A stretch of 40,889 bases of DNA. Source: a virus. A program made the position numbers and the translations under genes. Under the pieces are notes generated by a model that was not told the origin of the DNA, did no database searches, and worked only from the letters and a program-made list of their open reading frames with translations. Of this stretch, positions 1 to 40,889 are shown in pieces. The stretch's first letter is position 1. Every line of letters starts with the position of its first letter. The DNA lies in the IMG/VR virus record IMGVR_UViG_3300010430_000166, positions 1 through 40,889 of that record; one strand, given 5' to 3'.

Positions 1-93
1 ATGTATCCAAGATATTTGATGAAAACACACTGAGGACCTTTTGCATACTTAGATTTACAACTTTGACTGACACCTGAAGCGCTTAAGGGAGTT

Positions 94-927
94 ATGAAGA
101 TCAAGAAACTCGTAGTACGCTACTTGGCGTGGTGTGCTGATCATCACAGACCAAACACGGTCAAATACTATCGCTGTCGTTTGAAAAATTTCGTTATGAA
201 GTTCGGTAAACGCAAATTTGAGTCTTTATCGCTGATTGAGATCGAGGAGCATCTAGCTCGCGTCGGTCAAGGTCAGTCCAGCAACACGAGGCGGGGGAAT
301 GTCGTGGCATTCCTACGCCTGCAGTCGTGGGCGTTGGAGCATGAATTCATCGCGGTTGCCGTCGCGCCTAAGCTGAAGAAACCGAAGGCGCGGAGGCGAG
401 AAAAGATTCCCTCACGCAAAGAGACCGCTATCATTCTGCTGCGTGGAAGCAGACCGTTCCGTTTGATCTATCAAGCACTCCGCTACAGCGGCGCCCGTCC
501 CGGTGAACTCTGTGGAGCGAAGATCTCTGATATTAAGGAAGGCGGAACGGTCATCGAACTGTGGGATCACAAGACTGCCGGAAAGACCGGACGTCCGCGG
601 CGGATCCTCATCGGTCGCAAGCTCGGGAAGATCCTGGCGTGGTCGATCGGTGACCGGACGGAAGGTCCGATTTTTCTGTCTCCGCGCGGGAGGTCGTGGA
701 CCGTTGGCAATCTATCGGCAACGTATCGAAACCTTCGCAACGGTTTGGACCTGCCGAAACATCTCGTGGTTTACCTAGCTCGGCATGAATTCGGAACACG
801 CGCGACTGAAAAGTGTGGCATTCATCCCACGATGACCATGATGGGTCACACGCAGATCACGACAACTCAGCAATACGTCCACCCGGACGAAAACATTCTG
901 CGAGAACAACAGGACAAGGTTTTTTGA
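94..927 (+). CDS. Tyrosine recombinase (phage integrase family)
   Basis: 277-residue tyrosine site-specific recombinase. The N-terminal ~95 residues look like a core-binding (SAM-like) domain (TVKYYRCRLKNF). The catalytic domain shows Arg I at R135 (GARPGEL), basic residues near 164-170, the box II arginine R230, H252 in MMGHT and the nucleophile Y261 in QQYVHP. The box II histidine of HxxR is replaced by Tyr227 (YLARHEF). ATG start follows a GGGAG-type ribosome binding site. It lies upstream of the primase and well away from the second integrase at 31944, so it may serve dimer resolution, DNA inversion or a second integration system rather than being the main integrase. Family assignment is firm; role is inferred. 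Confidence 0.9.
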   Translation: MKIKKLVVRYLAWCADHHRPNTVKYYRCRLKNFVMKFGKRKFESLSLIEIEEHLARVGQGQSSNTRRGNVVAFLRLQSWALEHEFIAVAVAPKLKKPKARRREKIPSRKETAIILLRGSRPFRLIYQALRYSGARPGELCGAKISDIKEGGTVIELWDHKTAGKTGRPRRILIGRKLGKILAWSIGDRTEGPIFLSPRGRSWTVGNLSATYRNLRNGLDLPKHLVVYLARHEFGTRATEKCGIHPTMTMMGHTQITTTQQYVHPDENILREQQDKVF

Positions 928-1023
928 GGTTTGATGATTTGAAGTAGATCTAAACGCAATTTCAAAGAGGCGGTCAGCACATCGGATCGTCGGCCAATTC
1001 AGAGAGTGGGTTTCAGCGGTGTG

Positions 1024-1088
1024 CGGTTGAGATGGCGGGTTTCGTCATCTCAACCGGTGGCGATAGGTCGTGGGAGTCTTGCTCCCGC
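1024..1088. promoter_or_regulatory. Two inverted repeats in the gap before the primase
   Basis: The non-coding stretch 928-1217 contains a perfect 11-bp inverted repeat (CGGTTGAGATG at 1024-1034, complement at 1046-1056, 11-nt loop). A second one, GTGGGAG at 1070-1076, pairs with CTCCCGC at 1082-1088 around TCTTG. Neither is followed by a T run, so they look more like operators or a structured 5' leader of the primase mRNA than a terminator. Nothing else was recognised in this gap. Confidence 0.45.
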
Positions 1089-1217
1089 CTTCGCTGGGTA
1101 ATATCAACCCAGCCAATAGGCATGCGACCCGTCGTGAGGAAGGTAACTGCGTACGCGAGCGACGTTAAACAACTCGCGGGGGGAGTTTTTGCTGACCAGT
1201 CTTAGCGGTGGAGAAGG

Positions 1218-2018
1218 ATGGCAATCGACATGAGACAGGCTGCCCAGTGGTATGCGGACAATGGGTTTCGCATCTTTCCACTGGATGGAAAGTTTCCACA
1301 CAGAAAATTCCTCCAACCCTTGGATGGCAAGCAAAGCTGGAAGCCTCTGGTTCAACAGCGACCGTCACCAATTGAGCTTGATCTGTGGTTTGGAAAGCAT
1401 CGAGCAAACATCGGGCTGGCCACTGGGATCAGCGGTGTGGTGGTCGTCGATTGTGACGACGTGGAAGAAACAAATTGGTGGGTCGAGAACAGACCGTCCA
1501 CAGACATGATTTGCCTTACTAAGAACGGAGCACATCACTACTACCGCTCGATCGAGGGCGTGAGAAATCAACAGGATGTGTTGATCAACGGTCAAAAACA
1601 CAACATCGACGTCCGGGGCTTTGGCGGTTACGTCGTTGCACCTCCGTCGATTCATCCGGACGGCGGCCGATACGAACGGGTGGGGGATTGGGATCTGTCC
1701 ATCGTCCCGGAATTCAATCCAGAGTGGTTTGATCCGAAGGTTTCAACTGGGGCACCGGTCCGCGAACGAAACAATCCGGAACGGGCCGAAGATGTGGCAT
1801 CTCGGTACATCAATCACATCCAAGCGATCAGCGGACAGCAAGGCCACAACGAAACGTTCCGTGCGGCTTGCAAGCTGATCGAATTTGGATTGAACGCAGG
1901 GCACGCCTACGAGGTGATGCAGGAGTGGAACAAAACGAACGCTCATCCACCGTGGTCTGACTCCGAGCTGCGTCACAAAGTGGATGATGCTTTTCAGTCT
2001 GTGAAAGGAAGCCGATGA
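1218..2018 (+). CDS. Prim-pol domain primase/polymerase (N-terminal domain type)
   Basis: 266-residue protein of the bifunctional primase-polymerase family, which makes primers for and extends phage or plasmid DNA. The AEP-type signature is visible: an N-terminal QWYADNGFRIFPL, the metal-binding DCD at residues 78-80 in SGVVVVDCDD, HHYYR near 106-110, and the conserved IDVRGFGGYVVAPPSIHP at 130-147 with H146. The C-terminal ~90 residues form a helical extension with no helicase domain, so unwinding may come from the separate SF2 helicase at 38142. GGAGAAGG lies just before the ATG. The last 4 bases overlap the RusA start (ATGA), implying coupled translation. Confidence 0.88.
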   Translation: MAIDMRQAAQWYADNGFRIFPLDGKFPHRKFLQPLDGKQSWKPLVQQRPSPIELDLWFGKHRANIGLATGISGVVVVDCDDVEETNWWVENRPSTDMICLTKNGAHHYYRSIEGVRNQQDVLINGQKHNIDVRGFGGYVVAPPSIHPDGGRYERVGDWDLSIVPEFNPEWFDPKVSTGAPVRERNNPERAEDVASRYINHIQAISGQQGHNETFRAACKLIEFGLNAGHAYEVMQEWNKTNAHPPWSDSELRHKVDDAFQSVKGSR

Positions 2019-2425
2019 CAACGCTGATAGTAACGCTGCCTCCACCCCCTACAGTCCTTAATCCCAATCGTACTTCGCATTGGAGGACCAAGGCGAAGGC
2101 TGTAAAGCAATATCGAAATGATGCACATATCGCCGCTTATACAGCATTGAACGAAATGGATCGATGGCATTCCAACCGACCGCGATGGAAACAAGCGGTG
2201 ATGACGCCGAAGTTCTATTTCCGCGATCGACGGAGGCGGGACCGCGACAATTTTCAGGCTGCCCTCAAGGCCGCGTGCGATGGGCTAGTTGATGCCGGCG
2301 TTTTGATTGACGACAGCGGCTTGGCCACCATGCCGGCAGAGTTTGACATTGATGGAAACGACCCGCGCGTAGAACTGCATTTACGCGAGCTTCAGGAAGG
2401 GATGCCTTATGCCTCAAACGATTAG
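2015..2425 (+). CDS. rusA: RusA-like Holliday junction resolvase
   Basis: 136-residue endodeoxyribonuclease of the RusA family, which cuts four-way junctions during phage recombination. Visible family features are the N-terminal PPPPTVLNPNRTSHW segment, the RRRDRDNF block and the acidic DGLVDAGVLIDDS block that carries the metal-binding aspartates. Length is close to the usual ~120 residues. It starts inside the primase stop (ATGA overlap) and is overlapped at its end by the small gene at 2409. A resolvase beside a primase, with ERF/SSB/helicase at the other end of the window, fits a split or circularly continuous recombination module. Confidence 0.88.
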   Translation: MTTLIVTLPPPPTVLNPNRTSHWRTKAKAVKQYRNDAHIAAYTALNEMDRWHSNRPRWKQAVMTPKFYFRDRRRRDRDNFQAALKAACDGLVDAGVLIDDSGLATMPAEFDIDGNDPRVELHLRELQEGMPYASND

Positions 2426-2591
2426 AACCGTCACACTCAAGACGGGTGAATCTGTGAAGATCGGAGAATGTGAAATCTCCGTTTCGAGCCGAGTTGAATT
2501 GAAGATCACCGTTCCAAGCGGAATAAAAATCCGGCGCGTGAAACGGTCTGTTGAAAAACAACCGTTGCGTGATCTTTCCGGCATAACTTGA
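2409..2591 (+). CDS. Small protein resembling a shortened CsrA
   Basis: 60-residue protein. Residues 9-42 follow the CsrA pattern: LKTGESVKIG corresponds to the LTRKVGESIVIG strand, then I-x-V, then VELKITVPSGIKIRR corresponds to the VRLGI-AP-x-x-x-V-HR strand, with R42 in the place of the RNA-binding arginine. The turn between strands 2 and 3 is shorter than in normal CsrA, so this is a candidate homologue only. AGGAAGG precedes the ATG, and the start overlaps the RusA end by 17 bases. It is the last gene before the putative late promoter and terminator. A clearer CsrA is encoded at 36031. If not CsrA-like, its function is unknown. Confidence 0.5.
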   Translation: MPQTIRTVTLKTGESVKIGECEISVSSRVELKITVPSGIKIRRVKRSVEKQPLRDLSGIT

Positions 2592-2600
2592 TCATTGCGG

Positions 2601-2630
2601 TTGACTGGATAGATATCACGTGCGTAAAAT
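2601..2630 (+). promoter_or_regulatory. Putative late promoter (sigma70-like)
   Basis: TTGACT at 2601-2606 and TAAAAT at 2625-2630 with an 18-bp spacer; each hexamer matches consensus at five of six positions. Transcription would begin near 2637, after the last early gene, and run into the leader, the terminator and the lysis/structural genes. Confidence 0.6.
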
Positions 2631-2636
2631 TTCGCC

Positions 2637-2766
2637 CAGCGGCAAGGCCGTGAGTCAGTGATTAGCGAAGACCGCTTTCGAGCGTAGCTATAGACCGGTT
2701 TCGAGCCAAAAAGCTCAGGCTGATCGGGAGGCGAGGCCCCCAACTCAGCGCTGAGCTTTTTTCTTT
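2637..2766 (+). ncRNA. Candidate 6S-like late leader RNA
   Basis: About 130 nt of untranslated, structured sequence between the putative late promoter and a strong intrinsic terminator. It holds a CGCT-TTCG-AGCG tetraloop hairpin (2673-2684) and the related phrases GACCGCTTTCGAGC and GACCGGTTTCGAGC. No open frame with a ribosome binding site is present. Position and architecture resemble the lambda 6S leader made from pR' and stopped at tR', just before lysis genes. This is an inference from layout. Confidence 0.45.
2708..2766 (+). terminator. Strong intrinsic terminator before the lysis genes
   Basis: An outer stem, AAAAAGCTCAG (2708-2718) with CTGAGCTTTTT (2751-2761), continues as GCTGA (2719-2723) with TCAGC (2745-2749) across one bulged G. 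The apical stem GGGAGGC/GCCCCC (2726-2732/2736-2741) has a bulged A and a GAG loop. A T-rich tract TTTTTTCTTTCTTT follows. The 3' side contains the 12-bp palindrome CTCAGCGCTGAG. It would stop most transcripts before the lysis and late genes unless antiterminated. Confidence 0.75.
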
Positions 2767-2820
2767 CTTTGGCCGATTCGGGACCGCTGACAATGCTTCA
2801 TCAGATGGAGAGGATCGTCA

Positions 2821-3072
2821 ATGTCTGATGGCACTCTCGAAAAGATCGATGTCCGCCTAGCGCGAATCGAATCGAAAATCGACAACGCTATCAAAAAAGG
2901 TGAACGGCATTCACGCGTCCTCTTCGGCGAGACGGGAGCCGATGGATTGAGCGGCCGAGTCCAGACTTTAGAGCAATCCGAATCACGGCGGACCTGGCAC
3001 ATTCGAGCTATCTGGACCGCCGTTCTTGGAGCAGTGGTTTCAGCACTGTCGGGTGTGTTTAGTCCGAAATGA
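2821..3072 (+). CDS. XhlA-like membrane protein (lysis-associated)
   Basis: 83-residue protein with a predicted coiled coil in the first ~55 residues (LEKIDVRLARIESKIDNAI, then VQTLEQSES) and one C-terminal membrane segment at about 62-79 (AIWTAVLGAVVSALSGVF). This arrangement matches XhlA-type haemolysin/holin-accessory proteins of phages. GGAGAGGA precedes the ATG. It overlaps the next gene by 4 bases (ATGA), and both belong to the lysis group just after the strong terminator. The exact role in lysis is inferred. Confidence 0.6.
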   Translation: MSDGTLEKIDVRLARIESKIDNAIKKGERHSRVLFGETGADGLSGRVQTLEQSESRRTWHIRAIWTAVLGAVVSALSGVFSPK

Positions 3073-3383
3073 GTGACTTCCTGATTCTGGCGGTGGTGAT
3101 CGCTCCGGTTTATACGGCTTATGTTTTCAAAGGTGACGGCATGAAAAAATTACTGAGCGACAAAGGGAGCAACTCGAAGCCGTTTCGTTGGGACGGTAAC
3201 GATGGTCGTCAAATCCTACTCTTAGCACTCGCTGCAGGTGGCGGTGCATTTTTGACAAGCTTTCTTGGAAGTATTGATTCCCTTGTTGACAAGGAAGCCT
3301 TCGGTGAATGGTCGGCAATCGTTGGGGCTGCCTCGGTTGTCGTGGTCGATGCCTTGAGGAAGCTTCTGGCGGATAACACATGA
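3069..3383 (+). CDS. Holin-like membrane protein
   Basis: 104-residue protein with two or three membrane segments: residues 2-19 (FLILAVVIAPVYTAYVF), about 48-66 (ILLLALAAGGGAFLTSFL) and about 82-97 (AIVGAASVVVVDALR). Charged residues lie between them. Size, topology and position after an XhlA-like gene point to a holin. No family signature was recognised, so the call depends on context. It starts inside the preceding stop codon, and its own stop overlaps the start of a 22-residue micropeptide. Confidence 0.5.
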   Translation: MSDFLILAVVIAPVYTAYVFKGDGMKKLLSDKGSNSKPFRWDGNDGRQILLLALAAGGGAFLTSFLGSIDSLVDKEAFGEWSAIVGAASVVVVDALRKLLADNT

Positions 3384-3448
3384 AAAATATCCTGTTGCTA
3401 CTCGAAGCGTTGCTGGAAGTCGCTTATTTAATTCTCGGAGGAGACTGA
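3380..3448 (+). CDS. 22-residue membrane micropeptide, translationally coupled
   Basis: Reading from ATG 3380 gives a 22-residue peptide beginning MKNILLLLEALLEVAYLILG and ending GD; nearly all of it is one hydrophobic helix. The start overlaps the holin stop (ATGA), and the stop overlaps the next start (TGATG). Its 3' end (CTCGGAGGAGACTG) supplies the ribosome binding site of the next gene. It could be a lysis micropeptide or a coupling leader peptide. Short length means no homology claim is possible. Confidence 0.45.
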   Translation: MKNILLLLEALLEVAYLILGGD

Positions 3449-4266
3449 TGCGATTCGCGGTTGCGATTGCAGTTTTGCTACTGATGCCGTCTGGGCTGCC
3501 GGCTGAGAATCCGCTGCCTCCTCGTGAGCCAACTCCAGTCATCACCGGTCCGACTAGCGTCTACACCGGTGCGATGATTCGATTGTCTGCCGAGAAGTCC
3601 GACGCCGACCATTACTCATGGCTGGTTGATACGAGTGACGTCGAACTCCCGCCGGGTGGAGACCCGACGAAAATCAACGAAGCAATCAACGCGGTTGAGG
3701 CCAGAGGATTCAAAGTCATCCGCTCCGAAGCCGGTGAAGAGAATCCCACGTTCTCAATCCAGAACGGCGGTCGCGATTTGTTTTTGAGTAGCTATCCGGG
3801 GACTTACCGAGTGTTTCTCGCGGTCTCGATCGATGGTGTTGGCGTTGCTCAAACTTCATGGACTGTCAAAGTCAAAGAATGCCGTGGTCCTCCCGATGAG
3901 CCGGACCCACCGAAGCCACCTGAACCGCCGGATGAACCCGACCCGCCTACAACCGGTTTCGGTCTCGCAGCGAAAGTTCCTGTTTGGTTGACGAGCGTCC
4001 CGCAGGAGCACAGGTCGAATTCAGCCGCCATCAAGGAATCGCTTTCAGCGGTTGGAAAGATTGCCGGGACCGACATCCTGCCAACGGTCAGCGGCGTGAA
4101 GACTGCCCTCCTGGCATCACTGACTCTCTCAATCAAAGACAAATCTGCCTGGGCGAAATTCGGGCAGAGTCTTGCGACTGAACTCGAAAAACTCCAATCC
4201 GCAGGGACCATCACCACGGCCAAACAGTTTGGTGAAGCTATCCTAGAAGTAGCGGGGGCAATGTGA
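3448..4266 (+). CDS. Secreted PKD-like protein with proline-rich linker
   Basis: 272 residues. Residues 1-19 are a Sec signal peptide (MRFAVAIAVLLLMPSGLPA). Residues ~28-145 look like an Ig/PKD-type beta-sandwich (ITGPTSVYTGAMIRLSA, then YPGTYRVFLAVSIDG). A linker of PPDEPDPPKPPEPPDEPDPP repeats (about 149-168) follows. The C-terminal ~105 residues form an uncharacterised helical domain. A signal peptide is unusual for a virion protein. The start overlaps the micropeptide stop and is preceded by GGAGGAG. It opens a run of genes for secreted proteins inside the late operon. Function unknown; surface binding is a guess. Confidence 0.6.
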   Translation: MRFAVAIAVLLLMPSGLPAENPLPPREPTPVITGPTSVYTGAMIRLSAEKSDADHYSWLVDTSDVELPPGGDPTKINEAINAVEARGFKVIRSEAGEENPTFSIQNGGRDLFLSSYPGTYRVFLAVSIDGVGVAQTSWTVKVKECRGPPDEPDPPKPPEPPDEPDPPTTGFGLAAKVPVWLTSVPQEHRSNSAAIKESLSAVGKIAGTDILPTVSGVKTALLASLTLSIKDKSAWAKFGQSLATELEKLQSAGTITTAKQFGEAILEVAGAM

Positions 4267-5183
4267 TGCCGACCGACCAACAAATCATCAGGATACTCGA
4301 CGCGACGGGGCATCTCGCCCACCCGTTCGGCGAACAGCGTACGCTCACAAAACCGCTGCACGAACTCACGCTCAACGATCAATGTGTGATTGATGCCGTT
4401 CAGTCCTATCAGGACTTCCATTCTGTTTCGATTGAGCCGATTGTCGCCAAGCATTACCCGATGCGAGTTTCGGCGGCAGTTAAAGCTGACGGCCAAGTCG
4501 GCCCGGCGATGCGGGAACTGTTCGACCAGCCGCGATGCCAATGCCCGGACTACAACCCAGCGACCGACCAACAGGCCGCCCAGGGCTCCGGCAATTGGCG
4601 GGGCTGCCACAACATCGGCAACTATCACGCGGCAGTCGCGAAGTTCCTCAACGAGCCGCCTAGCTATCTCAAGCCGCATTTTGACGAGGTGTGGAAACGT
4701 GTCGTCGATACCTACGCGGAAATCGGACTGCTCTGGAAGCGAGATGACAGTCATTCCAACCCAGATACGAACATTTCATTCGTGCGACCGGATGGTGGAT
4801 GGATTGGATTGGCTATCGTATCCAACAGGGCGAGTTGCGGATCGAACATCTGGGCGAAATTCGACAATCGGTATCAACCGGCCAATTTGGTTCGAGAATG
4901 GACCACGCTGTTTAACCACGAGCTTGGGCACAACTGCGGTCTATCTCATTCACGTGGCGGCATCATGAACAGCTACCTCGTCAAGGGTCTGGCTCCGACC
5001 TGGAAGAACGACCCGTCGTACAACTTGGTCGTTTCCCGATTCGGTGGTCAACCTGTCCCGCGCGACGACGACCCCGGTGAACGCAAGATGGTTCTGGCTT
5101 GGGAATATCCGGGCGGGCGATTCGAGAAAATCAATGACGTCCCGACGGTGGACGAAGAACAATCATTCTGGCCGGAGGTCTGA
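4266..5183 (+). CDS. Matrixin-like zinc metalloprotease with cysteine switch
   Basis: 305-residue metzincin. The N-terminal ~95 residues resemble the peptidoglycan-binding-type propeptide of matrix metalloproteinases (LNDQCVIDAVQSYQDFH, then ADGQVGP) and end in PRCQCPD at 89-95, matching the PRCGxPD cysteine switch. The catalytic zinc motif HELGHNCGLSH is at 218-228, followed by a Met-turn methionine at M234 (GGIMN). ATG 4266 overlaps the upstream stop (TGATG); an in-frame GTG three bases earlier is less likely. No signal peptide is evident, so release may be by lysis or packaging in the virion. In matrixins the switch cysteine ligates zinc to keep the enzyme latent. Target unknown. Confidence 0.85.
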   Translation: MPTDQQIIRILDATGHLAHPFGEQRTLTKPLHELTLNDQCVIDAVQSYQDFHSVSIEPIVAKHYPMRVSAAVKADGQVGPAMRELFDQPRCQCPDYNPATDQQAAQGSGNWRGCHNIGNYHAAVAKFLNEPPSYLKPHFDEVWKRVVDTYAEIGLLWKRDDSHSNPDTNISFVRPDGGWIGLAIVSNRASCGSNIWAKFDNRYQPANLVREWTTLFNHELGHNCGLSHSRGGIMNSYLVKGLAPTWKNDPSYNLVVSRFGGQPVPRDDDPGERKMVLAWEYPGGRFEKINDVPTVDEEQSFWPEV

Positions 5184-5186
5184 CAC

Positions 5187-5564
5187 ATGGAGCGTACTGG
5201 CGAAGACATCATCCGAGAAAAACTTATTGAAGTTGAGGAAGAACTAAACGGTAGCAGTGCGTCAATAAACCTCGCGGGGATACTGACTCTCATCGGCCCC
5301 ATCTTTGAGTTGATTCGTGGATGCAGTAGCGAGGCGAGAGCATCTCGTCACGTACGACGTGGATCCGCGATTGCACGAAGAAAAGTCGAGAACATGCTCA
5401 AGGCTGAGGGGTATGAAGGCGACGCCAAGCAAGCTGCGAAGGAAATTATTAAACGCGGCAAGAAACTTAGCGAAAACGAATTGGCCGCCATTTTGGATGA
5501 AGCCAAAGACGACCCTGCACCTCCTCCGGCACCTCCCGGCGGTTGGTGGCCCGTGTGGGACTGA
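5187..5564 (+). CDS. Hypothetical protein, proline-rich tail
   Basis: 125 residues, not recognised. The N-terminus is acidic and helical (EKLIEVEEELNG), followed by a moderately hydrophobic stretch (NLAGILTLIGPIFELI) that could be amphipathic or membrane-peripheral. A basic central region and a C-terminal PAPPPAPPGGWWPVWD tail complete it. GGAGG sits 9 bases before the ATG. It lies three bases after the matrixin gene and three before the thioredoxin-like gene, so it is co-translated with the secreted-protein cassette. Confidence 0.6.
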   Translation: MERTGEDIIREKLIEVEEELNGSSASINLAGILTLIGPIFELIRGCSSEARASRHVRRGSAIARRKVENMLKAEGYEGDAKQAAKEIIKRGKKLSENELAAILDEAKDDPAPPPAPPGGWWPVWD

Positions 5565-5567
5565 GAC

Positions 5568-6287
5568 ATGAAACGAAGAACACTTTTGACGCTTGCGGCC
5601 TTGCAGATTCCGTCTATTGCGATGGGGGATTGGTGGCCGACTGCCGAACCTGGGAAAAAGTGCGTTCCCCCTGTTTTGCCTTGGCCTGAAGATCCGCCGC
5701 CTGACTATGAAAGTCAGTCTCGCGACCCATTTGCAGGTACGAGGATTCCGATCATTTACTGGGCGCAATTCGGCTGCGCTCCGTGTAAATCTGGCTTGGA
5801 CGAATTGGGAGCAAAAAGGAACTATGTCAAACCTTTTGCTTCTGGACGGTTCATGATTTATCCGAGGTACGACGCTCCGAATTGGGTAAAAGAATTTCCC
5901 ACGCTGTATTTTCGTTCCCGCAGGGAAAGCGGGTGGTCTCAACTGACTGGATGGCCTGGAAAAGAGCGATTTGAAGAGATTTATGATGGCGAACAGCAAT
6001 CGCAACAGCAGGCAGTAGCTTCTCGTCCTCCCCTTGTCAGAACTCGCAGCAGTCGTGCTCACTGGACGAATCCAGGAAGGATTGACGACCACCTCATCAA
6101 CGACCACGGAGTGAGTCCGTCTCGAATCCGTGGCATGTCTTGGGACCAGATGAAAACATTGCACGACCGCATTCATGAGGCCAACGTATCAGCAAGGTCA
6201 AAGTCTAAACGGAAAACGAAACAGAAAGCACGACAGCGTACAACGCGGCGGTCTTATTCATATTGTCCTTCTGGAAGATGTCCATGA
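5568..6287 (+). CDS. Secreted thioredoxin-like protein
   Basis: 239 residues with an N-terminal signal peptide (MKRRTLLTLAALQIPSIAMG). The thioredoxin-type fold is indicated by the strand IPIIYWAQFGC leading to CAPC (C70, C73) and by the cis-proline loop EFPTLYF with P111. A C-terminal segment (HLINDHGVSPSRIRGMSWDQ) resembles a small helical domain, and the extreme C-terminus is very basic (SARSKSKRKTKQKARQRTTR). It could reduce or form disulfides in exported partners such as the cysteine-switch protease or the Cys-rich tail protein; this is inference from neighbours. It shares an ATGA overlap with the next gene. Confidence 0.7.
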   Translation: MKRRTLLTLAALQIPSIAMGDWWPTAEPGKKCVPPVLPWPEDPPPDYESQSRDPFAGTRIPIIYWAQFGCAPCKSGLDELGAKRNYVKPFASGRFMIYPRYDAPNWVKEFPTLYFRSRRESGWSQLTGWPGKERFEEIYDGEQQSQQQAVASRPPLVRTRSSRAHWTNPGRIDDHLINDHGVSPSRIRGMSWDQMKTLHDRIHEANVSARSKSKRKTKQKARQRTTRRSYSYCPSGRCP

Positions 6288-6502
6288 GCATTCCAGCGAT
6301 TCGCGAAGAGTTAGCAATTCTGCGTGGTCGTCAAGCGGAAGACGAAAAGAACATTCGTGGATTGCGCGTACAGATGCAGATCCACGGAAAAACAAAAGAC
6401 GGTGGTCTCGGCGAACGGATGCTCGATTGGTGCGACCGTCGGCATGCAGACAGCAAAGAACTGGGCCAACTACTCAAGGAGTTTGAGGAATGCGATTGGT
6501 AG
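6284..6502 (+). CDS. Small hypothetical protein, helical
   Basis: 72 residues, largely charged and helical (IREELAILRGRQAEDEKNIRG), probably a coiled coil. ATG 6284 is chosen because it overlaps the upstream stop as ATGA; a TTG start further upstream would overlap that gene more. The next gene begins inside its last four codons. No family recognised. Sitting just before the large G8 protein, it may be a partner or simply coupled for expression. Confidence 0.55.
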   Translation: MSIPAIREELAILRGRQAEDEKNIRGLRVQMQIHGKTKDGGLGERMLDWCDRRHADSKELGQLLKEFEECDW

Positions 6503-8883
6503 CATTGTTTTTGGCGTTGGTGGCATCGGTGGCAACCGCCAGCGAACCGCCAGAGGAAATTAAGACTCACCACGACACGATCCCGGTCATCGGCCACGAG
6601 TACGAAGACCGTGCGGTCGGTGGCATGTGGAAATCGGCGGATACCTGGGCCGATGGCACGACTCCGCTTGCGACCGAAGACGTTTACATTCCCGTAGGCG
6701 TGACTGTTCGCATCTGCGAGAAGTGCGGTCCTGTTCGTGTCGAGAACATCGTCGTTGACGGCACGTTGGACATCGTAGGTGCAGACCTCACGGTGGGAAC
6801 TCTGACGGTCCTTCCAATGGGGACTCTGCAAGCGGGGACCGTCACACAACCGGCATCGGCCAAAGTCACATTCTCCGCACAACCGATTGAACTTGAAAAT
6901 GACCCGTACCAATGGGGCAGAGGGATGTTGGTTTTCGGAACCATCAAATTGTACGGAAAACCGAAAACTCCATTTGTGCAGCTAGATGAAAGCGTGATGG
7001 CTGGTGACACATCCGCCGAGGTGCTGGAACAGCCTGTCGGATGGGAGCCTGGAGATAATTTAGTATTCACCGACACGCGGCAAATCTGGCGGGCCGATGA
7101 AGTCAAGGAAAAGGTGTGGGAGCCGCATTGCGATGAAGTGACCTACAAATCGTCAGTGGGAGCGACCGTAGATTTCACGGCGTTGAAGTATGACCATCTG
7201 GAGTTTCCAAACCCGCACGACGACCGTCCTCTGACTGGCCACATTTTGAACTTATCTCGCTCGATCGAGTTTCACAATGAGGACCAGAATCATCGAGCGC
7301 ATACTGCATGTATCGGGATGGCCAAATCTGACATTCGCTACTGCCGGTATTTCGGTCTGGGACGAACTGACGCCAGTCGAACTCTCAGCAACACGATGGT
7401 GATGCCTGATGGAACTTTACACATCGGCACAAATCAGATTGCTCGGTATGCAGATCACTTCCATCACAACATGGTGACCGGAAACAAGAGGATTGGTTGC
7501 GTCTCTACCGATACTCTGAAATGGGGATTCACCATCCACGGCACCAACGGTGTCCAGTTTCTTGACAATATTGCTTACAACTGCATGGGCAGCGGATTGC
7601 AAATCGAAGACGGCGATGAGGAGAACTGCCGAATAATTGGCAACTTCTTTTGCAAAATCAGCAGCGGCGGAAAGCCTATCGTTAAATATATCAACGCTGC
7701 GGGCGAGAAGGTCATCGACATTGGTAGGGATGGAAGCGGATTATGGAGCCGGGGGTGCGACAACATCTACATTGGAAATTTCTCTAATTCTTGTGCATTC
7801 GCGGGGTTCATGAACAACGGGTACTACAACCCTGACTGCGAAAATCACAACGGCTATCAAGAGTGGCGAGATAACACCGCCTACGGTTACACACCGAGGG
7901 GTTTTTGGCGGGCATGGCCGCAGGCGGAAAGCGTTGACGTGGACGGCCAGTATATGGGGAACTACAAAGAATCCCCCAGCGTTCAGCACAACAATCTCGC
8001 ATGGGCGATGACTTGGAACGGCTGCGAGTCGTGGCATGACGCGGCATATGAGCAGCACAATTGCGTCTACATCAATGACCCTAAAGTAACAGCCAAGCGT
8101 GAACGAAACTTGGTTGTTGGGTGCGTAGGGATTTCGTTTCGGTCGCACTATACGGCATACGGAGCAGTCGTCAAGAATTGCTCTGCATACGGTTTTCACA
8201 CTGGCGTTGAATTGACAACTGCTCCTGGCCCCATCGACTTCTGGGGACCGACGCTTATCGACGGTGGGACATGGAAGAACAGCGTGAACTTCTTGTACTT
8301 GGATCACCCTGGACCTCAAACGCCGGTTCGGTCGCTAATCAAAAACGTTACGCTCGGCCATTACCCTGAATTCAGTCCCACGGAATACATCGACCGACCG
8401 GCACACGTTGCGATGCTAGCGGTTCGCAATCCCAAAGGCGGGGTGGTATCCGAGTACGATGCTGCCATTGAAATCCGCGATTACAACGGGGCAGACTTGT
8501 TGGTGAACTACGCCGAAGAGTCCCCCGATTATGTGCTGACTTTGGAGCAAGATAAGCGACTGCCGATTGAATTAGTCGGTCTGACAAACCAGCAGGCGAG
8601 AAACCAGTTCGGGCAGTCATATCACAACCGGATCACTGACCACGCGGAAACAGTGGACGGGATTATCGGGTTAGTGAAAGTGCTTGACGGTACAGTTCCC
8701 GACCCGGAACCCGAACCCGATCCTGAACCAGAACCGGACCCGATCGCGGTCACAATTGAGATTCTGTTTGCGGACCACGAAATCATGGCGGCGACTGCGA
8801 GCAGCCTAAGCATCACAATCCCTGAACTAATCAGGCAGTGGATTGACGATGATCTTGAAGCACTTAAAGAGAAAGAGAATTGA
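6490..8883 (+). CDS. Secreted G8-domain / right-handed beta-helix protein
   Basis: 797 residues. Residues 1-19 are a signal peptide (MRLVALFLALVASVATASE). Residues ~45-200 match the G8 domain and the segment that follows it in CEMIP-like proteins: WKSADTWADGTTP, VYIPVGVTVRI, VVDGTLDIVG, then GMLVFGTIKLYGKPKTPF and GWEPGDNLVFTDT. The middle (~250-600) has the short Asn- and Gly-rich strands of a pectate-lyase-type beta-helix (NIAYNCMGSGLQIEDG, IYIGNFSNSC). A DPEPEPDPEPEPDP linker near 735-750 precedes a short C-terminal region. Such proteins bind or cleave polysaccharides. The signal peptide argues for export from the infected or lysogenic cell rather than assembly as an ordinary tailspike. 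Confidence 0.8.
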   Translation: MRLVALFLALVASVATASEPPEEIKTHHDTIPVIGHEYEDRAVGGMWKSADTWADGTTPLATEDVYIPVGVTVRICEKCGPVRVENIVVDGTLDIVGADLTVGTLTVLPMGTLQAGTVTQPASAKVTFSAQPIELENDPYQWGRGMLVFGTIKLYGKPKTPFVQLDESVMAGDTSAEVLEQPVGWEPGDNLVFTDTRQIWRADEVKEKVWEPHCDEVTYKSSVGATVDFTALKYDHLEFPNPHDDRPLTGHILNLSRSIEFHNEDQNHRAHTACIGMAKSDIRYCRYFGLGRTDASRTLSNTMVMPDGTLHIGTNQIARYADHFHHNMVTGNKRIGCVSTDTLKWGFTIHGTNGVQFLDNIAYNCMGSGLQIEDGDEENCRIIGNFFCKISSGGKPIVKYINAAGEKVIDIGRDGSGLWSRGCDNIYIGNFSNSCAFAGFMNNGYYNPDCENHNGYQEWRDNTAYGYTPRGFWRAWPQAESVDVDGQYMGNYKESPSVQHNNLAWAMTWNGCESWHDAAYEQHNCVYINDPKVTAKRERNLVVGCVGISFRSHYTAYGAVVKNCSAYGFHTGVELTTAPGPIDFWGPTLIDGGTWKNSVNFLYLDHPGPQTPVRSLIKNVTLGHYPEFSPTEYIDRPAHVAMLAVRNPKGGVVSEYDAAIEIRDYNGADLLVNYAEESPDYVLTLEQDKRLPIELVGLTNQQARNQFGQSYHNRITDHAETVDGIIGLVKVLDGTVPDPEPEPDPEPEPDPIAVTIEILFADHEIMAATASSLSITIPELIRQWIDDDLEALKEKEN

Positions 8884-8886
8884 ATA

Positions 8887-9342
8887 ATGGGATTTCCGGG
8901 AACGGTTTTATCTCCAGCAGATGCCTATCGACAGGCGACTGCTACTGCGGGGAGACTCAAAAAAGAGTCGATCATCAAGCGTGCGGTAATGATCGCAGGG
9001 GACATCAGTTTTGACGTCGTCATGAGACTCCGTGACGATCTCATTAACGCTGATGCACTGTTTGCGACTGCTGCTGCAGTGCCTGGGATCGTTGAATACG
9101 CTCGCGCCCAAAACAATGATCCAGATTACGACATAATCGCGGATTTTGTGGCAATGCGGAATGCAGTTTCTGCTGCACTCACTGCCGTCGAAGCTGCACT
9201 GCCCCAATCAGGAGGTTTTCTCTTGAGGGAATCGATTGTCTCCGGTGTCAGCGGCACAACGGTTCGCTCATTCACTTCTCAGCAGGCAGAAACTGCTGGA
9301 ATCCCGGATAAGCTTGCCGACGTGATTGCCTCAATTGATTGA
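8887..9342 (+). CDS. Hypothetical protein of the tail-fibre gene cluster
   Basis: 151 residues, Ala-rich and mainly helical (FVAMRNAVSAALTAVEAALP), with no motif recognised. It sits between the secreted G8 protein and the first beta-rich fibre-associated protein, in a continuous operon with gaps of only a few bases. A minor virion or fibre-assembly protein is plausible from position alone. Confidence 0.6.
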   Translation: MGFPGTVLSPADAYRQATATAGRLKKESIIKRAVMIAGDISFDVVMRLRDDLINADALFATAAAVPGIVEYARAQNNDPDYDIIADFVAMRNAVSAALTAVEAALPQSGGFLLRESIVSGVSGTTVRSFTSQQAETAGIPDKLADVIASID

Positions 9343-9348
9343 TAGAAC

Positions 9349-10023
9349 ATGACCGCTCCCGTTGTCGCCTCAACGGCGATCTACAACGACACGGCCAATG
9401 CCGCGTCAATCGCAATAAGCAAACCCTCGGGAACGGTTGAGGGTGATTGGCTGATACTGCACGTCTGTAATCGGTCAACTGAAACTGTTTCTTGCACAGG
9501 ATTCACGGAGGTTTATTCAGCAACTGTTGGAGTTATCAGGGAAACGGTCCTCAAGAAAAAAGCGGGATCGTCGGAACCGTCCAGTTATACGGTCGAGGCA
9601 GCATCTGGCACTCCCCGATGGGCAGCGGCGATCGCCAGGATCACAGGCGGGGATTCGACAGACATCATTGACGTTGTGGGGACGGCGGCAACGGGAACCG
9701 ACGACGCCCCAATCTCACCGAGCATCACAACGACGGTTGCGGATGCTCTGGTGATGCGTTTCCTGACGTTTGACACTTCTAGTGGAACTTACACGCTCCC
9801 ATCGGGACTGGATGAAGAATGGAACGCGGATCCCGACGCGGGCGGACGTCCCGAAGTTGTGGCGGCATCACTAGAACAAGCGAGTGCAGGATCGTCGGGA
9901 ACGGCAACGTGGGCAAAAACCAACGAATTTGATTGGATCACAAACACGGTTTCGCTCGCACCGGCGGGCGGTGCTGAGGAACCGGAGGAGCAACCGGCGA
10001 TTTTCTTCGGGTGTGTGTTTTAA
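9349..10023 (+). CDS. Beta-sandwich tail/adhesion protein
   Basis: 224 residues, rich in Thr/Ser/Gly and alternating hydrophobic strands (GDWLILHVCNRS, then DALVMRFLTFDTSSGTYT, then WITNTVSLAPAGG), as in fibre-associated beta-sandwich domains that recur in phage tail loci. It ends in EEPEEQPAIFFGCVF. It lies just upstream of the tail fibre. No catalytic motif was seen; host-surface binding is inferred from location and composition. Confidence 0.55.
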   Translation: MTAPVVASTAIYNDTANAASIAISKPSGTVEGDWLILHVCNRSTETVSCTGFTEVYSATVGVIRETVLKKKAGSSEPSSYTVEAASGTPRWAAAIARITGGDSTDIIDVVGTAATGTDDAPISPSITTTVADALVMRFLTFDTSSGTYTLPSGLDEEWNADPDAGGRPEVVAASLEQASAGSSGTATWAKTNEFDWITNTVSLAPAGGAEEPEEQPAIFFGCVF

Positions 10024-10033
10024 GGATTGAGTG

Positions 10034-11914
10034 ATGGCTGATCAAAAAATCTCTGAGCTAAACTCACTCGCAGCTGCCAACTTGGCGGCTGACGATCAGT
10101 TTGTCCTTGTAGACACATCAGGGACGGAGACGAAGAAAATCTCCAAGAGCGAAGTCGATACTCTCTATGCAGACGCTTCGCACACGCATACCGAGTCGGA
10201 CATCACGGACCTGGGATCTTATATCGAAGATATTTCCGGTGAGTCTCTGGGAGATTTGTCAGACGTCACGATCACGGCTATTTCATCCGGAGAATTGCTT
10301 GTCTGGAACGGTTCGGCTTGGATTAACCAAACTTTGGCGGAAGCTGGGATTGCATCTGCGAGCCACAGTCATGCAGTCTCCGACATCACCAGTGGAACGT
10401 TGGCACACGAACGGGGTGGCTTAGAGGCGGACATCTCCGCCATCGTGGACGGTGATTTCATCGTTGGAACGGGATCCGGAACTCTGGGGCTGGAAAGCGG
10501 GGACACGGCGCGGACATCGCTAGGATTGGGGACGGGGAATTCTCCCACATTCACGCGGTTGACGGTTTCGCAATCGACGGGAACTGCTCCATTCACGGTT
10601 GCGTCAACGACGGTCGTTTCAAATCTCAACGCCGATCTGATTGACGGAATTGAAGGGGCGGAACTGATCCAACGCGACGGCTCGGTTGCCTTCACAGGCA
10701 ATCAGGCGATGGGGTCGAACCGATTGACCGGTTTGGCCGAACCGACTGCATCAACAGATGCCGCAACTAAGGCTTACGTCGATGCGGCCATTGACGGGTT
10801 GGATTACAAAGATTCTGTCCGAGTGGCCACGACTACTGCGGGGACTCTGGCCTCTGATTTCGAGAACGGCGATTCAGTCGATGGTGTGACGCTGGCGACT
10901 GGTGATCGGATCTTGGTCAAGAATCAGACCACGGCCAGCGAGAACGGCATCTATACCGTCAACGTCAGTGGTGCACCGAGTCGCGCGGCAGATTTGGCGT
11001 CTGCGTCATCAGCTGCAGGTGCGTTCGCATTTGTCGAAGAGGGAACAACCAACGGCGACAAAGGTTTCGTCTGTACGGCAAACGATGGTAGCGACGTCGT
11101 TGGAACGGACGATCTTGCATGGGCACAATTCAGCGGATCGGGCGGCGGCGGTGAAACCAACACGGCGTCAAACGTCGGCACCGGCCAAGGTGTCTTCAAG
11201 CAGAAAACGGGCGTTGATTTCGAGTTCTATGAGATTAAAGCCGGATCTTCGAAGATTACTGTCAGTCTCGTTTCTGACGACATCACGATCGATCTGGGAA
11301 CGGTCGTTCTGGATGACTTGTCCGATACGGATATCGGATCTGCGAGCACTGGTGATTTTCTCGAATTCGACGGCTCTGTTTGGACCAACGTTGCGAAAAG
11401 TGCAGTCGATCACGGTGCATTCGGCGGTCTCTCCGATGACGATCACACTCAATATGCTTTGCTTGCCGGCCGTTCAGGCGGTCAAGACATCATTGGCGGA
11501 ACGGCATCCGGAAATGACTTGACGTTTGAATCCACGTCCGACGCAACCAAAGGCCACATTCAGAGCAAAGACAATCACCAATTCGACAAGACGGCCTATT
11601 TCGATGCCGAAGTCGACAACGGCAACAGCGGTACGGCAGACACGATCGATTTCGGGGTCGGCAATAAGCAAAAGAGCACGCTGACGGACAATGTGACGTT
11701 CACTTTCACTGCTCCTCCAGGACCGTGCAATCTGATTCTCAAGCTTGTTCAGGATGCCACGGGAAGCCGCACGGTGACATGGCCGGCAACGGTGAAATGG
11801 CCATCCAACGGAACGGCGCCCACACTGAGCACGGGAGCCAATGACGTGGATATTGTGTCGTTCTATTTCGACGGGACCAACTATTACGGACAAGCGGGAT
11901 TGGATTTTGCATGA
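10034..11914 (+). CDS. Tail fibre protein
   Basis: 626 residues with typical fibre sequences: ADQKISELNSLAAANLAADD at the N-terminus, HTHTESDITDLGSY and HSHAVSDITSGTL repeats, a NLNADLIDGIEGAEL motif near residue 200, and TKAYVDAAIDGLDYKDSVR near 250, a phrase common in fibre trunks. The C-terminal part ends with a beta-rich domain (NVTFTFTAPPGPCNLILKLV) like those capping fibre tips. ATG 10034 is preferred over the adjacent upstream GTG at 10031. It lies upstream of terminase, the reverse of most lambda-like maps, but consistent with a late operon starting at lysis. Confidence 0.85.
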   Translation: MADQKISELNSLAAANLAADDQFVLVDTSGTETKKISKSEVDTLYADASHTHTESDITDLGSYIEDISGESLGDLSDVTITAISSGELLVWNGSAWINQTLAEAGIASASHSHAVSDITSGTLAHERGGLEADISAIVDGDFIVGTGSGTLGLESGDTARTSLGLGTGNSPTFTRLTVSQSTGTAPFTVASTTVVSNLNADLIDGIEGAELIQRDGSVAFTGNQAMGSNRLTGLAEPTASTDAATKAYVDAAIDGLDYKDSVRVATTTAGTLASDFENGDSVDGVTLATGDRILVKNQTTASENGIYTVNVSGAPSRAADLASASSAAGAFAFVEEGTTNGDKGFVCTANDGSDVVGTDDLAWAQFSGSGGGGETNTASNVGTGQGVFKQKTGVDFEFYEIKAGSSKITVSLVSDDITIDLGTVVLDDLSDTDIGSASTGDFLEFDGSVWTNVAKSAVDHGAFGGLSDDDHTQYALLAGRSGGQDIIGGTASGNDLTFESTSDATKGHIQSKDNHQFDKTAYFDAEVDNGNSGTADTIDFGVGNKQKSTLTDNVTFTFTAPPGPCNLILKLVQDATGSRTVTWPATVKWPSNGTAPTLSTGANDVDIVSFYFDGTNYYGQAGLDFA

Positions 11915-12132
11915 CCGATTTCCTGCTGCAAGAAAACGGGGATTATCTGCTCCAGGAGAATGGTGATCGCATCATTTTGGAAGCGGCGCCAGTGATCGAA
12001 ATCCCTGATGGCATTTCCTACATCGATGTGCGGGGAGCTCGCACAACGCCACACATTGTCCGTGGTGCACGTTCATTGGAACACGACATTCGCGGAACAC
12101 GACAAACCGAACACGTCTTGCGAGGCAAGTGA
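11911..12132 (+). CDS. Small fibre-associated protein with internal repeats
   Basis: 73 residues. The N-terminus carries a tandem repeat LLQENGDYLLQENGDRIILE, a phrase found in many short phage tail-region proteins. The C-terminal half repeats RGARTTPHIVRGARSLEH and RGTRQTEHVLRGK, giving a regular RGxR-x5-H pattern three times. The start overlaps the fibre stop (ATGA), and the stop overlaps the next start (TGATG). Probably a small structural or chaperone protein for the fibre; the function is not established. Confidence 0.65.
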   Translation: MTDFLLQENGDYLLQENGDRIILEAAPVIEIPDGISYIDVRGARTTPHIVRGARSLEHDIRGTRQTEHVLRGK

Positions 12133-12494
12133 TGGTCGATCAACACCTGGTGAACGAAAAAGAGCATGTGCATGTCATTCACAAAGGGGACACGCGCGTG
12201 CCGTTGGCGGTAACGCTCAAGCGTGAAAAGAGCAACTCAGTTGTCGACCTGACGGACCTGGTCGTCGAGTTCTACATGATCGACTCGAATGGCACAGTGA
12301 AGGTTGCTCGATCGGATACGGGTGTTGCTGTTGATGCAGACCCCACCACGGGCAAGGTCACCAAGACCTTCTTGGATGCGGACGTGGATACGGCCGGGGA
12401 TTTCTTCGCCTACTTCGTTGTGACCGAGAGCGGTGAGGATGAGACGTTCCCGGTTGATACGAAGCGGTTGGTGGTGCAGGTGCAGGGGGACTGA
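12132..12494 (+). CDS. BppU-type baseplate/fibre N-terminal domain protein
   Basis: 120 residues with the pattern of the BppU/DUF2479-like Ig domain of baseplate proteins: KGDTRVPLAVTLKR, VVDLTDLVVEFYMID, then DADVDTAGDFFAYFVV, with a final strand KRLVVQVQGD. ATG 12132 overlaps the previous stop; an in-frame GTG three bases upstream is the alternative. It closes the fibre group, 100 bases before terminase. Assignment is by sequence pattern only. Confidence 0.6.
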   Translation: MVDQHLVNEKEHVHVIHKGDTRVPLAVTLKREKSNSVVDLTDLVVEFYMIDSNGTVKVARSDTGVAVDADPTTGKVTKTFLDADVDTAGDFFAYFVVTESGEDETFPVDTKRLVVQVQGD

Positions 12495-12597
12495 CACTGC
12501 AAAAGGTACTATCCAGGAAGTCAAGGCAGGATAGGCAAGCGGGAAATGCCACTATTGTTGGTAGTGTGAATGAATGATCAGTGCGGTGGGGACAATC

Positions 12598-14676
12598 ATG
12601 ACGAGTGCCGACCGTGGGGCTGAGGCTCGGCGGCGGTGGAACCGTGAGCGGACCGCTGAAGCACAAGAGATTGGTGAGATTCCTTTGCCGCAGGATCCCG
12701 ACCGTCGGGCTGCGGCGATTGCCGATTATGGGTTCTTTTGCCGGACCTACTTTTCCGCTGCGTTCACACTGCCTTGGTCTCCGTTTCACGAGAAGGCGGC
12801 CGACAAAATCAACAAGGCCGTGAAGTCGGGCGGGGTGTTTGCTTTCGCGATGCCGCGCGGCAGCGGCAAGACGACGATGTGCGAGTGGGCCACGCTGTGG
12901 GCGATTCTCTCCGGTCAGAGCAAATACGTGTTGTTCGTCGGGGCCAGTGAGGCGACGGCTGACAAGCGTCTCAAGAGCTTGAAATCGGAACTGCGGTTCA
13001 ACGATTTGTTGCTGGCGGACTTTCCGGAAGTCTGTATTCCGGTGGCTCACCTGGATGGCGAAGCGCGGCGGGCTGCGGGTCAGAAGTTTCGCGGGGAGCC
13101 GACCAACATCGAGTGGACGCAAAAGCGGGTGGTCTTGGCCACGATCCAGATTGATCAATGCCTGGCGTCCGGATCTGTGATCGAGGTGATCGGGATCACG
13201 GGCGATATTCGCGGCCGCAACCACAAGCTGGCGAGCGGGGAGATTGTGCGACCGTCCCTGGCTGTCTGCGATGATCCGCAGACGCGGGAGTCGGCCATGT
13301 CGGTATCGCAGTCCGCCACGCGCGAAGCCACGCTGGCCGGGGATGTGGCTTATCTGGCCGGCCCGGGCAAAGCGATTTCGATTCTGATGCCTTGCACGGT
13401 GATCAACCCCGGCGATATGGCGGACAAGATGCTTGACCGGTCGCTGCATCCGGAGTGGCAGGGCGAACGGACGAAGATGGTGCTCAAGTTCCCCAAGGAG
13501 GAAAAGCTTTGGGACGAGTATCGCGAGCTGCGAGAACAGAGCTTTCGCGACGACGGCAATGGATCCGAGGCGACCGAGTTTTACCGCAAACATCGAGAGC
13601 AGATGGATGCAGGTGCGGAGGTCAGTTGGCCCGAACGCTTCAACGACGGTGAATTGTCGTCGCTGCAGCACGCGATGAACCTGCGGTTTCGCGACGAAGC
13701 GGCATTCTTCGCCGAATATCAGAACGAACCGTTGGCCACGTTGGACGAAGAGGATGAGGATCTGCTGACGGCTGATCAGATTGCGGTGAAGACGAATGGG
13801 ATCAACCATCGGCTTGTGCCGCACGATTGCAGCCATCTGACAGCATTCATCGACGTGCAGCAAAAGCTGCTCTATTTCGTCGTGATTGCCTGGACCGAGA
13901 ACTTTACCGGGCACGTGATCGATTACGGCTGTTGGCCGGATCAGAAGCGGCGGCAGTTTACGCTGCGGGATGCCAAGATTTCGTTGGCGATGAAGTTTCC
14001 CAAGGCCGGGTTTGAGGGGTCGATCTACGGTGGGCTGGAAAAGCTGACCGATGAACTGCTGGGGGGTGAGTGGCGTCGGGATGATGGGGCCGTGGTGAAT
14101 GTCGATCGCTGCATGATCGACGCCAACTGGGGCCGTTCGACCGACGTGGTCTACCAGTTTTGCCGGCAGAGTGCTCACAGCGCGGTCCTGACTCCTTCCC
14201 ATGGGAAATTTGTGGGAGCGGCCTCGATTCCCTTCTCGGACTACAAGCGGAAGCCGGGGGAGCGGGTGGGGCACAACTGGCGGATTCCCAACGTGCGCGG
14301 CAAACGGGCCGTGCGGCACGTGGTCTATGACACGAACTACTGGAAAAGCTTCATCCAAGCCCGGTTGTCCGTGTCGATGGGGGACCGGGGCTGTCTGTCG
14401 CTCTACGGTCGCAAGCCGCACAGACTGTTTGCGAGTCATTTGGTTGCCGAATATCGCGTTCGCACCGAGGGGCGGGGTCGGACGGTGGATGAGTGGAAGC
14501 ATCGCCCCGAGCGACCGGACAACCACTGGTTGGATTGTGTCGTGGGCTGCGCGGTGGGGGCTTCGATGCAGGGGGTGACTCTGCAGGAAACCGAGGTGAC
14601 GGCTCCGCAGCCGAAGAAATCACGGACGCGGATGTCGATGGCCGAGCGGCGAGCTAGGAAGCGAGGTGTGGTGTGA
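12598..14676 (+). CDS. Terminase large subunit (GpA-like)
   Basis: 692-residue DNA packaging motor. Walker A PRGSGKTT is at residues 86-93, with a Walker B-like strand LAVCDD near 221-226. The C-terminal nuclease half includes AFIDVQQKLLYF, MIDANWGRS and HWLDCVVG with candidate metal-binding aspartates. Composition and size fit the GpA/lambda-type family. ATG 12598 follows a G-rich stretch (GGTGGGGA); ATG 12574 is the longer alternative with a poor ribosome binding site. No small subunit was recognised upstream; the short zinc-ribbon gene downstream is not an obvious replacement. Confidence 0.9.
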   Translation: MTSADRGAEARRRWNRERTAEAQEIGEIPLPQDPDRRAAAIADYGFFCRTYFSAAFTLPWSPFHEKAADKINKAVKSGGVFAFAMPRGSGKTTMCEWATLWAILSGQSKYVLFVGASEATADKRLKSLKSELRFNDLLLADFPEVCIPVAHLDGEARRAAGQKFRGEPTNIEWTQKRVVLATIQIDQCLASGSVIEVIGITGDIRGRNHKLASGEIVRPSLAVCDDPQTRESAMSVSQSATREATLAGDVAYLAGPGKAISILMPCTVINPGDMADKMLDRSLHPEWQGERTKMVLKFPKEEKLWDEYRELREQSFRDDGNGSEATEFYRKHREQMDAGAEVSWPERFNDGELSSLQHAMNLRFRDEAAFFAEYQNEPLATLDEEDEDLLTADQIAVKTNGINHRLVPHDCSHLTAFIDVQQKLLYFVVIAWTENFTGHVIDYGCWPDQKRRQFTLRDAKISLAMKFPKAGFEGSIYGGLEKLTDELLGGEWRRDDGAVVNVDRCMIDANWGRSTDVVYQFCRQSAHSAVLTPSHGKFVGAASIPFSDYKRKPGERVGHNWRIPNVRGKRAVRHVVYDTNYWKSFIQARLSVSMGDRGCLSLYGRKPHRLFASHLVAEYRVRTEGRGRTVDEWKHRPERPDNHWLDCVVGCAVGASMQGVTLQETEVTAPQPKKSRTRMSMAERRARKRGVV

Positions 14677-14678
14677 TC

Positions 14679-14858
14679 ATGGCTGATGAAAAACCACAAG
14701 AAGACCTGAGCTTGCTCTGCCCGAAATGCGGATGTCCTCAGTCGCATGTGCGCGATACGCGCAATGGCAGACTCAAAGGTCGCATCGTGCGATATCGGGT
14801 CTGCGACAACTGCGAAAACACGTTTCGGACGGTCGAAACGGTCGCTCAAGAGGGGTGA
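14679..14858 (+). CDS. NrdR/Ogr-like zinc-ribbon protein
   Basis: 59 residues with CPKCGC and CDNCENTF as two zinc-binding knuckles, separated by a basic stretch (RDTRNGRLKGRIVRYRV). The layout matches the N-terminal zinc ribbon of NrdR and is also reminiscent of Ogr/Delta late activators, but the second knuckle is C-x2-C as in NrdR. The ATP-cone of NrdR is absent. ATG 14679 is chosen over the GTG at 14673. The stop codon lies at the edge of an 18-bp palindrome, so autoregulation or a DNA-binding role is conceivable. Confidence 0.65.
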   Translation: MADEKPQEDLSLLCPKCGCPQSHVRDTRNGRLKGRIVRYRVCDNCENTFRTVETVAQEG

Positions 14859-14955
14859 CGTCTACCGGTAGACGTTGATTTGGAAATCCGCTCGCAAAAT
14901 CGCTTGAGTCATCTTGTTGCCCCGTTGTTCGTGCGTAAATTTAAGCACACGAACA
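14858..14955. promoter_or_regulatory. 18-bp palindrome and 8-bp inverted repeat
   Basis: ACGTCTACC (14858-14866) and GGTAGACGT (14867-14875) form a perfect 18-bp palindrome overlapping the stop codon of the zinc-ribbon gene. Further on, TGTTCGTG (14926-14933) is inverted as CACGAACA (14948-14955) around the A+T-rich GTAAATTTAAGC. Neither is followed by a T tract. They sit in the only sizeable gap between terminase and portal and look like protein-binding sites. Confidence 0.5.
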
Positions 14956-14968
14956 CGCGAGGTGAGTG

Positions 14969-15163
14969 ATGACCGACATTTCCGACAGCATTCAAGAGAA
15001 CGCGACCGCACCGAAAAAGATGTCGGTGGACGGTGCGTCGGCTGAGCAGCATCCGCTCAAAGATCAGATCGAAGCGGACCAATATCTCAAGGCCGAACAG
15101 GCTGCCTCCACCGCGCGACGGGGCCTGAGCTTCTCGCGATTCCGCCATCAAGGGACCGTCTGA
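14969..15163 (+). CDS. Small protein between terminase and portal
   Basis: 64 residues. The C-terminal half (IEADQYLKAEQAA, then GLSFSRFRHQGTV) resembles the short proteins often found directly before lambda-type portals, in the place of gpW-type head completion proteins. AGGTGAG precedes ATG 14969; an in-frame GTG at 14966 is possible. The stop overlaps the portal start (TGATG). Function inferred from synteny. Confidence 0.6.
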   Translation: MTDISDSIQENATAPKKMSVDGASAEQHPLKDQIEADQYLKAEQAASTARRGLSFSRFRHQGTV

Positions 15164-16707
15164 TGTTTTTCCTGGGTCTGAACAAATTGTTCTCTCGCAG
15201 CACGCCTAAACCGGTGGCCGGGCGGACGATGCGTTTGACCAAACGGGACATCACCGCTGCCTATGATGCGGCACAAACGACCGAATACAACGCGCGGCAC
15301 TGGCGAAACGCGGATAATCTTTCAGCAGACAATGCCAACAACCCTCTGGTCCGCCAGAACCTGAGAAACCGCTCCCGTTACGAGGTGCACGAAGCCAATA
15401 GCATCGCGCGGGGAATCGTCTCCACGCTCACCAACGACACGATTGGAACCGGTCCTCGGCTGCAGGTGCTGACGGACAACAATACCGTCAATTCTCAGGT
15501 TGAGGCGGAGTTTGCTCGCTGGATGCGGGCCACGCGGCTGGCTGAGAAATTGCGGACAATGCGGACGGCCAAGACCGTGGACGGGGAATCGTTCGGCTTG
15601 CTGAAGACCAATCGACGGCTGGCGTTGCCGGTCAAATTGGACCTGCAGGTGATCGAAGCCGATCAGATTTCTTCGCCGCGAATGTGGTATGAAGACGAAA
15701 CGCAGATCGACGGAATGCTGCTGGATGAGATGGGCAACCCCATCGAATATCACATGCTGCATGCCCACCCGGGCGGACCGCAGATGGGCCGGTCGTCGAT
15801 GGATTTCAACACCATCGATGCCAGCCAAATGCTGCATATCTTTCGCAGCGACCGTCCCGGCCAGCATCGCGGCATTCCGGAAGTGACCACGGCCTTGCCG
15901 CTGTTCGCGATGTGTCGCGATTACACGCTGGCCGTGCTGAGTTCCGCGAAGACGGCTGCCAAATTCACGATTCTGCTGGAAACAATCGCGTCGGCCCTGA
16001 CCGAAGATGGAAACAGCCTCGATCCGGACGTCGATCCGTTTGACGCGGTGGATATTGACTATGACATGATGGTCGCGTTGCCCAAAGGTTGGCAGGCCAA
16101 GCAAATGCGGGCCGAACAACCGACGACGACCTATGAGATGTTTCGCAATGCGATTATCAACGAGATTGCGCGTTGCCTCAACATGCCGTTCAACATCGCG
16201 GCGGGGAATTCTTCGGCCTACAACTACGCGTCCGGTCGTCTCGATCATCAGATGTACTTCAAATCGATCGACGTCGAGCGTTCGCAGTGGGAATGCAACG
16301 TTCTCGACCGAATCCTGATGGCCTGGTTCGATGAGGCGATGTGGATTCGCGGACTGCTCCCCGATGGGCTGGGAATGTTCGCCGAACTGCCGCACACGTG
16401 GGTCTGGGACGGTCGCGAGCATGTCGATCCGGTCAAAGAAGCCAACGCACAGGCCACGAAACTAGCCAATAAAACCACGACCTTGGCGGCTGAGTACGCT
16501 CAAAAGGGGCAAGATTGGCAGGAAGAAATCCGCCAACTCTACAAGGAAAAAGCGTTCCAGAAACAGATGGAAGAAGAGTACGGCGTCACGTTGGATGGTG
16601 GCAGTGCTCCCGCGATTGAACAACAGACCGAAGAGGATCCGGAAGATCCCGAGGAAACTGATGACGAAGAAACAGAAGAAACAACTGAGGCGGCAGCGGC
16701 GGCTTAA
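15163..16707 (+). CDS. Phage portal protein, lambda family
   Basis: 514-residue portal, the dodecameric ring through which DNA is packaged and ejected and on which the head is nucleated. Lambda-family features include AAQTTEYNARHWRNAD near the N-terminus, RNRSRYEVHEANSIARGIV around 68-85, NDTIGTGPRLQ, and the clip/crown region LNMPFNIAAGNSSAYNYASG followed by DHQMYFKSIDVERSQWE. The C-terminus is a strongly acidic low-complexity tail (EEDPEDPEETDDEETEE). The start is coupled to the upstream stop, and its end overlaps the capsid gene by 47 bases. Confidence 0.93.
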   Translation: MFFLGLNKLFSRSTPKPVAGRTMRLTKRDITAAYDAAQTTEYNARHWRNADNLSADNANNPLVRQNLRNRSRYEVHEANSIARGIVSTLTNDTIGTGPRLQVLTDNNTVNSQVEAEFARWMRATRLAEKLRTMRTAKTVDGESFGLLKTNRRLALPVKLDLQVIEADQISSPRMWYEDETQIDGMLLDEMGNPIEYHMLHAHPGGPQMGRSSMDFNTIDASQMLHIFRSDRPGQHRGIPEVTTALPLFAMCRDYTLAVLSSAKTAAKFTILLETIASALTEDGNSLDPDVDPFDAVDIDYDMMVALPKGWQAKQMRAEQPTTTYEMFRNAIINEIARCLNMPFNIAAGNSSAYNYASGRLDHQMYFKSIDVERSQWECNVLDRILMAWFDEAMWIRGLLPDGLGMFAELPHTWVWDGREHVDPVKEANAQATKLANKTTTLAAEYAQKGQDWQEEIRQLYKEKAFQKQMEEEYGVTLDGGSAPAIEQQTEEDPEDPEETDDEETEETTEAAAAA

Positions 16708-18886
16708 AAAGCGAGAAGCTTACCGCAGCCTGCGATGTAACGACGATTCGAGCCTGATCGAATTCGACAGCGTGCCCGTTGCCATCGAAGCCGCTGAAGC
16801 GAGTGGAGAAGGTGAGGAAAAACGCGTTCCCACGTTCAACATGTTGGCCTATTCAGGCGGGTTGATGCGGGTGTCGCGGTTTCCCGATCCGGTGGTCGTG
16901 GAACTGTCGGGGATCGATTACTCCTCACAACCGGTTTCGATTCTGCGGAGTCACAACGAATCCCAGGGCGTGGGGCATCCCACACAAATCTCGATCACTG
17001 CCGAGGGGTTGCGCGTTGGTGGGACGATCAGTTTCGACAACCAGCACACTCAGGAAATTATCAAAGCGAGCAAGAACAACTTTCAGTGGCAAGCGTCGAT
17101 AGGCGCCACGCCTTTGGAATACCGCAAGGTCCGCAGCGGGGAAACGATTCGGGCGAACGGACGAACGTTCCAAGGCCCGTTGATTTACGTGATGAAAGCA
17201 CGACTGCGGGAAGTGAGTTTCGTCACCATTGGTGCAGATCACAACACATCGGTCCAAGTAGCGGCCGAGCTTCATTCGAGGGAAATTGACATGAAATTTA
17301 ATGAATGGCTCACGGCCAAGGGATTTGACTCAGCAGACCTGTCCGATGCTCAGCTTTCCAGTCTGCAGGCGATGTACGATGCCGAGCAAAAGGTTGAGCA
17401 GGGGGGCGAAACTCCTCCGGTCGAAGCCAGTGGGGGAGCCTCCACCTCTACGGCCACCGCCACCGAGACGATTGAAGCTCCCGATATCGCTGCCAAGTTG
17501 CGGGCTGAAACGGCGGCTGAGTTGGAACGGCAGGAGAAGATCACCGAGATCTGCGCTAGTTACGACAATCCGTCGATGAAGATTAACGGTAAGGACGAAT
17601 CGATCCGCGCCATGGCCATCCGCGACGGTTGGACCACGGACCGGACCGAGTTGGAAGCGTTGCGGGAATCGCGGCCCAAGGCGACTGCCGGGCATGTGGG
17701 CAGCCACGCGGGCAGCTGCACGATTGAAGCCATGCAGGGAGCCATGATGCTCCGTGCGGGTCTGCGGCTAGACGATGAAGCCTGGCAGTCTGCCGAAGCT
17801 CACTCGATGGAGGTGCCGGGGTGGTTGCGGGCCGGGATCAACGATGAGCAGAAACAACGGGCGATGGAGTATGCTCACCGCTACTCGGACATGTCGCTAG
17901 TTGACGTCTGCGCGGAAGCCGTGCGGATGGACGGCAATATGGTTCCCAGCGGGCGACTCAAGATGATCGAAGCGGCATTCTCCGGATCGACGCTGACGAA
18001 CATCTTCACGACGAACGTCAATACTCAGGTTCTCAAAACCTATATGGAGGCTGGCGATTCTACTCAGGGATGGACCAAAACAACCGACGTGGCCGACTTC
18101 AAAATCAACGAACGTCCCCGTATGACCAAGGGGCCGGATTTGGATCGGCTTCCGCCCGGCGGAACTGCCGACGATGCATCTCGGTCCGACATCGGCGAGA
18201 GCTATAAGATCGCTCGCTATGCGAAAAAATACAGCATCGATGAGCAGGATGTGATCAATGATCGCTACAACGCGTTGGCGGACACGCCCATCGAAATGGG
18301 ATTGGCAGCCAATCGGTTGCGTCCCGACTTGGTCTACTCGATCCTGCTGGCCAATGCGGCCTTGGCGGACGGTGTGACGTTGTTCCACGCGAATCACGGC
18401 AACCTCGATACGTCTTCAGGCTTGGCCGATGCCACTTTGCGGGCGGCGATCACCGCGATTGCCGTGCAGCAAGAGAACGGCGTCAACTTGAATCTGCGGG
18501 CTTCGCATTTGATCGTCCCGTCCGATCTTAAGTTCACCGCTTCGCAATTGATCCATTCGTCCGAGGTGCGGGGGGCGACCGGACAGATCGGAACCCGCAA
18601 CCCGCTGCAGGACGAAAACCTGACGATGGTCAGTGATTCGCGGCTGTCGAACGGTGTGACCGATCCCGCCACGGGAACGGCTCACTCCGGATCGGTCTCG
18701 ACCTGGTTCCTGGCGGCGGCGATGGCCCACACGATTGAAGTGGCCTATCTGCGGGGAACGGGACGGGCACCGCGCGTGCGTCGGTTCAACCTGGACAAAG
18801 GCCAATTTGGCATCGGCTGGGACGTCAGCATGGACATCGGGGCCAAGTCACTCGACTACCGCGGTCTCCACAAATCCACCGCATAA
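16661..18886 (+). CDS. Prohead protease / major capsid protein fusion
   Basis: 741 residues. Residues ~35-205 are a HK97-type prohead serine protease: H98 in ILRSHNESQG, S146 in WQASIG and the strand REVSFVTIGADHN near 183-195. Residues ~211-330 are a linker, probably scaffold-like (acidic, Ala/Thr-rich). The remainder is a major capsid domain resembling Mu gpT-type heads (KKYSIDEQDVINDRYNAL, DGVTLFHANHGN, ending GIGWDVSMDIGAKSLDYRG). ATG 16661 is chosen for GAGGAAAC six bases upstream; the frame opens earlier at 16595 without such support. An internal GAGGG-ATG at 17291 (M211) could yield the capsid part alone. Confidence 0.88.
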   Translation: MTKKQKKQLRRQRRLKKREAYRSLRCNDDSSLIEFDSVPVAIEAAEASGEGEEKRVPTFNMLAYSGGLMRVSRFPDPVVVELSGIDYSSQPVSILRSHNESQGVGHPTQISITAEGLRVGGTISFDNQHTQEIIKASKNNFQWQASIGATPLEYRKVRSGETIRANGRTFQGPLIYVMKARLREVSFVTIGADHNTSVQVAAELHSREIDMKFNEWLTAKGFDSADLSDAQLSSLQAMYDAEQKVEQGGETPPVEASGGASTSTATATETIEAPDIAAKLRAETAAELERQEKITEICASYDNPSMKINGKDESIRAMAIRDGWTTDRTELEALRESRPKATAGHVGSHAGSCTIEAMQGAMMLRAGLRLDDEAWQSAEAHSMEVPGWLRAGINDEQKQRAMEYAHRYSDMSLVDVCAEAVRMDGNMVPSGRLKMIEAAFSGSTLTNIFTTNVNTQVLKTYMEAGDSTQGWTKTTDVADFKINERPRMTKGPDLDRLPPGGTADDASRSDIGESYKIARYAKKYSIDEQDVINDRYNALADTPIEMGLAANRLRPDLVYSILLANAALADGVTLFHANHGNLDTSSGLADATLRAAITAIAVQQENGVNLNLRASHLIVPSDLKFTASQLIHSSEVRGATGQIGTRNPLQDENLTMVSDSRLSNGVTDPATGTAHSGSVSTWFLAAAMAHTIEVAYLRGTGRAPRVRRFNLDKGQFGIGWDVSMDIGAKSLDYRGLHKSTA

Positions 18887-18946
18887 GCGGTGGTGGTGGT
18901 CGTCGGACTGGTTCATTTGCAATTTTCATAAACACGAGGCTGAACA

Positions 18947-19168
18947 ATGGCCAAAGCCAAAAAACGGTATTACACGACGAAGGACATCGTCATCGACGGC
19001 GTCCCCTTTGCGGCGGGTGCCGAGCTTGTCGATGTCCCGGACGGGTGTCTTGAGAGCATGCTCCGTCTGAAGCAAGCGACGGAGGTTCCGCCCGAGGAAT
19101 GGGAGGGAGATCCCGAACCGTCCGAGGGTGAGCAGGAAACGGCGGACGCGGGCAACGACGCGAAGTAA
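18947..19168 (+). CDS. Small hypothetical head-region protein
   Basis: 73 residues. A basic N-terminus (MAKAKKRYYTTKDIVIDGV) leads to a short beta-like core and an acidic C-terminal tail (WEGDPEPSEGEQETADAGND). It lies between capsid and DUF2190 decoration genes, a position often taken by small head accessory proteins, but no family could be assigned. The ATG follows ACGAGGCTGAACA. Confidence 0.55.
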   Translation: MAKAKKRYYTTKDIVIDGVPFAAGAELVDVPDGCLESMLRLKQATEVPPEEWEGDPEPSEGEQETADAGNDAK

Positions 19169-19226
19169 ACCACAACCAACGCGGCCACGGCTGACGTTGA
19201 ATCACACAATCACGGGAGTTTGAGAC

Positions 19227-19577
19227 ATGACGGCTGAAGCACTTTATCTGGGAACGGATGACGAACAGGTCATCACCGCAGCTGCCGCCCTCAACGGTGG
19301 AGACATCGTCGATCTGGGTGACGGTCGGGCCGGTGTCGTCCAGGGTTTGGGATCCTACGCCATCGGTGACAAAGTCAAAGTTGCCACCAAGGGACGGTTC
19401 CGCGTATTGGCGGCCACGGGAACGACGTTCACCGTGGGAGCCGTTGTCGATTGGGACGACACGAACAAGCTGGCGGTCGCTGACGGCGACTTCAACATCG
19501 GGCGGGCGGAATTCGCGAAAGGTTCGGGTCCGCTTTATGTCGATGTGCTGCTGAATGATCGGGCGACCACGACGTAA
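19227..19577 (+). CDS. DUF2190-family capsid decoration (cement) protein
   Basis: 116 residues matching the DUF2190 pattern: an N-terminal VITAAAALNGGDIVDLGDG, then RAGVVQGLGSYAIGDKVKVA, KGRFRVLAATGTTFTVGAVV and a beta-rich end. Proteins of this family trim the outside of capsids in many siphoviruses and stabilise packed heads. Position straight after the major capsid protein agrees. GGGAG lies upstream of ATG 19227. Confidence 0.8.
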   Translation: MTAEALYLGTDDEQVITAAAALNGGDIVDLGDGRAGVVQGLGSYAIGDKVKVATKGRFRVLAATGTTFTVGAVVDWDDTNKLAVADGDFNIGRAEFAKGSGPLYVDVLLNDRATTT

Positions 19578-19642
19578 GTCTGAGTCGTCCATCTGACGTC
19601 GGTGTTTTCCATTTTACGAATCAATATTGATTGGATGAGCAA

Positions 19643-19849
19643 ATGTCGAAGCGACAAGACGCGGCGCGGGCGGCCTTGGTGAAGGGATGCCGGACAGTCG
19701 CAAAAAATAAAGGTCCACGGGCGATGGTTTCGGTCCGGGCTGCCGACGTGGTGTTGGCATTGACCGGCGAGGAGGTCGTTGAAGACGTCGAGGATCTCGA
19801 AAAGGAATTTGCGGTCGAGGCTGACGGTAAGCCGGTCGAGACCGAGTAA
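19643..19849 (+). CDS. Small hypothetical connector-region protein
   Basis: 68 residues: a basic helical N-terminal half (MSKRQDAARAALVKGCRTV) and an acidic C-terminal half (EEVVEDVEDLEKEFAVEADG). ATG 19643 is chosen over an in-frame TTG at 19631, although the ribosome binding site is weak for both. It is placed between the decoration protein and head-tail connector genes. No family recognised. Confidence 0.5.
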   Translation: MSKRQDAARAALVKGCRTVAKNKGPRAMVSVRAADVVLALTGEEVVEDVEDLEKEFAVEADGKPVETE

Positions 19850-19854
19850 CTCTC

Positions 19855-20241
19855 ATGGCGAATCTGTTGAAAACCGGGGCCGACTGGTTGGCCGGCCAAT
19901 TGGAAGACCACGCATCTGAAGTCGTGGAATATGTGCGTGGGACCGCCGTCTGCAGTCTCAAGGCAGCGCGCGGGTCGTCTGATTTTGAATCGCTGGACGA
20001 GTTCGGCGGTGCCGTGTTGATTCGGTCGGTTGACTTTTTGGTTCGGCGGTCTCGGTTGGATCTCGGTGAGGGTGAAACGGAGCCTGCCGTGGGAGATTTG
20101 GTGATTGTCTGTGAAGGACAAAAAACCGTGACCTACGAAGTCACTCCGTTCGGACCGAACCAACAGCACTTCCGTCCGTCAGATCAAAACAGACAGATGT
20201 GGCGGATACATACGCAGCGGGTGATTGTGGCGGGTGGCTGA
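19855..20241 (+). CDS. Head-tail joining / completion protein (probable)
   Basis: 128 residues, alpha then beta: MANLLKTGADWLAGQLEDHA followed by strands AVLIRSVDFLVRRSRLDLG and DLVIVCEGQKTVTYEVTPF. Size, fold pattern and position before the tail completion and tail tube genes suggest the head-tail joining protein, as for lambda FII-like or Gifsy-2-type proteins. No diagnostic motif is visible. Its stop overlaps the next start (TGATG). Confidence 0.5.
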   Translation: MANLLKTGADWLAGQLEDHASEVVEYVRGTAVCSLKAARGSSDFESLDEFGGAVLIRSVDFLVRRSRLDLGEGETEPAVGDLVIVCEGQKTVTYEVTPFGPNQQHFRPSDQNRQMWRIHTQRVIVAGG

Positions 20242-20675
20242 TGGCGGATTTGATCAAAGATGGAGCGGACGAAGTCGTCGCCAGAATCAATGCGGGGTCT
20301 TATTCCTATGCGGATTCCTTCACAGCCGCGAGGGCCTACGCTCCGAGTTGGGACAAAACGGAATTACAAACGGTCAAGGTTTCGGTTGTACCGAGAACGT
20401 TGGTCGTGAATTTGGAATCGCGGTCATCGGATCGCGAGTTGATTGATATTCAAGTGGCCGTGCAAAAAGCGGTGGATCCAGCAGCGGTCTCTGATGTTGA
20501 TGCGTTGATGTTGTTGGTTGAGGAGATTCGATTGCAGCTGCGGAGGTACATCCTACCGACAACTCCTCAACTGAATTGGACCGCCGTTGCCAACGATCCC
20601 ATCTATGATCCGGCGATGCGAGAGAACCGGATTTTTACTTCTGTGCTGACTCTGACTTATGCGGCGTTTCGGTGA
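20241..20675 (+). CDS. Tail completion / terminator protein (probable)
   Basis: 144 residues. A strand-rich first half (TVKVSVVPRTLVVNLESRSS) and the central helix DVDALMLLVEEIRLQLRRYI follow the pattern of siphovirus tail terminator proteins, which cap the tail tube before it joins the head. ATG 20241 overlaps the upstream stop; the frame is open further upstream, but that start would overlap more. Order relative to the gp10-like and tail tube genes supports the call. Confidence 0.55.
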   Translation: MADLIKDGADEVVARINAGSYSYADSFTAARAYAPSWDKTELQTVKVSVVPRTLVVNLESRSSDRELIDIQVAVQKAVDPAAVSDVDALMLLVEEIRLQLRRYILPTTPQLNWTAVANDPIYDPAMRENRIFTSVLTLTYAAFR

Positions 20676-21064
20676 TCAAAACCAAGGTGACAACGCGAAG
20701 CGAGATTCCGAAGCTGCTGCGAAAGGCGCGGCGAGCGAATATCGAAAACATTGGACATGGCGCGGCGGCGATTCGAATTACGGCGCGGCGATCAATTCGG
20801 CGACGTAAAAAAGCTTCGGCGGCGGGCAGTCCTCCCAGCACAAAAGCGGGACGTTACAAGTCGGCAATTTTGTATGCGGTGAATCGTCGGGATGGATCGG
20901 CGGTGATCGGACCCTCGGTCAAAGTCGCCGGAACGTCAGCCGCAGCGCACGAACATGGCGGACGCTACAAGGGTGACAGATTTGATCGTCGGCCTTTCAT
21001 GGGTCCGGCATTGGCGGCAACGAGAGATCGGTTACCAGCCTTCTGGGCTGGCTCTGTGAAATAA
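20672..21064 (+). CDS. HK97 gp10-like tail component
   Basis: 130 residues, very basic (RITARRSIRRRKKASAAGSP), with the C-terminal AHEHGGRYKG...RRPFMGPALAATRDRLP pattern found in HK97 gp10-like neck/tail proteins. It begins with GTG overlapping the preceding stop as GTGA. It lies directly before the tail tube gene, as usual for this family. Confidence 0.7.
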   Translation: MIKTKVTTRSEIPKLLRKARRANIENIGHGAAAIRITARRSIRRRKKASAAGSPPSTKAGRYKSAILYAVNRRDGSAVIGPSVKVAGTSAAAHEHGGRYKGDRFDRRPFMGPALAATRDRLPAFWAGSVK

Positions 21065-21076
21065 AGGAGAGTTCAA

Positions 21077-21514
21077 ATGGCTTTGATCGGACTGAATGCC
21101 AAACTGTACCGCAACACGGGCACGTATGGTTCTCCCACATGGGATGAAGTCACGAACGTGCGGGACCTGTCGACGAATCTGGAAACGGGTGAAGCGGACG
21201 GGTCCACGCGTGGTGGCGGCGGCTGGCGGCAAGTGCTGGCAACGCTCAAAGATGGGACCGTCGAGTTTGAAATGGTCTGGTCCGCTGGGGACACCGATTT
21301 TGAGGCGTTCCGGGATGCCTGGCTCAACGGCACGCTGATCGATTGTTGGGTGCTGGACGGTTCGAGTTCCACAAGCGGAAATCAGGGATTGCGGGCTGAG
21401 TTTGCCGTGTTGAATTTCACGCGAAACGAACCGCTGGAAGATGTGGTGACCGCCTCCGTCACGATCCGCCCGGGTATTTCTTCCAACGCTCCGGCTTGGG
21501 ATGAAGTGGCCTAA
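21077..21514 (+). CDS. Major tail tube protein
   Basis: 145 residues, beta-rich, with the tail-tube pattern: MALIGLNAKLYRNTGTYGSP, VRDLSTNLETGEADGSTRGG, then GTVEFEMVWSAGDTDFEAFR and a closing VTASVTIRPG strand. The strong ribosome binding site AAGGAGAG suits a highly expressed structural protein. It is followed by the chaperone pair and tape measure, the standard siphovirus order. Confidence 0.85.
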   Translation: MALIGLNAKLYRNTGTYGSPTWDEVTNVRDLSTNLETGEADGSTRGGGGWRQVLATLKDGTVEFEMVWSAGDTDFEAFRDAWLNGTLIDCWVLDGSSSTSGNQGLRAEFAVLNFTRNEPLEDVVTASVTIRPGISSNAPAWDEVA

Positions 21515-21552
21515 TTAGCTTTTCAACTTTCGCAATTTGCTGAGGAATACAC

Positions 21553-22032
21553 GTGGCGAGTTTTCAGGATGCCGGTGGGAACACGTGGGAAATCGTACTG
21601 GACGTGAACGCGGCCAAGCGCGTCCGCGATCACTTGGATCTTTCGCTGTTTGATTTGCTCGATCCCAAGAAATTCGGTCCGTGGGCCCAAGACATCATTC
21701 GCGTGGTGGACACGATCTATGTGATCGTCAAGCCGCAAGCTGATGGGAAAGGGATCACCGATGAACAGTTCGGCGCGTTGATGCTGGGGCCGGCGATCGA
21801 CAAGGCGATTGATGCGTTCGTGGAAGCGATCCGGGTTTTTTTGAAAGGCCGGCGCGGTGGGGAAGCGGCGGCCGAAGCGTTCGGAATCCTGCAAAAGTCG
21901 ATGGACAAGATCGAAAGCCGGATGACGGAGGAGATGCCGGACCTAATGCAGAAATTAGAAAAGGCCGTCGACGCGCAACTGGAGAAAGTGTTTGGCAGTG
22001 GATCTACCGCTACGCCGGAATCCTCGGAATAG
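21553..22032 (+). CDS. Tail assembly chaperone, G-like
   Basis: 159 residues starting at GTG (GAGGAATACACGTG). An N-terminal beta-hairpin (FQDAGGNTWEIVLDVNAAKR) followed by a long helical region ending in KLEKAVDAQLEKVFGSGS fits the gpG-type chaperone that coats the tape measure during tail assembly. It ends at TAG 22030-22032, while a second open frame (-1 relative) with a T-like sequence overlaps and continues to 22268, as in lambda G/GT. Confidence 0.75.
   Translation: MASFQDAGGNTWEIVLDVNAAKRVRDHLDLSLFDLLDPKKFGPWAQDIIRVVDTIYVIVKPQADGKGITDEQFGALMLGPAIDKAIDAFVEAIRVFLKGRRGGEAAAEAFGILQKSMDKIESRMTEEMPDLMQKLEKAVDAQLEKVFGSGSTATPESSE
21837..21843 (+). promoter_or_regulatory. Candidate -1 ribosomal frameshift heptamer T TTT TTG
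   Basis: In the G frame the codons are GTT TTT TTG, containing the slippery heptamer T TTT TTG. The -1 frame is open from 21813 to TAG at 22266-22268, so a slip here would give a 238-residue fusion (97 plus 141 residues). The heptamer is of the classic X XXY YYZ form. It lies farther upstream than the lambda site, and a different slip site closer to 21985 cannot be excluded. Confidence 0.5.
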
Positions 22033-22268
22033 ATCCCGGACCATATGCGTTCTGGGAACTGGCCGAGATGGCGGACGGTCGCGAACGGTCGGAGTGGAAT
22101 CGGACCTGTGCGGCAATGGCCCTCATGCTGAATCTGAAACGCAAAGAGGGTGCCCGCTTGGTCAAGGCCGAGGACTTGCACCCGATGAATCGCGATCCGT
22201 TGGTGGAGAAGGCCAAGCCGCAGGAATACGGCGACATCACGATTTTGAAGCATTTTCTGAGGAAGTAG
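21984..22268 (+). CDS. Tail assembly chaperone, T-like extension (made by -1 frameshift)
   Basis: In the -1 frame the sequence ESVWQWIYRYAGILGIDP, then YAFWELAEMADGRERSEW and TCAAMALMLNLKRKEG, is typical of the T domain that recruits tape measure in G/T chaperone pairs. The frame has no ATG before 22068; the conserved part starts well upstream of that codon and overlaps the end of G, so independent initiation would lose conserved residues. It ends three bases before the tape measure gene. The true upstream junction depends on the slip site. Confidence 0.65.
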   Translation, partial: ESVWQWIYRYAGILGIDPGPYAFWELAEMADGRERSEWNRTCAAMALMLNLKRKEGARLVKAEDLHPMNRDPLVEKAKPQEYGDITILKHFLRK

Positions 22269-22271
22269 GCC

Positions 22272-24272
22272 ATGCCATCGGCACGGGAAATCAGAGCGGG
22301 GGCCGCTTACATCGAGCTGTCGACGAAAGATTCCGCACTGGTCCGAGGGCTGGATAAGGCGGAGAAACGGTTGCGGGGTTTCGCGGCTGCCGCAACGGAT
22401 CTGGGCAAGCGGTTTGCTGTGTTGGGATCCGCAATCACTGCTCCGCTGGCCGCGTCGATTGTGCAGTTCGGCAAGGCGGGGGATGCGTTGAATAAAATGT
22501 CCGCGCGGACGGGCGTGGCCGTGCAATCGCTGTCCGAATTGAAATTTGTGGCAGAGCAAAACGGCGCGGCGATCGGCGACGTGGAAAAGGGCCTGAGAGG
22601 GATGGTCAAAACGGTCCGTAATGCGGATCGCGGTCTCTCAACGGCGTCCGATGCGCTCGAGGCAATCGGCCTGTCCTCTAAGAAACTTGCCGGACTCAGC
22701 CCCGAACAACAATTCGAGGTGATCGCTGACGGGATCGCGGGAATTGCCGACGACGGCAAGCGGGCTGCCGTGGCGATGGAAATCTTTGGACGGGCGGGAT
22801 CGGCATTGCTACCGACGTTGCAAAGCGGTTCGGCGGGAATTGCGCAGTTGCGAAAAGAGGCGCGGGATCTGGGTATCACGATGGATGGTGAGCAGGCCCA
22901 AGCCGCCGCCGATTTTACGGACGCTTGGAACCGCATCACGCAACAATTGCGGGCAGCCGTCATTCAAATCGGCGGGGCGTTGGCTCCAGCCATTACAAAA
23001 ATCTCTTCCGTCATCACGCCGGTCCTCAAGGGTGTGATCGACTGGATCAAACAAAACGGCGAACTGATCAAATTGGTGGCGGCTGTGGGGGCTGGATTGC
23101 TGGCAGCCGGTGCCGCTCTGATTGCATTCGGTGTCGGGGCTACCGTGGCGGCAACGGTGCTGGGTGGCATGTCAGCAATCGTTTCAGCCGTGGGCACGGC
23201 AATCGGTATCCTGGGGGGTGCCGTGACGTTTCTGCTGTCGCCGGTCGGCTTGGCCGTGATAGCAGCCACTGCGCTGACGGTGTGGCTGGTGAAGCTGGCT
23301 GCCGCGACGGAGCCGGTGCAACGGGCGATTGCCAGTCTGGGGGAAACGCTGGGCAATCTCGCAGGGATCGCGAAAACCGCCTTCGGTGGCATCGCTGATG
23401 CCTTGGCAACAGGCGACATTTCGGCCGCAATCGAAATCGTCAAGTTGGGCCTCGTGGCCGCGTGGTATGAAGCGGTCGCGAAGATCCGTGCGCGATGGGC
23501 TGATTTTAAGGAATTCTTCCTCAATACGGTGGACGAAATCCGCACGGGGCTGGCGATGGGAATCGTGAACGCATCCGCGACAGTCGAGAGCGTGTTTGCA
23601 AAACTGTCGTCAAGCATGGCGGGCATTTGGGACAACTTGGTGACGACGCTCCAGCGGACATTCATCGCGCTGCTGCCGACCATCCTGAATGTGATGAGTA
23701 AGGCCGTGGGGGCGATTCAAAGCGTGATCGGAATTTTCGATGAGGATTTGGCCGCCAAGATCGGCGCGACGGCGACGGCATTTCAAACTTTGGGTCCATC
23801 ACTGCAACGCGGAATCGAGGAAGGGCTAGAGCAGCGTACAAAACAGCGGGCGACCGACCGACAAAATCGCTTGGACCAGATCGAGGCGGGGCGGTCCGGC
23901 ACGATCGATACGCTGGGTGACGATCTCAACGCGCGTAAGCAAGAACGGGGCAAATTGTTCGACACGCAACGCGATGCCGCCTTTGCGGATGCCAAAGCAG
24001 CCAAGGCGGAACTGGATCGCGCCGTGCAGGCGGCAGCCGATGCGAGGCAAGCGGTCGAGAATCAACGAGGAGAACAGATTGAGGCGGCTGGGTCGGCTGC
24101 CGCTGTGAGTGTGGGGCGTTCTGTGAAGTCGGTCGGATCACTGGGTGGATTTAGCGGGGCCGATGTCGCGCGAAACATCGGGCTGTCCGGATTCGGTGAC
24201 AAGCAGGACGAAACGAATCGTTTGCTTGGAAAAGTCGCGAAAAACACGAAGCAAAAGCAGAAGTGGAATTGA
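22272..24272 (+). CDS. Tail tape measure protein
   Basis: 666 residues. The N-terminal helical region (REIRAGAAYIELSTKDSALV, then LDKAEKRLRGFAAAATDLGK) and DALNKMSARTGVAVQSLSEL are typical of tape measures. A long hydrophobic stretch lies at about 255-340 (LVAAVGAGLLAAGAALIAFG, GLAVIAATALTVWLVKLA). The C-terminal coiled coil is rich in Lys/Gln/Ala and ends KVAKNTKQKQKWN. Length sets the tail length; at the usual ~1.5 angstrom per residue it implies a fairly short tail near 100 nm. Confidence 0.9.
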   Translation: MPSAREIRAGAAYIELSTKDSALVRGLDKAEKRLRGFAAAATDLGKRFAVLGSAITAPLAASIVQFGKAGDALNKMSARTGVAVQSLSELKFVAEQNGAAIGDVEKGLRGMVKTVRNADRGLSTASDALEAIGLSSKKLAGLSPEQQFEVIADGIAGIADDGKRAAVAMEIFGRAGSALLPTLQSGSAGIAQLRKEARDLGITMDGEQAQAAADFTDAWNRITQQLRAAVIQIGGALAPAITKISSVITPVLKGVIDWIKQNGELIKLVAAVGAGLLAAGAALIAFGVGATVAATVLGGMSAIVSAVGTAIGILGGAVTFLLSPVGLAVIAATALTVWLVKLAAATEPVQRAIASLGETLGNLAGIAKTAFGGIADALATGDISAAIEIVKLGLVAAWYEAVAKIRARWADFKEFFLNTVDEIRTGLAMGIVNASATVESVFAKLSSSMAGIWDNLVTTLQRTFIALLPTILNVMSKAVGAIQSVIGIFDEDLAAKIGATATAFQTLGPSLQRGIEEGLEQRTKQRATDRQNRLDQIEAGRSGTIDTLGDDLNARKQERGKLFDTQRDAAFADAKAAKAELDRAVQAAADARQAVENQRGEQIEAAGSAAAVSVGRSVKSVGSLGGFSGADVARNIGLSGFGDKQDETNRLLGKVAKNTKQKQKWN

Positions 24273-24276
24273 TTCG

Positions 24277-25095
24277 ATGCCAATCGTCATTGAAGAACGA
24301 TGGTCAAGCCGATCTGAAGAAACCGGACCGGACGCAAAAGCGGAACTTGGCTACATTGTGACCGGGACTAATACACCTGCCGTTGCTCGGGCCGCGTTGA
24401 TTGCTGATGAAGAAGCCGCGCCAAACATTTATGAGGATCTGGTTTTACAATCGATCGAGTCAGACCGAATATCAAATGATGCATGCCTCTGTGTTGCCAA
24501 TTACGGCTTGCTCAAACCTCCCCAACTAGGTTCGTCGTCAAGGTCATTTTCGACGGGCGGAGGATCAAAACATATCACGCAATCAGTGCAGACACGGCAC
24601 TCGATTTCGGCCAGCGGCACGGCGCCGAATTTCCGTCGATCCATCGGTGTGAAACCCGATGGTGTTGCCGGCGTCGATATCCAATCCTCAGATTTACGAT
24701 TTCAGGAAACACATTCTCTCTCAGCGTTGGCGGTCAATGATTCTTATGTGAAGACTTTGGCGAATCTTACGGGCTGTGTGAACCTCGGGCCTTTTCGCGG
24801 TTTTTCTTCGGGTGAAGTGCTGTTCCAGGGAGTGGGCGGCAGTGATCGCCAGTCGGATGAATCTGGAGTCGGGATTGTTGATTTGACGTTTTCATTCGCC
24901 GCCAAACCGAACGAATCAAACGTTGTTATCGCGCCGGGAATTACGATACCGACGATTTTCGGATGGGATTACGTTTGGGTCTACTATCAGGAAATCGAAG
25001 ATTCTGAAAGCGAACGAACGGTTAAGGTTCCTCATTCCGTTTACGTGGAACAAGTTTATCCGGGCGGTGATTTCAGCAAGCTGGGAATCGGTTAA
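24277..25095 (+). CDS. Distal tail region hypothetical protein
   Basis: 272 residues. ATG 24277 is chosen four bases after the tape measure stop; the frame is open for 44 codons further upstream inside the tape measure gene. Mostly beta-type sequence (VVIAPGITIPTIFGWDYVWV near the C-terminus). In siphoviruses the gene after the tape measure encodes a distal tail protein; that role is possible but not shown by any motif. The stop overlaps the next start (TAATG). Confidence 0.6.
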   Translation: MPIVIEERWSSRSEETGPDAKAELGYIVTGTNTPAVARAALIADEEAAPNIYEDLVLQSIESDRISNDACLCVANYGLLKPPQLGSSSRSFSTGGGSKHITQSVQTRHSISASGTAPNFRRSIGVKPDGVAGVDIQSSDLRFQETHSLSALAVNDSYVKTLANLTGCVNLGPFRGFSSGEVLFQGVGGSDRQSDESGVGIVDLTFSFAAKPNESNVVIAPGITIPTIFGWDYVWVYYQEIEDSESERTVKVPHSVYVEQVYPGGDFSKLGIG

Positions 25096-25853
25096 TGACG
25101 GGAGATCCTTTTTTACCGGTGAAACCTGGAGACGATTTCGTGCCGTCAGCCGCAGCCTGGAACGGGGCAATAGCTGCCGCGAAGTATGTTGCCGATCGCA
25201 CCACCGGCAATAGTCCCGGTCGGGTTGGAACACGAGATGCGGGAGTCGTGCGCGTAAAAAATGTTGGATCTTTGGTCGCGAAAAAGTATTCGGTTGTTTC
25301 GGCGTCTGGTTTGTCATTCAATGCCCCACAAATTTCAAAACTGCCGCCGGAATCATTGGCGCTCGAAGTTCAACCGGGGGGAGAAGCATCTGATCCCGGA
25401 TGGATGATTGCCCAAGAGGCAATTCTGATCGGTGAACACGGCGCGGCATTGGCATCGGGTGTGACGTGGGCGAGGCTGTCTGTCACCGATGAGAATCAAC
25501 GTTTTTTATTTGCCGATCCGGCATCCTCACCGACGGGTTTTCTTGAGCCGTCACCATTTGGTTCAGCACAGATTCTTTGGAAGCCAGAGGAGACCGGCGA
25601 GGTCTGGGGCGTGGTGCGCGTGGGGATGCCATCCGATATCATGTTGGCCGGTTACGCGGTGACCGACATTGCAAAAAATGAGTCGGGAATGGTGATGTTT
25701 GTCAATGACAGTAACGACACATTTCAAAAATCAGCGACCGCCGAATTGGGATCCGTGTCTGCTGGGAAGTTGTGTTATGTGCGGCGACGTCTCAAGTTTA
25801 CTGCTGAGGCGACGATTTCAAGTCTGGTGATCGTAAATGCGGAGTGCGGATAA
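25095..25853 (+). CDS. Tail-region hypothetical protein
   Basis: 252 residues beginning MTGDPFLPVKPGDDFVPSAA. Gly/Val-rich strands and small loops suggest a beta-structured tail or baseplate protein. No enzyme motif seen. Coupled to the previous gene by a TAATG overlap and abutting the following ATG, so it forms part of the distal tail operon. Confidence 0.55.
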   Translation: MTGDPFLPVKPGDDFVPSAAAWNGAIAAAKYVADRTTGNSPGRVGTRDAGVVRVKNVGSLVAKKYSVVSASGLSFNAPQISKLPPESLALEVQPGGEASDPGWMIAQEAILIGEHGAALASGVTWARLSVTDENQRFLFADPASSPTGFLEPSPFGSAQILWKPEETGEVWGVVRVGMPSDIMLAGYAVTDIAKNESGMVMFVNDSNDTFQKSATAELGSVSAGKLCYVRRRLKFTAEATISSLVIVNAECG

Positions 25854-26807
25854 ATGGCAACGCGATACTATATCGGCAACGCGAAAGCCGACAAACAACT
25901 TGAGACCCTCACGGTCGGGGGAACAATTGAAACGACGGACGTTTTCAATGTGACAATCAACGGGAAAACGATTTCGGTTGTCGGTGGATCAGCAACGGCA
26001 GACAACGTCGCGACCGCAATTGCTAATGCGATCAACGACAGCACCTACCCGGAATTCTCTGAAGTGCGGGCCGTTGCCGTGGGCAGTTCTTCGGGGCAAT
26101 TGACTGTCGAATCCAAGGTGGCCGGGCGTCCGTTTACCTTGTCGATTGAAACGACGGAGACGGGCGGCGGCGCGGCAGACGATCAGACGTTTACAAAGGT
26201 CACGACTACGGCGAACAAGGGGCCGAATGTTGTCAATGATGTGGACAACTGGGACGGGCAAACATCATTGCCGACCGGCAGCGATGATATTGTTTTCGAT
26301 CAGCCCGTAGACGTGCTCTATGAGTTGGATCATTTCGCGGCTGTGGCGTTCTCTTCGGTCACGGTCACGAGTCGGTTTATCAATGCGATTGGATTGCCGG
26401 AGAGAAACGCGGGCGGATATGACGAATATCGTCCGACGCATCTGCAATTGGGGGCAACGGTGTTGAAGTTGGGAACGGGACAGGGAGCCGGATCGGGACG
26501 GTTGAAGTTTGATCTGCAATCGAACCTGATGACGGCGACCGTTTTCAACAGCGGATCACCGATTGAGGATGGGATCAAATCCGTGCTGCTCAAATCGACG
26601 AACACATCTTCGGCGGTCACTGTGCATGGCGGATCTGTAGGGATTGCGACTTTTCCCGGAGAGCAATCGACGATTGCGTTGACGCAACATGGCGGCGACG
26701 TGGAACTGGGTTCGGGTGTGACTCTGGACGACGTCGACAAGACCGGCGGCACGCTGCGGGCCAACGGAGTGGCAACCCAGGCGAGTAAAACAATCACTTT
26801 GGCATAA
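25854..26807 (+). CDS. Beta-rich tail/adhesion protein
   Basis: 317 residues. The N-terminal domain (FNVTINGKTISVVGGSATAD, NVATAIANAINDS, then GQLTVESKVAGRPFTL) is a phrase seen in phage and surface beta-proteins. The C-terminal half has regularly spaced short strands (TALTQHGGDVELGSGV-like), suggesting a solenoid or beta-helix. Probably a fibre or tip component; no catalytic residues recognised. Starts immediately after the previous stop. Confidence 0.55.
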   Translation: MATRYYIGNAKADKQLETLTVGGTIETTDVFNVTINGKTISVVGGSATADNVATAIANAINDSTYPEFSEVRAVAVGSSSGQLTVESKVAGRPFTLSIETTETGGGAADDQTFTKVTTTANKGPNVVNDVDNWDGQTSLPTGSDDIVFDQPVDVLYELDHFAAVAFSSVTVTSRFINAIGLPERNAGGYDEYRPTHLQLGATVLKLGTGQGAGSGRLKFDLQSNLMTATVFNSGSPIEDGIKSVLLKSTNTSSAVTVHGGSVGIATFPGEQSTIALTQHGGDVELGSGVTLDDVDKTGGTLRANGVATQASKTITLA

Positions 26808-26820
26808 ATCGAGGCGCGGG

Positions 26821-28362
26821 ATGTTTGGCTGGGGTCTCTGTTGCTGCGGATGTGATTGGTACGATCCGTTTGAGGATGATCTGGGAGGTTACACGGACTA
26901 TGAGTTCACTAATCCTCCGTCATCCGAAGCGCCGGAATTTACCGTAGATAACGGTCAGCTATCACTTGTCAACGGGACGCCGAAAGCTTCAGGTTCATAC
27001 TTTCAGACGGTCACGATCCCCGGCATTTCCGATCCTGACTTCTTTTTGCGAGTGACCTCCACCGTCTTTGATGAATCATCCGAATGGACGGGGATTTTCA
27101 TCGGTCTTTTCACGGCGTTTTACGCAAGGTGGCACGATGGTGATTACGACGTGTACGACGCGGATAGCAACGGCCAAATTGACACTGCGGGCGGAACGAG
27201 CATCACCGGTGTTCCCAGCGACGGCGACGAACTGGCCATTGAGCTTTATCGCGAAGGGGGGCAGTGGGTCGTTCAATATATTATCAATGGCGTTATTGCC
27301 GGGAGAGAAGAAGGCATTACCCCCACTGGCTCGATCGGTGAGACTCTCAATATCGGTGTGATGGCGGATGAGGGCGGGAGTTGGGGTTTTCTGCAAATCG
27401 AATGCAGCGGCGAACCGACGCTGCCGCCGGACCCATGCGATGAAACAGACTGCATTTCATCTGGGGACGCTTGCATTACTGATTGCGATGAATGCACGGA
27501 CATGCCGGGTGGCTATGCCGTGGACTTTGGTGGTTTGCTTTCTCCGTTGGGTGGCGAGACGTGCTGCTCTGAAGCGGGGGGATGGCACTTTCTCTCCCAC
27601 GTTGGCGGTTGTGCCTACAGAAGCTCGGAATTTGAATGCGGTGGCGATTCCGGTTCTTACTGGAGTTTGATCGTCAAACCGACGAATTCCGAATTGAAAT
27701 TGGTGACGGTCGGCGGCGTGGAAGGTGACGACGTCGTGCTTATCTACAGACGCGAAGCGGCGATTGAATGTCTCTGCCGCAATGCATTCACGAAGTACGA
27801 TGAGTTTCCCGTGTGCGGTGACGGGGCGCCGGACGAGGTTTGCATAATTCCCGTGACCGAAAACACGGATATGAGTTGCACGCAATGTTGTGTAATTCCC
27901 GTGGCCTACTCTGTAGATATTTCAGGGGTGGTTCCAAACGCGCAAGCGGGTTGCCAGGATCGATGCGACGAATGGAACAAAACACACGTTTTGAGACTCA
28001 CATCCTCGACGGGGAATTCGATTTACTGGGTTGATGATGGAGGCGTTTGGCCGCCTGCTTCCAATCCTGCCATTTCCACGTGCTGTTGCTATAGCTATCT
28101 CATCTTTCAATGCGGTCTCAACATTGGTGATGTTTGGGCGTTACGGTTTCTCGGGGCCGACCACATTTTGAATCCGTACATCATCTCGGATATTGACTTT
28201 CGGGAGAACTGCCTTGGCACGCAGGTTTTGACAACAAACAGACCCGAGTTGGAAATTGGATACAACAAATCTTGCCAAAGCACGCCCGGAACTTGCGCAT
28301 CTGGAACCAATGGCCGATGTCTCGGATTTCCACAGGAGCTTGAACTTGTCCCAAGATTCTAA
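26821..28362 (+). CDS. Cysteine-rich tail protein with lectin-like and tandem domains
   Basis: 513 residues. The N-terminus is MFGWGLCCCGCDWYDPFEDD. Residues ~20-195 look like a concanavalin-like lectin domain (TVDNGQLSLVNGTPKASG, WVVQYIINGVIAG). Two related Cys-rich domains follow: one starting CDECTDMPGGYAVDFGG and one starting CTQCCVIPVAYSVDISG. Each proceeds through a C-C pair, a H-x-L segment, a Cys-Tyr strand and a G-x-x-WxL strand. The cysteine count is far above that of other virion genes here. Disulfide-locked host binding is a reasonable inference. Confidence 0.65.
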   Translation: MFGWGLCCCGCDWYDPFEDDLGGYTDYEFTNPPSSEAPEFTVDNGQLSLVNGTPKASGSYFQTVTIPGISDPDFFLRVTSTVFDESSEWTGIFIGLFTAFYARWHDGDYDVYDADSNGQIDTAGGTSITGVPSDGDELAIELYREGGQWVVQYIINGVIAGREEGITPTGSIGETLNIGVMADEGGSWGFLQIECSGEPTLPPDPCDETDCISSGDACITDCDECTDMPGGYAVDFGGLLSPLGGETCCSEAGGWHFLSHVGGCAYRSSEFECGGDSGSYWSLIVKPTNSELKLVTVGGVEGDDVVLIYRREAAIECLCRNAFTKYDEFPVCGDGAPDEVCIIPVTENTDMSCTQCCVIPVAYSVDISGVVPNAQAGCQDRCDEWNKTHVLRLTSSTGNSIYWVDDGGVWPPASNPAISTCCCYSYLIFQCGLNIGDVWALRFLGADHILNPYIISDIDFRENCLGTQVLTTNRPELEIGYNKSCQSTPGTCASGTNGRCLGFPQELELVPRF

Positions 28363-28756
28363 ACTCCCAGAGTGTCGTCATCGGAGAACGGTTTCCGATG
28401 ATCGGCATTTCTGCAATTCAAATCGGCTGGTCAAGCTGAATGTTTTCGTAACAGATGAAGTTTGTCGCCAGTGCGCCGTTGCCGGCGGCTGCGATTTGCC
28501 GAACCTTACGGACGGTCGTGGTGCGTCGAATATGGCGCACGGGATGCTCTACGAACTCTCCAAGGACGCCGAGCATCTGGGACTGGGAGATATGATTGAG
28601 AAGCTCGCGAAGTTCACCGGCTTGAGCAAGCTCGCCGAAGTCTACGAGCGATTGACCGGGAAGCCGTGTGGGTGTTCAGAACGCCGGGAGAAGTTGAATA
28701 GGTGGAAGATTCGCGGTCTGTTTCGGGGTTTGTTTGGACGAAAACTACCCGAGTGA
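28310..28756 (+). CDS. Zinc-knuckle-like hypothetical protein
   Basis: 148 residues from ATG 28310; a TTG at 28346 with AGGAG seven bases upstream is an equally plausible start. Cys/His pattern: PECRHRRTV, HFCNS, then EVCRQCAVAGGCDLP, suggesting a metal site. The C-terminal GLGDMIEKLAKFTG...GKPCGCSERREKLNRW resembles a conserved tail found on phage-associated proteins. It overlaps the end of the Cys-rich tail gene and is the last gene of the + strand late operon. Function unknown. Confidence 0.6.
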   Translation: MADVSDFHRSLNLSQDSKLPECRHRRTVSDDRHFCNSNRLVKLNVFVTDEVCRQCAVAGGCDLPNLTDGRGASNMAHGMLYELSKDAEHLGLGDMIEKLAKFTGLSKLAEVYERLTGKPCGCSERREKLNRWKIRGLFRGLFGRKLPE

Positions 28757-28767
28757 ACTGAGGGGTG

Positions 28768-29355
28768 TTACGACTCAGACGAAGTCGATGCTTCGATGCT
28801 GGCCAATAACTCAGCCGTCTTCGTCATCGACAGCGACATATCGATCATCAAATTAACGATCGATCCGAACGCGAAGAATATCAGACCGAAAACGAATCCA
28901 GCCGCCAACTGGGCGAGCGTTTGAGCCAATAAGATTATAGCGGCGAGGAACCCACCACCCGATCCCGTGGATATCGCGGCGACTCCCAATCCAGCCGTGA
29001 TCAATGCCCCGAACCCCGCGAAAACCCAGATCAACAAAGCCACGATGTGCAGGACCGACGACACCACGGGAAGACCGTGCTTCGAACCCGTCTTGAAGAT
29101 TCGCCGCTTGGGCGTTGAATCCTTCTCTTTTTCCACGACATGCGGAATGGGTGACACTGCCGGAGGCTCATAGGTGTCGATCAATGGCGGGGTCTCTGGT
29201 TGCGAGACGCTGTATTCGCTCGTATCCGTCTCTTCCGCGGAGGGAACGCGGATCGGCTCCGAGCAGCGCGGACAGGACAGAGTCTTTCCGGCGCGCGATG
29301 CACCGGCCTTGAGTGATCGTCCACATGCAGGACATTTGAACGCGATTGCCGTCAT
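28768..29355 (-). CDS. Zinc-ribbon membrane protein
   Basis: 195 residues on the minus strand. The N-terminal zinc ribbon has C8-x2-C11 and C28-x2-C31 (FKCPACGRSL, LSCPRCSEPIRVP), an architecture common in planctomycete proteins. A disordered Pro/Glu-rich region runs to ~90, then two long hydrophobic segments lie at about 99-129 and 136-166. The C-terminus is cytosolic or extracellular and helical. ATG 29355 is chosen because the ribbon starts there; an upstream in-frame start at 29439 adds an unlikely leader. It converges on the late operon with an 11-base gap. Looks like a moron gene; function unknown. Confidence 0.7.
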   Translation of the reverse strand: MTAIAFKCPACGRSLKAGASRAGKTLSCPRCSEPIRVPSAEETDTSEYSVSQPETPPLIDTYEPPAVSPIPHVVEKEKDSTPKRRIFKTGSKHGLPVVSSVLHIVALLIWVFAGFGALITAGLGVAAISTGSGGGFLAAIILLAQTLAQLAAGFVFGLIFFAFGSIVNLMIDMSLSMTKTAELLASIEASTSSES

Positions 29356-29510
29356 GAGGTGCCCCCCCTTGGGTTGTTTGTGTGCTGAGTTGCAACACTC
29401 CACCCTAAACCCAACGCAGATGCGATGCAAGCGGATCACGGATTCTCGGTCCTTTCCTTGTTGGAGAGAACCTCAACCAATGAGCGGCCGGCCCCGTTTA
29501 TTTGGATAGA

Positions 29511-29543
29511 AAAACAGCCCGCACGATGTGGCGGGCTGTTTTT
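29511..29543. terminator. Bidirectional intrinsic terminator
   Basis: Perfect 9-bp stem ACAGCCCGC (29514-29522) / GCGGGCTGT (29531-29539) with an 8-nt loop, A's on the left and T's on the right, so it works in both directions. It lies just past the stop of the minus-strand gene 29551-30114 and would end that operon. Confidence 0.85.
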
Positions 29544-29550
29544 CGTTTTC

Positions 29551-30114
29551 CTAACGAAGCAATGACTGCTGTCGAGGAGTGAGAGTGTGGTTTCCGAAGT
29601 CGTTAGCCACATCCGTCAAAACGTCAACTCTGCACGAAACCCAGCGTCGAACCTTAACGGCGAAATGCAACGCCCGAAAAACAAACATCAAACATCGTAC
29701 ACAGATTCCAGAAACTCCAGTGAGAAACAGGAATTCAACAAAGACGTTTGTTGCTCTTTTAGAAGCCTTTGAAAGTTTTTCTTTCAGAGGTCCATCTTCC
29801 AGTTTGTCTATTTCGCGTTTTGTCTTTTGGTCACCATCTTCGTCATGAAAGCAGAGGATCATAGCAATGAACTGAAACGGTCCGATCGTATTCGTGAGTC
29901 GCATCAGTCCGTTCATGATGTTTCTGGTTTCTCGATAGGCTGGGCTGTCGAACGAAAAGTCTTGATCCCTCATAAAGTCAAACAGTTCATCGCGAATGAA
30001 TCGAATTTGTGATCGACACCATTCAGCCCGTTGACGCCGGATGACCAAACAGTAAATCACCAACACAAAGACAAAACTGACCCAGCATTGAGCAAAAATG
30101 TAACCCTGATTCAT
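29551..30114 (-). CDS. Hypothetical membrane protein, A+T-rich cassette
   Basis: 187 residues with an N-terminal membrane anchor (residues ~9-25, CWVSFVFVLVIYCLVI), a cytosolic helical region (IRFIRDELFDFMRDQDFSFD, ETRNIMNGLMRLTNTIG) and possibly a second hydrophobic segment near 124-146. No family recognised. Base composition is visibly richer in A+T than the late genes. It is the downstream partner in a two-gene operon (4-base overlap with the gene at 30111) and is followed by an intrinsic terminator. Position at the moron locus suggests lysogenic function such as exclusion or defence, unproven. Confidence 0.6.
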   Translation of the reverse strand: MNQGYIFAQCWVSFVFVLVIYCLVIRRQRAEWCRSQIRFIRDELFDFMRDQDFSFDSPAYRETRNIMNGLMRLTNTIGPFQFIAMILCFHDEDGDQKTKREIDKLEDGPLKEKLSKASKRATNVFVEFLFLTGVSGICVRCLMFVFRALHFAVKVRRWVSCRVDVLTDVANDFGNHTLTPRQQSLLR

Positions 30115-30533
30115 TTCGAGTCTCCCCTAGAGTGTTTACCGTCTACTGTAAGACCACTACCAGAGACTTCGGGATCGTGAATTTTCTCGAATTCTCGCAA
30201 TCTTTTGTCCTTTTCATTCCTCTCTTTTAATCGATGGTGATGCTCTCTGAACAGGGCAAGTCCCATTGTTGCGGCTGCGCCCCATGCAATCCATACGCTC
30301 GTGTTGACGTTCGCGATGAATCCCTGTTTTAAAGAAACAGATGTGTGTTCCCCAGGTGCAACTGTGACTGGAAGGTAAAACACAACGTAAGCCGTGGAAA
30401 CAAATGCCGTGCAGATTAAGAAGACTTTGGCAGTCTCCTTAAATGTTGACCATCTCTGTATGAAAGCCTCGTGAGCACGTTGTTTGTCGGCTTCACTTAG
30501 GCGTACCTGCTTGGTTCTTTTGCGCTTGCCCAT
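30111..30533 (-). CDS. Hypothetical two-TM membrane protein
   Basis: 140 residues. Basic N-terminus (MGKRKRTKQVRLSEADKQRA), membrane segments at about 36-56 (VFLICTAFVSTAYVVFYLPV) and 78-95 (TSVWIAWGAAATMGLALF), and a charged C-terminal coiled coil (HHHRLKERNEKDKRLREFEK). First gene of the A+T-rich minus-strand pair; its stop overlaps the next start. No homologous family recognised. Co-expression with the 187-residue membrane protein suggests a membrane complex. Confidence 0.6.
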   Translation of the reverse strand: MGKRKRTKQVRLSEADKQRAHEAFIQRWSTFKETAKVFLICTAFVSTAYVVFYLPVTVAPGEHTSVSLKQGFIANVNTSVWIAWGAAATMGLALFREHHHRLKERNEKDKRLREFEKIHDPEVSGSGLTVDGKHSRGDSK

Positions 30534-30912
30534 GATTTTTAAGATAGCTCAACGCTCATGCTGCCATCAAGTCAACACTTGTAGTTGCGCTGATCCCAAC
30601 CCCAAGATTTTGTATCCGGATTCTGTGCGGATTGTGCTTGATATCCGACCGTTCTAGTGTTCCAATGTTCACGAATGGTTAAGAAAGGCGTGTGACCATC
30701 TGGTGCGATGGTCAACGATAAGGTTCGCGGGATGCGGACCCGTGTTTGCTCCGCGAAGAGAGTAGCCACTTGCTGTCGGTGAACAGACAGCCTCAACGAG
30801 TAGTAGCTTCCTCGTTAATTCTTTCGGTCGGAATGCTCCGACCACTCCCGAAAACCGCGATCTCGCGTGCGATGATGCTGCGCGCGGATCGCTCATCCTG
30901 GAGACCTACACC
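30534..30912. promoter_or_regulatory. Divergent control region with 8-bp dyad
   Basis: No convincing gene. It separates the minus-strand membrane operon from the LexA-type regulator and should contain their divergent promoters. The clearest element is TGACCATC (30693-30700) inverted as GATGGTCA (30707-30714) around a 6-base centre, an operator-like dyad. A minus-strand open frame (30572-30796, TTG start, no ribosome binding site) is not accepted as a gene. Confidence 0.45.
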
Positions 30913-31146
30913 GTGGACACCAAGAAAAAGATTCTGGACTACATCGAAAAGCACATCCGCACGCGCGGTCACTATCCCACGCCGAACGACATCGCCCAAG
31001 GCGTCTGGATGAATCCGGCTGCCGTTTGGTCCTATCTCTGGCAGTTGAAGATTCAGGAGAGAATCGCGTTCGATGACAGCAGCACGCATGCGGTCAAGCT
31101 GTTGCCGGTCAAGCCGGTGTTACCGCATCTCGGGACCGTGAAGTAA
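30913..31146 (+). CDS. LexA-type winged-helix DNA-binding protein
   Basis: 77 residues, with the N-terminal fold of LexA only: TKKKILDYIEKHIRTRGHYP, then TPNDIAQGVWMNPAAVWSYL and a wing (LKIQERIAFDDSS). No peptidase domain, so it cannot self-cleave. It starts at GTG with GGAG nine bases upstream. It lies beside an operator-like dyad and between moron and integration genes, consistent with a phage regulator of lysogeny or of the neighbouring operon. Confidence 0.7.
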   Translation: MDTKKKILDYIEKHIRTRGHYPTPNDIAQGVWMNPAAVWSYLWQLKIQERIAFDDSSTHAVKLLPVKPVLPHLGTVK

Positions 31147-31177
31147 CTGGGATGGTGAGCGGATGAGAGGACCGGAA

Positions 31178-31207
31178 TTGACAAATGTGCAATTGTGCGG
31201 GTATGGT
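31178..31207 (+). promoter_or_regulatory. Putative promoter toward Xis-like and integrase genes
   Basis: TTGACA (31178-31183) matches the -35 consensus perfectly; TATGGT (31202-31207) matches four of six -10 positions, with an 18-bp spacer. It could drive the 31679 gene and the integrase. Confidence 0.4.
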
Positions 31208-31459
31208 GTTCCATCTCAAAAAGCAGGACGCCGCCAGTGGTTGCACACCGACGACGTCCCTAACCAGTCCCCTTGCCGAAACAAGGTTGTGGCTATGAAG
31301 TTTCATCGGCGTTACAAGCTGCGCCGTTCTCTTTCTCTTTCCCCGCTTTCGGGATCGTCAGAATCCGCGTCACCGGACTCTGAATCAAACCCCCTTGAGT
31401 TCGCTCGCCCACCTCCATTTCGAGTTGCGCTTGTGGGTTCATTCACGTAGCGCACGAAA

Positions 31460-31535
31460 AAACCACCACTCCGTCGCCAAACAAAAGTGGTGGTTTGTAC
31501 GAAACCCGGCGTTGACCAGGGGGTTTTGCATGCGC
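31460..31535 (-). ncRNA. Candidate minus-strand small RNA
   Basis: On the minus strand TTGACA (31561-31566) is followed after 17 bp by a poor -10 (TAGGGT, 31538-31543). About 75 nt later an 11-bp perfect hairpin (arms 31460-31470 and 31486-31496) is followed by six U's, an intrinsic terminator. The transcript would be antisense to the leader of the Xis-like/integrase mRNA. Promoter quality is mixed, so this is tentative. Confidence 0.3.
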
Positions 31536-31678
31536 ACACCCTAACAGGAGTGTTGCGCGATGTCAAATAAAAAGCCTCCGCGCCGGAAAAAGTTTGTTTG
31601 CATTACCAAACGGCGTGCGGGGCCTCACCTGGACAGTTAGACCCGCCCGCCACTTTCTACCGGACACGGAGGGGCGTG

Positions 31679-31963
31679 GTGAATGATACACAGGCAAGCC
31701 CACATGGGCAAAGTGCCAACTGCGGGGTCGTGTTCCCCGACATCTTTTTCGAACATCTCGACAGCGAAGAGATTCCTTGGATCATGGATCAAGTCGGGCA
31801 TCCGTGTTTGAATCTCAATGGATTTGCAAAGGTTTTTGGTTACAGCGAAGACTACATGAAAAAGCTGCCGGTTTCTCAGAGGCCGCAGCCGTTTCCCCGT
31901 GAAGGGTTTTACCGATACGGGGAGTTTTTGGAGGCGTGGCATCGTGCGAAAGTTGACATCTAA
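31679..31963 (+). CDS. Xis-like / MerR-type wHTH protein
   Basis: 94 residues. The C-terminal half, CLNLNGFAKVFGYSEDYMKK followed by PFPREGFYRYGEFLEAWHRA, has the helix-turn-helix plus basic wing pattern of excisionase and adaptor proteins. GTG 31679 follows GGAGGGG at proper spacing; longer in-frame starts lack one. It overlaps the integrase start by 20 bases, so it is probably a recombination directionality or integrase-control factor. Function inferred from fold and location. Confidence 0.55.
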   Translation: MNDTQASPHGQSANCGVVFPDIFFEHLDSEEIPWIMDQVGHPCLNLNGFAKVFGYSEDYMKKLPVSQRPQPFPREGFYRYGEFLEAWHRAKVDI

Positions 31964-33053
31964 GAAGCGACCGAACGGGGACGGCAGCATCTTTAAGGTC
32001 GGTAACAAGTGGCGGGCCGTCATTTCACTCGGTGTCATCAATGGACGTCGCGTGAGGCGTTCGAAAACAGCGCGAACGCGCGAAGAAGCGCGGAAGTTTC
32101 TGAGGGAATTGCAAGCCAAGGTCGATGCCAGCCAAATCGACGCGAAGGACATGACCATAGCTGAGTGGTTTCAGTTGTGGTTGTCATCGGTGGTGGACCC
32201 GAACCATTCAGAATCGACGCGCTACAGCTATCGTCGCCATGTTGAGAGATTTCTGATTCCCGCAATCGGTCATTACAAGCTGTCGGCATTAGCTGCAGTC
32301 CACATTCGGGAGATGCTGAATTCCATCACCGCGCCGAGTCATCGCGCGATTTCGTATTCGGTCCTCTTGACCGGATTGACGCAAGCGGTCCAAGACGGAC
32401 TTCTCTCTGCAAACCCTTGCGACAGCGTTAAGAAGCCACCTTCGGGAAGGAAGGATATTCGACCATTCACACCCGAGGAGACGCAGAAAATACTTGAGGA
32501 GACCGAAGGCAACCGACTTCATGCGTTCTATCGATTGGCTTTGTCATTCGGTGTACGACAGGCGGAGCTATGCGGACTGGAATGGAGCGCGGTTGATTTC
32601 GAAGAGGGAACTTTCACCATCGATAAACAGGCCGTTCTAGTTCAATCGGATATCCACTTTCGAAAACCAAAGACGAAGGCTGGCGTTCGAACGATCCGGT
32701 TGACCCCTAAGACTGAAAAGGCATTGCAGGAACGCCGGGCCATTGCACTGAAGGAAGGACACGCCAGTTCGAAATTGGTCTTCACCAACACGAAGGGTGG
32801 AGTCGTCAGTCGCAAATCATTCTGGACGCACAACTGGAAGCCCCTGCTGGCTCGCCTGGGAATCGAGCACCGCGGATTCCATCACACACGGCACACAGCG
32901 GCCACCGCCATGCTCACAGATGGCGTCCCGGTCTTGGTGGTTTCAGGGATTCTTGGTCATGCCACACCCTCGATAACGCTCGACATCTACGCTCACTATT
33001 TGCCGGACCAGCAAGATGCCGCAACCGCATCGGTCACCCGGCTTTTGGGGTGA
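31944..33053 (+). CDS. int: Phage integrase (tyrosine recombinase with arm-binding domain)
   Basis: 369 residues. An N-terminal arm-type DNA-binding domain (NGDGSIFKVGNKWRAVISLG, residues ~10-50) is followed by a core-binding SAM-like domain (TIAEWFQLWLSSVVDPNHSE) and the catalytic domain. Catalytic residues: R205 (FGVRQAELCGLEW), K243/K245 (KPKTKAG), H313 and R316 (HHTRHTAAT), H339 (ILGHATPS) and Y349 (DIYAHYLPD). GTG 31944 follows GGAGG nine bases upstream. Complete active site, Xis-like gene in front and direct repeats behind make it the likely integrase of the phage. Confidence 0.93.
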   Translation: MRKLTSKKRPNGDGSIFKVGNKWRAVISLGVINGRRVRRSKTARTREEARKFLRELQAKVDASQIDAKDMTIAEWFQLWLSSVVDPNHSESTRYSYRRHVERFLIPAIGHYKLSALAAVHIREMLNSITAPSHRAISYSVLLTGLTQAVQDGLLSANPCDSVKKPPSGRKDIRPFTPEETQKILEETEGNRLHAFYRLALSFGVRQAELCGLEWSAVDFEEGTFTIDKQAVLVQSDIHFRKPKTKAGVRTIRLTPKTEKALQERRAIALKEGHASSKLVFTNTKGGVVSRKSFWTHNWKPLLARLGIEHRGFHHTRHTAATAMLTDGVPVLVVSGILGHATPSITLDIYAHYLPDQQDAATASVTRLLG

Positions 33054-33061
33054 TATTGATT

Positions 33062-33282
33062 CTCGTGGCTGTCCGGTGGCTGCCTGCGAGTTGCGAGTTG
33101 AATCGCAAGTTGTTTTTTCAAATGAGGTTACAACTCGCAGTGGACATTCTTTAGGCTAATGACCCAGATGCTCTTTAGTAGTGTTTAACCCTGTATTTTG
33201 TAGGGGTTAAGAGAGCTTCTGCGGTCATTGTAACGACCCAAAATTGTTCACTTATATTTAGCTCGTGGCTGTCCGGTGGCTG
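33062..33282 (+). repeat. 21-bp direct repeat, copies exactly 200 bp apart
   Basis: The 21-base sequence starting CTCGTGGCTGTCCGG and ending GGTGGCTG occurs perfectly at 33062-33082 and 33262-33282, just after the integrase stop. Flanking bases differ, so the match is exactly 21 bases. Candidates are integrase arm sites, a duplicated att core, or remnants of an excised insertion. Confidence 0.7.
33084..33140. repeat. Cluster of TGCGAGTTG repeats, direct and inverted
   Basis: CTGCGAGTTG (33084-33093), an overlapping TGCGAGTTG (33092-33100) and the inverted CAACTCGCAG (33131-33140) surround an A+T-rich centre. A further TTAACCCT/AGGGGTTAA dyad lies at 33185-33110+ (33185-33192 with 33202-33210). 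The region 33054-33505 has no gene apart from these elements and the later 16-bp repeats, and reads like a recombinase/Xis binding region. Confidence 0.5.
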
Positions 33283-33373
33283 TTTCAGGATGGGCCTTAG
33301 ACGTGGGCTGTTAAATGGTTCCAGTCGCGTCGATTTCTCAATTCTCCACGAATGCCGTCAAGGGAGGAATCCT

Positions 33374-33431
33374 GGATAAATCGTGACATTTTTTGCCCGA
33401 AACCCAGGTTATTTCGGACAAATCGTGACAT
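33374..33431 (+). repeat. 16-bp repeats with 42-bp spacing upstream of the HTH gene
   Basis: GGATAAATCGTGACAT (33374-33389) and GGACAAATCGTGACAT (33416-33431) differ at one base. Start-to-start distance is 42 bp, four helical turns, so bound proteins would lie on the same face. They sit 75-130 bases upstream of the HTH gene at 33506 and are good candidates for its operator or another regulator's. Confidence 0.6.
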
Positions 33432-33505
33432 CTCAGAATCACCAAAAAATCGTCGGTAAAATATGCCTGCACAAGACGGGACAAGCAAAAAGGTTACCCG
33501 AAAAA

Positions 33506-33724
33506 ATGAAACAGAACACCACAGAAAAAGAGTTTGCTCCTGCTGGAGTGATGACGATCAACGAGGCCTGTGAACGTCTTCGAATGGGGCGAACAAGTCT
33601 CTGGAAAAGGCTCAAGTCTGGCCAGATCGATTCTCGCAGGGATGGGGATAACCAACGCGCTCGAGTGAAGATCTGCCGTCAATCGGTGGAAGATTATCTC
33701 GCAAATCTTCCCGACGCTTATTGA
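33506..33724 (+). CDS. Excisionase-family helix-turn-helix protein
   Basis: 72 residues. MTINEACERLRMGRTSLWKR (16-35) is a MerR/excisionase-type helix-turn-helix, followed by a basic wing (SRRDGDNQRARVKICRQSV) and the typical ending VEDYLANLP. ATG 33506 gives the whole domain; the frame continues upstream without a better start. It lies just after two operator-like repeats and before a tRNA gene. It could be an Xis or the early-region repressor. Confidence 0.7.
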   Translation: MKQNTTEKEFAPAGVMTINEACERLRMGRTSLWKRLKSGQIDSRRDGDNQRARVKICRQSVEDYLANLPDAY

Positions 33725-33735
33725 ACAATCAACAC

Positions 33736-33810
33736 CGGGGAGTGGGGAAGTCTGGTCATCCCGCGTGGCTCATGACCACGAGATCGCAAGTTCAAATCCT
33801 GCCTCCCCTA
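33736..33810 (+). tRNA. tRNA with CAU anticodon (Met or Ile2-type), imperfect
   Basis: Cloverleaf: acceptor CGGGGAG/CTCCCCT with the first pair mismatched (C1-U72), U8, D-stem GGGA/UCCC with loop AGTCTGGTCA, anticodon stem CGTGG/CCACG with loop CTCATGA (anticodon CAU), five-base variable loop AGATC, T-stem GCAAG/CCTGC with one A-C mismatch and loop TTCAAAT. The discriminator is A and no CCA is encoded. The C1-U72 mismatch recalls initiator tRNA, but the three G-C pairs of initiators are absent from the anticodon stem. Confidence 0.8.
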
Positions 33811-33831
33811 TTTTTCAAACCGGAGCGAACC

Positions 33832-34047
33832 ATGAGCGATTTCATCTCAATCAACGATGCACTGCCGCCGCTGCACGGAAGACTGCCGGTGACCGGGATC
33901 GAAGTTTCGCGGCTTTGCGATGTAAGACTGTCTAACGGTCGTGTTACGCAAGCAAAATACTACCGTGACGGCCAATGGGGTGAGAGAGGGTTCGTTCTGC
34001 ATGGCGTTGTTGCTTGGCGGTTTGCCGAACCGGCAAGCGTGAGTTGA
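33832..34047 (+). CDS. DUF551-like small protein
   Basis: 71 residues: MSDFISINDALPPLHGRLPV at the start and VLHGVVAWRFAEPAS at the end follow the DUF551 pattern of short phage proteins (early W/I-x-I-x-x-x-LP and a late V-x-x-W-x-x-x-P). ATG 33832 with CGGAGCG upstream is chosen; the open frame runs back into the tRNA, which cannot be coding. Function of the family is unknown. Confidence 0.65.
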   Translation: MSDFISINDALPPLHGRLPVTGIEVSRLCDVRLSNGRVTQAKYYRDGQWGERGFVLHGVVAWRFAEPASVS

Positions 34048-34189
34048 TTTTTCACTGCTGAAACAAAAACCAATGAGGCCAACTGCGTGAGAGTTACGTT
34101 CATACGGAACCGAAGTCTCATGAGGAGATTAGTTGAAACGTGTCATGGCTAGGAAAGGCGTGGCGAGTCCGGCCCTTTCAGGTCAAGGA

Positions 34190-35143
34190 AAGGCAAGGTT
34201 TTTAATTACAGGAACAAGAAATGCGAAAAATCAAAGTGGCGGAATTGACAGAGGATTTCTCTCTGTACCCACGGCAAAGTGTGGATTCTCAACACGTCGC
34301 GGAATTATGTGCTGCGATTGAATCGGGGGCGGAGTTGCCAGCTATCACAATCGACAAAAAGTCGAAGCGAATCATTGATGGGTTTCATAGGTCACGGGCG
34401 GCGGTTCGACTCGATCCTGACAACGCAGAGGTGATGTGCATTGAAAAAACATACCGCACGGTTGCGGCAATGTTTGAAGACGCAATGCGACTGAATGCTG
34501 GCCACGGTCGCAGGCTGACGGCGGTTGATAAGACTCACTGTGCGGTCAAAGCCGCTGAGTTGGGGGTAGACCCTGAAATTGTTGCTGGCGTTCTTCATGT
34601 CGATGCAAGCAAGCTCGGCAAGCTAACGGTGGCGAGGACCGCAAAGTACGGAAAGCAGGTTGTCAGCTTGAAGCGTCCGTTGATGCATCTCTCAGGGACA
34701 AAACTGACTAAATCTCAGTTCCAGGCGAATAGCGGAGCGGCGGGAAACGATCAAAGGTTTCTGGTGAATCAGCTTCTTTCGTTTGTGCAGTCGAACTCGA
34801 TTGATACGAGCGATGAAAAGCTGATGGCTTCTCTGGATAAGTTGCGAGATGCACTCAATGGGATGTTGGTTGGGGCGTGAAATGACAGGCCATCGCGTCG
34901 AGCCTTTGCAATGCATGACGTTGCTCTGTGGGGAGAGGTGAGGCGCTGCACTCCAAGGCAAGGCAAGGTTTATTGAAACAGCAGAATTAACTGGGCGGGA
35001 CGGGCCTAGCAGCGGCAAGGCTGGGCGTCGCAAGTCTAGGATTTCCAAGGCATGGTTTATTGAAACAGTGAAATTAACTCCGTGCCAATCACAGGACTGG
35101 CACGGCGGGTCGGGGCGATGACGGGAGTGTCAAGGCAAGGTTT
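34190..35143 (+). repeat. AAGGCAAGGTTT leader repeat family
   Basis: AAGGCAAGGTTT occurs at 34190-34201, 34960-34971 and 35132-35143, and as AAGGCATGGTTT at 35047-35058. The copies at 34960 and 35047 continue with near-identical ATTGAAACAG-NNN-AATTAACT, so two ~33-bp units lie 87 bp apart. The span 34881-35167 holds no gene; besides the repeats it has the hairpin CCGTGCCA/TGGCACGG (35080-35087/35098-35105). Copies lie just upstream of the genes at 34221 and 35168. A weaker relative (GTCAAGGCTTT) lies near 35811. Confidence 0.6.
34221..34880 (+). CDS. ParB/Srx-domain protein
   Basis: 219 residues. The N-terminal ParB-like domain shows IKVAELTEDFSLYPR, then AIESGAELPAITIDK and the signature RIIDGFHRSRAA (about 49-60). 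A middle helical region follows (VDKTHCAVKAAELGV, then PEIVAGVLHVDASKLGKLTV), like the HTH that often follows in ParB. AGGAA sits ahead of the ATG. Such phage proteins act in DNA binding, nuclease or transcription control. A repeat of the leader family (34190-34201) precedes it. Confidence 0.75.
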   Translation: MRKIKVAELTEDFSLYPRQSVDSQHVAELCAAIESGAELPAITIDKKSKRIIDGFHRSRAAVRLDPDNAEVMCIEKTYRTVAAMFEDAMRLNAGHGRRLTAVDKTHCAVKAAELGVDPEIVAGVLHVDASKLGKLTVARTAKYGKQVVSLKRPLMHLSGTKLTKSQFQANSGAAGNDQRFLVNQLLSFVQSNSIDTSDEKLMASLDKLRDALNGMLVGA

Positions 35144-35167
35144 TCTCTTACTTAAAGGACGCGAAGA

Positions 35168-35743
35168 ATGGCGATTGTGAATCACGTATTCCGGATCACT
35201 GGGGTCAGTCCCCTGTTGCAGAACAACCCAGCGGAGACGCTAGTTGACAACGACGAAGGTCAGATCAAAGCGAAGAAGAAAAAGTACAACGATGCAGATG
35301 AGGCCAAAATGCGGACCTACAAAGAAGGCCGCAATTACGTGCATCCATCAGCCGGATTTCGAGCGGGAATTTTACGGGCTGGAGTGGGAAGAAAAATCGG
35401 GAAAACCGCAGCGAAAAGCGTGCTAGCTGGTGCGGTTTTCCCGATTGAGGAGTTTGTGGTTCTCATCGATCCGAAGACGGGCAAGCCTTTGAAATCCTAT
35501 GAGATTGACAAACGTCCGGTCGTCATTGGCACAAGCAGAATCCTGCGTTGCCGTCCCAAGTTTACGCCGTGGGCGTGCGACTTGGCAATGGAGATTGATG
35601 AAGACTTTGTCAGTGAGGAAACGGTTGCGGAAATGCTGAATATTTCAGGACGCATTTGCGGTCTTGGAGATTTCCGACCGGATACGAGCGGTGGAAAAAA
35701 CGGCTGTGGAACGTTTGGGAGGTACACGGCGAAAGTTAAGTAA
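35168..35743 (+). CDS. Conserved-looking early protein, function unknown
   Basis: 191 residues: MAIVNHVFRITGVSPLLQNN at the start, a Lys-rich stretch (IKAKKKKYNDADEAKM), NYVHPSAGFRAGILRAGVG, then a paired-strand region (FVVLIDPKTGKPLKSYEIDK) and a glycine-rich ending GRICGLGDFRPDTSGGKNG. The overall beta-alpha-beta pattern with a Gly-rich end is faintly reminiscent of RAMP/Cas7-like folds, but no motif proves it. It lies between ParB-domain and CsrA genes in the early region, after three leader repeats. Confidence 0.6.
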   Translation: MAIVNHVFRITGVSPLLQNNPAETLVDNDEGQIKAKKKKYNDADEAKMRTYKEGRNYVHPSAGFRAGILRAGVGRKIGKTAAKSVLAGAVFPIEEFVVLIDPKTGKPLKSYEIDKRPVVIGTSRILRCRPKFTPWACDLAMEIDEDFVSEETVAEMLNISGRICGLGDFRPDTSGGKNGCGTFGRYTAKVK

Positions 35744-35950
35744 GAAACATTTCTGGGACGGCAATGGCGAGACGTAGAGCGCCTCGTTTAGGAGCGTCTA
35801 GGTAGGTCAAGTCAAGGCTTTAACGCGGTTGGCATGGTGCCGAATCACCCAAGGGCCTCATAAGCCTTTCGGAGATTCGCCGGATCGTTACCGGCAACCG
35901 CACTGTCACCGGGGGTTTGTCTCTGGGTTGATGCGGGCTGCATGGACGCG

Positions 35951-36001
35951 GGCGGTCGTCGTATGACGGAACATCGAGCGCACGACGGCCGCCACTCTTT
36001 T
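35951..36001 (+). terminator. Hairpin with T run upstream of csrA
   Basis: GGCGGTCGTCGT (35951-35962) pairs with ACGACGGCCGCC (35982-35993) through 12 pairs, one a G-U, around a 19-nt loop, followed by ACTCTTTT. It would end transcription from the 35168 gene or act as a structured csrA leader. The rest of 35744-36030 shows no gene. Confidence 0.6.
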
Positions 36002-36030
36002 AACAGGAATCTTATTTCAAGGAGGAAACC

Positions 36031-36216
36031 ATGTTGGTTTTGACGAGAGGTTGCGACGAAACGGTTGTGATTGGTGAAGACGAAATTCGAGTGACGGTCG
36101 TGGAAGTTCGCGGTGACAAGGTGAAGCTTGGCTTCTCTGCTGCCAAGACGATCCCGATTCATCGAGAGGAAGTCTACGACGCGATTCAGCGTCAGGAATC
36201 ATTGCCGTGCGGATAA
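36031..36216 (+). CDS. csrA: Carbon storage regulator CsrA
   Basis: 61 residues with the full CsrA signature: MLVLTRGCDETVVIGEDEIR, VTVVEVRGDKVKLGF, then KTIPIHREEVYDAI. L4 and R6 and the later arginine R45 (equivalent of R44) form the RNA-binding surface. The dimer binds GGA motifs in mRNA leaders and blocks or activates translation. Here the ribosome binding site itself, AAGGAGGAAACC, holds two GGA triplets, which would allow autorepression. A phage copy could redirect host or phage mRNA use. A shorter relative may be encoded at 2409. Confidence 0.92.
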   Translation: MLVLTRGCDETVVIGEDEIRVTVVEVRGDKVKLGFSAAKTIPIHREEVYDAIQRQESLPCG

Positions 36217-36218
36217 AC

Positions 36219-36239
36219 GGAACCGCATGACGCGGTTTC
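36219..36239 (+). terminator. Small hairpin after csrA
   Basis: GGAACCGC (36219-36226) / GCGGTTTC (36232-36239) forms eight pairs (one G-U) with an ATGAC loop. There is no strong T tract, so it may be an mRNA 3' hairpin or weak terminator. The following 80 bases to the micropeptide contain no other feature seen. Confidence 0.4.
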
Positions 36240-36319
36240 ACAGCAGGGATGGTGGCTCACGGTCGGGTCCGGTCAGGGATGACCTTTTCAATTTCTGGAA
36301 CAAAACAAAAGGCATCCCC

Positions 36320-36391
36320 ATGATCATCGAACTTTTAATCATCGCGATCGCGTCTGTCGTGATCGATCTCTACAGAGGGAGGATTGTATGA
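36320..36391 (+). CDS. 23-residue membrane micropeptide coupled to ERF gene
   Basis: ATG 36320 opens a 23-residue peptide, MIIELLIIAIASVVIDLYRG followed by RIV: one hydrophobic helix and a basic end. AAAAGG lies seven bases upstream. Its stop overlaps the ERF start (ATGA), and its last codons hold GGGAGGA, the ERF ribosome binding site. This repeats the arrangement of the 22-residue micropeptide at 3380-3448. It may be a true membrane micropeptide or a coupling leader. Confidence 0.45.
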   Translation: MIIELLIIAIASVVIDLYRGRIV

Positions 36392-37176
36392 CGGTTACCA
36401 CAGAACAACCGACCGCCGAAGTTGAAACCGAACAACAATCACCCGCATCGTTGTTGCGTTCACTATTCAAGGCTCAAAAAGCAATCGAACCGATTGTGAA
36501 GGATGCGGAGAACAGTCACTCACGATATCGCTACGTCAGTGCTGAGTTGATCATCACCGAATCCCGTGCAGCACTGCTGGGAGCCGGCCTAGTGGCCCGC
36601 CGCGCGTCCTGGAGTATCGAGAAGGATACTTTCGACGGCTACGCAATGGTGATGATGCGTTTCATTCTCACAGATGTCGAAACCGGAGAGCAAATCGAAA
36701 ACAACGTCTGCTTCCCGGCGCGTGAACGGAACGGCATGCCCTTAGACAAAGCGGTCGCCGCTGCACTCACTGGAGGCTTCGCCTACTGGCTGCGTGACCT
36801 GCTGTTGATCCCACGCGTGGATGAGGAGATGGACCGGCGCAACGATGCGGATTTCAACCCGCAACAAGAACAGCAGGGACGACATCACGAACAGCAAACG
36901 CAACAGCAGCCACAAAATCATCAGCAGAAAACTGAGGAACCGCCAAGTTCGAAATTGGTTTGGTGGAATTGGTGCAAAGAGCGGAACTTCTCCGTTGATG
37001 ACGGCAAAGGTTGGTGGCAGATCATCGAGCAATTCAACGTTCCCGTTGAAGAGGCTCAAAAGATTGCCGTTCAAACCATGAACGATGACGGCACTTACAG
37101 CTTCCCGAAGTGGTGTGATTTGGTCGAGTCGCGCTACTCGCAAAAGCAGACTGAGACTGAAGGAGCGGCGCAGTGA
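36388..37176 (+). CDS. erf: ERF-family single-strand annealing protein
   Basis: 262 residues. Residues ~20-150 match the ERF family: LLRSLFKAQKAIEPIVKDAE, SRYRYVSAELIITESRAALL, then FILTDVETGEQIENN and DKAVAAALTGGFAYWLRDLL with an acidic VDEEMDRR. A long Gln/His-rich low-complexity linker (about 156-185) follows, then a C-terminal domain (WWNWCKERNFSVDDGKGWWQ). ERF anneals complementary single strands in phage recombination and circularisation. SSB, helicase and RusA in this window complete the module. It overlaps the next gene by GTGA. Confidence 0.85.
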   Translation: MTVTTEQPTAEVETEQQSPASLLRSLFKAQKAIEPIVKDAENSHSRYRYVSAELIITESRAALLGAGLVARRASWSIEKDTFDGYAMVMMRFILTDVETGEQIENNVCFPARERNGMPLDKAVAAALTGGFAYWLRDLLLIPRVDEEMDRRNDADFNPQQEQQGRHHEQQTQQQPQNHQQKTEEPPSSKLVWWNWCKERNFSVDDGKGWWQIIEQFNVPVEEAQKIAVQTMNDDGTYSFPKWCDLVESRYSQKQTETEGAAQ

Positions 37177-38129
37177 AAGCCACTATTGAAGAACGAAATC
37201 CCAAAGACCTGAAGAACCACCATGACAACATCGGCTTGTACGGTGACAAACCGGACCAGGAGTTTATCGAGAAGGTCGCCAAGCACGGAATTACGACCCC
37301 TTTGACGATCCTGCCCGACAACACTGTTGTCTGCGGTCACCGTCGTCGTCAGGCCGCGATGATCAACAAAATGAAGACGGTCCCGGTATTCGTCCGCCAT
37401 GATCTCTCCGATCCGTTGGACATCCAAGAGCTTCTTGTGCTGGACAACGCGCAGCGGGTGAAGACAACCGAGCAGAAAGCTCGGGAGTATAAGTTGCTCA
37501 AAGAGATCGAAGCGGAACGGGCCAAAGGGCGTCAGTCTCATGGAGAAACCGCCCCCGGCAAACGCTTAGGGGAAAATTCCCCTAAGCGTTCAAAGGGCAA
37601 AAAAACAGGGAAAAAAGGTAAATCCTCAGATGCAGCCGCTGAAAAAGTCGGCATGTCGAGCAAGACGGCCGAAAAGGCAGCAAAGGTCGTGGACGCGATC
37701 GACGAAGCCGAAGCGGCGGGTGACACCGAGAAGGCTGACCAACTGCGTGGAACATTGAACAAGAACGTTTCAGCCGCACATCGTGAAGCTCAACAGGAAC
37801 CAGGACGGGAAGAGATTCCGGAAGATGACCTGGCGGTTCTGATTCCCAACTGGGCGAAGGGTTTTGACCGGCTGTCTCGTGAATTCACGAAGTTGCTCAA
37901 AGAGGCGGAATATCTGGGCAAGTCTGAAGGGGGCGAGCATCTCGACTCGAATCGGATTCAAGAACTGACAGCAAAAGTTAAAAGCTGCCAAGCCGTCATC
38001 AAGGCATGCAAACCGGCTGCCGTCTGTCCCTACTGCGAAGCCGACATTCGCAAGGTTGCGAAATGCGATCCCTGCCGTGGGGCAGGATATGTCACGAAGG
38101 TCATCGCCGAAGCTGCTCCCCGGAAATAA
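37173..38129 (+). CDS. ParB-domain protein with C-terminal zinc finger
   Basis: 318 residues, GTG start overlapping the ERF stop. The N-terminal ParB nuclease-like domain shows NHHDNIGLYGDKPDQEFIEK, ITTPLTILPDNTVVCGHRRR (box II GHRR) and VPVFVRHDLSD. The middle is Lys/Ala-rich (KRSKGKKTGKKGKSSDAAAE) with a helix-turn-helix-like AEKVGMSSKTAEKAAKVV. The C-terminus has CPYC and CDPCRGAGYVT zinc knuckles. A 30-bp palindrome lies inside its linker codons. Probably DNA-binding; such genes are frequent next to phage recombination genes. Confidence 0.8.
   Translation: MKATIEERNPKDLKNHHDNIGLYGDKPDQEFIEKVAKHGITTPLTILPDNTVVCGHRRRQAAMINKMKTVPVFVRHDLSDPLDIQELLVLDNAQRVKTTEQKAREYKLLKEIEAERAKGRQSHGETAPGKRLGENSPKRSKGKKTGKKGKSSDAAAEKVGMSSKTAEKAAKVVDAIDEAEAAGDTEKADQLRGTLNKNVSAAHREAQQEPGREEIPEDDLAVLIPNWAKGFDRLSREFTKLLKEAEYLGKSEGGEHLDSNRIQELTAKVKSCQAVIKACKPAAVCPYCEADIRKVAKCDPCRGAGYVTKVIAEAAPRK
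37562..37591. repeat. 30-bp palindrome inside the ParB-domain gene
   Basis: AACGCTTAGGGGAA (37562-37575) and TTCCCCTAAGCGTT (37578-37591) are perfect 14-bp inverted arms around AA. It falls in the unstructured linker region of the protein. It could be a ParB-type binding site, an operator, or a hairpin in the mRNA. Confidence 0.75.
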
Positions 38130-38141
38130 AGACCAGAACCA

Positions 38142-39923
38142 ATGCAACTTTCACTCTTAGACAATCCGATCGAGAAGGGATTTGAGTCTCTGTATCGACC
38201 GCGCGACTACCAGCATCGGGCGATCCGGAAATTCTACAGCCTGATCGATGGCGGTAGTCCGGGCGCAATCGTGCGGATGCCGACTGGTTCCGGCAAGACC
38301 TTCTTGGGGACGTGGATTGCGGATGAGTGGACGCGGCGCGGAAGCGATCACTTTGTGATGATCTTAGCCCATGAACGGCAGCTGGTCTCACAGTTTGCCG
38401 AAGAAGTCGAAGATCTTCTCGGAGAAAGCCCAGGACTCGAGATGTCGACCGATGGCCGTGTGGACTTTGGACCGCGAGCACCGCAGATCATCGTCGCATC
38501 GCGGGCAACGCTCGGGTTGGACCGAAAAGGTCGGTCGAGACTGTACAAATTCAATCCAAACCTGAATTGGCTGGTCATCTTCGACGAAGCTCATCGTTAC
38601 AAGTACGGGATGACGAGCACGCAACACATCGTCGATCACTTCGAGCAAAACCCAAACAGCAAGCGACTCGGTCTGACGGCCACCCCAGAACGTGGAGACG
38701 GTGTCTCACTGGAGCGACTATTCCCGGACGTCGCTCTGGACTATCGATATTTTGAAATCAGTGGCGGTCCGTGTGCTGTGAATGACGGCTGGGCGGTGGA
38801 GTACGACCAACGCTTCGTTCATGTGCATGGCGTGGACTTCAAGAAGCTCAACGAAGTTGCCGGTGATTTTGACAAGGATGAATTAGAAGCCGTCCTCAGT
38901 GAGCGTGAGACGTTACTGTCGATGGTCAAGCCGACGATCGATCTGGTTGAAGATCGACAGACGATCATCTTCAACCCGACCGTAAACATGGCCAAATGGG
39001 TCGCTCACACTCTCAATGAGTTTGTTCCCGGTGGGGCACAGAGTTTAGACGGCAGCTGCCCGGACGATCAGCGTCGGGACGTCTTTCGCCGGCATCAACG
39101 TGGTGAGTTTCAATTCCTGTCGGTCTGCGGACTTTGCCGAGAAGGTTACAACGACCCCAACATCGGTGCGGTGGCTGTGTTCAGGCCGACGAAGTCACGT
39201 TCATTGGCAGAACAAATGAAAGGCCGCGGCTGTCGTCCGCTGCGTGGATTGGTTGATGGTTTGGAAACGGCGGAGGAGCGTCGCGCGGCAATCGCAGCAT
39301 CCGAGAAGCCCAACTGCATGATCGTCGATCTCGTGGGCGTTTCCGGTCTTCCTGCTGTGGCAACGACGGCACACCTTTTAGCGACTGGCAAGCCCGATGC
39401 CGTGATCGACCGTGCCAACAAGAACGCGATGGAAGCGGACGGGACCGTTGACATGGCCGAGGAAATCACCAAAGCAGAAAAGCAGATTGCCGATGAGGAA
39501 GCGGCCAAAGCCCGGCGCGAACGTGAAGAGCGGGAAGCGGCGGAGCTTCGTGAAGCAGAGAGGCGAGCCAAGCTCAAAGCTGAAGTTTCCTACAGTTCCG
39601 AGCGCGTCTCGATAGGGCGACCTGTTGGATCACAAACGGCGGTAACGCGATCACCAGCTGCACTCGCAACTGAGAGGCAGATTGCAGCACTGGTGAGAAT
39701 GGGCGTACCTCGTGAAACGTCGGAGGGCTATTCCAAGCGGCAAGCGTCAGCCGTGATTGCTTCGATGCGAAAGCAAAAGTCCAGGCAGCAATTCACCGGG
39801 CAAGCAACCGAGCGTCAGCGACACGTTTTGGAAAAGCATGGCTATCGAGCCGACGTCAGCGCAGCGGAAGCGGCACGGATCATTGTCGAAGAAATCAACC
39901 CCAAACTACAGGCGGTGAGGTAA
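38142..39923 (+). CDS. DEAH-box SF2 helicase
   Basis: 593 residues. Motif I MPTGSGKT (46-53), motif II DEAH (148-151), motif III LTATP (178-182) and motif VI QMKGRGCRPLRG are visible, with RPRDYQHRAIRKF as the Q-like N-terminal element. After the two RecA-like domains there is a charged coiled coil (KARREREEREAAELREAERR). Two C-terminal repeats of the type ATERQIAALVRMGV / ATERQRHVLEKHGY follow, each ~45 residues and ending in A-x-x-I. These repeats recur on phage replication helicases. Lies between ParB-domain and SSB genes; likely fork or recombination helicase. Confidence 0.88.
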   Translation: MQLSLLDNPIEKGFESLYRPRDYQHRAIRKFYSLIDGGSPGAIVRMPTGSGKTFLGTWIADEWTRRGSDHFVMILAHERQLVSQFAEEVEDLLGESPGLEMSTDGRVDFGPRAPQIIVASRATLGLDRKGRSRLYKFNPNLNWLVIFDEAHRYKYGMTSTQHIVDHFEQNPNSKRLGLTATPERGDGVSLERLFPDVALDYRYFEISGGPCAVNDGWAVEYDQRFVHVHGVDFKKLNEVAGDFDKDELEAVLSERETLLSMVKPTIDLVEDRQTIIFNPTVNMAKWVAHTLNEFVPGGAQSLDGSCPDDQRRDVFRRHQRGEFQFLSVCGLCREGYNDPNIGAVAVFRPTKSRSLAEQMKGRGCRPLRGLVDGLETAEERRAAIAASEKPNCMIVDLVGVSGLPAVATTAHLLATGKPDAVIDRANKNAMEADGTVDMAEEITKAEKQIADEEAAKARREREEREAAELREAERRAKLKAEVSYSSERVSIGRPVGSQTAVTRSPAALATERQIAALVRMGVPRETSEGYSKRQASAVIASMRKQKSRQQFTGQATERQRHVLEKHGYRADVSAAEAARIIVEEINPKLQAVR

Positions 39924-39926
39924 CGG

Positions 39927-40379
39927 ATGGCGAGTTTCAACAAGGTAATCATTGCAGGTCATCTCACGCGAGATCCGGACGTCCGCTACCTTCCCAACGG
40001 GACAGCGGTTTGCGATTTCTCAGTGGCCGTCAACCGCAAGTGGTATGACCAGCAGTCCAACACCACGAAAGAGGAAGTCTCATTTGTTGATCTGACCGTA
40101 TTCGGGAAACAGGCCGAGAACCTCCAGCAGTATCAGTCCAAAGGCGGCAACGTTCTGGTTGAAGGTCGTTTGAAACAGGAAACCTGGAACGACAAACAAA
40201 CCGGACAAGCAAGGAGCAAGCTCAAGGTGATCGCGGAAGGCGTGACTTACCTTGGGTCGAAAAGCAACAACTCGGGTGGCGGTGGTCAGTCGTCACAGTC
40301 GGGAGGGAACTACGGCAGCGACGGTCATGGAGGTGGAGAGAATCCTTCGGCTGGTCCGGATCAAGACGTTCCCTTTTAG
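39927..40379 (+). CDS. ssb: Single-stranded DNA-binding protein
   Basis: 150 residues. The OB-fold is plain (MASFNKVIIAGHLTRDPDVR, CDFSVAVNRKWYD, FVDLTVFGKQAENLQQYQSK, VLVEGRLKQETW), followed by a Gly/Ser/Asn linker and the acidic tip DQDVPF that binds partner enzymes. Starts three bases after the helicase stop. Provides the ssDNA platform for ERF annealing and the helicase. Confidence 0.95.
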   Translation: MASFNKVIIAGHLTRDPDVRYLPNGTAVCDFSVAVNRKWYDQQSNTTKEEVSFVDLTVFGKQAENLQQYQSKGGNVLVEGRLKQETWNDKQTGQARSKLKVIAEGVTYLGSKSNNSGGGGQSSQSGGNYGSDGHGGGENPSAGPDQDVPF

Positions 40380-40422
40380 GTTTCAGAATGACTACTGGTC
40401 ATCCAGCAATCAGAGGAGAGAA

Positions 40423-40767
40423 ATGCGAATGGTAGAGAGAACAATTGCCAACGCAACAATCAGTTCAACGAAACTCGGATTCGATAGAGGCGTGTTTCTT
40501 TGTGCGTGGCTACATCTGAACTATGGAGGAAGTGGTCAGGGTTTCGGCGGATTCGTTCTTGATAACTCATCAAAGCCAATCGGCGAGAACTACGCTGGTA
40601 GATACTTGACGCAACTCCTGGAAACAGTCGGTGTCGAGAAGTGGGAGGATCTTGAAGGCAAGCACGTGCGAGCGGAATTCGACAACAGCAGAGTCTATCG
40701 AATAGGTCACATCATCAAGGACAAATGGTTTGACCCTGAAGAACTCAACAAGGCTGCGAAGACGTAA
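40423..40767 (+). CDS. Phage hypothetical protein linked to SSB
   Basis: 114 residues. The pattern ANATISSTKLGF, GVFLCAWLHLNYGGSGQGFG, GFVLDN, then WEDLEGKHVRAEFDNSRVYR and a closing IGHIIKDKWFDPEE is that of a short protein often found near phage SSB/recombination genes. ATG 40423 follows AGAGGAGAG; the open frame upstream overlaps ssb and is not used. Function unknown. Confidence 0.7.
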   Translation: MRMVERTIANATISSTKLGFDRGVFLCAWLHLNYGGSGQGFGGFVLDNSSKPIGENYAGRYLTQLLETVGVEKWEDLEGKHVRAEFDNSRVYRIGHIIKDKWFDPEELNKAAKT

Positions 40768-40800
40768 TGACAACTAGACAACCTGCGTTCGGGGTTTGAA

Positions 40801-40889
40801 ATGAACGACGATGACTTACTGAAGTGCGAGCGTTGCGGGTCCACCGAGGAGACTAGGATGGTCAAGCCGCGCAAGTCGTGGGGAGCAGC
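40801..40889 (+). CDS. Partial zinc-ribbon protein at the window edge
   Basis: ATG 40801 opens a frame, MNDDDLLKCERCGSTEETRM and on to KSWGAA, with one C-x2-C knuckle; it is cut by the end of the window before any stop. Probably a small zinc-ribbon protein of the early operon. If the molecule were circular, the frame would close six codons into the left edge, giving only ~35 residues. Confidence 0.4.
   Translation, partial: MNDDDLLKCERCGSTEETRMVKPRKSWGA

Follow-up and report, generated by a model that had tools for sequence, protein, structure and literature searches.

A putative lambda-type late-gene switch upstream of the lysis genes of a probable planctomycete phage

The stretch of DNA analyzed here, hereafter the window, is the 40,889-base IMG/VR virus record IMGVR_UViG_3300010430_000166. 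It opens with a tyrosine recombinase gene (94-927), followed by the replication gene for a primase-polymerase (1218-2018) and by a gene for a RusA-like Holliday junction resolvase (2015-2425, + strand; phrog_34, E 8.9e-24), the last recognizable replication or recombination gene before the putative switch. A 60-amino acid open reading frame (2409-2591, + strand) then occupies the place held by Q in lambda and P22, and a 229-nt gap separates it from the gene for an XhlA/holin-like protein (2821-3072, + strand; phrog_689, E 8.2e-6; Pfam XhlA, E 7.6e-4, below the cut-off). This is the first gene of a putative late operon of lysis, fibre-like, terminase, portal, capsid and tail genes extending from 2821 to 28362, in which all kept genes lie on the + strand: a small hydrophobic protein (3069-3383) and a peptidase-like gene (4263-5183) are followed by the fibre-like genes, the terminase large subunit (12574-14676) and then the portal, capsid and tail genes. 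Three leftward open reading frames lie 3' of 28362, followed by an integrase gene (31899-33053), beyond which are genes for ParB-like, CsrA, Erf-like, helicase and SSB proteins. The portal, capsid, tail and SSB names were read off the sequences without a family search. The order is terminase-head-tail, integrase, recombination and replication, switch, and lysis, which is that of lambda if its circle is cut open in the early region. The tyrosine recombinases at 94-927 and 31899-33053 are different from each other, and a tRNA-Met gene (33736-33810) lies downstream of the second. Further along, direct repeats of CAAGGCAWGGTTTATTGAAACAG at 34189-34222, 34959-34992 and 35046-35079, upstream of the genes starting at 34221 and 35168, are possible operators or phage promoters.

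Relatives of the terminase were found in 515 stretches of viral contigs and 248 times in genomes, and nearly all of the 80 genome matches listed are from Planctomycetota. A planctomycete host, which the original prediction had considered probable, is therefore supported by terminase relatives that are almost confined to that phylum among the matches listed. Among the records, L004 comes nearest: it shows no difference from the window in the 12,126 bases that were compared, and it covers only 12548 onward. This 28,347-base contig starts at window position 12548 and ends 5 bases past the right end of the window (the end of L177); physical or assembly ends may be marked by the ends of the contig. 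Its start falls inside the window copy, at 12504-12559, of an approximately 105-nt conserved DNA element (TAGGTACTTCC..GCGGGAACAGCCGCC..ACAGTTTGTTTTG..TGTCCGAAC) that lies upstream of the terminase gene in about 80 phage and prophage loci of planctomycetes (L039 3026-3138, L117 2861-2973, L063 9893-10005 and about 75 others). The element occurs once, rarely twice, per locus, often at the junction of early and late genes. In the window, just before the terminase, the copy is incomplete and weak; with an nhmmer E value of 3.4, it is supported mainly by its place. Across 73 sequences of the element there are 0 consensus base pairs, which gives an RNA fold of the element no support. Although a late control site was also considered, the element is most likely a cos-like packaging site. 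Its profile matches the window only at 12504-12559, which rules it out as a homolog of the leader described below.

The gap between the 60-amino acid open reading frame and the holin-like gene contains a promoter match, a leader and a hairpin. The original prediction had read a TTGACT-18-TAAAAT promoter here, and the scans agree: a sigma70-type match on the + strand spans 2601-2630, with TTGACT at 2601-2606, an 18-nt spacer and TAAAAT at 2625-2630, and a predicted transcription start near 2637. It agrees with 10 of 12 positions of the sigma70-like consensus that we assumed for Planctomycetes. Only two + strand sites in the 40,889 bases reach at least 10/12, at 2601 and 31178; the former is the best + strand site in the first 20 kb, and none of that grade was found by the sigma70-like scan inside 2821-28362. 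A site of this grade occurs in the 229-nt gap of 0.8-0.9% of Markov sequences (p about 0.009). Taken together, promoter-like sites are not overrepresented in positions 1-20000 (6 found, 9.2 expected), and the weight of the evidence therefore falls on the rank and the place of the 2601 site.

An intrinsic terminator on the + strand occupies 2708-2770, formed by a hairpin at 2708-2761 followed by a T tract (TTTTTTCTTTCTTT). The hairpin is 54 nt long, with 16 pairs, one bulged base and a 21-nt loop, inside which a small stem is formed. In a scan for closed hairpins that abut a T tract, it ranked first of the 44 found in the window (-30.9 kcal/mol), whereas ten Markov genomes of the same size, scanned on two strands, had minima of -15.3 to -25.4 kcal/mol. 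The nearly continuous hairpin of about 16 pairs with a T tract that had been predicted is thus present, and no other terminator-like site in the genome is as strong. The claim that it stands directly upstream of lysis and the late operon also holds, with the holin-like gene starting at 2821 and a one-directional block running to 28362. Promoter and terminator are both in the single gap between the replication genes and this block. Two other hairpins were recorded. At 35395-35446 on the - strand, inside the gene at 35168-35743, a near-perfect 16-pair inverted repeat with a T tract is the second strongest terminator-like hairpin, and a perfect 13-pair hairpin with A and T tracts at 29510-29543, between the leftward open reading frames 28768-29439 and 29551-30114, is likely a two-way terminator.

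A rival explanation of the hairpin at 2708-2761 is plain punctuation: it would merely end the early, replication transcript, perhaps as a two-way terminator because it has an A tract on its 5' side, and the promoter match would be fortuitous, with late transcription starting elsewhere from a promoter of a type that the scans do not recognize. The absence of any general enrichment of promoter-like matches favors this explanation, as does a planctomycete contig in which a short hairpin and T run lie at the stop codon of a RusA gene whose product is 48% identical to that of the window (found in 1 of 392 planctomycete genomes; the contig ends 206 bases later), so terminators after RusA may occur without a late switch. 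It is further favored by the related phages, since a hairpin scan of their early/late junctions recovered no set of promoter, leader and terminator. However, a terminator that serves as punctuation has no need of a 10/12 promoter 130 nt upstream. Moreover, only about 55 nt lie between the T tract and the start codon of the first late gene. The two sigma70-like matches 3' of the hairpin are weak (7-8/12), and there is no usable sigma70-like promoter between terminator and gene because the better of them would place the start of transcription at about 2822, within the gene. We regard punctuation as the serious alternative to a promoter-proximal attenuator, although a somewhat unlikely one.

The non-coding leader (2637-2707, + strand) begins with a predicted hairpin at 2639-2651. 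As predicted, it is free of open frames, any + strand frame that starts within it having at most 13 codons. It had also been called structured; folded as a whole, the 139-nt region is only mildly unusual (z = -1.7), and the significant parts are therefore the hairpin and the promoter rather than the fold of the leader. The structured nature of the leader itself is without comparative support because no relative of it was found, an absence that weighs on neither side. No homolog was detected in 163 related loci, in the collections scanned or in 22 + 392 planctomycete genomes. As DNA, the leader gave short chance-level matches alone against named phages, viral contigs, the related loci and planctomycete genomes. 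A single-sequence covariance model recovered from 76 sources nothing except the leader, matched on its own strand and, at E 0.02, on the reverse, and from the 392 genomes one partial match (E 0.03) that we take as chance. None of the 163 related loci shares the lysis genes, and relatives of the primase-polymerase, peptidase, XhlA-like and 60-amino acid proteins were not found in viral contigs.

Within the leader is a 14/15 direct repeat, AGACCG(C/G)TTTCGAGC, with copies at 2669-2683 and 2692-2706; no such repeat arose in 300 Markov leaders. The first copy can be folded, by prediction, as a CGCU-UUCG-AGCG hairpin, and we suggest that the repeat could serve any factor that binds RNA or DNA. The repeat also supplies the P2 and P3 strands of a possible antiterminator fold at 2659-2726 on the + strand (P1, 2659-2666/2719-2726; P2, 2669-2674/2696-2701; P3, 2703-2706/2713-2716). 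In this fold the 5' arm of the terminator is sequestered, with 12 of its 14 bases predicted to pair with the leader before the 3' arm emerges. Both features would suit control by RNA alone, in which a put-like or riboswitch-like leader forms the junction closed by 2659-2666/2719-2726 first and hides the 5' arm, and a ligand, the ribosomal state or the RNA itself chooses between read-through and stop. Equal pairing of the 5' arm is nevertheless reached by 59 of 1000 shuffled leaders and by 33 of 1000 segments drawn at random from the window, and so is only marginally unusual; with 6% of shuffles equaling it, the antiterminator fold is therefore a suggestion only. Control by a put-like leader also finds no support in Rfam, in that a scan of the window and leader returned the tRNA alone at the gathering threshold and nothing on the leader. 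We consider regulation by the RNA alone, whichever of these agents made the choice, decidedly unlikely.

Bases 2637-2652, predicted to be the first 16 nt of the leader, form a perfect complement of 15888-15903, a stretch within the portal gene; the longest such match among 300 Markov leaders is 15. This complementarity would fit a small RNA gene in its own right, complete with promoter and terminator, whose product acts in trans on targets such as phage mRNA. However, the portal target is in the middle of the gene, the stretch that matches is in part complementary to itself, and planctomycete genomes yield similar short matches, which we read as gene-internal. An independent gene of this kind is in our judgment very improbable. 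Lambda-type switches likewise release a short RNA, so the existence of a small RNA would be compatible with a promoter-proximal attenuator.

By its place, although not by homology, the 60-amino acid open reading frame at 2409-2591 is a candidate for the read-through regulator. Its match to the Pfam CsrA family (PF02599) has an E value of 0.051 and scores 14 bits against a cut-off of 27, and is thus below the cut-off; a match to the CsrA-like phrog_8397 is very weak (E 0.011). A single-sequence structural model, made with no alignment, has five strands and a pLDDT of 79. Comparison of the model with the PDB library gave the CsrA fold no support: no CsrA chain was among the 50 PDB matches listed, and none of the matches had an E value below 0.4. 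The protein is also unrelated by BLAST to the true CsrA of this phage, which is encoded at 36031-36216 on the + strand among recombination genes (PF02599, 72.7 bits). Phage-encoded CsrA proteins are known elsewhere. A leader acting as a CsrA sponge, like CsrB, was ruled out, the leader containing a single GGA. A further proposal that we considered is that the antiterminator is a small beta-rich, CsrA-like RNA-binding protein encoded in the place of Q, which would act on tandem AGACCGNTTTCGAGC leader hairpins and hold the 5' arm of the terminator in the antiterminator fold. We think that this one is most improbable.

The locus may be the switch by which a temperate phage of the lambda type turns on its late genes, in the form of a promoter-proximal attenuator, and we judge the chances of this to be about even. 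The proposal draws on the promoter match and the exceptional terminator, on the order in which they stand and the distance between them, on the genes around them, and on the recovery of known switches by the same scans. Against it, the terminase relatives have a different conserved element at the early/late junction, the leader had no homolog in the sets searched, neither a Q protein nor the pause element was found, and the consensus used for planctomycete promoters is an assumed, sigma70-like one. In our model, the promoter would be active and termination the default: the host RNA polymerase would start near 2637 and stop at about 2762-2767, releasing a short transcript of about 125-130 nt. 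Regulated read-through would follow late in infection, with a factor letting the polymerase past the hairpin into the lysis genes and then, across the circularized genome, into the terminase, head and tail genes as far as about 28362. Candidates for the read-through agent are the 60-amino acid protein, another early protein, or an alternative leader fold that hides the 5' arm of the terminator. In the literature searched, we found no description of the timing of late genes in phages of Planctomycetota. If the model is confirmed, the logic of lambda, in which one promoter, an early stop and a decision to read through serve a whole late operon, reaches a phylum far from the enterobacteria, and it does so with a different read-through agent. 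The candidate switch is compact: a promoter, a hairpin and, beside them, a single gene of 60 codons.

Two other kinds of regulatory RNA offer comparisons. The put RNA of HK022, to which the leader may be likened in layout, is a promoter-proximal structured RNA of similar size, with two stems, that makes polymerase resistant to terminators; an RNA of this kind could act on polymerase without a phage protein. In contrast to the window, where one strong terminator directly follows the leader, put serves early genes and terminators at a distance (PMC9378689). Riboswitches and protein-controlled attenuators resemble the locus in their mutually exclusive folds, here predicted, that share the 5' arm of the terminator, but the leader has no Rfam match and its competition of folds is not clearly beyond chance.

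The known Q families are PF06530, PF03589 and PF06323 (PMC7171158). That the phage has no recognizable Q, as originally noted, was upheld for the Q21 and lambda-Q families (PF06530 and PF03589), which have no match in the window and for which the E. coli control was positive; the Q82 family (PF06323) likewise has no match, although its controls were also silent. The different antiterminator suggested by the original prediction is an inference from this absence. Q is loaded at a sigma-dependent pause (PMC7171158), which is marked by a -10-like element, NANNAT (PMC9378689). The same search that found the pause element AACGAT at +1 in both lambda and P22 found none in the window transcript from +1 to +54. 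The window thus has the predicted promoter and early terminator of a Q-dependent switch, and the Q features were not found, so the locus may work like the lambda switch but is no more than a possible member of the Q-dependent class.

The closest likeness is to lambda and P22 themselves. Run as a control on the annotated lambda Q-S gap (L179) and on P22 (L180), the same scans recovered TTGACT-17-TAAATT at 44552 (9/12) and a hairpin at 44721-44775 (-26.3) in lambda, and TTGACT-17-TAAATT at 37852 (the annotated pR', 9/12) and a hairpin at 37915-37942 (the annotated tR', -17.7) in P22. From the predicted start to the end of the hairpin there are 188 nt in lambda, 55 in P22 and 124 in the window. 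With its sizes within the known range and the controls recovered, the locus thus has the anatomy of a lambdoid late switch, and the layout of lambda pR'/6S/tR' that had been proposed for it is matched in both anatomy and genomic place. The -35 hexamer of both pR' promoters, TTGACT, is identical to that of the window, and the -10 hexamer is nearly so. In lambda, in P22 and here, a non-coding leader and a strong hairpin with a T tract precede the holin, and the switch is placed after the replication and recombination genes with one late block downstream. Beyond the Q protein and the pause element, the differences are an unrelated leader sequence and, in the window, a small beta-rich open reading frame in the place of Q. 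In P22, the Holliday-junction nuclease gene ninG/rap shortly precedes gene 23 (the Q function), pR', tR' and the holin; the window has, in the same succession, RusA, the 60-amino acid open reading frame, the promoter, the terminator and the holin-like gene.
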